The notes beneath the pieces were generated by a model. The model ran no database searches. It was not told the DNA's origin and saw nothing but the letters and a program-made list of their open reading frames with translations. DNA of 64,000 nucleotides from Opisthorchis felineus (taxonomy: Eukaryota; Platyhelminthes; Trematoda; Opisthorchiida; Opisthorchiidae). The position numbers and the translations under genes were made by a program. Location: assembly GCA_004794785.1 (NCBI GenBank), contig SJOL01006726.1, positions 209,627 through 273,626 on the forward strand. Direction: 5' to 3'. Positions 1 through 64,000 of this stretch are shown in pieces (positions within the stretch are counted from its first letter, which is position 1; each line of letters starts with the position of its first letter).

Positions 1-3000
1 TAGTTCGGTCTATACGTACGAAAAAGTACACCTACCAATGAATCGGTTCCACGGAGCATCAAGTTGACTCAGTGGTTTCAGGCAGTTAGACAAAGTTGAC
101 AGACAAAGTTCTGGACAGGGACGTGTTAGCGTCTTTCCAGCGCACAGGGCACAGTGATGCATTCGCATCAGTTTGTAGGCGCACGTCCCTTGAGCCGCGT
201 TGAACTGAAATGAGAATGAAATCGTGGTTACTCAAACCGATACAAGTAGTGTGAAATTATACATTGAATGCAATGATGTCAGTCGTGTTAGCTGTGCAAC
301 TGCAGCTCACGTACTCGCGAACTACACGTTTGTTAGAGCTTTATGTCAAAATAGTAAGTGACGAAAATGGAAGTAAATTCCCTTCCAACATTATCTGGAA
401 GAACCAACATTATCAACTGAGAACATCTTAACTTGGATACTCCAGTCAATGCTGGAAGAATGCACAAATGTCGTTTACAATGCACCGAAACAGTACCCAA
501 CATGTCCACATATCTTGTAGTCCGTAGTGAGGCTAAAATGTATGGACGAATGAAAACGCCAAATAAAAGACGTTTGCGAGCCTTTGCCTTTCCTTTGAAG
601 GCTGCCAGAAACGTCCTGGACGTGAATGGTAAGTTCGAAAAATTCCCACTGATGATGCGTCCCTCAAAATTTTGACGTATTGCCTCACGTCAATTGGCAC
701 CTTTAACTTACACGCATTTGTTCAGAGATCGAATGATTTCAACGACCTTCAGTCTACATCGTCCTAATGTAGGAGTTATGGAGGCACTGCTTGGTTTAGC
801 GGTAAACTGAATGCCGTCTACCAGACTGTCGCTAAGTGACCGTTTTTGAGTAGAGAAAAACAGTGTTTCAAGGCCTTCCAATGGGCTTAATTCCAGAACT
901 GAAGCATCACAGTCCCGACCTGATGAGTCGGTGAAAGATGGAATACCTCACAAGAAGCACGGGTTTTTTTAGACTGAGAATTGGCTCGATGAACCAGCCG
1001 AAGCCTGTTCATGTCAGGTGAACCTTGAGTTTGATGGGTCCGTGTCCATGTGCGTTCACCAAAAACTTGATGACTCGTCCGCTGCTGAGAGAGATTTTTT
1101 GAAATGTGCGCTGCTGATTCTTTCATGCAAGGAAATGAAGCCTGAAAATAGATCTACAGTTTTTTTACATACGCATCATGTAAAACATCCTCGATGCCCA
1201 CAGAAACACAGACTAGAAGGTCACCCTCATGCGATTTCCCAAATCGTAGTCTACCACAGGTTGCACGTTCATCGTGGCGTATTATAGCCTCAAATGAGCA
1301 GCAGAGTAAACTGCGATTCTACTATGCTGTTTCAAGTCAGTTTCGCCCGTTAATACAAAACACAACGACTTTGGTTTGGCATGTTACTTCTGTGATCACT
1401 ATTGGACAATGATTATTCTCTATTCTTCAGAGATAACAGACCACCATCTCTAGAACCGCTGGTAGCGTTTCCCAGGCGTGACAGAAGCTTTGATGAGCCC
1501 ACCTTCCCTAAACCCGTCCAAATGTTCCGGTTTTTTGTTGTTTGTTGTGTTGTGCTTTGTTGAGGCCAAACCAAATAAAAGCACGATTTACAGCTTCACT
1601 ACAGCGCGTACAACAATAAACAAGCTGACTACCAGTTGGCCTGAATCAGTCACCCATCCATTTGTTCAAACGAAGAGTTTTGTTTTAAGGTTGCTGATGC
1701 TATCTCCTGATATCTCACAACTCACTGCACAAAATCCGATCGTATTCAGTACTTTGTGCAGATCGGCTTCCTTGAAACGTCAGTTGTTGTTTCAGCAGTG
1801 TTCACCCCAACTGTTGCAGCGAACATCATGGTTGTAACACTTTGAATAAAGACACGAGAAGCTCGTTTCGGAGAGGTTTGGCAGACAATTGATGGATTTG
1901 TTGCTGGGTAACGTTTCCCTTTTGACACAAAAGCTTCGTCAGGCCAAGTGAGTAAGTTAGCAGGTTGATTGGGTTTTAAGGCAGTCAGGGAACCAATCCG
2001 TGAGATTTCTTATGACTAGCCGAATTGATCAGTGCTGGGTGTCTGTCTGTCGTTCCTGTTTGTTGGTTAGTGGGGATGACTAACAGTTACGATAGATTCG
2101 TTGGGGAAGATTGTCTTCATGTGGAAACCGGATTTTGCAGCCTTGCTTTTCATGTCTAGGACACCTTAATGGAATATTCCTCTTAGGGGTCGTCCACAAA
2201 TTTCAGTTCGCCTGTGTTTGTCAAGGGGTGCCGGGACAATTGGTTTGGGGTTGGGGGTGATGGGGTGATTGATTGAATCTTACTCAGCTTGGATTTTGTA
2301 CTTTTAGACCCAGATCATTTTGTTGATAACTGCATACCGCATCGTGTCATCTCGGCTGATGTAAAACCGCTCTCCACACGCTTGCCAGTCCTACGCCCGC
2401 CATTCTATTAACGCTGTGATGCTTGGCGATTTCCACCGCGTCGTCCACCAGTCGCTGCGGTGTGAGAAGCTCTTTCAAACTCTACGGGTCCTGTCAGCAT
2501 TGACACTCGAATAAGGAGAAAAGTACTGCTACACGTATGGTCGCGGCTACTTAGTTACTGTGCCACCACGCAACTAACCAGTCATACGATGACTCCGGGG
2601 AAGTTCTCAATTGTATCGGAGTTTCCCAATTCACTTCAGGTGCCTGCCTCGGGAATGAAACGACACGTCCTCATCGTAATGTTCACACGTCCGTTTTGCT
2701 TACCCACATATCCCCAGCAAGTCTCTCACCCTTTCTCCGTAACTTTACCTTGCAGACATGCTGGAACCAGATAGGCATCCAGACCCTGCCAGTTGAAAAG
2801 ATCTTTCAGCATATCAAGGATTTGTACTTTATTCAGCTGGAATTTATATAAAGGGCTGACGGAAGCAAAGCACCCACTGTGCAACAAACAAAAAGGACTG
2901 CGATTACTCAGTACACAGCGTTCGTCATTCCTTCAACAGAAACTCTGTTCACAGGCAGCCGTCATTACGTAAATTTTCATATTGGGCGGTTAAAGCCTTG

Positions 3001-4914
3001 TATTACGTTTTTTTTAAAATGGAGCTTGAGTTCGGTGCGTCTCAACGCCAGTAAGGCATTTTCACTCCAAATTCTTGTTTCCATTTAAAACCAACACTTT
3101 TTTCATCCGAAGGATTTTTCCTTAGAATTGATTGTTCCATACAACACACTTCTGTGTTCAAAGAAAGTGGAAGTCTTTGTTTTGAAGACCGTCCAAGACC
3201 AGCCGGTTTGTACTTGAACAGGCATCTGTAGCTGACTCAATAAAGGGGCTGAAAAGGGCTTCACTGAATTTGCATCCAGCATTAACTTCCGCTGCTTGTA
3301 CCCGGATTCGAACCCGGCTACAACGACTGTTCACACTGACGAATCCCAACTCCTGAACAATCAAGCAATCAGGTTTACACGAAATATACAACTGTCTGTT
3401 CGTTTCACAGCTACAGTTTCCTCTGAGGTTTTTTTAAAACCTGGTTTTAACAAACTCTCACTGATTCGGAAACAGCATGCAGAAGAAGCGAATAATGAAA
3501 ACGACCAAGTAGATGAACTGTTGTCGGAAAAGAAATCGAACAAAAACGAAATATAAACCGGCTAAAATATTCAATTGTTCACTTGCCCTCGACAGTCACC
3601 AGCATAAACATCACCATCTGCTAATCTGGTACAAAAAACACCAATGGTAAGGCTGGGCCGAATAAATAACTAAGAAACAAAGACCGCAAACGAGTGAACA
3701 GGTTTATTTTCAAACAGACCTAGATCTGTCCAGCTGCTAATTATTGAATTTCCTGTCTAATTGGATCGAACGAGGGTTGGATGGGTTGATCAGGGGTTGA
3801 CGTGTGTGTGTGTGTGTGATCTGGTGGAATAATCGCACAACACTTGCCCTCCCCTAACTATGCTATATTCCACTGGTCCATTCTTCTGTGGGTGGAAAGT
3901 ACCCACGGGCCAAGTGAACCGATATTCTATTCACACACGTACGCCCATGTGTGTTTTTGGACCACAACAATACCACCCGCCACATATATAATGCACACTG
4001 GAAGCAACTATGATTTATTTGACATGCTAAGCAAGACACACAATGGTTGAGAATGGGTCCAGCGTTTCGGCAGCCGCCGGTTCATTTACGTTCCTCCTGC
4101 GCACTTCATCAAACAATCGACTAGACGAACTGCCTAAATTGCCCCGGATTAAGCTCTCTACGTCAGTGACACACACACACACACACGTACACGCAGTTCG
4201 AACAGTGTGGAGACATACAAACACAACGAGATGATACATTCTTACAACAAGGCCTACGCCAGCGTGCACGCCTGGTGTTGAAAAGTGAAGTCACCGAATA
4301 TTGTCGTAAATTCCCGTGTGGATTCGGACAATTCACATAACCTTTCTGTTCTGGTCCCACATTGTTTGTGTACTAGTGTGCTTGTGTGCACATGGAATTG
4401 CCAAATGATTTGACGAATCGGACGTCTATGCGTCGACAGTGTGTTGTGCTGGACTGTGGAAAACAAACACGATCATCGATAGCACAAACCTGAAAAGATC
4501 AGTTGTTATGTCCAAAACCAACAGAAAAATGTGCGCTGATAACTGTTTGTCAGTAGTATTTCACTGTTCCGTCGGGAACATACAATCACTGGGGGTAGCT
4601 GAATTCGAGATTGTGAAAAGTCGGGAGTGATATACAGTTTGTTGACTGATGACTGATACAAACTTTCGCACCTGCAACGTTAGTAGGAATCGTTTACAGT
4701 ATAGACTGTTTGCACAAGTATTTGTATTGATCAGGTAAATAGACATGAAAAGAGTGTTTTTTTTTCCACTGCAGTCACTCCTCATCATTACCAGTTGAGA
4801 TGTACCCATAATATGCCTTCGCCATATCCCAGAGGGAAACAGAACACACGACCTTGGTCATGAAGTTGACACACGTTCGTTATTAGTGAAAAAGATAATT
4901 GGTCAGTTGTATCA
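1..4914. other. No recognisable gene; anonymous sequence with two dinucleotide tracts
   Basis: I see no ORF with family motifs and no convincing splice-bounded exon here. A (TG)n tract lies at about 3801-3819 and a (CA)n tract at about 4170-4187. The region is probably intergenic or intronic and may hold repeats too eroded to assign by eye. Confidence 0.5.
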
Positions 4915-5083
4915 CCCCTTTCGGCGTCTAACAAATATGCCACCCAGAGAAAGCACGAGGGCTGAGGTACTGCCAGGTTGCCCAAACCTAGACATAGAGC
5001 GGTCGAGACGCTGGATTTGGGTTCGAACCCCGGACCATCCGGTCAGTAGGTTTGTGTCTTAGCCACTGAGCTATCCAGCGAAA
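4915..5083 (-). repeat. Rep-B tRNA-derived SINE copy
   Basis: On the minus strand this copy begins with a tRNA-like A box (reverse complement of the segment near 5060-5078, reading tagctcagtggc). A B box follows (reverse complement of gggttcgaacccc near 5020-5034). After these comes the Rep-B body, whose wording recurs at 17778, 43098, 47142, 53202 and 59378. The spacing of A and B boxes fits an internal RNA polymerase III promoter. The body has no protein-coding content. Rep-B copies are shared across the window and one (47142-47316) is bounded by a target-site duplication, which supports retroposition. Confidence 0.65.
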
Positions 5084-5284
5084 GATATCCTTTCAGTCGC
5101 TGTTGCTGAAACAGAACGTGAGAAACTCTTCAAAAACCGAAGGTCGGCTTGGATGTTTGAAGTTCTCGGACGACTAGCGTCAACCTCAAGACTGCAATTT
5201 CATACTGCGCTCTTGGACTGTCCAACGGTATTTCTGCACACTAGCGCAGAAGTGATAAGTTCTCTGGTTTTTTAAAATAAAAAC

Positions 5285-5640
5285 TTCTTCCTGTAATTGA
5301 AGCCAAGCCTTACTGAAGATTTTAGAGACACTGTACAGTTGCTTCATTCTTGCTGTGATTCATCAGCAGTGCACGAAACTCCAGTTGAGAGTTTCGAACC
5401 TGCGACCTCCGGGGTAGTGGTTTGAACACTTAACCGGTGAGCCAGGTGCGGCTAATCGGCAGTGTGATTAACTCACGCTTAGACAGGATGCAGCGCCACT
5501 CACCCTCTGATCTCGGGGTTCACATCACGGTAGCGAGCATTTTAACTGGGTCCTTGATCGACAACTTCTCAAATGGAAGTTTCACTCATCTTGCGAAATT
5601 ATTCTTCCTCCGCACTACTCACAGATCGTTGGTAGTGTGA
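5285..5640 (-). repeat. Rep-A HHR-bearing SINE, near full length
   Basis: This is a near-complete Rep-A copy read on the minus strand. Its order is a head of about 180 bp, a tRNA-like A box, a B box (reverse complement of gtttcgaacctgcgacc near 5392-5408), a hammerhead motif at 5372-5329, and a tail ending in the complement of cctgtaattgaagcc. The same order recurs in at least ten other places in the window. It is non-coding and presumably mobilised by a partner retrotransposon. A further tail fragment in the same orientation follows at about 5670-5705. The HHR has CTGATGA intact but GAAAC changed to GAAGC. Confidence 0.75.
5329..5372 (-). ncRNA. Hammerhead ribozyme motif in Rep-A
   Basis: Read on the minus strand: stem I GCACTG pairs with CAGTGT, the core CTGATGA is intact, a 14-nt stem-loop II follows, then GAAGC (consensus GAAAC), a short loop, the triplet GTA and the stem I return strand. 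Stem II pairs poorly and the GAAA box has one substitution, so this copy is probably inactive. Confidence 0.5.
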
Positions 5641-6232
5641 GGAGATCTGGAAATTATTTTATTGAGATTGTGCTCTGTATGTGAAGCCAACCTCTGTTGA
5701 AGAGCGGAGAAGTGGTTATGGTAGAATCTGTTGAGGAATACCACTATTTTCAGGTTTGATTTTGTGATGATTTCGGACTACTTTGTGACAGAGGAAATCC
5801 TGTATTTTCTACAGAAGGCTTTGTGGAACCTCCTCCAGTTTGATGGGCAATACTTGCATTTGATTACCTCAGGAGTGGTAAAAACGTCTGAAGTATCATC
5901 CCATCAGCCATATCAGGCTCCCAAGAGACTTGTATATTCGGGCTAATTTCTTGTTGAGTGATCGCGACCCAGACGCAAAAAATACTCGGGAAGCATCGGG
6001 CAGCTGTACAGTTGTACAGTTTTTAGACTGTATGACTCGAGGGCTAACTTACTGGACCAGATTGACCTTCATTTTTTTAAGTTCCGACTTAGGAGGAGGG
6101 AAACTATTTCCTATCAGACCCTCTTCAGAAATGTCCGTTCTAAGCTGAAGGATCTACTTGAATGATTAGACTCTCTCAAGCTTTAGGATGTAGACAATCA
6201 CACCAATACTGTTGGGGATATCAGTATCCCCA

Positions 6233-6890
6233 GCCAGCATGGCCTACCGGAGACTTTAGTGTCCGATAATGGATCACAGTTCAGCTCCAGCTGCTTTCAA
6301 GAGTTCTGCCGGAGAAATGCTATCACGCAAGTCAGTTTGCCACCGTACCACCCACAGTCAAACGGTCAGGCAGATCGTTTTGTTGATATGTTCAAGTGGA
6401 CGCTGCTCAAACCTCGAGGGGAGGAGACGTCCGTCGAAGTTCTCCAGAGATTTCTTCTGGTCTACCGGATCACTCCAAATGACTATTTGGAAGACCGGAA
6501 ATCGCCTGCTGAAGCACTCATGGGCCGAAAATTGCGGACGTTTAATTCGGCCATATCTTTGACAACGGACAGCTCGTTCTCGGCTCACCGTGAACACAAA
6601 GATGGTCCAATTTGACGTGGGTGCAAGTGTTTTTCGTGAGACCATCGGCCAAGGCACGACCCCTGGAGCAAAGGACACGTCTTAAAAAACTCTGGAGCGT
6701 AATGTATGACGTCTCTGCTGGCCCAGACATCTGGACGCGACACAAGAATCAACTCCGTTCAAGCGATCTCCCGCAGCCGCCAGCGTGCCACAGCGCCACC
6801 TACCGCTCGGCATTATCCTCGACACTGTTGAACTCAAGGCGATCACGCCTGGTGTGACGCAGCCGCAGGTAACACAACACGCGTCAGCCG
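6233..6890 (+). pseudogene. pol: Ty3/Gypsy integrase core and C-terminus, frameshifted
   Basis: The main frame (6259-6615) carries the integrase catalytic-core signature: VSDNGSQFSS contains the second acidic residue, and PYHPQSNGQA is followed by DRFVD. In the family the residue after NGQA is the catalytic Glu; here it is Asp, so the DDE triad is altered. Just upstream, QHGLPETL in the same frame also matches the family. The frame stops at 6615, while the C-terminal part continues in other frames (MVQFDVG near 6600, then YDVSAGPDIWTRHKNQLRSS at about 6702-6765). At least two frameshifts are therefore present. Integrase normally inserts the cDNA copy into the host genome; this fragment cannot do so. 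Confidence 0.85.
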
Positions 6891-7004
6891 GAGAACCAAC
6901 TATTCTCCCAAGAAGATAAACAGATCGTTGCCGAAGTCAAAGGGTACCTTTCCAAACTGACCCCAGAAAGGCCCGTTACTGGCAGTCCCCCCCCCAAGGA
7001 GAGA

Positions 7005-7426
7005 TGTTGGAGATATCAGTATCCCCAAAAACCGTTTGCTCTCCGAGTTATTGCCAATTTTATTTTCTGAAAACGTAAACTTTTAAATTTCGCGCCCTTT
7101 CTGTCATGTTGCACCTTAATCCAAAAGACCCGCGCTTCTTTCCTATTGGCCAGTTTGACTTTGCGTGCGCTAACGAATTTATGGTTCCCCAAGGTCGCTC
7201 AGAAAATACATATTCGACGATGCTCCCACTGTACTTCGCCTTTGGTTGAGGCAGTAAAAGCCCTCCTTCGAAGGTCCGGCATTCTTTTTCTCTCTCTCTC
7301 TGAGCTAGGCGTGGTTGGGCTCGCGTGATAGCTGGAAATTTGTGCGCTCGTTCTCAAGTCGCATATAGTCGTTGATCGTACCCGTTCAGATACATAACAA
7401 ATAAAAACCCTCTCCTCTCTTTAACA
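7005..7426 (+). repeat. 3' LTR of the Ty3/Gypsy remnant
   Basis: The LTR starts TGTTGGAGATATCAG and ends TTTAACA, giving TGTT/AACA terminal inverted bases. The first 23 bp contain an imperfect hairpin (GGAGATA, TCAG, TATCCCC). A CT-rich run lies near 7288-7302 and an AATAAA-like signal near 7400. The right border is assigned from the terminal CA and could be four bases further on. Confidence 0.6.
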
Positions 7427-7563
7427 GACATATTTTCCTTTCCAACAAAACCGGATTCTTTTCAAAATGAATTTCTTATATTTTGGCTGTTATTTTATTT
7501 CCATCAGGTGAGCCCACACAAGATGATTTCTTACAGTTTATCAAGAATTCGAATGGAAAGTTA

Positions 7564-7801
7564 CAAATTCGGATGTTTTCTATAGAGGAAAATGTTGGTA
7601 GCTCAGGTAGCGTAGATGGTCGTTGGCTTGTTCGCTGAGCTGGGCAATTTGATTGCAAACGTTTCATCACCAATCGAGGTGACATCATCGGTGCGTTATT
7701 GAGGAGCGTAGTGGTGCGTAGCGGTGGGTTGGTGGTTGTGCACAACGTTTGCAATCAAATTGCCCAGCTCGGCGAACAAGCCAACGACCAAATTCGGATG
7801 T
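7564..7801. repeat. Rep-E foldback element with flanking direct repeats
   Basis: Two 46-bp arms, 7618-7663 and 7744-7789, are inverted repeats with one mismatch, separated by about 80 bp. The sequence CAAATTCGGATGT occurs at 7564-7576 and again at 7789-7801, a 13-bp direct repeat that looks like a target-site duplication. No ORF lies inside. Similar arms occur at 13003, 39013, 50874 and 52955. The arms suggest a foldback or MITE-like element, while a 13-bp duplication is more typical of target-primed retroposition, so the mobilisation route is open. Confidence 0.7.
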
Positions 7802-9705
7802 AATAGTTGAAACAAACCCAGAAACATCCGGATCGGTTTTGGTCACTGGGAGGTAATCAGTACAAGTGATAGCATGTGGATTTTGAACCCAAACTTATTG
7901 ACGGTCAAATCAGATGTAACTTCTATTTTAAGCACGCTACCCCCTTTGCGATGCTAGGGGGCTGTTTTATCTGTCCTCAACAGCCACTGCTCGACGGGCG
8001 CCCTATTGGTTTCGTTAGTACCGCGGTCAAGGTGGATTGTGCCTTCTCACTTAGGTAAGCTGTTCAGCTGATGCACAGGAAAGTTCAGGAAAGTGTCTAA
8101 CGAGATTGACAGTTACTGATAGTTTTTAACAGGTCACCTATGCCTTTGACAGTAGACGTCTGCCGATTCCAACCGGCGTCTTCCTGAAGACGACAAGCTT
8201 TTTGTCAGGATTTTCACTTTGGGTTCAATAAGCAGTCAAACCATTCAAAATCTTGGATTGGAAGAAGAGTTTGTGCTCTCACTTATCACTCTTGGTGCTT
8301 TGCGACAAGAATAAATAAGCGAGAGCCATTTGAGTTCATTTCCCGGCAAGCCCGGTTGTATTCTTGGTTGCGTATTTTGCAAACGAATTAGGCCATTATT
8401 TTTCCAGTTGTAGTGTGCTTCTTCCCAAACGCAAAACGAGTCATCGAAGTCTCGGATTTTATGCAACATCTAGTATGATTTGAGTTACTACCCACATGAC
8501 TACAAATGATTGCAACGCACTGATCGATTGTGGAAAACGGTGAGTCTTTTATAGAAGTTAGTGCTGCTGTTTACAAAAGCTTCTTATTGTTACAGAAAAC
8601 TGAGCGCTTGTTGGTCGGATGCTGACGCTGACGGCGAGACGTTGTTGGTTGATCTTGGCGAATCTGGTCGAGGTGCGCGCTGCTTTGCAGAGTGGGCCTA
8701 GACCACTATCTTCTCGTGAGTCTTATATGGAGTCATCCAAGCACCAGTACCGAATGATGCAGGGCAGTTTAAAGCTTGTGTGCTTCCACTGAACCCGGAT
8801 CTCCCACATATATAAGTCACGTTAGCCGAGTTACTGATGGTAACTATGGCACCCAGTGGTTAAAACCACTTGTCAGGTAAACGGATCAGACGAAACCGTA
8901 GCCCGATAACTGTCAGACTGTTGTAACAATAAAGGACGTGCCTCCTGATCAGCCAGACCACCAGGAATGAGCCGGTTTGGCTCTCAGCAATCCGAACCTT
9001 CATATACGTTAGTAATAAGTTTTTCTGTGTAAAACAATTAATAATTACAAAATATTGACGTGAATATCGGTGGGCACAATTAGGGTGATTTGGTCATATT
9101 GCTTTTCAGGAATTCCCCCAGTTGAAGGAGTCCACCAGCTTATTCCTGTAGTTGCATCGGACAGTTCTTGCAGTGTGATTACACAAATCGAACGGTTATC
9201 CTTCTCTACCGGTTATTCAATTCATTCGAGTTTTCATACCCCCAATCAGCTGATCAGCTGATCTCAGTCAGACCACGTGACTTGACCAAGAGTGAACTAT
9301 AGTTGCGGGATTGGGCCGAATCGGATTTATCCTTCAGCGTTAGGCGCAAGTAGGCAGCAACCGCGCAGATACCGCAATAGCGTATTATCTGTACTATTGT
9401 GGTTTCTTGATGGTAGCTTTGTTTGTGAACAAGTGGCTGAATCGCAGTAACCATGCCGGTTACAATGTTTTGTATGAAGTTACGGTGTGCAGACTTCACG
9501 CAGGTAAGCAACAGGTTACAGGAGCACCGACGCTGTTACTCGGATAGGTTGACTTTAACTTGTTCGACAGGGCCTGGTGGCAAATTCGACCAATCGATTG
9601 TTGTCTTTGGGCGGAAGCTGGGCAATCTGAACTTCGAGTAAAGTGTCTTACGACATAGGGGAAAGATATCATCGTTACAAGGTTGCTACTGGAGTAACCA
9701 TATCT
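7802..9705. other. No recognisable feature
   Basis: No exon, RNA gene or assignable repeat was found here by eye. Confidence 0.4.
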
Positions 9706-9840
9706 GGGTTCAAGTAAAACATAAGGTTGACGGAAGATCGGGGACTGTGCCTACCAGATAAGCTCCAAGAAGGGCGAAGCCGGTCGTGGGCTGTCGAAGA
9801 GTTTTAAACAACCTTATGAGTAGTGTATTACGTCTATATC
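9706..9840 (+). repeat. Rep-D retrozyme-like repeat, HHR part
   Basis: This copy keeps the rod region of Rep-D. The arm CATAAGGTTG at 9720-9729 is perfectly complementary to CAACCTTATG at 9810-9819 (allowing one base for border choice), and between them lie shorter paired blocks and the hammerhead core. The rest of the roughly 300-bp unit is absent or unrecognisable on both sides. Confidence 0.7.
9749..9791 (+). ncRNA. Hammerhead ribozyme motif in Rep-D
   Basis: Stem I pairs GCCTAC (9749-9754) with GTGGGC (9786-9791), including one G-U. The core reads CAGATAA instead of CTGATGA. Stem II is GCTC/GGGC around CAAGAA. Then come GAAGC instead of GAAAC, a two-base loop and the GTC triplet at 9783-9785. 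The fold is preserved but three core bases are changed, so it is probably inactive. Confidence 0.55.
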
Positions 9841-9989
9841 TGGATAATGTTCTTCACACGCTTCTACGGATTCGGAAAGACCGCACGGCCGGCTCAGTTG
9901 ACTCACTAAACAATCGACTCACTCTAGTCCGGATATCACCCTCGGGTTAGGTGCAAAAATAGTAGTGTTTTATTTTTGAACTTCTACAG

Positions 9990-10016
9990 GCATTTGAGAA
10001 GATTTGGAACCGATTC
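9990..10016 (+). CDS. Possible partial exon cut by assembly gap
   Basis: A pyrimidine-rich stretch ending in ttctacag at about 9982-9989 could be a splice acceptor, followed by an open frame reading AFEKIWNRF up to the run of N. Nothing more can be seen, so this may be chance. It could belong with the open sequence just after the gap (10876 onward), but the link cannot be tested here. Confidence 0.15.
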
Positions 10017-10858
10017 NNNNNNNNNNNNNNNNNNNNNNNNNNNNNNNNNNNNNNNNNNNNNNNNNNNNNNNNNNNNNNNNNNNNNNNNNNNNNNNNNNNN
10101 NNNNNNNNNNNNNNNNNNNNNNNNNNNNNNNNNNNNNNNNNNNNNNNNNNNNNNNNNNNNNNNNNNNNNNNNNNNNNNNNNNNNNNNNNNNNNNNNNNNN
10201 NNNNNNNNNNNNNNNNNNNNNNNNNNNNNNNNNNNNNNNNNNNNNNNNNNNNNNNNNNNNNNNNNNNNNNNNNNNNNNNNNNNNNNNNNNNNNNNNNNNN
10301 NNNNNNNNNNNNNNNNNNNNNNNNNNNNNNNNNNNNNNNNNNNNNNNNNNNNNNNNNNNNNNNNNNNNNNNNNNNNNNNNNNNNNNNNNNNNNNNNNNNN
10401 NNNNNNNNNNNNNNNNNNNNNNNNNNNNNNNNNNNNNNNNNNNNNNNNNNNNNNNNNNNNNNNNNNNNNNNNNNNNNNNNNNNNNNNNNNNNNNNNNNNN
10501 NNNNNNNNNNNNNNNNNNNNNNNNNNNNNNNNNNNNNNNNNNNNNNNNNNNNNNNNNNNNNNNNNNNNNNNNNNNNNNNNNNNNNNNNNNNNNNNNNNNN
10601 NNNNNNNNNNNNNNNNNNNNNNNNNNNNNNNNNNNNNNNNNNNNNNNNNNNNNNNNNNNNNNNNNNNNNNNNNNNNNNNNNNNNNNNNNNNNNNNNNNNN
10701 NNNNNNNNNNNNNNNNNNNNNNNNNNNNNNNNNNNNNNNNNNNNNNNNNNNNNNNNNNNNNNNNNNNNNNNNNNNNNNNNNNNNNNNNNNNNNNNNNNNN
10801 NNNNNNNNNNNNNNNNNNNNNNNNNNNNNNNNNNNNNNNNNNNNNNNNNNNNNNNNNN
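10017..10858. other. Assembly gap (842 N)
   Basis: Unresolved bases. Long open frames that cross this run are artefacts of the N. Confidence 0.99.
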
Positions 10859-10875
10859 TGCAGTGTGGGTTTTCA

Positions 10876-10960
10876 GGTCTGATTGCTGAAGTCCGCCATG
10901 CAGAGGCGTTTAACCGGTTATCCCGTGTCGGACTCACTGGGCTGGCCACAGACGCTGTGT
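10876..10960 (+). CDS. Possible exon after the gap
   Basis: The sequence ggttttcag at 10868-10876 resembles a splice acceptor and is followed by an open frame containing GLIAEVRHAEAFNRLSRVG and further hydrophobic residues. No clear donor was identified and no family was recognised. The 3' boundary given is nominal. Confidence 0.2.
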
Positions 10961-11149
10961 TAGCGTTTGAGTTCCTTGTTTTCAGTATCTGTTTGATATC
11001 AATGCCGCACGTTTATGGTGTTCTAAGTAAGGACAAGTTGCTTTTGCTGCTCGTTCTTGGAAAACAGAAAAACCCCGGCAAATCTAGACATTCGCCTCCT
11101 TCGTTTCCAACTTACACTGATTGTAGAGAATGTTGAATCTCTAACACGG

Positions 11150-11600
11150 ATTTCGTCCTGTAAGTGAAGCCAGTCTACGCTGAAAAGTCGAGGATCAATG
11201 TACACCTGTTCCATCCTTACTGGGAATCGACAGCAGTGCGCCCTGCACGAAACTCAAGTAAGTTTCGAACTGATGATGAGTGGAACATTCTTCTGAGAAG
11301 TCGTAACTCGAGGAGCTCGTCACTTACTATTTGACCACTTGATTCGAATTCGATGACTCATGGATGAGCAGAGCTATATCCTGTCTAAGTGGCAGCTCAC
11401 CATATTTCTGATGAACCGCTCCTGGCCGAGAAGTCAAGTGTTAAACCTACCAGGTGGGAGGTCACGGGTTTGAGACACTAGAGTTTCATGAGAGGCGCAT
11501 TGCTGATGATTCCCAGTAAAGATGAAACCACCGTGCAGCGCTTCTCGGCTTTTCAGCATGGACTGGTCTCACCTACAGAAGGAAATCTCTGTTTAAAGTT
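11150..11600. repeat. Rep-A pair, head-facing inverted arrangement
   Basis: From about 11150 to 11262 the sequence is the tail half of Rep-A on the minus strand, ending near its B box. From about 11270 to 11600 it is a plus-strand Rep-A with head, A-box-like segment, B-box-like segment (near 11464-11475), HHR and tail. The minus half also has an HHR remnant with CTGTCGA and GGAAC in place of the core boxes. The two copies point away from a common centre. Confidence 0.65.
11497..11541 (+). ncRNA. Hammerhead ribozyme motif in Rep-A
   Basis: Stem I strands are GCATTG (11497-11502) and CAGCGC (11536-11541). The core CTGATGA is at 11503-11509, stem-loop II is 14 nt, and GAAAC is at 11524-11528. 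Both core boxes are intact. The triplet at the cleavage position reads GTG instead of GTA; G at this position blocks cleavage in known hammerheads, so the copy is probably inactive. Confidence 0.55.
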
Positions 11601-12329
11601 CTCGAACCGCCTCAAACTTCCAACACTGTTGAGGTCTTTGAGGCTGAAGGAAACTGTGTTCCACCCATATATTAATTCGACCTGAAGAAACATCCTGAGA
11701 AAGCTTCAGAAATTTTCTTCCAACAATTTTTTTCAACGTTAAGCAGTGAACAAAATGAATCAAGTAGTACGGTTTCTCGCATTCGGATTTCATTGTATCC
11801 CGTTTTTTTTCTACCCTGGGTTTCAGAACAGTTTCTTAATTTAGCCCAGTTATTCAATAATCCTAATTGCCAGTGATTGACACACATTGGCGCAGCGTGC
11901 CGAATAGTCATCGTGAGGGTCACCTTTTGCCATTCAGACCATCAGGAAACAGCGTGTCCCCACCTCTTCTCACCTGAACGAAAACCCTCAAAAACGATAA
12001 GATAAAATAAGGAGCCCATACGGTTTTAACAACCAAGCGATGGTGATTGGTGAAAATCAATAATTATGGGGTTAGCGCGGGTTGTTTTTTCCTATATTTC
12101 CGCTTTCCTAGGTTCAATTGGTAACGAACTTTTCCCACCTGTGTGACCAGCGCATCTAATTCAGTCTAGCAGGGTACACACTGGTGCTGTGTATTCGTTT
12201 GTTAGCACTAGTCTTGTTAACCTAACACGCACTAACAACTTCGCGTCATATTCACCGGGGTGTGGTACCTTTTGGAGAGTAAATCAGCCACTTGGTGGAC
12301 TTTAAAATGTTTTCTCTTTAAAGGAGAGT

Positions 12330-12525
12330 ACTGGTAAAGTTACGGAAAACTCTTCGACAACCCATGATCGGCTTTGCCTTTCCAGCGCTTATCGGATGAG
12401 GACATCCGCGACTTTATGTCAGTTTTATGACTTTCTTGAACCCGAATTTTACAAAATTCGCGAAATGCCCTCATTTACACACCAATTTGTTTTCGACGGG
12501 AGAATCAACTGAAGTCCAGCTGATG
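12330..12525 (-). repeat. Rep-D fragment
   Basis: Minus-strand match to the Rep-D cleavage-site side (complement of ttcgacaacccatgatcggc near 12353-12372) and, further up, to the segment that pairs acacaccaatttg with the unit body near 12478-12490. The CTGATGA side of the ribozyme is lost. The intervening part is too eroded to align by eye. Confidence 0.45.
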
Positions 12526-13002
12526 TTGTTCAAATTACTTTACTTCAAAAAGGCCGCTTTATGTTTCGTTTGGAAAGATATTCAAGAGATCGCAGTCCAC
12601 TTTCATGCGGACTACACAAAATACTGCTGTCTTCTCCTTAGGTTTGTTTATTCGGGCAAACTGTTTTTACGGGGCAAACGCTTCAGCTACCACAATAACG
12701 TCTCCCCGACGGAGGGAAGTGTCACGTCTCCATTGTTGAGTCTTCCGGTAAGGCAAGGCCGAGAGAAATTTGCGGAAATCTATAAAACATTTTGGTTTAT
12801 CGGGTAAACATCGTTACTTGAGCATCGTTTTCATACACGTTGGACATTTACCCCTAAACCCGGTTGTTTTTGGAGTTGTTCCGGGGAGGTAGGCACAATA
12901 AAAACTAGAGGTTTTTCCATTTAGTTGTCAGTGGCAGATTTTCGGACGAAACCCTCATATCTTTCGTTACTTGAATATATGTGAGTTTCGGGAAGAATCC
13001 TT

Positions 13003-13130
13003 ATTGGTTGTTGATCAGCTGACAGCTAACTTGCAAACGTTTCGTTACCAGACGAGTAGACCTCATCAGTGCGCACGGGGATGGGTTAATCGCCAAGCTC
13101 GGCGAACAGATCAACAGTCACGTGATCAAA
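13003..13130. repeat. Rep-E foldback element, shortened
   Basis: The left end ttggttgttgatcagctga and the right end cgaacagatcaacagtcac are the inverted ends seen in other Rep-E copies. The inner segments ttgcaaacgtttcgttacc and gccaagctcggcgaacag also match. The copy is about 128 bp and has lost part of both arms. Confidence 0.55.
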
Positions 13131-13447
13131 AAACCAAAAAACGCACCCGAGCTTCCAATATTTCAACACATTACCAGGATAGAAACCTTGTTTAGGGTGG
13201 CTTATGTTTTTGAATCCACGGGCAATCTGTTTGAAAGACGATTTCTGGGTGCAAACGGATGACTTTAACGGTTTTGGAAGTTTTCGATTGTACCACGCTT
13301 TCAAAAGAATATCATTCCTGTTAGCTCAAATGAACAGACTCTCCAAAACTCACAACTCCTGTTGCTATCGAGCTTCCAAATCGGAAACACTGGTGTTCTA
13401 CACTACTAATCAGCATTAAAATGCGGCTGTTCAAGAAGACTACTTAC

Positions 13448-13727
13448 CTCTTTGAGTCCTTCCATCAAGACCACTGCAACCTCCAGCGATTGCATAAGCA
13501 GTCGATTCAATCGGATTGTGATCAATAGCTCTGGGCTGTACAACAGTTTGTATTGATCGAGATCACCGGGTTTGCTGTCCAACTTGCCGAGGTCCACTTT
13601 TCTCCGACGCCGCCGTCGCATTCGAAAGTCATATCGGTTCATTGGTTCGGCCAGTAAAGGATGCTCAGCATTGCTCATCATAGAGTCCAAGATCAAATTC
13701 AGTCGGGCTTGGCAATATTTGTGGCAT
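13448..13727 (-). CDS. Putative exon 3 of a minus-strand gene
   Basis: On the minus strand an acceptor ending gatttcag is followed by 280 bp of open frame ending at a donor gag|gtaagta. The exon starts with one base that completes a codon, which fits the two left-over bases of the exon at 33648-33357, and it ends in phase 0. The encoded segment of about 93 residues opens with a CHKYCQAR motif. It then has a run of six arginines in a basic patch and a C-terminal amphipathic helix-like part (LLITIRLNRLLMQSLEVAVV). No domain was recognised. The coding look, splice sites and phase agreement support a real exon; the function is unknown. Further 3' exons would lie below 13448 or outside the window. 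Confidence 0.6.
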
Positions 13728-16700
13728 CTGAAATCAAAGACGTTTGAAAATGATGTACTTTATTACCACCTGGGTTGTTCTTAAAAAACATGTCACTGCT
13801 ATCTAGATGGAAGATAGCTGCATTTGAATCGGTATCAGGTCACGTACTTTAAATTACCATCTGAGTGATTGTCTACTGAGGCATAATCACACCAAGAAAC
13901 GCGCACTGTACTTGCCTGTAACAACTAACCCCCCCCCAAAGTTGCAGTCCCGCTTGGAGGATATATTCTGTGCAAAATGTCTGCCAGAATGCAGCACGAG
14001 GCATTCACTTCCACCCAAATGAAGGAGGCGTGTTTCCAAGCTGACTACATCTGGTGGCAGCAAGCACTTGACACATTACCACATCTCATCAACAGCACTC
14101 CGAGAAAAACTGTGTGGAACTAACACAACTTGCTAGGGAGACGGGGATAGTTAATTCATTCTTAAACGCTTATCTAACAGGTGGTAAGACCAACATGGAT
14201 GTTTTGCCAGCAATTGTGTGTTGAATGACTGAATGTGAAAGTTGACTGAGACGTCCTCTTTCCACTTATATCCTTCTGTTCCCCTACATGACTCCTGAAA
14301 ACATGTTTGACTTTCAGGACTGTAGGATTTACCGCAGCTGACGGTAAATGAATCCCTCACTTGGTACCTACAAACCGTCTACAAAAACCTCCCCTCGAAG
14401 AATTTGCGCTTCCCGGAACGCTCGGTCCTAACCATCCTTTTTTGCACTACGAAAGGCAGACAACCTCGCATGACAGAAGCCTTATGGAAGATTACATCAG
14501 CTTCGTTACCAAGGCTGAAACTTATCCTACCTATACATTTCATTGTATTCTCAGAACTACAGTTACTGCTGTTCCGGGTAGTCGATTTGGTGACAATCCG
14601 TTTCATGGAATTGATATTCAGGGATGCTCACTTATGCATCGGAATTCATCGAAACGCAATCATAAAAAGCTGTCCTTTGCACACGTGACTGAAGACCTGA
14701 ACGTGACAGTAATGGATGTAGTAAGTCGTCCAGAGGGCCTTGGGATGCCGTCCTAATAGTTCTATTCACGATCGCTTTGAAAAGTTCAATCCGGGGACAC
14801 ATTAAGTGCAAACAAACAGAAGAACCGATGGATGGATCTGGTTCCAGAACTAAGGGCACCGCCTGAGGAGTGCGTGCCTAAATTAGAAAGCCCCAATGGA
14901 AAAAATCACTTCACAGGAATGGATGGCCAACCGCAAAGGAAACCGAGATACAAAAACGCTCATGGGTATTTTTGGCTGTCTGTTCCCTGATTTTTTCGTC
15001 ATTCTAGGATCGTGATGGGACAGTTGACTGAATGCTCTCCTGTTTTTTGTTCTTGACAGCTTTACTTCTGGGACACACAATGTGTGTTTCTTCAAGGACA
15101 GCGCTATTTCCGCTGGTATTGAAATTGTGCACTTTACGGGGGGGGGGGGGAGCACCGTACTTATTTATCAGGCCATCACCGTCAGCAGGAAAGAACTGGG
15201 AGCAACAGACGGCAGACGGAATGTGTATTCTTTACTCATTTGCTGTAATACTTGTGTTCGGGTTAGTGTCTGCAGTGGGTCAGATTGGCGTTTATTGTTT
15301 GTAGACTGACCGGATATTTTAGTACACTATCTCATTTGATAAGTGCGTGTCCCTTACCTAGCCCTGCTAACGTTCTCGTGGGTTATTCAAACACTCGCTG
15401 ACGTTGTGACCGCAGGACTCCACCCATGCGGTTTAGTTGGGTTAACTCAAACGGCAGTAAAAGCCTTTGACTTCAGCGGTCGGTGTTAGCAAGGCTTTTC
15501 AAGATGAATGAAGCGCAATTCTTTGAGGAAAAAACTGGTTAAAGGGGTTTTCTCCAAGAGACGTGGGCAGTTATTTGCTCAAAGAGACAGTTCATCTAGT
15601 TCATTCAACGCGCAAAACGTTTCCTGCAATTAGCTGAAACATTGGTGGTCCGAATGCAGTTGGAATGCCTTCGGTTATAACTGTCACATTGTGCTGACTG
15701 TTTGGTTTGTGTAAACCAAGAGTTACGCAGAGGCCCAGACAATCTTCGTACTAGTGTCTTGAACAAAACCTCATAGATTTTTAAGAGTCCATCAAAAAGA
15801 TAGAACGGAGGGTTAGTTTTGACGGAAAATGCATTTGCATCGGAGTAAAGAGAATTTCAGGATGCGAAGTCCAGGAACAAATAGTGTGGAAAATGAAGCA
15901 CAACTGGAGGTCAACTGCCGAACTCCGTTCGCTGGGTCGACCACGATGTAACCCCTCGGTTTTTTATCGTAACTTATAGATAAGCTTCCCAGCTGGAGAT
16001 TTTAATCCCCTTTCCCCTTTTTTCCATGTTTGAATTAGCGGTCCTTTTATCCATAGGATAATTAAACCCGTTTCGTTCCTCCATCTGGGTATCCAGCCTG
16101 GTGGTTTAAAAACCACACTTGGGCGCCAATTTTAAAAATTTGCTAAATTTCATCATTTGCCTATACAGTGTTTTTTTCAAGAAATTCATGTTTTGGACCA
16201 AAGTGCATCAAGAAGACTATTTCTGCAACAACCACTCTGCACACGACGGTTCAGCGTTTTAGTCTGGTTGATCTGGAAGGCGACTTCAATTCCCATAATG
16301 ACTTCCATATGTATCCATAATGACCCGTGGGATACCTTCAAACTGTATCCCCCGTGACAACCGAGCTTAACTGCTGTTTTATCGCTCAAATTAATCCGGA
16401 TTAGAAAACACACAAATTTTAACGAAATTTGCGCCCCCGTTAGAAAGAGTCGGTGCGATGAGGAACTAGAAGAACGGAGAGCAGTGGACGTAAAAAGCGA
16501 TTTCTTGACCGCTGGCCATGTAGTATATATTTATATATACATGCACTACACTAAATTGCGACAACTCAAACTATACTCCAGTACTATAGTGTAATATACC
16601 ATACTATACCGCGCTACTCTATACCATAGGCTACGTTACCACGCTGTACTGCGCTATGCTAACTTATACATCATATATCAATATTATCAACTGTAAGAAC

Positions 16701-16849
16701 CGCGTACTTGTCGTACAGTGGTTATAACTGCCACAGTTTCGTCCAACGATGATCGGAGGAGATGGGGTACATAGCTGCGCATTGGAGGCGGGAGCTGATA
16801 AATTGGTGCGTAAATACAGGACTGTCAAGTGGGGGGTTGAGAAGGGAGC
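13728..16849. other. Intron-like sequence, no recognised element
   Basis: It lies inside the large intron of the minus-strand gene. A C-tract is at about 13929-13936 and a G-tract at about 15138-15149. The longest open frame (14361-14756, plus) has no recognisable motif and no clear splice context. Confidence 0.4.
16500..16690. repeat. Degenerate TATA/CTATACC-rich low-complexity tract (left flank)
   Basis: Irregular repeats of ctatacc, actata and tatatat fill this stretch. A similar tract lies at about 17590-17765, on the other side of the reverse-transcriptase fragment. Parts of the two tracts match better as inverted than as direct copies. Confidence 0.5.
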
Positions 16850-17600
16850 TATGCAGTGAAGGCAATAGCTTGGATGCACGAGCGCCATTGAGGGCGCAAC
16901 TTGGCCATGTCTGACAATGTCTCTAACCATTGATGGGTCCTGTCTCGGGGTTCCCATCCAGGGAAATGACTAGTGCGGCTAAGTTTGCTTGTAATGGCTT
17001 TCATGCTTTGCTGCCAAGTCATTGTTTGACTTCCCCTGGCTCGTTTCCACCCTTCATGTGGTTGTGCGAAAAGAACCCTTTCGAGAAAGCCGATCGAATG
17101 GCATACGCAGCACGCGGCCAAAACAGCGCAACCTCTGCAGTGTGATCAGTTCATCTATCGTGGATGAGTTATTTCTTCCGAAAACTATTCGTCGAACTTC
17201 AGCATTACTGATCCGGTGTTCTCACCAGTCCTGGGTAATAATCCGAAGACCTCGACGGTCAAACAGTGAAAACCTTTTGACATCCTCGGCACGCAGCGGC
17301 CAGTTTTCTGACCCGTATAGTAATACGGAGCGCACCGCAATATTGTAAATTCTACCCTTGACGGTTAAACTGATGTCATGCCTACTCCACTGGTGACGCG
17401 AGTTCACAAAAAATGCTCTGGCCTTCCCAATCCGGATGGAAATATCATCTTTCGCGAAACCACCGGAACTGGTACACCTGCCCAGGCTGCAATGATCCCG
17501 CGGGCTAAACTGGCTGGGTGCAAGGTGCAACCATGTCAGGAAGGCCAAAGTGGAGCAGTCAGACCAAGAGTAGCGAGACCCCGTACTACGAGTAATCGTG
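16850..17600 (-). pseudogene. Non-LTR retrotransposon reverse transcriptase, C-terminal fragment
   Basis: Minus-strand translation gives successive motifs of the flatworm non-LTR endonuclease-reverse transcriptase C-terminus: CTSSGGFAKDDISIRIGKAR, VLLYGSENWPLRAEDVKRFS, FDRRGLRII, then EHRISNAEVRR, TIDELITLQRLR, GWKRARGSQTMTWQQSMKAI and WLETLSDMAKLRPQWRSC. An in-frame stop (TGG changed to TGA) follows QDW near 17203, and at least one frameshift separates the upstream part from the GWKRARG part. The catalytic palm motif lies upstream in the intact protein and is not present. Elements of this class copy themselves by target-primed reverse transcription and can mobilise SINEs. Confidence 0.85.
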
Positions 17601-17765
17601 TATAATACGGTATAGCGCAGTAGAGTATAGTTGTGAAATGCACGATATAGTGTAGTATGGTATAGTATACTAGAGCATGTAGTGATACGTTATATTATGA
17701 ATAATATTATGGTTATTAGTTATACGCTATTATATGTATCGTTATGCAACAGTAGAATATACCAT
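17590..17765. repeat. Degenerate TATA-rich low-complexity tract (right flank)
   Basis: Irregular repeats such as ggtatag, gtatagt and ttatatta. It is the counterpart of the tract at 16500-16690 and borders the 5' side of the truncated retrotransposon. Confidence 0.5.
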
Positions 17766-17777
17766 AATTTACAATAT

Positions 17778-17910
17778 GGGGCGAGGTCCGACCGGAAGGT
17801 CCGTGGTTCAAATCCGACCTCTACATCTCGACTTTCTGGCAGAATCTCAGTCCTCAGGCTTCCTTCTGGTGGCATGGCAGTTAAGCACCGAAAGGGTATT
17901 ATAGCTGAAC
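17778..17910 (+). repeat. Rep-B tRNA-derived SINE copy
   Basis: The B-box segment gtggttcaaatccgacc (about 17801-17817) and the body words tctcgactttctggcag, cttccttctggtggcatgg and gcagttaagcaccgaaaggg match Rep-B. It is truncated at the A-box side. Confidence 0.6.
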
Positions 17911-17994
17911 GACAATAGTATGCATTCAGTACGTACCAATTATACTGGGGTATGAATTAGCTAATATCCCCATTCTTGCCATCTATATCGGCTA

Positions 17995-18140
17995 AACCGT
18001 GACATTAGGTGGCCTAGTGCAGCACATTCAGTTGCTTGAAAACATTATAAACGAGAGATTTAGCTAGGTTTCAGGTGAGTCTCTCGCAAACCCAAATTTG
18101 TTTGCAAATGAGTGTATTTCGCGAACAATTGATACTTTTA
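17995..18140 (+). repeat. Rep-D fragment (body, no ribozyme)
   Basis: Matches the Rep-D middle: a gaggtggc-like stretch, gcagcacattcagttg, ataaacgagagattt, gtgagtctctcgcaaac and gcaaatgagtgtatttcgcg. The ribozyme segment is absent. Confidence 0.5.
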
Positions 18141-18416
18141 TACAACTGTATTGCGCTATCATCACACGAACTATTGATTTCATCGATGTGGTTCGTTTAG
18201 CCTCGCCAAAAATATGAAGTTCAAAGTTCTTCAGTGGTACATGTGAAAAACAAACGCGGCAATGACGGAACCCACATTAGACAAACACCAGTCAGAGAGT
18301 GACTATCCACAATTGCCTCATATGCCGGGATACACCTGTCCATATATGTACACACATACATATGTGCATGCATACAATCCGTTCCACTATAAAGTAACTG
18401 CGCCACTTCTAACAGC

Positions 18417-18625
18417 CCCGGTGGCCAGACGGGGATGACTGCACTGGCAGCCCATAAAACAGCACTGCATAACAGAATTCCAGGTACAACACCAGTTGAC
18501 TTGGCACGTAGTGGAACGCTGATGGAGATGCTGATTAGGCAAGAGAACAAGTTGATGAGGATGCTGCAGGGCAGTCGGGTGCGACTTGTTAGACAGATGT
18601 TGAACATAGTCAGACAGCCCGGATA
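18417..18625 (+). CDS. Putative terminal exon, unrecognised protein
   Basis: An acceptor-like cttctaacag at 18407-18416 precedes an open frame to a TAA at 18623-18625. The encoded stretch of about 69 residues is rich in Leu, Arg and Met and contains a helix-like part (EMLIRQENKLMRMLQGSRVR). No upstream exon was identified and the product is unknown. It lies on the opposite strand inside the intron of the minus-strand gene. Chance cannot be excluded. Confidence 0.3.
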
Positions 18626-19451
18626 AAGGTTTTCCAACAGACCTTGTGCTAGCTGAGTGAGGGGCTGGGGGGGATTGGATGTTGTTTGTTTTTCTGTTTT
18701 GGACCTGCTGATCTACGGTCGGATAGAATCCGAACGTTCCTTCACTGGTAGGTGGCGTTTGGGCAAAAGCAGCAATTGAAAAACTATTATGCAGTTGTCC
18801 ACAGGCTAGTGAAAGTTTTTCTTAAGCAGGCACACCCGGTCACGTGACCTTCTTGTCTGAGAAGCCTAGCGATTGGTAATTTTTTTGGTTAGTTGGTCCA
18901 GTGGCCGATTGGACATTAAATCCAGAATGTTCTATGAATGACATCCCATTTAATCTGGCACCATATTGCAGTAGCTGGTTGATGCAGCAAATCATCTAAA
19001 ACTAGTTGGGAGAAAAGGGATTTGTCTAAGAAAGCAAATTGTACATAGAGGATCACGCTAAGCTAATTCAGTCTTTCGTAGTGGTGTGTGTCATCCATTC
19101 GACTTCTTCCTCGACGAGACTTTCGGCCTGTTCTGATGGTGATATTTCTTCTCGAGGATTTCGTCCCCAAGTGCGACCCCTCCAGAGAAATAGGAAATCT
19201 CCCGTTCTCTAGACGAATCGTCTTATTGGATGGGTCGTTGGAATGTTGTACACTTCAGCGCCGACCTATGCATTTAAACATTGTTTGGCTGGCCCTTATG
19301 AATATCGCACTGCAAACTTGGGAGACGGTAACCCTATTAGGAGAAATCACATCATGCTAAGCTGGATGGAAAATCCTGGATGGTCTGATATTCTGCGTAA
19401 TGTAGGCTTACATAGAGGTACAAGCCTACAGTGCAGTGTGGGCAGACTCAC

Positions 19452-20035
19452 GGAAAAGCCGAGAATCACTTTACAGCTGTTTCATCCTCATTGGGAGCCG
19501 TCAGCAGTGTGAACGTTACCAAACTCCAGTAAGGAGTTTCGAACCCGCTACCTCCAGGCTAGTAGTTGGAACACTAAACCGTTCCACCACGAGTGGCTGA
19601 TCAGCAGTGTGATTATCTCTCACTTAGACAGGACAGAGCACCGCTCGTCCTTCAGCCGTACGGACCACATCTCGTGGTCACGTATTGTCTGGCTCCTCGA
19701 GTGACGACTGCTCAGATGGAAGCTCTGCTCATATTTTTGGAACTATTCTTCCACAGAATCACTAGTAGATTGATCACGGTATAATGATACTTTGACATTT
19801 TTATTCTGTCAGTGCCCGAGATGTAGAATCATTTTACAAGGTGAGTGAAAATTTCATCTCTGAAGTTGTCACTCAAGGAACCAGCCACTAGGTGACCATG
19901 AGATGTGGATCCCGTATATGAAGAATAAGTGGTGGTGCTAAGTGAGAGCTATTCACAGTGATGTTCAGGCGCTTGAGACTGAAAGGTTAAGTGTTTAACC
20001 ACTGACCAGAAGGTCACTTTTCAAAACGCTCGTGA
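19452..20035. repeat. Two Rep-A copies (minus 19452-19760, plus 19848-20035)
   Basis: The first copy reads on the minus strand with tail, HHR, B box (complement of gtttcgaacccgctacc near 19528-19544), A box and head in inverted order. The second reads on the plus strand and keeps the head (gaagttgtcactcaaggaac) and A/B region but has lost the HHR and tail. They face each other head to head across about 90 bp. Confidence 0.65.
19466..19511 (-). ncRNA. Hammerhead ribozyme motif in Rep-A
   Basis: On the minus strand: stem I CACTG against AAGTG, core CTGACGG instead of CTGATGA, stem II TCC/GGA around CAATGA, GAAAC intact, loop AGCT, triplet GTA intact. Two core substitutions make activity unlikely. 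Confidence 0.5.
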
Positions 20036-20159
20036 GATCGGTCCGCACCGGTTGGTCTCACTGCCAGTACGAAATATTAGCTAGAAATTACAAAATACCA
20101 TCGCCGTACGATAAATCAGTTGTGACGACCACTGCTGATAAGTCTTTCTAAAAAACAAA

Positions 20160-20430
20160 AGCTGCTTTTTCCAGACAATCAGTTCTGAACAACATCGTAA
20201 ACGATAGATTCGGCTGGGTTCCAGGTGAATCTCCCGTCAAAACCAAATTGCTACGAAACTGAGTGCATTTGTCGAAATCTGTCCAACTCGAGTTCTAGTA
20301 GAACATAAGGTTGACGGAAACCCGGGGACTTCACCCAACTGCTGAGCCCCAAGAAGGGCGAAACTGGTCGTGGGCTGTCGAAGAGTTATTAGCAACCTTA
20401 TGAGTAGTGTATTATGTCTAGACAGTCCTG
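20160..20430 (+). repeat. Rep-D retrozyme-like repeat, most of a unit
   Basis: Contains the body (cgtaaacgatagattcggct, a gtgaatctcccg-like part, a gagtgcatttgtcg-like part), then the rod with arms CATAAGGTTG (20304-20313) and CAACCTTATG (20393-20402), and the post-cleavage stretch gagtagtgtattatgtc. About 270 bp of the roughly 300-bp unit is recognisable. No ORF. Confidence 0.75.
20332..20375 (+). ncRNA. Hammerhead ribozyme motif in Rep-D, well-preserved stem II and III
   Basis: The core reads CTGCTGA at 20339-20345 (A to C at the fourth position). Stem II GCCC/GGGC encloses a six-base loop, GAAAC is intact at 20360-20364, loop TG, triplet GTC at 20367-20369, then GTGGGC. One core substitution and a mismatch at the base of stem I are the lesions. 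Confidence 0.65.
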
Positions 20431-21384
20431 ACATCATGCACCCTTATGACTTGATAGCAATGCTGACCTACCCACATTTCCTTCATTGTCGACCTTGAAC
20501 TGAGATTTCCTTCTGACCGACCAACATTTGCTTTGTAGCTAGCTGATTATTCACTCCTTTTGCGGGATCACATACTCGTCGGCTCGTTTTTTGGTTACGA
20601 CTGGAACACAGGTACATGCAACCCTATGGACGTTTCGCGCGAAACCAGGCCATCTATTCACCACCTGCGGCTGCATTCCAAAATACACATTGTTGTCTTA
20701 TCGCCCACATTCTTACAACAATAATTGCGAGTGTTTGTTTGTTTTGACAACAAGCAAATTTCATGCACCGTGCCAAAATCCCCCCCCCCCCGTTGGTGCT
20801 TGATTCTATCTATTTTTGCTTCAACGCACCGTAGCAAGATGGCGGAAAAACGGCCGACAGTGTACTGCTGTGAAATTGGAAGCTTATCCAAAAGTTTCAG
20901 ACAAAGCTTTTATTTTGAACACAGACTTTTGGGAGCTTTTAGCTTGTTTCACAGACGAATGCGGAGGCTTTCTCGCGTGTGTGCTTGCGGAAGGTGATCA
21001 ATAAAAGCAGTATTTTACGATTGTTGTATTGTGGAAGTGAAAGTTCTTTTGTGTGCTGCTTGCGACGGTGAGAAAGAAGTGGGAATCGGTGGTCTGGCGT
21101 GTCCACGACAGACCACATATACTTAGGCGACACACGAAAACCCCGGTAATTACTTGTTAGCTGCCATTGTTGAGTCCATTAATAAAACTAGCGCTCCTGA
21201 GATCAGTTATGACCCAATAACCATGATGTTCTCTCATAAAGATGTACCCTCGTACATCATCAAAACAGTGATGACTATCGGGGGACTGGTGAATCTCAGG
21301 CTATTGGGAGTTACCATGTGTCATCCTGCAGCTGTCTTACCTTTGATGGACGGATCAGTTTAGAAGTGCTCCAAACCATAACGC

Positions 21385-21490
21385 CTTGTGTGGTTAGATT
21401 ATCGCCCAAGTCGGATAAAGTCTTGCTGACACGTGATTATTGATGAGACGGGTTAATTTACCACATGTGGTAACGAAACAGAAGCTTGGA
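21385..21490. repeat. Possible eroded Rep-E fragment
   Basis: Contains attgatgagacggg and ggtaacgaaaca in the order seen in the centre of Rep-E, and the perfect 16-base palindrome TTACCACATGTGGTAA. Assignment to the family is tentative. Confidence 0.3.
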
Positions 21491-21779
21491 GTGGTATTCA
21501 ACAAATTCCTGAACTGTTCCACTCCCCTTGGACATCGTAGCTGTTTCGGAAGGTTTGCATCCTCAATAAAGATGTAAATGTTAATACCGTGTTTTAGATA
21601 GAGGCGTTTACTCTTCGCAGGGTAAACATCTTTCAGAGCCATCAGCGGGCTTCCTCTGGGTGGCTTCCACAAGATGTTCACGTCGTACAGTTGCGAAATC
21701 GGGAGCCCATTTAAGCGCGGCATCTGTCCAAAACGAGAGATCCAGCTGTGTTCTAAGGTAGTCCGTATGCTGACCGAAT

Positions 21780-21925
21780 ATCGTTCCAACTGGAACATGA
21801 GGCGGCGTGCTGCAGCACATTCAGTTGAAGTAGAAGGTCGTGAACAAGATCTTCAACTGGAACCCAGTTGAAGCTCCCGTGTAAACCAACTTGGTATGCA
21901 GATGAGTGTACTTAATTCTGTGGCA
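21780..21925 (+). repeat. Rep-D fragment (body, no ribozyme)
   Basis: Matches Rep-D at atatcgttccaactggaac, gctgcagcacattcagttga and gcagatgagtgtactt. The ribozyme part is missing. Confidence 0.5.
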
Positions 21926-22689
21926 TGACAATACCATCTACACCGATACTCCTTCGTGTAGCTAAAAAGAATTTTGTAAGGGAAACTGCTAGAGAGTGGG
22001 TGACGAATGATTGCATCAGTTGGATAACGCCCCCACCATTAGGGTTTGAAAAGAACGGAATGAGGTAAAAAAAAGTTTGCCCGTATGGACGTACACCATG
22101 GTCTGTCCTTTTTCAAGACAACTCTGATGAAAACGCTAGTCGTCCAGGTATTCTTTTAATCGGAAAGATGGGATTTCTGTTAAAACCACTCATACACAAA
22201 CGAAAGACAATGGGCAACACTCAGTGGACAAAATATATATCACCGGATACGGAATATCACTGAAGATTAAGACCAGATGTTAAAACATGTGGTCATCAAT
22301 TCATCGCCAAAAGGTGAATACACACAAAGTCATAAAAATGCATCAATGACGTGAGCATCGTTTATCGGGCCAGTAGGGTGTACACAGGTGTGTTTGTAGG
22401 TTTACTGAACATAAGCACCCTGGTTACGCCGACAAATTTGCGCAACAGCCAAACCAGATCCGTGGTCATATCGATTTACCGTTCAAGCTATTTGTCCGGC
22501 CAGTCGGTAAAGTCTAAAAAACTGAACGGACTAAATTTCCATCGATGCAGATGAAGAATTTGAGAACCGTGCCCGCTTTGTTTTCGATTTCAGTCCTAGG
22601 CGCCGAATTTTGTTTAAGCTTTATCCTAATCTGATTGCAGATTAGTCGGTTCCCATATTTTCTTCCAGCTTTCTGATAAATTTTCAACT

Positions 22690-23150
22690 GAGAATTCTTT
22701 CTTCAAGAGAAGCTAATTCATGCTGAACAGCTGAGAAACGCTGATACAGCTGCTTCACTAATCGTCAGCAGTGCGCAACTCACGAAACTCTAGTAGGAAG
22801 ACTTGAATCCGCGACCTCCATCAATCACAGAAACATCACGTGGTCACGTGTTTATCGACCTTGTGATTGGCTCTATGGGTAGCTCAATCAAAAAACAATT
22901 TCACGAGTTGAGTGACGCTTCTATCTAGGAAGCCGTCACTCGAGGAGCCGGTCGATCAACACGTGATGCAGTTTCCGTGACTGAAGCACGAGTGACGCCG
23001 TATCCTGTCTAAGTGCGGATTATTAGCCGAACGGTTAGGTGTTCCAACTACTAGCCGCGGGGAGATCGCGGGTTCGAAACTCCCTACTGGAATTCATAAG
23101 ATGCACAATCCCCAATAAGGCGGACGTTTCAGCGCAGACTAACTTCACTT
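22690..23150. repeat. Rep-A head-to-head inverted pair
   Basis: 22690-22890 is Rep-A on the minus strand (shortened around the HHR, with stem II deleted). 22905-23150 is Rep-A on the plus strand with a clear internal pol III-type promoter: A box tagccgaacggttagg at 23024-23039 and B box ggttcgaaactcc at 23071-23083. The HHR of the plus copy is lost. This is the clearest promoter among Rep-A copies. Confidence 0.7.
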
Positions 23151-23499
23151 AAACGAGGAATTTTTTTATTAAAATATACAGATCTACGCTTGGAAGACGA
23201 CTCGGAAACGAGGAAAAACCCACAAGATACAAAGAAGGTGATCGGATCGTCATATTTGCTTTCTGTTCAAATATCAAGTCTACATTTTCAAATGAATACA
23301 TATCATGGTTCTTTACAACTTGTTGCAGGAAACAAAATTCCATCAGTGTAAATTTTAACTGAATGACAAAGCCACCAAGGTTTCCTTCATGGTAAATGAA
23401 ACTCTAAGTATGTCTCAGTTCGAGATCTTTCTGGGTTGAATTTTTGGGCTCCAAAAAAAACGGAATGAAACGAAACCGTGGATAAAATATGGCTTCAGT

Positions 23500-23625
23500 T
23501 AGAACATTGGGGTGATGGAAACTACTGGACCGCATCTACCTGATGATGTCTAAGAAGGGCGAAACTAGTCTCGGGCTATCGAAGTACTTTAAGCAACCTT
23601 ATGAGTAGTGTGTTACGCCTAACTA
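23500..23625 (+). repeat. Rep-D retrozyme-like repeat, HHR part
   Basis: Rod region with 3' arm CAACCTTATG at 23594-23603 and a weakened 5' arm near 23505-23514, then gagtagtgtgttacg as in other copies. Confidence 0.65.
23534..23576 (+). ncRNA. Hammerhead ribozyme motif in Rep-D, both core boxes intact
   Basis: CTGATGA at 23540-23546 and GAAAC at 23561-23565 are both intact, with stem III AC/GT, loop TA and triplet GTC at 23568-23570. Stem II retains only two pairs and stem I has mismatches at its core end. This copy preserves the conserved core bases but not the helices. Confidence 0.55.
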
Positions 23626-24630
23626 TCACGAATACTTCAGCTTTCATGTACTATTAGGTTTTGCATCATAGTCATATCCCAATACATAGTTCATTTTCTG
23701 TGGAAAATGTTGCCTTTATTTATGTGGGGCAAGCCTCTGGTTTCAGGACAAGGCTGCTCTTTGTCAGAATCGTCTGGTCCTTGACAAACGAGCTCACGTT
23801 TCGTCATTTCTGGTTAGCTTACCCGTTTCGAACCAGGTACTACATCTGAGAATAGCTTATAAATAGTGCGCCTATAATCCGCTGATCAGTATACCCTTTT
23901 TGCAGTGTGGTTTTATAGGCTGAATTTGCCCACTTGTTTCTCATGAGTACAATTCACTCCTTGATGCTCTACCCGATGTATGAAGTGAGATGATATTCGC
24001 AGATGAAACTCTTACCCGGAGATTCATTCAGCTGGGCTTTCATCTAGCCAGACCTTACTTTATCTAGGTGAGGATTCAGTTGGCAAAAAATTGACTTTGT
24101 ACATTTTTTCCTTCGAATTGTTGCCTAGGCAGAGATTTTTAAAACCATCGGATGTCCTACACAAAGTCATCAAGACCGTCTCAATCAAAGAGGTGATTCG
24201 TGGGAAGTTTTCTTCATAGAGGGATGACCTAGATGAACATTAGTTTTGCTCACTCAAATGTTCTCTAACATGCGTAGACACCCACTTTCCGGGGGTGACG
24301 TTGCGTAATACCCAAGGGAGAAATTCAGTCCTTTTCCTAATTTCAATACTAGATCCCGAAGAAAACAAGTTTTTTTCACACCGTGGAATTTTCTTCCAAA
24401 ATGATGCTTTGTTGATAGCCAGGAGAAAAAGGTCAACTTGAGGAGGCGGGAGAATAGACGTAAGATAACGTAAAACCATTCGAAAGACGCTTGTCGATTA
24501 TCGTACTGAGATGTATTCAAAAAACGACAATATACTTGTGCACAATTGACTTGGGTACCGGAAACTGTGTAACCAAGAAAAAACGACTGTACAATCTTAA
24601 AGAATGATAGGAATTTACCATTACTTGTGT
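23626..24630. other. No recognisable feature
   Basis: No convincing exon, repeat or RNA gene seen. Confidence 0.35.
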
Positions 24631-24635
24631 TTTAA

Positions 24636-24840
24636 ACAGGCGCCTCAGGATCAAAGGATGTCAGAGGAACATGGACGACGTCATAAATTTTTCGGACTGG
24701 GGCGGGCCTTTGAAATCTCGCCAATTTTTCACTCGGAGTTTGTAACAAAGGAAGAAATATAGGGTATCGTTCATTTAAAACGGATTCTATTTTTTCAGCT
24801 ACCTTGGTACTGATATTTATCTCACAACTGCACACAGTTA
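24636..24840 (-). CDS. Possible exon with stop codon, unrecognised protein
   Basis: A minus-strand frame reads through to a TAA with a protein-like composition (for example TKVAEKIESVLNERYPIF and KIYDVVHVPLTSFDPEAPV). A weak acceptor could be atcag near 24813. If so, its phase would fit the exon ending at 33357, making it a candidate alternative last exon, but this is speculative. The 5' boundary is uncertain. Confidence 0.25.
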
Positions 24841-25081
24841 AGCTATTTTCATCCTTATTGCGTCGAAAACATCTCAAAACGTTTCATCGCCCAGGGTGGT
24901 GGATTGGCTGGTTGTACGAACGGACATATCGTCCTCATAGTCCGACATGTTGTCCAGTTGGCATCAGGCATTATCCGTCGGAAAAGTTTACCTCTTCTCA
25001 GGTGTGTTCCTCAGAACTGCCAACTTCAAAGACATTGTTTTCATCTTGGGCTTTAAATGGGGCGGTTTGCGTTCAGATTTA

Positions 25082-27715
25082 AAAATTCTGTTGTATCTGT
25101 CAAGCACGATTCATTCATAGGGAGTCGCTTGGCATATTAGCGCTGCAGAGACAGGTGTCTACTAAGGGGTTCTCTTTCGTAAATCGTACGCCATAACACA
25201 TTCAAATAGGGTCGCTCTATCTAATTTTCAATAATCGTTTTTTTATCCTATGTTTGTAAATTCATTTGCTGCAGTGGGCGCATTTCAGCTCTTGCATTGG
25301 TCTGAGAAAGTTCGGTGAATTGACACGATATGTCTTTCGCCGGTTCCGGTTTTTATGTATGCTTGCAGTTCAAGCCGATTTTGACAAGATGACCAGTTTG
25401 CCCGAGCTCCATCCTACCTGTTTAGCGCGCATGCTTCCTAATCGTAACCGACTTCGAAACACATGTTCTCAAGCAATCTGACTATTTATTCACTGTTTGG
25501 CATTCTTTCGTTTCCACCTTCCCTTTGCTTTGAAAGCTGAAGTTTTTTTATTTTCTGGGTGCACATAAACCTTGGTTTCACCGTACTGTGCGTTTTGCAA
25601 GTTTCCGTCATCACCGTGTTTATGGGACATCATCAGGCTGTGGGCGAATAAACCTCGTGAACTATTCCGGGTTTTCAACTCTCAGTAAACGTACACTTCT
25701 GCAGGCAGTTGGATTCTCGCAACGAAATTCTAGCGAATTATGTAAATGTCCTTCACAATAAGGGGGCACACTTGGTGCTATCTTGTCAAACACGCATATC
25801 AACAGTATAACATTTGTCCGGCAGCATGAAAGAATGACTGCGATTTTCCCGTATTTGACCTTTTAGCGATGCCCGGAAGTTACTCCTCTGGTTCTGCGAT
25901 GAAGGGTAGCCAAAGACATACAGGTTTCGTAATTTAGCCATGTGGCAATTTACGCCAATTGTTATGGCAGATTTACATGGAATATTCCTACAGTTTCAAC
26001 AAGAACACAGTGACAAATACCATTGCTTTCTGGGTTTCACCATCAGGTCAGTGCATTTCTGATGGCTAAAATAAGAGTAAATAATGAAGTGAACAACGAA
26101 GATTGGTCACTAAATTAGAAGACCGATGAGTAGTTGTCAGTGCATCCTACGCTGCATCTAACTGGATGCTGTGAGATGGTATGGAGGGCCACTGAGCGAC
26201 TAGGTCGATCGATTCCTGTCACATGACCTAAACACATTCAGCGCTCGTACGAATTGCAGTTATCTAGATCTTTCCCTCGGAAAGCAGTATCAAAACATTG
26301 GCTTACATTGCATTTTTTTATATTTGTAATTACGACACCGGAAGTAAATATATGATTGACAGAAAGGACCAGTAAGAACGCACTGGTGAAGAACGAAATG
26401 GATACCCAATCATACGAATGAGAAAGATGAGTTTAGTAAAATACCTCCAACTTCCTACCTCAAAGTGACGTAGTTTACGGGAAACCATAGATAGGAACGC
26501 TGAATTGGTGATTGTTCACACTAAAAGACCACATTATAGGGGCAGCAAAATCTGTACAATAATCAATAACTTTTTAGTGTTAAGGTTTTGAAAGTATGCT
26601 CATTCGGTAAAACAGTAGTAAGAAATTCAAGCAAAAATTGAGCCATAGTGGAGAAGGCAAGGATATGCAGTAGCCTGAATGAGATCACAAATACGCACTG
26701 TGCGAACCTGAGGATAGATGTCCTAGGATGGAACATGCAACTGTGGACTCTCACTTACCGGAAATGTGTTGTGCCGACTGAGCTACGGCGCATACTGCTC
26801 CAAGTATACTTCGGTCCCAAACTCCTCCTCTCTAGTAAGGAGAGAACAGCGGGTTCGAGTCCCATCCGAGTATGTGTTGCTGTATTTATGTCGTTTGTAA
26901 CATGCGTCACTGAAGTGTCAAATTTTTTTGTATATATGCAACCTCCGCAAAAAGCGACGTCTTTAGGGAAACAGGCACTTTGAAGATCCAAAGATTTAGT
27001 TCCAGGTAGAAAACATATTGATTGGGTCTCCAGGTATGCCTTCTTTCCACACTCAGATTTCCTGGATCATGCGTTCTCGATGGATATTCTCTGATGATAT
27101 CTTGGAAATCCTAAATTTTATGACTAGAAAGTATGTTTGAAGTGATACATGCCTTTCAGGACAACTTATTTATTCATTGGAGCGCTTTAGGATCCTTGAC
27201 GAGCCAAGTCAAGGAAACTGTAAAAGAGCTGGAAGCCTTATCATGGAAAACAGCTCCACGAATTTGAAACTACTGTGGGTTTCCATAGAAAACGCACCTT
27301 CGGTAACCCTGACAAGTTTGGCATTCTCTTCTACGAGAGAACACATGCACTGAAGCGAGTTAAAGTGGTATTTTTAAGCATATCTGCGGCACAAACCGAA
27401 AGCTAATTAAAAATATTTGAAGTGGTTTCTCAAGTATTTTTTTGAAGCAGAAGTGGGTACAAAAACCGTGAAGAACGGGTAAGACAACAGTGGCCTTGCG
27501 TGTTTATCACTGGTTGCCTTCTTGAGTAATTTTCATATGGTATTTGTACAGTACACATATTAAGACAACAAAAAAATGGGCCGGTGAAAAATACCCAGCT
27601 CCTTCAACGTGGACAAGTAGTCGCATTTCGCTGTTACGGATGTAGATGGGATTTAGTTGAGTCATCCGTCAAATTGAAATCAGTGTGCAAACGACAGTGT
27701 TTTGCGGATTCCGTC
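25082..27715. other. Mostly anonymous; tRNA-like promoter remnant near 26760-26860
   Basis: On the minus strand near 26765-26790 the text reads gccgtagctcagtcggcac, a good tRNA-type A box. On the plus strand near 26850-26863 the text gggttcgagtccc resembles a B box. They do not form one cloverleaf, so these look like two facing fragments of tRNA-derived repeats. Nothing else was recognised in this stretch. Confidence 0.3.
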
Positions 27716-28092
27716 CAGTATGGATTCAAGTAGGACTCAGGCTTGACGGAAACTCGAGACTGTACCTACCTGATGACCCCGAAGTGGAATGGCGCTACCT
27801 GTCGTGGGCTGCCGAGGAGTCTTCGGCAACCTTATGAGTGGTGTCGTACGCGTAGAAAACCTAATGAGATATCTCGAGTATCGTACTACGTGAAACATGA
27901 GGCGGACTGGCCCAGTGCGTTTAGTTGAAGGGAACCATCATGAACGAGAAACTCAGCTGGATGCAGTTCAGTCACCCGGTAAAACGAAATTCATGGCAAA
28001 TTCCGTTCTATTTGGGTTTAAGCGGAACGTAAGGTTGACAGAAACTCCGGGACTGCGGCTGCCGGATGAGCAAAACATTGGGAGTAGATTCC
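27716..28092 (+). repeat. Rep-D partial tandem (one unit plus start of the next rod)
   Basis: The segment around 27736 (cttgacggaaactcgagac) recurs at 28028 (gttgacagaaactccggga), giving a unit length of about 292 bp. The first rod ends with CAACCTTATG at 27827-27836, followed by the whole body: ggcggactggcccagtgcg, gttgaagggaaccat, gaacgagaaactcagctgg. The first HHR keeps CTGATGA (27770-27776) but has lost GAAA. The second has neither box intact. Tandem residue of this kind is what rolling-circle or circular-RNA templates leave when copied. Confidence 0.7.
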
Positions 28093-28439
28093 TTCAAGAA
28101 AGTGCAGCTTGTGGCTTTCTTTTCAGCAGGTAGCCCCCTCCTTGAACACAAACTCACGTCACTGTTTTCCAAAATATACTGAAAATTGTCTAGAATTTAG
28201 GCCAAATATTTTCTGATCACCTTCATTGTAGACAGCAACCTAATTGTTAACCATGCTTCTGATTGCCCTACAAACATCCTAACATATTTCAAACCTCAAA
28301 AATGAAGGGAAGAAAGGGGTCTTGTGCTAGTCGATCGGTATTCCGGAACTTTCGGCTATTCAGTATGAATAGAAACTAACCGCTGAAATCGACTGGCTAC
28401 TACACTGTGCGACTTTCTTGACCAAACACATCTTTGAAG

Positions 28440-28560
28440 GTGGACTGCGTCAACAACAGTCAACAACCTGATGAAGCGCAAGTAAGACAAAACCGATCAT
28501 AGGCTGTCCAAGAGTTTTCAGCAGTTTTATGAGTAGTGCATTACGTTTCGCAACCTCTTT
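28440..28560 (+). repeat. Rep-D fragment with eroded HHR
   Basis: CTGATGA is intact at 28468-28474, but the GAAAC box reads AAAAC and the triplet reads ATC. The downstream match aggctgtccaagagttttca and ttatgagtagtgcattacg identifies the family. Confidence 0.5.
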
Positions 28561-29212
28561 AAGATACCTCCTCAAGACCTCACGGTGTCGATCTCGCAAA
28601 ACGAAGGGCGCTGTTGTTCCTAAAGTAACTCATGAGCTTCAAGTGAACCGTAGTGTTCTAAACGAACCACACAGTGGTGAGGAAGGATGCCCCAAAACTG
28701 CCCGAACAAAAACCTACGCCCCCTGAAACCCAATTCAATTTTTTTGACCATAAAAAGTGCATGAAGTGCGGCGTCACACCAAACAGTATGATGATGATCA
28801 TATCTAAATGTGCCTCCTAGTACCGTCCTACAGTATCGGTCAAGTCATGTGGAAGATCCTTCCAGGCATCAGTTGGAATACGGAAGCCTTAATGTGAAGT
28901 TTTTCCTCGAATCAGTTCACTTCCCTCTTTGGAGGGTGTGCAGCTGCACAAAACCACAAATGTCTGTGGGCAATTCGAACCACTGGCCTTTCATAAGAGG
29001 ATGGGAATTTGCCGATAGTGATATTATGCCTTCTTAGAACATTTTTGTATCGCACACTTGTCAGCTGGCTTTGTATTCACAGATAAATTCTCGTGTAATT
29101 ATCTGGCCTGATGGAAAGGTTGTTATATATATATAACTATGCTGTCATTCTCAGTAGCTTTCTAGGTCTCCACATGTCTACACCGGTAATTGTAAATCCA
29201 GTTTACAATAAA

Positions 29213-29975
29213 GATTTCATCCTGTCAGGGAAGTCAATCTATGCTGAAAATCCGAGAAGCACTATAGAACTGTTTCATCGTTTTTGGGAATCATCCGCAA
29301 TGCTCATCTCACCAAACACCGGGTAGCATCGAACCCGCGACTTTCTGGCCAGTGGTTGAGTACCTGACCGTTTGGCCACAAGTATCTGATCGCCAGTGTG
29401 ATTAGCTCTCACTCACACAGCGCCACTCATCTTTCAGTAACGGAGACCATATCGCGTGTTAACTGGCTTTTTGGGTAACGACTTCTCCGAAAGAAGTTTC
29501 ACACATCCAGTAAATTCTTCCTTCCTGTGAGTTGCATATTGGATCATGATGCCTACTTGGAAGGAAGAGATTACATTTAGGCCTCGTTTTCCCGTAATCC
29601 TGCCTATTGGGGTGGAGGCAATCCTAACAACTTATTCCTGCTGAATTTTCTCGAGTTCAGACAATATGTATGTTGGTATCCACGTCCCTATCGATTAATC
29701 GTTTCATCTTTGACCCTAGCAAGACTGTGCTAGGGCTAATGAGGGGCGGGTTTTCGACAGTATATCTCCCCGGCGGCGGTCATCTGGCACATGACGAGAC
29801 CAAGTTACCCCAAGCTCTACCAGCACATCTTGGCAGGCCTCTTCCTGTAAGCAATGCCAATTTATGCAGAAAATTCCAAAAGCACTATAGAGTTGTCCGA
29901 CTCCTATTCGGTCTCATCAGCCCTGCACTCCTCACGATTCTTCGGGAAGAATCGAACCCGCAAAATTCGCGCTAG
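29213..29975 (-). repeat. Two Rep-A copies, minus strand (29213-29545 and 29845-29975)
   Basis: The first is near full length; its HHR has CGGATGA in place of CTGATGA, GAAAC intact, and CTA in place of GTA. The second keeps tail and HHR remnant (CTGATGA intact, GAAAC lost). Between them (29546-29844) nothing was recognised. Confidence 0.6.
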
Positions 29976-30089
29976 TAAGTGGGGGAGGAATCTCACAAAA
30001 GGTAGAATAACCCTCAAGACGACGGAGCCTGCAACCTAAGAAGCCGCAATTTGGGAAGCCACTTGACCATTTGATGTAAAATACCTGAG

Positions 30090-31062
30090 TAAGGGATGAG
30101 TAGCGCAGTGTCCTGTCGAACTGCGAGTTTGTCAACAACCGAGAGGTCGAGAGTTCCAAACTCTGTTGAGTTTAATCAGGCACGCTCTGTTCATGATTCC
30201 CAATGGGGATGGAAAAGCTGTAGAATGCTTCTCGGCTTTTCAACATGGGCTTACTTGAGTTACAAGATGTAATGTCGACTGTTTCAAAATCTCGTCACAC
30301 TGCCAAAACACTTCGGAGAGGGCCAGAATTATCACGCTAGCGAAGACATACAAGCTGGTACTTGGTGACTCGAACGATATTTTGGTGGCTGCCATGGATA
30401 GATAGGTGGACAAAATCATGCGCAATGCTGCACTTGGTTCCAACTAAGGATTTTGGAACAAACTTTGGGAACAACGATGGAAAGATCTTACTTTCGACTC
30501 TATGAGTAAGATTTAGTGGGCTTTTTCGCGGCATCCGGAAACTACCAGGTGGGAAGTCGCGAGTTCAAGACTCCATGGAGTTTCTTGGGATGCGCCTTGC
30601 TGATTATTCCTAATAAGGGAGAAACAGCTTCTCGGTTATTCAGCATAGATGAGCTCTCCTTACAGGACAAAATCTTCACAAAACTTCCAGAATCTCCTCA
30701 CACTACCGACAGTCTTTAGGTAGCTCAGAGCAGGAATAAAATTCACCCGATGAGTGAGCTTTCCATTTGGGAAGTTGTTGCTCGAGGAGCCAATCAACAT
30801 GTGCGACCATATGGCATGGACCTCGTGATTGAAGGATGACTTCGTTATATACCGTTTAAGTGCGAGTTAATCACGCTGCTGATCAGCCACTGGTGGCTAA
30901 ACGGTTAAGAATTCAAACTTGTACCTTGGAGATCGCGGATTGGTGACTCCGTGGAGTTTCGTGGGATACGAACCGCTGATGATCGCCAAAAAGGGCGGGG
31001 CAGCTGTACAGTGCTTTTCGGCTTTTTAGCATGGACTGACTTGACCTTTACCGATCAGGTAT
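30090..31062 (+). repeat. Cluster of three Rep-A copies, plus strand
   Basis: Copies lie at about 30090-30262, 30535-30715 and 30745-31062, all in the same orientation and separated by short unrelated sequence. The last is nearly complete with head, A box (near 30893-30908), B-box region and HHR. The HHR of the last copy has CTGATGA intact at 30972-30978 but GAAAC replaced by a G-rich run. The middle copy has CTGATTA and an intact GAAAC but has lost the cleavage triplet. Confidence 0.65.
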
Positions 31063-31727
31063 GGACATTTGGATGAAAGCATTGTTTTTAGTCATTTTTG
31101 TGATCTTCTCCGGATAATTGATTTATTTCAGTATTTTCCTTACACAGTTTATACGTCTTAAGGTAATGTGATTCGTTTCCCTCTGGAAAGCCGCGTATTC
31201 TGCTGAGTTTGAAACGTTTCTCTTTTGCCCCTTTCCGATGCATCTACAATGGCTATTCTATACCCCTAAAGATGGAGGACTCCCTGTGATTTCTTTATTC
31301 GGGTTTGTTGGGTCCTACATTCCGATAGCATTTGTACTCTGGAGTTCCGAAATGCAAGTCCAGAGTAGTTCCGTTGATTCCTCAAAGCGCGATGAACGAA
31401 TCAGACTTACAAGTGAGCAAGTCTGCAGTTTTCAAAATTGAAATGTTTCCTAACCACAAAATCCCGACAGATAGCATCGCACGTTAACGACACAGGGACA
31501 TATACAGGGCCATTTTTGAGCTCTCAGGCATAACAGTCGGGCCGCTCAAAATGGAAGTACGTTTGACCATTCGACTGAGGTAACCTAGTAGCACGCACTG
31601 TTGAGGTGTTGATAGCGCCTTCATCTTCAAATTCGGAACGTTTAAATCCCGACACCATCAAACACGAGCACTACTCAGAAACACATATGAAATCGACGGT
31701 AATCTAAGAAGGCTCGGTAATCTTCAG

Positions 31728-32040
31728 CTGGGATTTCGTCTTGTAAGTGAAGCTGAGAAGCACTTTTTCATCCTTGTTGGAAATCCTCATCAGTGCGCAT
31801 CCGAGGAAACTCGGGAATCTCGTAACTTTCTGACAGGCGGTTAAACACTGAACCGTTTGGCCAAAAGCGGCTGAACAGTACTGTGATTAGCTTCTAGTTA
31901 GACAGGATAGAGCGCCAATCGCCCTTCAAACACAGAAACCACGTCACGTGTTCTCTTGTTGAAAGAAAGGCTCCTCGAGTGACGACTACTCTATGAGTTG
32001 TTACAAGCATCTTTTGAAATTATTCTTCCTCTGAGACAGC
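31728..32040 (-). repeat. Rep-A copy, near full length
   Basis: Minus-strand order of tail, HHR remnant, B/A region and head is complete. A deletion around the GAAAC-to-triplet segment removes the HHR stem III and cleavage site. Confidence 0.65.
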
Positions 32041-32639
32041 TATCGATTGAGTGAAATTTGATAAATTTTAATCAAACGTCGTATCCAATGGATCGCCTTT
32101 TCGGTGTGGACCAAACAAAATAAGCACGCCTAAACAGGAGGCGAGAGTTTCGTGTGGCAGCAGTGCAAAGCCATGTGGTTTAGTGAACCAGTTTCTCCAT
32201 ACGCGATTTACAGTTATTTACCCCATTCAAGTTTCACCTCTTTACCGGACTGATTGATAAGATCTCTTAGGCGGGTTGCTGTTCAGAAGCAATTCATTAA
32301 ATTCTGATTGACGTTTTGCATTTTTGGTTTGTGACTTGTCTAATAAGCAGTCGTTTCCCATCGTGCGCCAAAGGTACGGTTATGCACCTTTGAAAATTCA
32401 CTGCACTATATTGGTCCCAACAGGTGATAACAGAATGCTCCCCCGAGGAACGTTGCACTGTGGCTTCAAAGTGGCATAACTAAATCAAATCTTCTACCTT
32501 CCATATTTACGGTTTTTAACATCGTTGCGGCCGTGACGTGGTGCCATTGGTGCGATCGATCGATGTCTGGTGCTGATAAGCCATTCCAAGAGTGCCTATT
32601 TGATCTCTCTATAAAGTATAACAGAGGAAACTTCAGTCT

Positions 32640-33000
32640 TAGCGAAATACATTCATTTGCGAACAAATTTGGTTTTGCGAAAGGCTTACCTGGAACCCAG
32701 CTGAATCTCTCGTTTATGATGTTTCTAAGCAACTGAATGTGCTGCATCAGGCAACTTCATGTTTCAGTTGGTATTATATTCGAGATATAGCGATACATGC
32801 ACAGACGTAACACACTACTCATTAGGTTGCTTAAAGTTCTTCGACAGCCCACGACCGATTTCGTCCTTCTTGGGGCTCACCAGGTAGGCGCAGTCCCCGA
32901 GTTTCCGTCAACCTTATGTTCCAATTGAACCCAAATTGCACGAACTTAGCGAAGTACACTCGTCTGCAAAACAAATTTGGTTTTGCGAGAGACTCAGTCT
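32640..33000 (-). repeat. Rep-D partial tandem, minus strand
   Basis: Read on the minus strand, the body segment around 32973 recurs at 32665 (both contain aaatttggttttgcga on the plus strand), a spacing of about 308 bp. The rod between them has arms at 32918-32909 (CATAAGGTTG on the minus strand) and 32829-32820 (CAACCTAATG). This copy is one of the least eroded, covering more than one unit length. Confidence 0.75.
32847..32889 (-). ncRNA. Hammerhead ribozyme motif in Rep-D, best-folded copy
   Basis: Minus strand: stem I GCCTAC/GTGGGC fully paired with one G-U; core CTGGTGA (one substitution, A to G); stem II GCCC/GGAC with one mismatch; loop CAAGAA; GAAA intact; stem III with one G-U; triplet GTC. 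The single core change at an invariant adenine would be expected to cripple cleavage. Confidence 0.65.
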
Positions 33001-33356
33001 ATCCAAAATAAACATTCTCGTTGGATTTCAATTCAATAATTTGATCGATTGGAATTTGGGAATGAGTTCCGAAAAGGACAAACTAGAGGTGGCCTATGGA
33101 GACTTTACAAGTAGCATGTTATATGGTGATCCTAATTTTCAAAACAAAATATATAATCAACTAAACAATTTGGTCGGAGTTCTCGCGATTAGGAGGAAAT
33201 AGACCCTTGAACCCAAGGTGAACTCTGCCTCATCTGCTCCATTTCAGACCCACTGTAAACAATAAAAAAATCGAGTTTTGTTTCAAGAAACCCCATTGAC
33301 GAAACAGTGAGGTCGATTGGTATGAAGTAATTCATTCTCAAGTTCAAAGTTCTTAC

Positions 33357-33648
33357 CTTATTTCTTCGTTGAAAGCTTCAAGTGTCGTCCCCGACGTGCT
33401 TGGATCTGGTTGACATGAAGCATCAATCAGCAATTGCATTACCAAATTGTCAATGGGGATGGAAATGTCAAGGGTGACGTCACTCTGACCAACCATAAAC
33501 TGTTCCACCATGAGACGGAATTTGGGTGAAATGTCTGCGAACAACTGAGTACAATTGGACGGAGTGGAGGGGCGGCTTCGACTCCGTGAACCACAAAGGG
33601 TTTTGTTCAACTCGACCCCGAACAGCTCCAGTGCTTGGAAAATCTGGT
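33357..33648 (-). CDS. Putative exon 2 of a minus-strand gene
   Basis: On the minus strand an acceptor (ttctgcag) precedes 292 bp of open frame ending at a donor aag|gtaaga. The first two bases complete a codon with the single left-over base of the upstream exon (36255-35932), and the last two bases pair in phase with the exon at 13727-13448. The protein part has about 96 residues: a hydrophobic start (IFQALELFGVELNKTL), an SR-like patch (SRSRSRPSTPS) and a hydrophobic later part (ISIPIDNLVMQLLIDAS). No domain was recognised. Phase agreement on both sides is the main support. Confidence 0.6.
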
Positions 33649-35139
33649 CTGCAGAATAAAGGAACAAAAAGCAGGGTTGATCAGAACTCATAACCGTTAG
33701 GATTTGGAAACCAAGGTTAAGATGCAGGTCGTTCTATCCCGACAAACAAATTTGCTGAACCAAAAGTGTTCGAGATCTGTGTTCTATACCAGCTATATGC
33801 CCGCTGGAGAATGCTCCAGGAGAACAACAAGTCACCGATGAGGCTAAATTTGACATCCGCTAGTTTGGTTGAGACAGATTCATGAAATAGAAATCTATTT
33901 AGGTCGATGAACAGCCAAAAAATCACTTTTTTGACTGCGGCGAAAGTACATCTTAACGGAAATCTTCAATAGCGGGAATCAATGACAGCAAAAAGACGTT
34001 TTAAACTTCAGGCAGCACATGGAAGTTTAGGCGCACATTTAGGTAGCACGGGACAGTGAACGTAGACCATTTTGAAGATATCTGAATCACTCGGATGAGA
34101 ACCGTCCAAGTGCTCTTCTCCAGGAGCGATCCAAGGCACTGCTAGTTACCTAGAAAGTGCATAATCTGAAGATGTTAGCCTGTGATCTCTTCGAAAACTC
34201 AGTCAGTTTAAACTGATATCAACTCATGACTTGCACTCCCGGCCTCTTCAGTGTCGGCGTTGCGGGCAGACACAACACTTGGTGCAGTTTGTCCTTTCAC
34301 TCAGTGGCGATGCGTGAATGTTTACGCAACCATGTGGTGTCAGTTTTGCCGCAAACGCAATACTATTTTGGGCGAATTTCATAGGTTAACAATAGGTGGG
34401 TTTTGGTTGCACCTACCACAGGGCTTCTTACACAGAGGAAAATTTCAGGAAAGCTCAATGAAACTCGCTTGGCTCACTAAAACACTGGGTTTGGTTTGAG
34501 TCACAAGGCGAGGACTGAAGCATATTACGAACAGTCATTAATTTGTATACTGGTTTAATGCAGCACTGCAGTGATCTTCGTGCCCGACCAGACGTCTTTT
34601 GCTAAACTTCCATAATGGCCACATGGGCATGCAGAGTAAGTTTAGCGCCGAATTAAGACGCCACGCTTAACCAGCTAGGAACAGTCCCTGTTTGTTTACC
34701 ATCATTTAGGATTAGGTGAAGCCTAATGGGACGACGTGGTTGCCCAAACCAAAACAAAAATTTAGTAGGCTGTGTCGCCGATTATGGGGAATTCAGTAGA
34801 ACATTTGTGCTTGAAAGCAGACGGAAAGTAAACACTATTAAAGTGAAAAGGGTCGAAGTCAATCGAAAATATAACCGTCATGTTGATGTTCAGGTTTGCC
34901 GAAGTTCAGTCTGGTTCGCCAGTGGCTTCAAAGCATACATTTTCCGTCGGCTATGAAGCAGTCAAGTGTTCACCTTGGGTTGAAAGATCGGAGATCTGCA
35001 CATTGCGTGCTTTCCACGAACTTCTCGTAACACTACCGAAAGCGCCGAAAGCGCTTTGACAGCAACGCTGTACAAAATCCCTCCTAAGGTTTTATACAAG
35101 CAAGGCTGAAGAAATTCTCGTAATATTTGTCCAGATGTA
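33649..35139. other. Intron sequence, nothing recognised
   Basis: It lies between two putative exons of the minus-strand gene. No repeat family or exon was assigned. Confidence 0.4.
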
Positions 35140-35370
35140 ACACACTTCCTATAAGGTTGCTCGAAACTTTTCTGCAACTCACGACCAGTTTCTCGCTTTT
35201 CGGGGCTCACCAGGTAGGCAACATTCCAGAGTTTTCATCAACCTTGTGATCTGGTTGAACCCAAATCAGTTTTTGACATATGCTCTCCCAAGAAGGGCGA
35301 GAACGGTCGTGTGCTGTCGAAGAGTTTTCAGCGACCTCGTGAGTGATGCGTTGCGTCTCCTTATGGTTGT
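35140..35370. repeat. Rep-D inverted pair
   Basis: 35140-35262 is a minus-strand Rep-D rod with arms near 35151-35159 and 35239-35248; its HHR (35219-35177) has CTGGTGA and intact GAAAC and GTC but a poor stem II. 35263-35370 is a plus-strand copy that keeps the stem II loop region (ccaagaagggcg), cleavage triplet and post-cleavage part but has lost CTGATGA. The pair forms a long imperfect palindrome inside the intron. Confidence 0.6.
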
Positions 35371-35931
35371 CTATGCCTTGCAAATACGATATACGGTTTG
35401 CACCGTTGAGCAGACTATCTTCAAGTGGGACCACCCGACAGAAAGGACCTAGTTTGTTTGTCTCGCTGCCATCGAGATCAGGCACATTGTAGAACTCAAC
35501 ATCCACATCCACAATACATAACAGTGTCACAAACGAAAAGGCTTTGACCAAAGTTCTGATTGTTGTTACAAGGAATTGGTGTGGTAACCCAAATTTGATG
35601 TCTTTTGGTGTATTGGCCATCAGTTCGCCCCTCTTAGCTTGCCATGATGACGTTTCATAAGCATGATAATGGCTTCTTTCACCTTGTATGTGAATGCACG
35701 TCAAATCCTCCAGTGAAGTAACCTACTAAATAGGGATGTGGGAAAAGTATATATTCCTGTGAAGTACCCCTCTGGTCCCATTTAATCTGGGTTGACCAGA
35801 AATGTTTGAATATGCCTGCTCGAGAAGGATTTTAGGAACGGCTTTGTAATAACGCGTCGCTTAAGCACAAACAATGTCCACGTTAGCGCTCGTTAGTGCA
35901 CTGAACTGTTGTTTTTTTAGAGTCGACTTAC

Positions 35932-36255
35932 CTCTCTTTGCCGTACGCATAGCCGATATTTCGGTCATTCCTCGTGCCAAGTGGTTGGACAGGCCTTCTT
36001 GCAGTTCTTCCACTGTCCGCCGCAATAAAGACAATTCGAGTTCATGCGAGCAGCATGTTGTCCATCGGCTGACAGACGCTGGGGCACAATAACTGGAAAG
36101 ACCGGAGATAGATTGCAATACCGACGTGGCCTTGTCAGGCGACAGTGGCTGATTTGCACTAGAGGGGTCCAACGTAGAAACAGTCCACGAGGAGTGGAAT
36201 TTGTTGTGTTCAACGGGGTCCTGTTGGCCGAAGGACGATGCGCGCTGAACCTCGA
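35932..36255 (-). CDS. Putative exon 1 (first visible) of a minus-strand gene
   Basis: On the minus strand, a pyrimidine-rich stretch ending in aacag precedes 324 bp of open frame, ending at the donor agag|gtaagt. Frame start and end phases (two bases in, one base out) fit the next exon. The product segment of about 107 residues is Ser/Thr-rich at first and ends in a charged helix-like part (HELELSLLRRTVEELQEGL) that could be coiled coil. The acceptor is not ideal because an A-rich run lies before the cag. Further 5' exons are presumably above 36255. Function is unknown. Confidence 0.5.
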
Positions 36256-36454
36256 CTGTTTTTTATGGCGAAAGAGTGGGTAGAAAATCATGAACACGGT
36301 GACACGGGAAGGACGTGCTTGAATGAAATAAACTCAGTCTTGTCATCTAACTTCTAATCGGTTTGATTACTGACTGAACTCCAGGGAAGTTTGTCAGTCA
36401 TCTGAGCTTCACCAATAATGTGACCTGAAACATTTTGGTCTCCGAGACGAGTAT

Positions 36455-36890
36455 TGAATCTACGCTGAAATGTCGAGAAGCACTATACAGCTGTTTCATC
36501 CGTATTGAACATCACCAGCAGTGTGCATTTGACGAAACTTCAGTAGGAGGATTCGAATCCTGTACTTCCCTTCTTGTGCTTTAACAGTTAGCCGAGCGAC
36601 TAATCAGTAGTGCGATTAACTCGGACAAAATACAACACCACTAGTTCGTCAATCACATAAAGCCACGTCATGTGCTCACGCTTTTTTGACTAGCTCCTAA
36701 GGTGATATCTTCTCAAATGGAAGCATCTCTTGTCGAGTGAATTCTACTCTTCATCTGAGCTACTTATAGACTGTTGATAATGTGAGGAGTTTTGTAAATT
36801 TATGTAGATTTTTTCCTATGAGTGAGGCGAAGCAGTGAAGCCAAGAAGCACGGTAGAGCTTTTCCACCCTTATTGGGAATCAACAGTTCA
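36455..36890 (-). repeat. Rep-A copy plus tail of a second copy
   Basis: 36455-36775 is a near-full-length minus-strand Rep-A with tail, HHR, B box (complement of gattcgaatcctgtac near 36550-36565) and head. 36826-36890 repeats the tail and part of the HHR in the same orientation, so the two are in tandem. Confidence 0.65.
36480..36524 (-). ncRNA. Hammerhead ribozyme motif in Rep-A
   Basis: Minus strand: stem I ACACTG against TAGTGC (five pairs including G-U), core CTGGTGA with one substitution, GAAAC intact, loop AGCT, triplet GTA intact. Stem II is reduced to G-U pairs. The downstream TCTC pairs with an upstream GA-rich strand only weakly in this copy. Confidence 0.55.
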
Positions 36891-38330
36891 TATCCCACTA
36901 AACAGTTTTTTGACCAAACCGTTAAACATTCAGACTACTAACCGAGTCAAAACGGTGCACCACAATTTACAAACCTTCGAATCACTCAGGCGTGAATCAT
37001 TTTGCAATTTTACGCGTGATAATTCTGCTGTGTCGAGCGTCCGTTGATGAAGGGTGGGGTGGGATTCAAATACGGCGTAGATATGCACTGTCGCCGAGTG
37101 CCAAGTTTATTCTGTTTCTATCGTGTTAGTCACCGTCCTGTCTACGTAGCAGTGAACCGCTATTTGATGTAACACGTGACTGAGAAGAGGTCCTACAGTT
37201 TTCAACCCGATACCTAAATGTGTGTTCTTGTTTGAAACTAATTTGAAAGTGTTTCTAAATGAAGCAACCGTAGAAGCCATTTTATGAACAGATTTTATGT
37301 CACCAAGTGTCACCTTGTGTGATTCACTTTTCATGACGAAATAGTCATTGAACCGGTTTTGCTGAACAAAAGGACATACCTGAACCCCCACTTTATTGAC
37401 TGTGCTAACAAGGAGGTTCGCTTAGTTTCTAGCAGTTTACAGAGAAGCCTTTTGTTCACCTGGATTGTACCAACGTCTAGAACGGAAGTCACACAAGGGG
37501 CTCACTAATAGCACTAAGCCCGTCGTCTGTTAGTTCACTAGACAGAATTGTGGCTTTGAAGGTCGGTGTTCTAACAAGCCTAAACCGTACAGCGCTCATC
37601 CATTCCCTCCCAGTGAGTGCTTTCCCATTCGTGCTACGTTTGACAAAATCTGTCAAGCTCCCATGAACTTTTTATGGGTTGGTTTGTATTTGAACTTTTC
37701 AAGACAACCACATCCGGTTTTCCAACGGTGGTAGCTAAAACACCAATTCGCTCATCCAAGTCATCTTGGAGACTTTATTCTGGCTTAGCTTTATCTTGGC
37801 CTATTTTTGTCCCTACCCCCTAGACTAACAGCACCAAAAGGCGTTCGCAAATCAGTATTTTATGCTGAAAATGTTCACGGAGCAGCAGCAAAAACGTTAA
37901 TCCTCGCTTAGTATCCCAAAAAGGTTCTCCGTCGTTCATGAGCAATCGCCATGTTCCTGATTATAGTGGAAGGGTGATTTACATAAAACATTCTTCTTTG
38001 GTTAGAATGTTGGGGTTCTGGGATATGGACAACCTGAGATAGTCCAACGAACCTCATTTCTTGTTCAGACTTTTACGTGCAGCTCCACATCTCGTTCTGA
38101 GATACGTCGTTGCTTGTGTCTCCCAGAATGAGGTTTTCTGTCCTTTTGTTGGATTCCACAGACTTATCGAGTCGCTCGGGCGTGTTCCAAGACGTGACTT
38201 TGAGGTGTTACAGATGACCACCACAAAAAAGAACGTTAGCAATGCTTTTGGACTCTGATACCACATTTTTCAAGCAGGCACTGCATCAGCATTTGGGGAT
38301 GTGATCGTTATCTAACGGTACTAAGTTCGA
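36891..38330. other. No recognisable feature
   Basis: No convincing exon or repeat was identified. Confidence 0.35.
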
Positions 38331-38334
38331 AAAA

Positions 38335-38815
38335 TACACGCATTTTCACACCAATTTGGTTTTCACAGGAGACTCAACTGCATCTCTCGTCTCTGATGCT
38401 TTCCTTCAACTGGGTGTGCTGCACCGGGCAGCCTTAGGTTTCACTTAGTAAGATAACCAATGAATCGCGATATATTACATGGTGGGTTTTAGGTGAGTCT
38501 TCTGTGAAGACGCAGAGTGCGTAAGTCTACTTTCGTGCAATGTGTATTCAAGTAGAACATAAGATCGACAGAAATTTGGAGACTGTGCGAAGCTGATGAG
38601 TCCCAAGAAGGGCAAAATCGGTCGTGGGCCGTCGAAATGTTTTCAGAGACGCTATGAGTAGCTTTCTTCGAGAAAACCTACTGCAATACACTGAATATCG
38701 TACCAACTGAAACACAAGGTAGCCTTTATGCAGCACACTCAGTTGAAGGATATCATAAAAAACGCGTGATTCAGTTAAGTCCCCTGTAAGAATTCAACAG
38801 ATATGCAAATAAGTT
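38335..38815. repeat. Rep-D inverted arrangement: minus body (38335-38455), plus unit (38470-38815)
   Basis: The minus part covers the Rep-D body only. The plus part covers more than one unit length: the segment gggttttaggtgagtct near 38485 recurs, eroded, near 38764 (cagttaagtcccctgta), with the rod and HHR between (arms at 38558 and 38647). The post-cleavage part, gtaccaactgaaacac and gcagcacactcagttgaagg, follows as in the consensus. Confidence 0.65.
38587..38629 (+). ncRNA. Hammerhead ribozyme motif in Rep-D with intact CTGATGA
   Basis: CTGATGA at 38593-38599, stem II GTCC/GGGC (one G-U) around CAAGAA, AAAA in place of GAAA at 38614-38617, triplet GTC at 38621-38623, then GTGGGC. The 5' strand of stem I is changed and pairs poorly. 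Loss of the invariant G12 predicts inactivity. Confidence 0.55.
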
Positions 38816-39012
38816 TGTCGGATTTGGGTTGTTTTTTTGGAATGAAGCGACTAACTAAAGAATATTGCTAGAGATCAATTCTAATGAGCGCCTAAAGACC
38901 ACATAGTTTGGTAGACTCTTTGGCGAATAGATTGTTCCTCTGTACCGAGGTGTCGTAATTCACAAAAAACTCACCTGAAAATTGTGCATGCACTTCCGGT
39001 GAGCCCATGGAT

Positions 39013-39212
39013 GATTGATCAGGTAGCAATGGATCTGTTTGCCCAGCCAGACAACTATCTTCTCAATGTTTCGTCACCATCAGGTGTGACACAATCAGTG
39101 CGCGGATCGTGACATCACTGATGCGCTCCGATATGCCCCGATGGTGACGAGACGTTTGCAAGCTAATTGCCAAGATCGACGAGCAGACCAACGACCACCT
39201 GATTACCCATCA
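39013..39212. repeat. Rep-E foldback element
   Basis: The ends attgatcaggtag and ccacctgattac are inverted. The inner arm words gtttcgtcaccatc (left) and gatggtgacgagacgtttgc (right) are also inverted. Length is about 200 bp, matching 50874-51063. The centre holds acaatcagtgcgc and gacatcactgatgcgc. No ORF. Confidence 0.65.
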
Positions 39213-39627
39213 AAAGTGTGCAGTTTGAAATCCCGCTCCTCACTTTGATGTTGTTCGGACCGCCGTAAAATTGTGATCTTAGTCTAGCATGACTCGAGTA
39301 TAACTACACCAAATAAGAGGACCTCCCGGTTTAATCCCGATCACATCATTTCAGCAGGTTTCTCTTAGACTTAAGGGAGACTACAAATTGGCTGTACGGA
39401 GAAATCTGTTTCACTGAGAAGCTCAAACGACAAAGCTTGTTCAGTCTTGAGGGTAATAGATCCCGGATGCCATTAGAACTTCATTTTTAGTTAGCCTTTT
39501 CAATCGGACCTCCCAGAGTTCTCTGACTAAACCACAAAGTTTTCACGTTCCCATCAGTCTGATCTAAACCGTCCTTCTCTTGTCGCAATTATTCCGGTGA
39601 ATCCACACCAAAAGGGAAGAATCGCTG

Positions 39628-39660
39628 GACTTGGATTTCCCTCTTATTAGAGCTCATCAG
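39628..39660 (-). ncRNA. Hammerhead ribozyme motif in Rep-C
   Basis: Minus strand: CTGATGA intact (39660-39654), stem II CTCT/AGAG around AATA with a G-G at its base, GAAA intact, stem III AT/GT, loop CCAA, triplet GTC. Stem I pairs poorly in this copy. Both conserved core boxes are intact, which makes it the best Rep-C core in the window. Confidence 0.5.
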
Positions 39661-39803
39661 TAGTGCATATCCTTGGCCGTGCCGGGGTCCGAACTCCGGA
39701 CATCGGAGAAACAAAAAGACCGTGTTCAGACTTGAGGCTTGAAGCGCATCCAGCTTGTTCTGGGAAAATACTGGCAACACTCTTCCGTCGCATGTCAGAT
39801 GAG

Positions 39804-39836
39804 CTGATGAGGTCTTTTAGGAGCGAAACTCAAGTC
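39804..39836 (+). ncRNA. Hammerhead ribozyme motif in Rep-C
   Basis: CTGATGA at 39804-39810, 14-nt stem-loop II with the base pair G-C retained, GAAAC at 39825-39829, loop TCAA, triplet GTC at 39834-39836. Core boxes are intact; stem II has one internal mismatch and stem I is weak. Confidence 0.5.
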
Positions 39837-39999
39837 CAATAGATTCCCGTTTGGCTTGGTCTCACCGGACTAATTGAGCCAAAACAGAAAGATGAACAGT
39901 GTTCAAACGAGAGTGAGTGCTACAAATTACCCAACCACCTACAGAAAAAAAACAAGGTGTCTGGATCTAATTTGAGACGTTCAAAATTGACATACGGCT

Positions 40000-42555
40000 G
40001 GCAGCTAAAAATTCCAGTTACTTTTTCGACTAACAAGTAACTGCAACACAGGATTTTCTGAGCCTCAGTAACTGGAAGACAAGATATTACAATAAAACAT
40101 ACGACTATGGTTCACACCGCTTGGATAACTCTGGTGAAACCTGTGGGTTCGCTTAAGTGTTCAGACTTCTGGCAGCCGGAAGAGCGCGGGTTCGAATATG
40201 CATACCCAAGTTTGCCTATGATACACAGCTGATGATACAGGATAATGATAAAGCAGCTGCATGGATAGCTACGTGGATTTTCATCACAGATCGCCTTTAC
40301 TTACAGGATGAAAGCTCAATCTCAGTATTCAAGCAACAATTCCGACTTGACATGCTAATTAAAACCATAGAAATTTGGAGCTTTCCAATCTTTTTTGAGG
40401 AGTGTTCACTTGGTTTATGAATTACGTTCACTCCGTTCGGAGACAATGAACCATCGTTATTCCATTTGGCCTTTCCATACATTCGTTCGGCTAATCCGCC
40501 GTCGGTCTACATATGCACAGACCGCGTTTGCCTACTTTGATCTGTTTTGTTCGGCGAACCACCGCAGTCAAAAATTGTCCTGCCGAAATCCGCGTTCAGC
40601 AGTTTGTGCCGTCAGCGTGTTTGTGGTGTCATGATAGCTGGACAACGCGACTGACAGATGGGGAGCACCTGTCGAAAATGATTTACGTTCATTCACTCAT
40701 TCATCCTCCACGGGAACACCGTGTACAGTTCTGGTTTGCCCCGTTGTTGGACAACCGTCCATCCACAAAAGAAAACGGGGTTTTGGAAATACACGTCCAG
40801 GACGACAGAAAATGCTACCACCGCCACTTCATGCGTACATTTAAACACTCGAATTGTTTGTTATGACGCACTAATTGGATAAAATGAATTTAGACGAAGT
40901 AAACAGGTATCCCTGGTCCAACGTAAGTCGTTCGTAGGCCGAAAGCTAATGAATTCACTTGTGGCGTTTTGCAGTTCAACCGGTAAGTTACATCTCTCTT
41001 TAATTGACATCTACTTGGATGACTCGTAATGTTCTTACTGAGAGGTATTTTCTAGTCGGAGGTTCGGTCCAAACGAAAGTGAGATGAAACAAAATCATGA
41101 AAGATTCGCATGATAGTAGCTGTCAGGTTGTGCACTATTTTTGCAAAAAGCATGATCAGTAAATGTATGAACTGTCAGCATTCAGCACCAGTCGGTGAAG
41201 CAACTTGCTTTTCAAAGTACAGGCGGTACATTTTCTTGCACGAACCGCTTTCCCCACATCGATTCAGACCGTTTTTGGGTGCCTACTTTATCTGAACAAG
41301 GTGTCATACCTGACAAGTGCACGATCTGTCGGCTGACATGTCTTGCTTCACCTCGACGAGAGAGGTAAATCGTTACGCGGAATACCAGTGAGTGGAAACA
41401 CCTAAGGTCAATGCAACAGAACAACAAACGATGTGAGCTGACGTCATCCAGTTACTGTTTATCGGGCTTTGCCGTGGTCCGGCTCACTGCTTATTTAACA
41501 AGTGAAACGGGGTCGAGCTTAGGGGGGATAGTTGTTTCTCCCCACCTGATAACTGTTGCTTCATAGAGAGGAAACGTCTCAAGTCGACCACCGAAGAGTT
41601 TGCCTGCTCGTTTATGATTATCGTCTAAACTCAGCTCACATCACCCTTGTTTGAACAGCCCTTCGTTTGGTGTGGACTCACCTAAATAATTGCGCCGGAC
41701 GACTGTTCAAATGAGAGTGATGTGTGTACGGATTCTACAAACGCCGTAACCACTCAGACCATCAAAACATTTTTAAAATAGGTACTTTTGAAAAAGAGAA
41801 ACGTCTGTGATAGGCTTTGACTTGTTTGCTAAGTTACCAATATTCTCTTTAGTTACAAGCGACTTTGCTGTTTGCATAATGGTAAGAATTGATGAGATCT
41901 ATTTCCTTTTTAGGGAAGTACTTTCAAGGAAAGAACTCCAGCAAATTATCGGGAGTTTGGCAAAACGGATACTAGATTGACCAAAAGGGCGTTTGTTCGC
42001 TTTCTACGAAGTGCGTATCATTGGACAGGCCCAAAGATGGAAGGCAACGTTAACAATACAGGTCATTCAGATTGTCATCTACTTTTTGCATCTTGCAGTG
42101 TTTCGGCGCATGTTTCGCGCACAGGATTTCAAAAATTGACCGACCCAACCCACCCTCAGAAGGCACACATATAACCTGGTTATTTTCCAACTGCCATGAT
42201 ACAGTTGAGCACAGGTTGAACTGAAAACATGGCATTTCGGCACACATGCCACATTCTGTTAGTACGAGTTGCATGAAGCGTTTGTCGAGATGTCAGTAGA
42301 AAGTACACTTTTGTCAAGAAAATCCACGTGACATTTTTCAAAGCTTGAAGTCATATGAAAAGGAGTTACGCGTCCCTATGCTAAGCCGAGCGTTTCTGTC
42401 ATCGGTTATCTTGTTCGATTATCCCAATGAAAGTCTTGTCCTCTTAGTCGGTTTGTACAATTAACTTACGGATTTTGAAACGTGATTTAAAAGCGTGTCC
42501 GTCGAGTGTCCCACTGGATGGTTTCTCCGAATACACAAAACTTTTTCATGTCATA
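40000..42555. other. Largely anonymous; possible Rep-C tail near 41655-41700
   Basis: The words tttggtgtggactcacc and aaataattgcg near 41667-41698 match the Rep-C tail. No exon with convincing borders was found. Confidence 0.35.
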
Positions 42556-42564
42556 TCACGTCAG

Positions 42565-43248
42565 CCTCAAGGTAGCGGAGTGGTTGAGGAGCGAAGCTAT
42601 TTATCGGACGGCCTGTGACTCGAACTCAACTCTGACTTCTCGACAGCCCGTTGCCTAAATTCGGCACACCGAATAAATGTCGCACATTAAGGATTATTAT
42701 CTTTTGCAAGACGCCTAAATGTCTCACATCCACCTGCATAATTGAAAGTGACCTTTCGTGAGATAAGGCGAGCTTCTTACGAATGTTTATCTTGACATTC
42801 TTTGCTGCAGAGTTGGACAGAAAGAAGCTGCGTGCCTTTTCACCGCAATTTCAAAATATGTGAGTTCTCATCTTCCCACATCCACAGAATCGTGCGTAGT
42901 AACCGACTAACTATCTTTGACAGAGCCTGAGAAATCCTCATGGTCAATTCGTGAGCCTAATGATCTGAAAGTCCCTGGTTCGAACCCAACCGCAGAATCT
43001 CAACTGCTCCTGTCTACGCAGTAAAATGCCCTCCAGGAAGGTTCGAACTACTTTCATGCGCACAATAGAGTATTAAATAATTGCTCAGTCTTTAGTTATC
43101 GTGCCTCCGGAAAAAAAGGCCTGAGGGCTTGAAAGCTGCCAGGCTGCCCTAGCTCATACAGGAGCAACCGATATGGCAGGGTTTGGTTCGAACCACGGGC
43201 CTTCCGGTCAGTGGGTTCGCAGCCTAAAAACCGAGCTACCTCGAGCGC
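42565..43248. repeat. Three Rep-B fragments
   Basis: Plus-strand fragments at about 42565-42640 (gtagcggagtggttgagg A-box-like; gactcgaactcaac B-box-like) and 42940-43021 (ctggttcgaacccaacc B box). A minus-strand copy lies at 43098-43248, whose complement carries gttcgaaccaaacc and an A box near 43225-43245. None is complete. Confidence 0.5.
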
Positions 43249-46200
43249 ACACGAATGGTGTGATAACTTCAGGTCTGCGCACATTCAAAAACCGCTATTC
43301 GAGAGCGATATTTGAGGGGGCGTTGAGGCATGAAGCTATCTCACTGAGTTTTGATACTTTTCTCAACGGAGGTACTAAAGACCCACGTAGCAACTTTTCC
43401 GTCTGTGTTGACAACCCTGAGTAAATCGCACTTCACCGGTAAGCAGGAGACTGCACAAACCGTTCCGGCAATTCACTGGGAGATAAAATAGAGTTCTAGC
43501 CATACAGTTCAGTTCTAAAATTCCCTTGAATGGCAAATTTTGGGTCAGCTACTCACTTTTATTAAGTAGAGCACACCATGATTCCTTAAAGTGCCGTGTA
43601 TTCTTTTGCCTATGACTGGGATCCACGACATCGGTTCCAACCAAGAACGGGGCAACCAGGTTTCGTTGATGAACGACCGTCCGTGTCCAGGCCATTTTTT
43701 GGCATGAATTCGCCATAAATCCTCACTGGTGAGACCCAATAAAACAGTGCGACCGTTTTTTTGTTTCAGTGACGTGCTTTGTGACGGAAGAAACTAGTTA
43801 ACTAAAGAATGGTTTTTCCTAATGTTTGGAGACGTAACGCACATATTTCAGAATGTAGGCACGTTCGATCCGCTAGGTCGCCCCAACATCTTGTTAGGTT
43901 TCGACTGGTGTTTTGATAATCTCACCCACCGAAAGATGTTAACCGACCGAAACTGAGGGGCGTGCCATGAAAAGAAGAATGACACAGTTGTTATTGTTGG
44001 CACAGCAACCGTCTACTTATTTCAGGTTGCCTTGCGATGTGTAGCCTACGTTGGGGCGTCAGAATTGCCAAATTACCCGAAAAAATGTGTACCTTGGTAC
44101 CTGAATACCTGGACCCAGCTGCTTATACAAAAAAGAACGGAAGAAATACACGGGTTGCTAAAAACGCTCTGACAGCCCAGTTCCTATTTTTGTTTCCTAA
44201 TTTGGTAGTCATCAGGCAGATACAGTCCTTTAGTTTTCATCCTTATCTTGTCCGTTTCGGTTATTTCGAACCTGTTACGTTATGCCGCGAAAATTCATCG
44301 CAATATCCCGAATATCGTGCCAAGTAAACCATGAGGTGGCCTTCGAGAAATACATTCTGTTAAAGAATACCATAACCGACAGATTTGACCGAGTTTCCGG
44401 TTAGCATCGACTTAATTTGCACGTGTGTACTTGCACTATGTGCTTCAAAAATGTGCAGATATGCCGTTGGCCAAGAGACAAGCTTTTTGCAAGACAGCGC
44501 CAGTACATTTCCTTTAGAAGTAGGCGGAATCTAATTAATGCGAATGCACTGTCGGGTAGCTGCCCACTACGAGAGTGACCGAACTTTCTAGATTGCCAGG
44601 ATCCTTAAAGTTGACGTCAGGTCATTCTGATAAGTGAGAAATAACTCCGGTGCCATGAGGTACCTGCTGGAGAGCTTTCTAATCCATGCTCTGTTGTTGT
44701 TTTATGCTCCGTTGGTTTGTTTGAACTGTAGAACATACAGAAGGGTATCAGTTCAACTGAGGTAACTTTCAAGTACTTGCTCACGCAAGAACAAAGAAGC
44801 AGCGGGAGTTTGCGGAGGCGTGATGCTCAACAGAGTAAATGGCCAATGAGCATATCGATATCGGCCAGCAGCCACAACAAAAGGAGTTATACGACTGATA
44901 GGTTCTGTACCACGTGAGAAACTACCGAAAATGGAGGATTATCCAGTCAATCGAACGGAAGAAAACCAGAGGTAGCACGGCATGAATAAAACGAAGCAAT
45001 CAAAATGGACAAACACAACCATTGAAATGGATATTCCAAATGAAAAAAAAATGAGACCACAACGCAACTCAGGTTCCCAGCTAGCCAATCAAATTCCGCA
45101 AAAGCCACATCGCCAACAACCAACCACCTTGGGGCCACTAAATACTGTATAGAAACCACATAAGCACAAGTAGAAGTGGATAAATTTACCCACTCAATCG
45201 CGCACTGACGATGTTGTCACATTTGCTGGTGAAGCCTTTGACATCCAGCTGTCATGCATGGCGAACGGAGGAACCACCCAAATACACGCACTCTTCCGCA
45301 AAATGTTTATTTTTATCCCAGGGCCAGCAGGACATAGCGTTTGGTGTGGAGTCAAGAAGGTTTTTTACCAAACTGCTCACAGAAACAACCCGCATGAATC
45401 CTTGCGATTAACATTTTTTCAAGCGGAATTTTGCCCTGTGCTTGTTTCATTCCTCAGTTTTATTGCATTTAAACGAACTTCGAAAAGTTTCAGAAGAGCT
45501 TGATAAACAATCGATTGTTTACCAAACCCTACTGAAACGATGACTTCTCAATGGTGCTGAACTTTCCCCAACTGACTGAAAAATTGGAGAGGTATTCGTC
45601 TTTTAGAGCGGGACAACCTGAATTATGATATAAGGGAGAATTCGTCCTTATAAAATCTTGCGGAATAAAGGCGGCTCAATGTACTGCTATCCAATCGAAT
45701 GGAAAAGTTTATCAGTTAGTCGTGAACAACAAGTTTCCACTAAGAGATCCTCTTTCTTTATCCAAAAAGCCAGTGCGTTATCAGCTTCAATTGCAGTGGT
45801 CTGCACGTTTTGGTCCCATCGGGAAAATCGTCAGTGCGAGTGTAAAAAAGCCTAATCTTACAAAACGGTGGCGAAGAAAAAAACAAGATATTGATTCATT
45901 ATGGCAACTGAAACCTTCTAAACCAGGCAAAACCCTATAAGTCTAAATGTTTTCCTTATTTCTAACATTCTTTAATGTTTCAACAGGCTTTTGGAAGAAT
46001 TTCCCAAAGAACGCTATCCACTTCGTATGAGATCAAATTGCTGAGCGGTACATTCGAGAGAGACTAGCCCATGTTGAAAGTATCTGCATGAATGCTACCC
46101 GTGAACTACATGATAAATGGCCTAAACTGAAACAAATACCGAATTCTGCCTGAATGGTAAACGGGAATAACCAATCAAACAAGGACTGTTAACTACAGAA

Positions 46201-47030
46201 AATGGTGGTTTCTGATGGACCAATCAAATTCCAAGATTACAGACAAGAGCCACACAAATCGTGAGTGGACAAATAAAGACGAATGAAACCGAACACTTTC
46301 TTGGATAATCAGACTAAAGACGGTGGTACTGTCAGCTACCCTCTATGGTCGCAAGCCAGAGGAGACCAAATACACACCTAATACCTCCCCAAAATCTTCT
46401 TTCAAGTAGTCGTGGAAAGTTTGTTCGGCGGTTATCAGATCTGAATCTGAGGCTAACTCTGGGACTTCATCCTGCAAGATATACCTGTGACGAAAACACG
46501 AAAGAATATGGAAAGCCGTTGCATCTTCATTTTGAAAGACCGTCAGTACGCACCCCAGGACACTCTAGTTAGCCCTTACCTAGAATCCAGTTGAGATATA
46601 TAACCTGCGGTGCGTTGTAAAGAAACCGTTCGGCATGCGTCATCCTCAAAACGAAGATTGGATTCTTTGAAATAACCTCAGAACGTCCAAAACGCAACAT
46701 GAACCATCGTTGCACCAAGATATCTTCACGAAGGCCATTGAGTCCACGGGCAAGGAAAGCCAGCTATCGATTAAATGTTCAACAATCAATCAGCCACGAT
46801 TGACGACGCTCGGGTGGTCAGAAGTGATCTAGAAGCCATGCCAGTCAATCGCTCAACATCGACGGGATGCACTCGATTAAATATCATAAATGCCTTTTAA
46901 TTAACACGACGGTTCTTGCTATTTTGCACTAGCTTGCTCCAAGTGAAGCCATTGTTTTCTCGTTAATCGAGTGGAAAAATAGGTTTGATATGAGGCAATC
47001 ATTGATTTATGGCAATGTAAGAACTGAAAA
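43249..47030. other. Mostly anonymous; Rep-D body fragment at about 44310-44445
   Basis: The fragment matches Rep-D at atatcgtgccaagtaaacc, gaggtggcctt and gttaaagaataccataa. A short acceptor-led open stretch begins near 44033 but has no firm donor or family. No other feature was recognised. Confidence 0.35.
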
Positions 47031-47141
47031 TTTTCAGTTGAGATTTCTTCCTATAAATGAAACACATCTGTAGCAAAATGCCGAGAACCACTGCGCAGCT
47101 TGTCCATTCTTTTTGAGAATCATCAGCAGTGCGCATCTTAC

Positions 47142-47316
47142 GAGGGGCGAGATGGCTAATAGCGCGAATTTACTGACCGGAAGGTTCGTGGTTCGAACCC
47201 GACCTCTGCCTCTCGACTTTCCCTGTCTAGGACTGGATAACCTGGCAGTATCCCAGCCCCCGTGATTCCTTCTGGTGGCATAGCAGTTAGGCGCCAAAAG
47301 GGTGCTAGAGCTGAAC
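47142..47316 (+). repeat. Rep-B SINE, complete insertion with target-site duplication
   Basis: The 175-bp element begins gaggggcgagatggctaa, has a B box at about 47191-47201 (tggttcgaaccc) and ends gtgctagagctgaac. It is flanked by GCATCTTAC (47133-47141) and GCATCTCAC (47317-47325), a 9-bp duplication with one change. Both flanks are contiguous Rep-A sequence, so the borders of Rep-B are read directly. The A-box region (gatggctaatagcgcg) is slightly altered from the 59378 copy. Confidence 0.85.
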
Positions 47317-47623
47317 GCATCTCACAACACTCCAGTAGGGAGTCTCGAACCCGTGTCCTCCAGGCCAGTAGTTTGAACATGTTACCTTTTGGCCACCAGT
47401 GACTGATCATCATTGTGAGTAACTATGTAAATAGCTCACAGAGAGGATAGTTCCACGATACGAGTAAGACTTTCATCTGGGAAGTCATCACTTGAGGAGC
47501 CGGTCAATCAGCACCTGACCATGTCATGCGGTTTTCTTGTTTGAAGGATGAGTGTGGCTATATTTTGTCCAAGTGCCGATCAGCTAGACGATCATGGGTT
47601 AAAAACTGAATTTCGTGAGATGT

Positions 47624-47668
47624 GCACTGCTGATGATTTCCAATGAAGACGAAACAGCTTCACAGTGC
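47624..47668 (+). ncRNA. Hammerhead ribozyme motif in Rep-A
   Basis: Stem I GCACTG (47624-47629) and CAGTGC (47663-47668) pair perfectly, CTGATGA is at 47630-47636 and GAAAC at 47651-47655. The cleavage-site segment reads TTCA instead of GTA and stem II is weakened. Core boxes are intact but the cleavage triplet is lost. Confidence 0.55.
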
Positions 47669-47712
47669 TTCTCATTTGTTCAGCAAAGAGTAGCCTAACT
47701 CACAAGAAGAAT

Positions 47713-50100
47713 CTCAGTTGAAAGTCGAAGAACTGTTTATCACTGACAAAAGGGAAAAATAGCACAGCGTCCATCAAGATAACCATATAAGAACGTGTGT
47801 TGAATGTTCACTTAGAGGGGACAGGACACACTGCAACTAAACTGTCCAGAAAGAAAGTATTGCGAAAGAACAGATACCAAGAAAACTCTTCGAAGTTGAC
47901 CACATCAAGATGGCGTTAAATGTAAAGCAAATAAACTGGAGGGTAATTCCTAGATCAACAACATATTGAACCAGAACTAGCAACCTTAGTACCACATAGG
48001 ATCTAGGTAGCTCAAAATCCAAGCACTATATTAAAGAGACAGGGCTCAAACTCGAAAGTCATGGTCAAACAGGACAGCCAACAGTTGGTTCCTGTCGGAA
48101 GAACTGCAGCGGATTTAACCAATTTCATGTTAAGAAAGGGCTACGCATATATATAAAAGGGTGATAACTAGCGAACTGATGCCAGAAACCTGATTAATGT
48201 GGGAATGTTGCCGGTACAGTTTGCGGCTACAATTATCAACCGATGTATTGTGTGATCACGTGAACAAAATAGCACTAACTCATCCAGAAAAAAACTACAA
48301 TGAGTCGGACTGTCAGTGGAACAGGGAAGGTAGCATATAAATCTTGGAACCAACAGAATCGTTGTGTTCGGCTTAGAGGATCATCGTGGACGTCGACTGA
48401 TGATAATACCAGCTGAACGGTCGACCAATAGGAATGAACGTCTGAATAACCAATCACAATTCAGTAACACTCCAGATTAACACAGGCGTAACATTGCCCG
48501 ATCCTACATGATAGTTCATGGCCAGACGATGACGCAAACTCTTATTAGACACTAAAGATAACACGCTGACTGTTAAAGAAACAACTGCAAAGATCTCTTC
48601 AGACAAGTGAATACACAACATTTAATTCTACATCCAGTCATCTTCATAGTAGGGTGGGAGTATCAGTGTTGAACCTGGGACAATCTGGGAAATATCCACA
48701 CATCCCGCTGGTACTCATAAGCTTGCGGAAGCCATCTATCCCTTCTGTTCCGGATGACCAAGCACCATTTTAGTCTGAAATATGCAGTCAGTTATTCTCA
48801 CCAATGAGGGCTGTTCACCCCTGATGGCCGACAATTAAAAATGCATTCGTCCTGGTCAGTAGCCAAATCTCGTAAAAACACACTACGTAAAGGGACACTG
48901 ATAAATGCAAGCAAGTACTTCATACTGGCGAAAGTTTGATTAGTTCCAGCAAAATTTGAGAGCGTTCCTAATCACAGTAGTCCGTCAGTAGGACGCAACA
49001 CGTTTGGTCATGTGATCCTTTGTCTAGCACCTTCGACGTACCGCCAATAAGACCGACTGTCTGCATAACGCTATCTTCTATTACTAGGAGGGTAGATTGA
49101 CACCAAAAACCCGATTTTGCAAAGGTGTCATGTCACACTGTGCACTAGACAACGAAACAAAAGATTAGTTAAAAAAGACAGGAAGATTCATTTCACTTTG
49201 GTCACGTAGGTTAGTTCGTGATCGTGAAACCTGGTTTCTGTCAATCAGTCCTGCAAACGTCCATGCATGAGTTTTGTGTTATAGGAAGACCAGAGGATGG
49301 AAGCTAACGAAGAGTCACTAGAATGAGGTTTCTGAAGCACAGTCTAGACGACTAAACTTGGCAGAATCTCTCAGTTATTAGCGAGTGCTAGACTACGTTT
49401 CCGACCGGTCTTTCGGGTACTCTGAATTTAGTTCGCACTGTGTAGGCCTCGCTGAATGCTCACGCGTAGCCTGAATCATGTTATCCGGCATCATAATCGC
49501 TATATGAACAAAGCGGATGAAGGTGTTCAACCAAATTAACGGTCCTATTGGCCGTTTTTGCTAAATGTAACTCTTTTTCCCTTGATGCCACGGCGGAATA
49601 CCCATACAATTTTGGCTCAGAATCTAACAAGCATCGATTTTTTTACCGTAAGCAAAACGAAGCAATCACGGTTTTAAGGTACTATCATGAAATGACAGAA
49701 AGGTAAACTCCAAGTGTTCACATCGATTTGGATGACAGAGGCCCTGAGAGTGCACAAGATCAGATGGCAGAAGAAACATTGGGATACTAAGGATGGAAGA
49801 CCCGGCTAAACGATTTATCACAGTGTAGCAAGCCCGAGTTTTCTGGTAATACAAACCCTAACCTCATTTCTGGCTAGATCTGCACATGGGACACTAGGTG
49901 ACAGCGTTTTCAACAAGTATTCTGCCATTTCGTCCCATCTCGCTCGCTTATTGTTCCGCCGTTTGTTGTATCTTGCCGACAGATAAAGTGTATAAGGTTG
50001 TAATGTGACGGATGAACCGATGTGCACCTTGTGTACATACTAATGAGACAATTGTGACAAACACATGAAGCATGAGCGGTCATTTTAACAACGTTCCTTC
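47713..50100. other. No recognisable feature
   Basis: No motif-bearing ORF or assignable repeat was seen. Confidence 0.35.
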
Positions 50101-50101
50101 T

Positions 50102-50333
50102 TGTAACTTGACCTGTACTGACAAGCCCCAAACATCATGAGGTATGAACTGCAGTCCCAACAAAACGTCCTGACCAAAGACTGGGGAAATTCAGCACAGA
50201 CTGCATCGCTAATCGATTCAAATATCAGGTGCGGGTCTGGCGTGTCAAAAGATCTCTGCAGCGTTGGCACACCGCCTTGGTTTGGAACTGAACCTGGCTT
50301 ACTGGGAATCGGTGTCTGTGTCCAAGGATACAT
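50102..50333 (-). CDS. Possible exon beginning with ATG, unrecognised protein
   Basis: The minus-strand frame starts at ATG (50333) and reads a Pro-rich start (MYPWTQTPIPSKPGSVPNQ), then a mixed segment including FDTPDPHLIFESISDAVCAE, to a possible donor acag|gtcaag near 50102. Composition is protein-like and there are no stops, but no family was recognised and no partner exon was found. Confidence 0.25.
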
Positions 50334-50873
50334 CGATTCGCAGTTTTATAAACCACCTCATATGTAAACTGGCATGGAAAAGTGTGCATTTCCGTCAACG
50401 CATTGACGACTATTTGTCTTCCATCGTCTTGTCTTAGAAATATTTACAGAGTGAAATCATCCCGTATTCGAATAACTTGAAACTATAATGTTCAATCTCA
50501 AGATTAATCCAAGTTGTCGTTCCGTGGTAAGGGTTTAGGAGGCTTCTTCAAGACGCACGATGACACAAACTACAGTGACCGCCGTTTCAAGAACGGTCGT
50601 TTCCGTCCTACTTTTCTTACCCAATGACAATTTCGGACCATCGAAAGACCACCCAAGCACCCTCTACGGAAACTTAGGCTTGTGTACTTTTGGAAGCATT
50701 CCATCTCTTCATGCATCTACACACCCCCCTACATTCTGCAGGATTTGCAATGTTTTTCTTCGTGTTTTGCGTTCAACTAATGTGTAAAATAACAAACCCC
50801 ATAATAAAGCAGCGAATAAAACCAACTAAAGGCGCACTATTAACTCTCAGTGATCTACATTCTCAGTAACTGG

Positions 50874-51063
50874 TAGTTGATCAGGTGGTTGTTGATCTGT
50901 TCACCGAGCTTGACAATTGAACTGAAACGTTTTGTCACTCTTCGAGGAGGCATATCAGATATCGTCTAAGAGCCCGCTGCTACTATCTCCTCGAATGGTG
51001 ACGAAATATCTGCAAGTCAAATGTCAAGCTAGGCGAACAGATCAACAGTCACCTGATCAACTA
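50874..51063. repeat. Rep-E foldback element, clearest full copy
   Basis: Outer ends tagttgatcaggtg and cacctgatcaacta are exact inverted complements. Inverted similarity continues inward for about 70 bp on each side (left ttgatctgttcaccgagctt; right ctaggcgaacagatcaac) to cttcgaggagg and cctcgaatggtgacgaaa. The centre is about 35 bp. It has no ORF. Confidence 0.75.
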
Positions 51064-51519
51064 TCGATGGATGGCCCCCAGCTGCCAGTGCAAAAGTGCA
51101 TACTACTAATGAGAACCTAGTAGCGTCTGATAAGTTTTCAAAGCGCCTTCGTAGCATTTGATGAAAGTTGAAAGTCTGTATGGAAATTACGAAGCCGTTT
51201 CGCAATGTTTGTTCAATATTGTTTAATATTCAAAGAGCATCCAGGAAAGTCCAAGAGGATGCATGAGAATGTCCACTTTCTTAAACTCTAAGCAAATAAG
51301 ACTTACCGTCGCAGTTTATCTCTGGTAACCGCTTAGTTAGTGTCCGTCTATAGACAACTATGCAATGCTAGTGTGCCAACGCATTCAGGAATGCGTAACA
51401 TGCTTCAGGCCTGTGTGCAGTTGCCTGAATGTCACAACAAGGCACTCATCAAGATGGCTTACTTTGGGAGGAACTGACCGGGTAACCACTGATTACCAGA
51501 GTAAATCAGGAATATGACG

Positions 51520-51630
51520 AAACACTACGCATGGGGCAGCATTTGTGAAGTACACTTTGTTGAAGAATACCATAAAAGAGAGGTTTAGCCGTTAAAAACA
51601 AACTGACGTGCAAATGGGTGCCTTTCGCGA
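51520..51630 (+). repeat. Rep-D fragment (body, no ribozyme)
   Basis: Matches gaagtacactttgttgaag, aataccataaaagagagg and gcaaatgggtgcctttcgcg of Rep-D. Confidence 0.45.
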
Positions 51631-52452
51631 ACAGAATATTAAAGCTGTTGTGGACCACAGTTTTCCCAAAGCCTTCTTAATACCGTGAACCCGAGTCTGG
51701 ATAGACCCTTGATAAACTGATGCGCTTAGCCAAACCAGAATAGTCAATGAACGTGTGAATCAGCTGATCTACTGAACACTGACGCGTACAGGCGTGTCAT
51801 GTGCAGCCGAAAACGGGAGGTTTATAAAGCTCACGTGGAAAGTTCTAGGCGGGCCAAAAAGTGATACTAAAAATAGAAGTCATCTGTCAAGGGCAAGTGA
51901 AAAACAACCAATTAAACCTGTCTCAACAAAAACGGTTATTCCATTGGCAGTTGTGTAGTCCAGTTACGTTCGGAGCTGGTTCTCCTATTCTCTCCTATTC
52001 TCATGAGCGAATTAAAAACGTGTTTTTAACTTTCATTCACTTACTCCGTGACAGTGCCCAGCCCCATTCTTCCTCAGTGGCAGAGAATTTGTGAGGAATT
52101 TCGTACAAATCCTCAACTCCTAACCCATCACTTTCGAGACTTTCGCACCTCGTGCAGCGCTCATCACTGGACTTTACTCGTTTAGCTACGGTGACGTTTA
52201 TTCTTCAGTTCCAACGTCTGCCAGGTACTGTCCCGACATTTGCGGCTGATTCGACATGGAAGAGTCGGGCAAAATTGAATACAACTGATGAACTTTTATA
52301 TACTTGTCATACCTTCATCATGGGCCTGAGTGTTAGTCCGTTGAAAGTCCCGATTTTCCTATCATCATCAATTTTGAACAGACCCCAGCCGGACATTATG
52401 AAGGTGGAAAATGTGGTTGGTCGAATCGTAAGCCAGAGGATCACCGATTGTT

Positions 52453-52954
52453 NNNNNNNNNNNNNNNNNNNNNNNNNNNNNNNNNNNNNNNNNNNNNNNN
52501 NNNNNNNNNNNNNNNNNNNNNNNNNNNNNNNNNNNNNNNNNNNNNNNNNNNNNNNNNNNNNNNNNNNNNNNNNNNNNNNNNNNNNNNNNNNNNNNNNNNN
52601 NNNNNNNNNNNNNNNNNNNNNNNNNNNNNNNNNNNNNNNNNNNNNNNNNNNNNNNNNNNNNNNNNNNNNNNNNNNNNNNNNNNNNNNNNNNNNNNNNNNN
52701 NNNNNNNNNNNNNNNNNNNNNNNNNNNNNNNNNNNNNNNNNNNNNNNNNNNNNNNNNNNNNNNNNNNNNNNNNNNNNNNNNNNNNNNNNNNNNNNNNNNN
52801 NNNNNNNNNNNNNNNNNNNNNNNNNNNNNNNNNNNNNNNNNNNNNNNNNNNNNNNNNNNNNNNNNNNNNNNNNNNNNNNNNNNNNNNNNNNNNNNNNNNN
52901 NNNNNNNNNNNNNNNNNNNNNNNNNNNNNNNNNNNNNNNNNNNNNNNNNNNNNN
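52453..52954. other. Assembly gap (502 N)
   Basis: Unresolved bases. The right edge falls exactly at a perfect palindrome in a Rep-E copy. Confidence 0.99.
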
Positions 52955-53070
52955 ATTCGAGGAGACATCTTCAGCGCACTGAAGATGTCTCCTCGAATGG
53001 TGACGAAACGTCTGCAAATCAATTGCCAAGCTCGGCGAACAGATCAACAGCCACCTGATCAATTACCAAA
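52955..53070. repeat. Rep-E right half with a perfect 44-bp palindrome at the gap edge
   Basis: Bases 52955-52998 form two perfectly complementary 20-nt arms around CGCA. The right arm of Rep-E follows (gtgacgaaacgtctgc, gccaagctcggcgaacagat, ccacctgatcaattacc). The left arm should lie in the gap. The palindrome may be the natural Rep-E centre or an assembly fold-back. Confidence 0.7.
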
Positions 53071-53201
53071 TAAGTGAGCTAGGTTTCATCGTCTTTAAGA
53101 AACGAATGCGAGGACTACTGGAGTAATTGTAACAGAGGTTGAATCGCCCGGATAGCTTCCCTAAAATATATAAAATAGTCGTTCAGCCGTAAGATTCTTT
53201 A

Positions 53202-53347
53202 TGTACCTAGCTGCCATGCTATCTGAAGGAAGCCGGGGACTGAAAGTGTGCCAGGCTGCCCAAGCCTAGACAGGAGCAGTCGAGATACTATGGTTGGGAC
53301 TATCCGGTCAGTAAGTCTGCGCATTAACAACTGAGCTACCTCGAGCT
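53202..53347 (-). repeat. Rep-B SINE copy
   Basis: The complement carries an A box (gctcgaggtagctcagttg near 53345-53327), but the B box has been shortened. The body words aggctgcccaagcctagac and ggagcagtcgag match other copies. Confidence 0.55.
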
Positions 53348-53569
53348 ATATTGAAACGTCCCTAAAAGCACACCCTCTAGAACGACCAATTCCACTGCTC
53401 ATTAGAGGTGGTCTCTGTTTGGATGGTGCAATCTCACAATCGACGCGATAATTTAAGTCGGCTTTGGAAACAGAATGGGTGCGATCACCTCTGTAAGTGT
53501 GTCTACAGTTGACGGTCAAATTGCCTGTAGGCTCAACACCCTACTCACAAAGTTGTTGAAAACTGTTCG

Positions 53570-53700
53570 GCAGCACATCACAAGCTTCTCAAAGAACATC
53601 ATGAACGGGAGATTCAGCTGGGTTCATTTGAGTACCCGATGAAAACCATCTCGACATGCAAATGAGTGTGCTTGTCGAACTGCAGGCTGTTTTCGTCTTC
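53570..53700 (+). repeat. Rep-D fragment (body, no ribozyme)
   Basis: Matches gcagcacatcacaagcttc, catgaacgggagattcagct and gcaaatgagtgtgcttgtcg. The rod is absent. Confidence 0.5.
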
Positions 53701-55740
53701 CTCAACCGCGTTACGCGTTATGTGAGATGTTTCATCTGCTGCCGAAAGGGGAATTTTGGGTACGGATTGCGCTCTGTCCCCCAACTTATTAATTTGTCAA
53801 GATCCTAAACATTTCACAACGGCAAGGGAGGGAAATGCATTGTCCAGCCCACAAAAAACTAGCTAGGATGTCACACTGAGATCCGATCCCTTTGGATAGC
53901 CTTTGTGAGCATTTGAAAGCTGGGAAATTCATCCGCTAGCTAATATTAGAAATGTGATATGACACGCAGAGCAACTCCCAAAGTACTGTCTGACAGGGTG
54001 TATTGGCAGTGACTGCTATGCCTTGCAGACAAACGAATCATCATTCTAACGAGATTCCCAAGGGACAGTCAGATTACTTTTTCGCGAGCGTATCATGAGC
54101 CCCAGAATCCGATTACATACATGAAAAGCAAGACCCATGTTCAATTAGGCGTGAGTGAGCCACACCTGTCAGTTACACCGGCACAAAGCCGACAAAGTTT
54201 TTGAAACCTGTACTTGATTGGGCAGCAGGCAGATTCAGCGAGCGACGCACCAATTTAATACAGGTTTGGTTGTCCGAACAAAACGAGGGGAGAGGCGATA
54301 ATTCTCCGAAAATTGCTAAAATCTGGTTTTGCATAGTAAGGTTCGAGGGACTTCCATCATTTCTATCGGATATGCAAGTACACTCCACGCTTTCAGGTCT
54401 GTAAACAGGTGTGCTTTATGTGGGCCGGACTAAGATCACCAGAATTCAGGCGACATTAACTTCTTAAGAATCAGACCGGGAGTGCTTGTAAATCAAAACC
54501 CAAATCTTCGCCAGACGTTATCTAGGAAGCTCAAATACCGCCTATTCTTCCCATCCGCTGAGAAGTCCGAGGCGACCATCTGAATGGTAACACCAACAGT
54601 TACGACGTTTTCTAAAGTCGATAGAAATGGTTTTAGCGCACGGTTTTGTTTGTTGAAACGACCTGTTCCATTTTGCCCACCCGTTTCCCCCTTAGATGCT
54701 GATGATTGCACAACTTACCACCTGGAAACAATGTAGTTAACCTAGGACAAATGCATAAAGCTGGTCAGGGGAGAGTACGAGTCCATTCACTTTGTGTCGC
54801 ATTGCATTTAAATACCATTCTCTCTTGATGACGAAATGCAGTCATATTTGGAGGTTACTAAATGTGATGTTGCCCGTACTTTGCTTCACCTAAGCCTTCT
54901 GGAGAAAATACGAAAATTCTATTCAGGTGAACTCACTGCCAATCAGTGATGGAAAACGTCGTAACGGAGCATTCAGTCACCGACACCATTAGGAAATAAC
55001 CTCATGTGTTCCAGAACTCTGGTAAGCTTCGTCACTGCGCTCACTCATACCTCTGGGTTACCGAGGTGTTTTCACACGATTTTCAAACTGAAGAGTACTC
55101 AGCACCAGCTGACGCATATGAACACTACCTCCATCTGTGGTTTCCACGTTTTCGCATTTAGTTAAGAGTATCGATCGGAATATCCGCAAATCTAGCTTCC
55201 AAGCTCGATAGGTTAGGTGGCTCTACGTAGCGATTTACTTTAAAGCAGCCAAATCCGTTGTCATCATTCAATTCCAAATGGAATGGGTCACTTCATGGAC
55301 ACGACTAGAAAGCATGAAGTAACGGCACTTGAGATCGTCGATTTTAAGACCAGTTGTATTACATCCCCGGGGCTGTAAATTTCGAGTCGTTTCATCTGAC
55401 ATGTTCGCAGTAGATCCTGTTCACCACTGCCAAGTTAAACAATAAACGAGGGTGCGTCCGTAAGGGACAGATGCTTCTCAGGATCAACTTCAAGTGATCA
55501 GTGGCCAAAGAAAAGCGACATCTCCCAAGGTCCGCCATTCTTGATATTGATCAAAGAAGGGAGACAAATCAGTCGTCAAAATTCCTCGCTTATTCCAGAA
55601 TGCACCGTCGTATAACTTACGAGTAATCAAACATTTTCTAGCTGGCTTCAACCACCCCTGGTGTTACCTGGCTGGGAATTCCTAAGAGGCTGGTCAGTCG
55701 ATCGACACAACCGAAACACTCGCTGGTTTGTTGTCCCAGG
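53701..55740. other. No firm feature
   Basis: A minus-strand open stretch near 54500-54700 (for example RYLSFLDNVWRRFGF) is protein-like but has no secure splice borders. No repeat family was recognised. Confidence 0.3.
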
Positions 55741-55844
55741 CGTCGAAAAACTAACCATGACTTTCACGTGTGAACACCACCTCCTGTTTAGACGCGATGA
55801 TTCCGGTGCCCCCAGCCTGCACTCACCTCGCTTGTGAGGTACCC

Positions 55845-55960
55845 AGAATTCAAACCCTGACATGGCGAAGGATATGCACTACCGATGAGCTCTAATAAGA
55901 CTGAAACTCAAGTCAAATGCACCTTTCCCTTTCGTGTGTACTCACGATAGCAGAAGCGCC
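55845..55960 (+). repeat. Rep-C HHR repeat copy
   Basis: A B-box-like segment (agaattcaaaccc at 55845-55857) is followed 25 nt later by the HHR, then the tail tttccctttcgtgtgtactc. The order and spacing match the minus copy at 39700-39581. Confidence 0.6.
55882..55914 (+). ncRNA. Hammerhead ribozyme motif in Rep-C
   Basis: The core reads CCGATGA (one substitution) at 55882-55888. Stem II has TCT/AGA around AATA, with a G-U at the base and one mismatch. GAAAC is at 55903-55907, loop TCAA, triplet GTC at 55912-55914. Outside the core TGCA pairs with TGCA as a possible stem I beyond a three-base internal loop. Confidence 0.5.
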
Positions 55961-56689
55961 AGGACAGGAGGATAATCGAGACTGATGAGAACGTGAATTC
56001 CAAAACTCCCGCAATCAACTACATCTAACCAATAGCCATACTACGTGAAGGTCACCTATCAGTACTCCGACATGGTGCATACGAGTTTTTTCGGGTTGTA
56101 ATTCCTGATTTGCTAAACTTGGATCTTTCAAGCTTAAATGACTGCTACAAAGTCGAAGATGCTGAGAGTGTGCACGTGATGTCAGTACTAAAACAAACCT
56201 TATCATCAAACCCTCCAGCTTCGTATAATCTTTAAAGTTTGCTAGAAATAAGTGAATGACCCCATGTTTTGAAGACAGTGTTATATTCCATAATAACTAT
56301 TTCAGTTCATTTTAACTACTCAAAAATTGCCGGCTAGTTTGTTGAATTGCCATATTCACCATGAGAAAGTATGAGTCATCGTGAAACTGTGGGGAGGGGA
56401 TTGTGCCCTATTGCAATTTAAGTTTCAGTCCCACACTGAACATCTGTCATTTGATAACTTGTTTCTCACATGTTACGTGGTCACAAAGTGAGACGAGGGT
56501 CACTCACATTGCTTAATTCATAGAGTTCTTAAATCTAGTCCTTTGGCCTTGAGAATAGGTGGCTTACCAGGGGATTACTGCACCCGTTCGGTCATCACAC
56601 TTTGAGACGGAAACTGTTGCTGCAGTACCAGATCATTTTGGAGACAATGATTTCGTAATGACATCTTGACATGACATATTCGAAACTGT

Positions 56690-57058
56690 GAACTCCTGGT
56701 TAGCAGTTTGCACACTTAAACGTTCGGTCTTGAGTGGCCGATCAGCAGTGTGATTAGCTCTTACTTAGACAGGACAGAGTGCCACTCATTCTTGAATCAC
56801 GGAAACCAGATCACGTGTTCACGTGTTGACTGCCTCCTTAAATGAGGACTCCTCAGATAGAAGTTCAAATGATTGGGTGGATTTTGTTTTCCTTCCGAGT
56901 GGTTTTGAAACATCCTACTGGAGTTTCGTGAAATACGTAGTGCCGGTGACTCCCGACAAGAATGTAACAGTTGCACCAAAGATTGACCTCACTGACAGGA
57001 CGAAATCTCCAGTTCAAAAAATTTTCAACTCTCCTCACACTACCAACAGCGCTTCTTA
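56690..57058. repeat. Rep-A, minus head part joined to a plus tail part
   Basis: 56690-56905 is the A-box-to-head part on the minus strand. From about 56906 the sequence switches to the plus-strand Rep-A from just after the B box (ctactggagtttcgtga) to the tail and beyond (ctcctcacactaccaacagc, also found after the copy at 30535). The HHR of the plus part is eroded (CCGGTGA; GAAAC lost). Confidence 0.6.
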
Positions 57059-57059
57059 A

Positions 57060-58350
57060 CTTGTTTGCATCCAGTACTTCGCGGAACGGACAACATGGTA
57101 TCCCACAGTATTTTGGTATTAATAAAACTATTCAAAGTATTTTTCGTGTTGTCATTTGAACTATAAAAGCTCTCCTCAGAAGGGAAAACATCTCACGAAG
57201 TTACACGACTTTTCAAACTTAAGAGGCGTTACTCCGACGACCAGTTAGTATGTGACGAAGACCTCCGAATGGCTTGGTTGTTAGATGTTCTTTCCAAATG
57301 TGAGTAAATCTGTCGTTTAGCCAATCGTTGCCAATCAGTACAGCTTACAACTTCCAAGAGGAATTCGCTTGTTATGATCTCTCCTGATATTCATCGCACA
57401 ACCCATCTCGGTTCTCCAGCAAAGGTTGACCCTGAAGCCGCCAAAGCCGGTTTGCTTATTAATTCACCGGCCGGACGTGACTAGACCTAGCAATTTGATG
57501 GTCTGGATGATTCAGATTTGAATACCTGAATCGGCACTTTTACAAATGGAACAAAAGTGCAAACCCTGCACAAATACATTGGAAAAGTAACACCGTACAC
57601 ATAGTGAAGACATGCTCATATTTCAGAATCTTTGGGCATCATCGTCCGCATCACCTGGGTGTGGTGAAACTCAAGCACAAATTTACTATAAAGATCTTTG
57701 GAAATTCGAAGACCATGATTTGGCAAAAATGGGGTGGATTTCGGTGGCTACTGAGGTAAAACTCTGACTAGGAACCAGTAATCAGTCGAATAAATAAGTC
57801 AACTACTGATTCGAATAGGATTTTTGCACTTTATTAGATAATTGTATCTTTTGCGCCCATCTCGCCAAACTTTGGCCGATTGTGTCCTTGGTCCAGCCTC
57901 CTACTGACGCACCTTCATCCCAAACAACTTTACATCTTTTTCCCTAACGAGTACACTGTATTACGGATCTTCGTACCTACCTGGTTCCTAATCATCCCAA
58001 CCTAGTACACGTGACTGACGTGCTCACGTTTCTAATTTTGAATATGAGTGCGTACACTTCCATAAACTAGTAAAGTGTACGTAGTGTGTTTATCCTTAAC
58101 AGCAAAAAACCTCGCATGATAGCCTGGCGACTTTGTGTATGGATTACTTACAGACGGCAAGATGCCTTCTTACTCTATATGAGATGTGCAAAGCCAACTT
58201 GAGATCTGGCAGGGGAAGCATGAAAGCCCTTGCTAGTCGGTTCAGTCGTGTTGGTAACCGCAGTCTCCACGGGCGGGGACCGCGGGACTAGAAAAACCAG
58301 TGGTCAGTGGAACCACTGCACTTCGATGCACGATGTGGGACCTGAAAAAG
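57060..58350. other. No recognised gene; possible repeat 3' end before the pentamer array
   Basis: No motif-bearing ORF was seen. The segment 58190-58350 reads directly into the TGAAC array and may be the 3' end of a retroelement whose tail is the array. Confidence 0.3.
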
Positions 58351-58469
58351 TGAGCTGAACTGAGCTGAACTGAACTGAACTGAACTGAACTGAACTGAAC
58401 TGAACTGAACTGAACTGAACTGAACTGAACTGAACTGAACTGAACTGAACTGAACTGAACTGAACTGAA
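58351..58469. repeat. (TGAAC)n pentanucleotide microsatellite
   Basis: Two TGAGC/TGAAC starting units are followed by more than twenty uninterrupted TGAAC units, ending in TGAAT. This is the longest perfect simple repeat in the window. Confidence 0.97.
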
Positions 58470-58948
58470 TCGCTAGCGTGAGATGAACCTAATTTAAAAA
58501 ATAGGCTGAAAATACCCGTCGAAGTTTACAAACACACCCTCCGAAACGAGTTTGCACCCGCATTAAAAAGTGCCCGATCAATCATCCGGTGTCAAAAAGG
58601 CGAGCGGCAGTTTTCGCATAAATTAACGGTGTCAATTGACTCCAAACTGTCACCACCACTGCCACCGCAAATGTGACCAAATATTTTCCAAGAGGTTTTC
58701 AGTTAATTTTTGACACGCCCGCTTGGACAAAGTCATTTGCCATCCACGTTTCAGGGTGATTAATCAAACCAGAGTGAGAACGGGTTTATTCAACCAAATA
58801 ATGAATTGGTGCTTGTGAACAATGAATGGTTATGCGGTTTTGGCCGATTCTAGGAAAATTCACACCTTTTCTAACCTGAATTTCAAAATGTCCGTGTTTT
58901 ATGTTTTATTTATTCATTAAGTGTATTTTTATAGGTTATTGCTGGTGA

Positions 58949-59317
58949 TTGGAAGCTGGACGAAGGATACTGGACATAATGGTTCCTGTTTGGATGGCCT
59001 CCTTGCGATATCCTAGTGGTTCTCATCAAACCGACAGCGTATTTCTTTCAGATCTGCGTGCAACCGAGGAGCGCATTTTCGCAGTTTACAATGCAAGCGG
59101 AGGTGACATGAAGGTTATAAAAGAGAATGGATACCCCAAGTTGGTAAAAATGATGATTTTGAGGGGAAAATGCTGTTTAGGTACCTATACAAGTGAGCTA
59201 AGTTTCACAACCATGGACACTAGACAAGATACAGTAGAACCGTGGTATGTGGCTGTTTACGTGGCTTCAGTCGGCATGGCTGACACTTTAAAATGGTCTT
59301 TGATGATTCAGGACTGA
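58949..59317 (+). CDS. Weak open frame, unrecognised
   Basis: An open frame of about 120 codons follows a possible acceptor (atttttatag at 58926-58935), but the frame directly after that acceptor is closed. The composition (for example FLSDLRATEERIFAVYNASG) is protein-like. No domain was recognised and this may be chance. Confidence 0.15.
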   Translation: MEAGRRILDIMVPVWMASLRYPSGSHQTDSVFLSDLRATEERIFAVYNASGGDMKVIKENGYPKLVKMMILRGKCCLGTYTSELSFTTMDTRQDTVEPWYVAVYVASVGMADTLKWSLMIQD

Positions 59318-59377
59318 GAAGAATGAATGATTTAGAAAGAAAGTGCTGATTAAATAATTGCATTTGGTTAACAGTTC

Positions 59378-59556
59378 ACCTCGAGTTAGCTCAGTGGTTG
59401 AGGCACGAACCTACTGGCCGAAGAGTGCATGATTCGAACCCAACCTCAGCACCTCGACTGTTCCTGTGTAGGCTTGGGCAACCTGGCAGTATCTTAGCCC
59501 TCAGGCTTCCTTCCGATGGCTTGGCAGCTAGGCACCGAAGGATTGTCACAAGTGAA
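59378..59556 (+). repeat. Rep-B SINE, near-complete with clear A and B boxes
   Basis: A box ttagctcagtggttgagg starts near 59386 and B box gattcgaaccc is at 59431-59441, followed by the full Rep-B body (ttgggcaacctggcagtatc, cttccttccgatggcttggc, gctaggcaccgaagg). It is the best tRNA-like head in the window, consistent with an internal pol III promoter. Confidence 0.75.
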
Positions 59557-61829
59557 CGGTTTTTTCGCTAATAGTTCAAGACGTCCTGGTAACCCCTGAA
59601 GTTTTCTGAAGTGAAAGCCAATGCAGTCAGCTTGGGAGAACGCAATTTTAAGTTTAGCACTGACTCGATGCGCCGTGGACGCACTCTTTGACATTGAAAA
59701 AGGAAGGTGACTAAGCTTACTGCAAACCGCACCAGGCTGCTTGGGTCAAGAATATTCATGAAGTAAGATTGCAACTGAATCCTTGAAAGAGTGGTATCTA
59801 GGATAGTGATTAGCGGCAGTGCTGTAAAGTGACTCACAGCGATAAACACACTTGAATACTTTTTGGAATCTTAGCTGGGTCAAAGTACCAGAGTGGTCCT
59901 GACATACTACAGCTGGGAAATGCCCTAAGTGTGGTCAGTGTGGTCTCCCGTCAACAGACTAAGCGGCGTATGTGCCAGTAACTGAGAAGAGAGCATCGGG
60001 AAATTCCTGAAATATTTGGAAAGCCGCGAACGGATTTTCGAAGGACACAGGAGTCAACTAGAAGCAGACTGTTTTATTCTCTGACTGAAATAATCATGCA
60101 AGGGATTGAACTATTCATGATCGAGGTCACTATGAAAACGGATTTCGAAGTCATGTATGTGGTCACTGAATGCAGGCTTTGCGAGCTGACCTCTGTCGTT
60201 CAAAAATCTGACATGCTAAGTGGAACAGCAAAAAGGAGGAATTTGTGGCAGAACATTCGTTCAAAATGACTGTTTAGTTTGATCTGCGCTAGTCCAGTGT
60301 GAGTTCCACCGATGGGACATGCGTCGACCGATTTCTGGAACAGACACACGAGAAGGCAAGAAAGAACACTCTTGGCTAAACTGGTTGGCATTACAGATTC
60401 TCCCGATGCTTCCTCCCAAGGGACGCTTCAAAACATGCGGAATTTCGTGGCGGCAATGTTGTAAGCTATATCTGACTGCTGTCCCCACTCTAGTGCCTAG
60501 TGCCGGAAAAAGATTCACCGAAAAGGAACACAACAGCTTTGTTGCAAACAAGCGAGAGAGTGCGAAAGTAGAATGGCCTTGTGCTATATATTGAAGGGCA
60601 CTGTCTGACCTTTATCCAGGGTTGTCTAATCGGCGTTTAGTGGAGTTGAGGGTCTCAGTATGTTTCGGATCTTCTAGGATAATCTGCAGGAATCTGACCT
60701 TCCTTACATCATCCAAGATGGTCTTTTTGAACAGTGGTTTAAACGTCTAATTTCGAGTTCAATACATTTTGACCTGACGCTCAGCTACTGAAGCCTGTAA
60801 TTCTAATGCAGAGAGTAGTGTATTGCCATTTGTGGAGAATCTGCAAAACCAAACTAGAGAGTTTGGGGAACATTCAGCGAAAAGTCGTTGATGAATCGAT
60901 CGCAATAGATCTAGTGTTTTTGAGGAAGGCAGACAAATAGAACTCTGGAGAATGAAGCAAAACTTTCAAATCTAACCTGTCCTACGATGAACGGTCCATC
61001 ATCCATGTTAAGACGTCGTGATTGTGTAACATAGCTGGAATAAAATGAAATATCCAGAGAGCTGTCTTCACAACAATAATAAAGCGACGAATAAATTGCA
61101 ACAACGTCATACAGTTCGAAATTTGATAAAGTTATCAAGCAGTGGTCCAAAACGGTATTCACAGAGAAGGACATCGTTGTAAAGGGAGAAAGTGTAACGC
61201 ACGTGTCCATCAGCTAGTGCAATTCTTCAAGGGACATCTACTCAAGTGAGAGAGGGTGTGGCTGATGAGATGAGAAGAGTTGCCGCCTTAGTTACTTCAA
61301 ATGCAGACGTGGAAACAAACTTTTATCGGTCGTGAGAAGAATTTGACGAGATAAAGGGGGAAGAACGTATATATCCTAGATAATTTCTGCGAGTTCTTGC
61401 CACATTGGATTTTAACATTCAATTGTTGGAATAACTGCTTATGCATGTAAAGTTGTTCTTATGTTTTGTTGTGTGAAAAGGTGCCAAAGTGCTTGGCATG
61501 AAACTCTGCAAAGGATTCACTCAGTCGGCATAGCGAAATCGACCCTGTCTACTCACCACAACGAGCTAGGTTCCAACAACTCATTGAGTCAGCCTCGGTA
61601 ATCAGACCAATGAACCAAGAAACGGGACTCACTCAGGAGGCAAATCGACTAGGTATACGATATGAGAACCCAGGCGGTGAAGCCCCAAGGTTGCCCGCAT
61701 ACCCACCAATCAGAAGTCAGGTAAACCAAGGAGCCAATTGGGATGTTCATCCAAGGTCGACCCGGATGAGTAGAGCCAGTATCAGTCCATGCACAGGAAG
61801 TAACCGCACTCTTCCACTCACAAAGCACT
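59557..61829. other. No recognisable feature
   Basis: Open frames on both strands near 60261-60594 overlap and neither shows a known motif. No repeats were assigned. Confidence 0.3.
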
Positions 61830-61910
61830 GGTGATGTCATCTCGACGGATGCTGAAACGATCGCACCAAATTTCTCAGGTCAGCAAACAAACCAACGACC
61901 TTCATTACAA
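61830..61910. repeat. Possible Rep-E fragment
   Basis: The words ggtgatgtcatctcga, gctgaaacgat and caaaccaacgacc appear in the order of the Rep-E right half. The arms are eroded. Confidence 0.35.
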
Positions 61911-63264
61911 CCTGATTCACTGACATTCTCTTCAGTTGAAAAATAGTCTGTAGTTTGTTCAGCTGCACGCAGCTGAGAGGAAAAACCGGTACATCAAAGG
62001 CGGTTCAACATTTCACAGCTCTCCCGACAATCCCTCTCGAATGTTTACGTCAGGTGGCATATCAGATTCACACAGAAAACAAAACAGCCCGGCTCATCAA
62101 CACCTTGGGGGAAGCTCGAATGGAATTCGCCAAATCGTCGATTCCCTTATTGCCACAAACAAAATGAACCTGATTTTCGTCAAAAAAGATTGAGGGTAAT
62201 GTTTTGCAATTTTTCGGACTCTTAAAGGTGAATAGTTAATGCAGCCGATTCAAAAGTGCACTGCCAACTAGAAAGCGGCTATTCGTGTTCAAGCAGCCGG
62301 TTCACTTGGTTGGTACGCGATCAGTCATAGGGAGAAAAAACAACAAATGATATCCAAGAAGGTTCAAAGCCTTCCATTCAACAGGCTTTGGCTAATCGGC
62401 CTGATGTTTTTAAATGAACGTACAGCTTTTCTGTGGCAGAGCCTGCCGGTAGGCAGCAGGAGCGATCAAATGGACTCTTCTCCAAAAATATACACGGAAA
62501 GAAGTTACCGGCTCGTTGATAAGGCAACTTAGTGCGCACGTTCCTGAAACCTTTACGCAGTCAGTTAGTAAAGGGTGTCTTTTTTAGAGCTTTAGACTGA
62601 TGGTTGACGTGCGTTAACAGACACGTTTTGTGCATGTATACATCTCAGACTGTATCGCTTAGAAATTTCAGTTTTTCAGGAAAAAACCACATGACAGGCT
62701 GACATTCATTCGCTCGCTGCAATAAGCAGAGAACTGAGGTATGCTCGGCAATAATTTGCTCAAATTATTTCATAAATTCAGGTAAGAAAACTTATTGGTA
62801 CATTTTTTCCACTTAAAGTGGTACCAGCGGTTATACCCCTTAGCAAAATAGCTCAAAGTAAAAACCTGGTCAAACCAGCAACACAAACCACCGACAACAG
62901 TTGCTGACTGCGTGTCGATTGTGGCGTTCACTGAGTCATACGTTAGACATGTTAGGTTGTAGGGCCACAGAATCAATCTGTCACCCGGCAGCAGTAAGTG
63001 CACGAAAAAACTGAAAAGGTAGACAGTTTACTTTGCCTTTCAAACCTTTGCGTGACTGTGACTAGCTGAAACACTTTACTAGAAACCGATCTACGGTAAT
63101 TCTGGGCGATATGTTGATTTTTTCTGCAGACGAAGTCCTAACTGAAATTTCATCCCGTAAATGAATATGTCCCGTAGTTTATACCTGGCCACTCCTTGTC
63201 CTGTTGCAGGTCGTTGCGGGATTTTTAGAATTCGCTTTCACATCACTCTCGACTGGACAGTCCC

Positions 63265-63545
63265 CCTACTGTTCTGTTGCAATTATTTTGGTGAGTCCAC
63301 ATCGAAAGGGGGGACAAGAGTTTCACTCTCCTTAAATCGCAGTCATCATAAACGGGCGTCTCTTGAATGGGGATTCGAACCAGCGACCTTCTGGTAGGTG
63401 GTTGAAATCTAGTCACTCAGCCACGGGCAGTTAATCAGCGGTGTCAGGCGGGTGTCACCCGCCAGTTTGTCCGGGTGTTCAACTCATGTGACTCAGTGTT
63501 GACTGCCTCGTCAAGTAATGGTTCCTCATATGGAGTGCTCATGCC
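63265..63545 (-). repeat. Rep-C tail and half-HHR fused to Rep-A fragment
   Basis: 63265-63345 on the minus strand has the Rep-C GAAAC box (complement of 63320-63324), loop TCTT and GTC, then the tail, but CTGATGA is lost. 63360-63545 continues with a B box (complement of ggattcgaaccagcgacc near 63371-63388), A-box and head wording of Rep-A. The join suggests a chimeric element or adjacent insertions. Confidence 0.5.
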
Positions 63546-64000
63546 ACTCTCTGGAGTTGTCCGCTAGAAAAGGAGGGAAAAAACACAAATGGCCCAGGCC
63601 TTTTTTCTGAACACTTTTCATTCGAGAGCTCGGTCAAAATCAAATCGATTCACGTGACCTGCACAAATGACGTTGTATCCTGTGTGAGTACGACTCATCC
63701 GCAAAGCATTCTTCAGCTGGTTTCATAAACTGACAATCAAAATGATGGGTGACGTGTGGTGACAGGCTCTCAGGTAATTACTCGTTGATTTGCTCTAGAG
63801 CAATCTAGGCCCATGAGTCATTTAATGAGTTACCTGTGTGGATCGATAGTTTCAAATGTTCCAGGCTGTTTGGCGATGACGGAATATCATTCACAAATGA
63901 GTAGATGGCCTAGGACATTTCATTTTACCACCACAAAATAGGCCTTTTCAGGATAATGTGGGTTTTGTGCATGAAACGTTTAGGGTGATATCTTAGCCGA

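Follow-up and report, generated by a model that had tools for sequence, protein, structure and literature searches.

The repeat family Rep-D of Opisthorchis felineus is a non-coding, non-autonomous element of the metazoan non-LTR retrozyme kind, which is a known kind. The ends of its insertions point to copying that is primed on both strands of the target and starts from two internal sites of the Rep-D RNA, likely by a Penelope-like protein, a reading to which we give a probability of about 0.64. The window referred to throughout is a 64 kb stretch of contig SJOL01006726.1 (62,656 non-N bases) from a 630 Mb assembly (GCA_004794785.1), in which 18 Rep-D fragments covering 3,210 bp were detected with full-length units as queries. 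In the assembly, 40 places (L001-L040) were picked by their match to a 100-bp hammerhead query. Insertion ends were mapped in the window, in 38 loci fetched for Rep-D matches and in two 10-kb stretches at a tandem array (L041 and L042), with the duplicates L001 (part of the window) and L003 (part of L041/L042) dropped from the counts. This yielded 73 insertions with 109 fragments, a fragment total that depends on the settings (109 or 105). The array, which is located on contig C1508 and split over L041 and L042, counts as two of the 73 insertions. Its L042 part, in which five fragments follow one another and the last is a weak minus piece, was left out of the end counts.

The hammerhead was characterized in an alignment of 59 Rep-D copies, retained from 67 distinct rows after six antisense readings of the same places and two gapped copies were dropped. 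Their majority sequence is a type I hammerhead capping a 27-bp stem I, which consists of the blocks CATAAGGTTG/CAACCTTATG (10 bp), GGAAACTC/GAGTTTTC (8 bp, one pair of which is mismatched in 30 of the 59 copies), GAC/GTC (3 bp) and GCCTAC/GTGGGC (6 bp), while the core is composed of CTGATGA, stem II GCCC-CAAGAA-GGGC (4 bp), GAAA and ACCGGTC. Every hammerhead part that the initial annotation of this DNA had assigned to the consensus is thereby present, and all six copies it had named were located by blastn, together with further ones, e.g. at 27743 (+), 12429 (-), 28466 (+) and 44153 (-). Its argument that about 27 nested base pairs of stem I are unlikely to arise by chance agrees with the 27 bp of stem I and 4 bp of stem II that were seen. 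It was also right that a long stem I encloses a type I hammerhead whose stem III is weak, and in placing what is a dispersed family among the kin of schistosome SINE-like DNA, Penelope-like elements and animal retrozymes. The two preferred 3' ends, the head-to-head insertions with their target duplications and the second hammerhead family described below go beyond that annotation. CTGATGA is retained in 47 of the 59 aligned copies, and CTGATGA, GAAA and GTC together in 36; among the eight aligned copies of the window, CTGATGA is kept in three. The motif CTGATGA-N(10-18)-GAAAC occurs five times in the window compared to 0.14 expected occurrences (none of 100 shuffles reached five), and only two of the five belong to Rep-D.

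Recognition by the Rfam hammerhead models was partial. At least one hammerhead match was found in every one of the ten Rep-D loci searched, and the best match of intact copies outside the window was to Hammerhead_HH9 (RF02275; up to 36.6 bits, E 6.5e-6), a model which resembles Rep-D in its 6-bp stem I and in stem II and its loop. The maximum of Rep-D lies, however, under the gathering score of 52 bits of RF02275, and across 19 sources including the window no match reached the gathering score. An intact 104-nt copy folds into the predicted rod (z -3.8), and the minimum-energy fold of the lone core, in which part of CTGATGA is paired, is not a hammerhead. Covariation among the copies, whose absence from stem I the initial annotation had named as a possible refutation, gave no support to the fold, the covariation score being not above that of shuffles (201/500). 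Of the alignment cells in predicted stems, 92% can pair, compared to 34-45% when the structure was slid along the alignment. Changes on both sides were detected in nine pairs, a number reached by 3 of 500 shuffles, and slid structures give 5-10 such pairs. The hammerhead is real as a motif of the Rep-D family, and the copy at 9720 is dead.

That copy, in which the hammerhead had initially been reported, is part of a decayed Rep-D fragment at 9702-9845 (+) that runs from unit position ~290 through 307/1 to ~104-126. Its rod and hammerhead, as read from the letters, occupy 9720-9818 (+), with the outer stem at 9720-9729/9809-9818, the inner part of stem I at 9749-9754/9786-9791 and stem II at 9762-9765/9772-9775. 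The core is broken, reading CAGATAA at 9755-9761 and GAAG at 9776-9779; the cut would be expected after 9785. An HH9 match was obtained at 9739-9813 (E 0.055), and the 139-nt stretch around the copy folds no better than shuffles (z -0.48).

A two-pair stem III (AC/GT), as originally proposed, is sterically impossible within one molecule, in which the loop would be 2 nt. With ACCGGT between GAA and the cleavage C, a single molecule allows one pair closed by a palindromic CCGG tetraloop, and between two neighboring Rep-D units the palindrome ACCGGU could form 6 bp. Because this palindrome provides a shared 6-bp stem III, the active form of the Rep-D hammerhead in head-to-tail transcripts is most likely a dimer, as judged from sequence and calculated energies. 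For two subfamily A rods in tandem the dimer-active fold was calculated at -79.7 kcal/mol (minimum -80.4), and two active monomers at -75.2 kcal/mol without stem III and -64.2 kcal/mol with its single pair. The corresponding values for subfamily B are -92.1 for the dimer, -92.8 for the minimum, -87.6 for monomers without stem III and -76.6 kcal/mol for monomers with the single pair. The minimum-energy fold in tandem is not a hammerhead, and it lies just 0.6-0.7 kcal/mol below the dimeric hammerhead. A dimeric ribozyme has been described for newt and axolotl repeats, of which axolotl Amex1, like Rep-D, has a one-pair helix III with a palindromic tetraloop (PMC7229834).

The Rep-D unit is larger than the 100-bp motif and is arranged head to tail, with a length of 307 bp in subfamily A and 293 bp in subfamily B; position 1 is the start of CATAAGGTTG and the ribozyme cut falls at 66/67. 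Units of 307 bp form the array at L003/L041/L042, and units of 293 bp are found in L008, in L010 and at the end of that array; the pieces of the array share 98.8-100% identity with unit A or B. Arrays make up a minority of the insertions. Only 17 of the 109 fragments are longer than one unit, four of these being pieces of the one array. The GC content is 0.466 and 0.451, and no protein-coding ORF was found in the units, the longest stop-free stretch in six tandem units being 66 and 125 aa. A predicted circular RNA would be 64% paired, with a minimum-free-energy z of -3.8 (A) and -5.1 (B). A Pol III promoter was considered as a candidate and rejected on the box scores, since the best A box matched at 9/11 and the best B box at 8/11 positions, short of an internal promoter.

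These properties are shared with the metazoan non-LTR retrozymes, for which a type I hammerhead, tandem units of a few hundred bp, a GC content below 50%, the lack of a long ORF and self-paired predicted circles have been described (PMC7229834). Both unit lengths lie within the head-to-tail unit range of these elements (~150-450 bp). Their target duplications exceed the 4 bp of plant retrozymes (PMC7229834), and those of Rep-D measure 7-14 bp. Platyhelminths are named in passing among the animals with such retrozyme repeats (PMC7229834). Among the few papers that full-text searches listed for hammerheads together with Clonorchis or Opisthorchis, none reports fluke hammerheads as judged by title or abstract. 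A type I hammerhead in interspersed SINE-like repeats is likewise shared with the Smalpha repeats and the HHR W-elements of Schistosoma (PMC8490949). In contrast, preferred 3' initiation sites and head-to-head pairs are not described for metazoan retrozymes in the relevant passages of PMC7229834.

The outer 3' ends of Rep-D insertions are strongly clustered. Two 21-nt intervals hold 77 of 99 such ends (P 7e-47 against a uniform distribution), 41 of them at positions 105-125 (site 1) and 36 at 265-285 (site 2), and nine of 100 5' ends fall within the same intervals. Among the copies of the window alone, 11 of 18 outer 3' ends lie at the two sites. Since the intervals were set after the ends had been seen, only a set of 20 later 3-kb stretches, taken at one fixed coordinate on 20 long contigs that were known from their Rep-D copies, tests them afresh. 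In these stretches (48.3 kb non-N) nine Rep-D fragments were detected, compared to none in a reversed-sequence control, and as read from the match table all eight ends that were not cut by the stretch are at site 1 or site 2; a ninth, 7 bases from the end of its stretch, was set aside. The window and the later stretches, i.e. sequence not chosen for Rep-D, together place 19 of 26 outer 3' ends at the two sites.

Single copies in the window illustrate this pattern. Their 3' ends are at site 1 in an old 320-bp copy at 12310-12629 (-), which exceeds its best-matching 293-bp unit, in the copy at 20152-20424 (+), which carries a hammerhead (HH9 match at 20323-20389, E 0.022), in the copy at 23486-23617 (+) with intact CTGATGA and GAAAC, and in a fragment at 28466-28545 (+). 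Site 2 is the 3' end of fragments at 17985-18125 (+), 21775-21913 (+) and 51505-51631 (+), and of a copy with 89% identity at 32639-32996 (-) that is longer than one unit. An old copy at 27639-28071 (+), also longer than one unit, ends at unit position 44 and thus at neither site. Short single insertions running from unit position ~289-307 to site 1 recur in L007, L012, L014, L027 and L040 as well as in the window at 9702 and 23486, and consist of little beyond the hammerhead rod.

The 5' ends behave differently from what cleavage products would leave behind. Of 100, one is found 5 nt or less from the ribozyme cut, compared to 3.3 expected, and none of 26 is that close in the window and the later stretches, a number too small to exclude a minority of cleaved templates. 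As there is no pile-up at the cut, linear cleaved monomers show no sign of being the usual template. Mild clusters were detected among the 69 young 5' ends, with 12 at positions 181-200 and 14 at 281-307.

In subfamily A, site 1 reads AGTG[CT]ATTACG and site 2 reads AGTGTATTTCG, which end at positions 113 and 276, i.e. at 3' ends of the insertions themselves, and have the motif AGTG[CT]ATT[AT]CG in common. When the site-1 11-mer was searched on the same strand of unit A, site 2 was the best other match, and matches elsewhere were 7/11 at most. The match covers 10/11 positions for the older form, which 6 of 2000 shuffles equaled, and 9/11 for the young form (82 of 2000). In subfamily B the motif is missing at site 1 and copies end there nonetheless, so that the shared motif is only suggestive of an initiation signal.

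Head-to-head organization, in which an insertion starts with a minus and ends with a plus piece, was found in 29 of the 73 insertions (26 simple pairs and three longer forms). The opposite order, plus start and minus end, occurs in a single insertion, the L042 part of the array with its weak 78% piece at the end. By their outer ends, 19 of the 29 combine site 1 with site 2, one has site 2 at both ends, none has site 1 at both ends and nine have an unassigned end, which makes 19 of the 20 pairs with both ends assigned. The rule is weaker in the window and the later stretches (four of six by our reading), where one pair has site 1 and one has site 2 at both ends, both being old window copies. 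These are the pair at 35118-35344 (35118-35287 minus, 35287-35344 plus), whose outer ends are both nearer site 1, and the pair at 38320-38814 (38320-38476 minus, 38515-38814 plus; hammerhead at 38558), whose outer ends are both nearer site 2. The window pair at 53541-53679 ends at site 1 and site 2, and for that at 44153-44433 the outer ends are at site 2 and at position 94, close to site 1. A fold-back DNA element or MITE, with the two halves as terminal inverted repeats and a transposase acting by cut and paste, would account for inverted halves flanked by target duplications. The outer ends of the halves are however different (site 1 and site 2, with ~11 nt in common) and their inner parts variable, singles with one half as well as multi-unit tandems exist and the duplication length is not constant, and we give this explanation next to no credence.

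Subfamily membership agrees between the two halves in 23 of 26 pairs, and the identities of the halves are correlated (rho 0.69, P 9e-5). Variants were compared in the 16 pairs with enough overlap: the shared fraction is 0.41 within pairs (27 of the smaller total of 66, with 10 of the 27 from L005) compared to 0.20 between different insertions. On the grounds of common subfamily, correlated identity and shared variants, each head-to-head pair is probably the product of a single event from one source. Copying of one strand that then primes itself by snapping back, in place of priming on two strands, is the preference of the authors for Penelope of Adineta vaga, with antisense RNA as template and palindromes at the inverted junctions (PMC3846280). 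A simple snap-back predicts, however, that the halves meet at one unit position, and in Rep-D the 5' positions mostly differ, e.g. 187/287 in L016 and 267/127 in L021; in addition both outer ends cluster at initiation-like sites. Self-priming is therefore very improbable for Rep-D.

Direct repeats of at least 7 bp flank 13 of 21 young pairs and three of 20 young singles, compared to none of 300 shuffled flank pairs (0.36% in an earlier control); eight young pairs and 17 young singles are without such a duplication. Altogether, target duplications of 7-14 bp were found in 16 of 41 insertions. At the inner joint, 14 of 22 young pairs show an overlap of 1-12 bases, a count that stands without a chance control. 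Taken with the fact that Rep-D is short, non-coding and 5'-truncated, these duplications and joints would also fit an ordinary SINE or satellite that a LINE mobilizes, with the head-to-head copies arising from LINE-type twin priming. Twin priming predicts that one 3' end is fixed and that the outer end of the inverted 5' piece varies. In Rep-D pairs, by contrast, both outer ends cluster, and the 3' junctions examined lack a simple-repeat tail. Two alternative 3' ends are moreover unusual among LINE parasites. We regard mobilization by a LINE as unlikely.

The mechanism that we favor is two-strand-primed copying. Tandem Rep-D transcripts would be cut by the dimeric hammerhead and the cleaved units probably ligated into circles, or uncut multimers might be used directly. 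A reverse transcriptase would nick and prime on both target strands, starting at ~111-123 or 273-281 of the unit, and the two cDNAs would extend toward each other, halt at variable points and become joined, often with a short overlap. The expected product is a head-to-head insert with its 3' ends outward, often with a target duplication of 7-14 bp, and this anatomy is seen. RNA cleavage, the circular RNA and the mobilizer of Rep-D are the steps that we infer.

The resemblance to Poseidon (Anolis) and Penelope (Adineta vaga) makes the protein of a Penelope-like element the likely mobilizing enzyme. In vitro, the Poseidon protein cuts and extends both strands and starts inside the RNA at two sites (PMC11167929). 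Its most frequent starts are 111-118 nt into the ORF, which with the hammerhead cut at 26 is 85-92 nt past the cut (PMC11167929). Site 1 of Rep-D (113-121) is 47-55 nt past its own cut. Penelope of Adineta vaga has head-to-head inverted pseudo-LTRs with an optional 31-bp tail, and duplications of 8-10 bp in some copies and none in others (PMC3846280). Head-to-head inverted copies, short duplications, tandem organization, two internal start sites, which in Rep-D are putative, and a hammerhead upstream of the initiation site are all common to Rep-D and Penelope-like elements (PMC11167929, PMC3846280). Differences exist as well. Penelope-like elements have an ORF for a reverse transcriptase with GIY-YIG, whereas the Rep-D units are non-coding; the two 3' ends described for the Penelope tail are 30-40 nt apart, compared to ~163 nt between the Rep-D sites; and Penelope-like hammerheads are described as minimal (PMC7761336), whereas Rep-D keeps a 6-bp stem I with an internal loop and a hexaloop II. 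The insertion footprint favors a Penelope-like candidate, as support by analogy and not as proof.

A screen for short reverse transcriptase and GIY-YIG motifs in 205-209 kb (window, loci and flanks of mostly 1.5 kb) gave one Penelope-like match, in L034, and one other RT-like motif, which is interrupted by a stop, in L040. The L034 match (262-468, minus) is a decayed reverse-transcriptase-like fragment with a YARYVDDT motif, which we take on that motif to be of Penelope-like origin; Pfam, PDB and protein database searches returned no match to it. A head-to-head Rep-D copy is located in the same locus at 1178-1651, flanked by a 10-bp repeat. These observations bear on whether Rep-D might be a pseudo-LTR, solo or in tandem, that belongs to an autonomous Penelope-like element, with the 307-bp arrays as pseudo-LTR arrays without an ORF. 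Pseudo-LTRs do bear hammerheads, occur in direct and inverted orientation and have been reported as solo copies (PMC3846280, PMC11167929), and the decayed fragment in L034 would fit such an origin. Yet the screen gave no more than the two motifs named above, the Rep-D copy in L034 has a 10-bp repeat of its own and no insert separates the units of the 307-bp array, so that we consider this origin rather improbable and retain Rep-D as a separate, non-autonomous retrozyme.

Besides Rep-D, the window contains a second hammerhead family, a ~380-bp repeat with CTGATGA-GAAAC at 11503 and 47630, a GCACTG/CAGTGC stem and a palindromic AGCT loop. Its 21 fragments in the window cover 5,431 bp and include copies at 5277-5712 (-), 11149-11653, 19453-20036, 22678-23107, 29208-29539 (-), 30000-31045, 31750-32049 (-), 36457-36903 (-), 46991-47767 and 56679-57048. 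Two copies matched the hammerhead models weakly (22.2 bits, E 0.23; 19.6 bits, E 0.99). Its tRNA-like boxes match at 11/11 (A) and 10/11 (B) positions, as for an internal Pol III promoter. Schistosome Smalpha hammerhead repeats were reportedly described by Ferbeyre in 1998. A SINE of the Smalpha type has an internal Pol III promoter, whereas Rep-D is without the boxes, and it is the second family that is nearer to the schistosome Smalpha in plan. Tandem copies occur in the second family too, and a minus start with a plus end was found in 10 of 25 insertions. Its ends cluster at 107-112 and 138-146, ~33 nt apart and ~52-57 and 83-91 nt downstream of the ribozyme cut of this family; these clusters, picked after the fact, hold 15 of 35 outer ends, and two of five in the later stretches. 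In the window and the later stretches (110,914 bases) both families together cover 10,933 bases or about 10% (Rep-D 4.2%, the second family 5.6%); restricted to the later stretches, their share is 2,292 of 48,258 bases (4.7%).

A third repeat, with five matches including the seed, was observed in the window at 39560-40000 and 55843-55945 (-) and in L009 at 2432-2573. Each of its strands has one hammerhead-like motif, CTGATGA..GAAAC at 39804 on the plus strand and CTGATGAGCTCTAATAAGAGTGAAAC on the other, and a B-box-like GGTTCGAACTC is present. An open frame of 155 aa at 17222-17689 (minus) matched DUF6451 below the cut-off (E 1e-4), which was the sole Pfam match among the four of 16 window ORFs of at least 150 aa that were searched, the 12 others overlapping N runs. 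ARAGORN detected no tRNA in the window.

The current view is that animal retrozymes spread via circular RNAs copied by a foreign reverse transcriptase, with the choice of that enzyme left open (PMC7761336). In the part of that account devoted to metazoan retrozymes no conserved motif reveals the mobilizing element, and Penelope-like elements are named as likely candidates (PMC7761336). For Rep-D, the retrozyme kind is what was known; what is newer, and testable, is the footprint of its insertions and how this fits Penelope-type copying. With a many-copy family that has a clear footprint in one genome, the question of the mobilizer becomes testable by boundary mapping alone, and the footprint hints at the RNA sequences that are read by the enzyme. 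As a tentative extension, which we hold to be doubtful at present, the Rep-D RNA might carry two copies of an initiation signal, at which the protomers of a Penelope-type reverse transcriptase dimer, one per nicked strand, could start at different sites of the same RNA; insertion would then proceed by coupled copying from two ends, and the dimeric hammerhead would assist in shaping the template or in releasing it. If true, this would identify the machinery by which animal retrozymes move and would explain why site 1 is paired with site 2.
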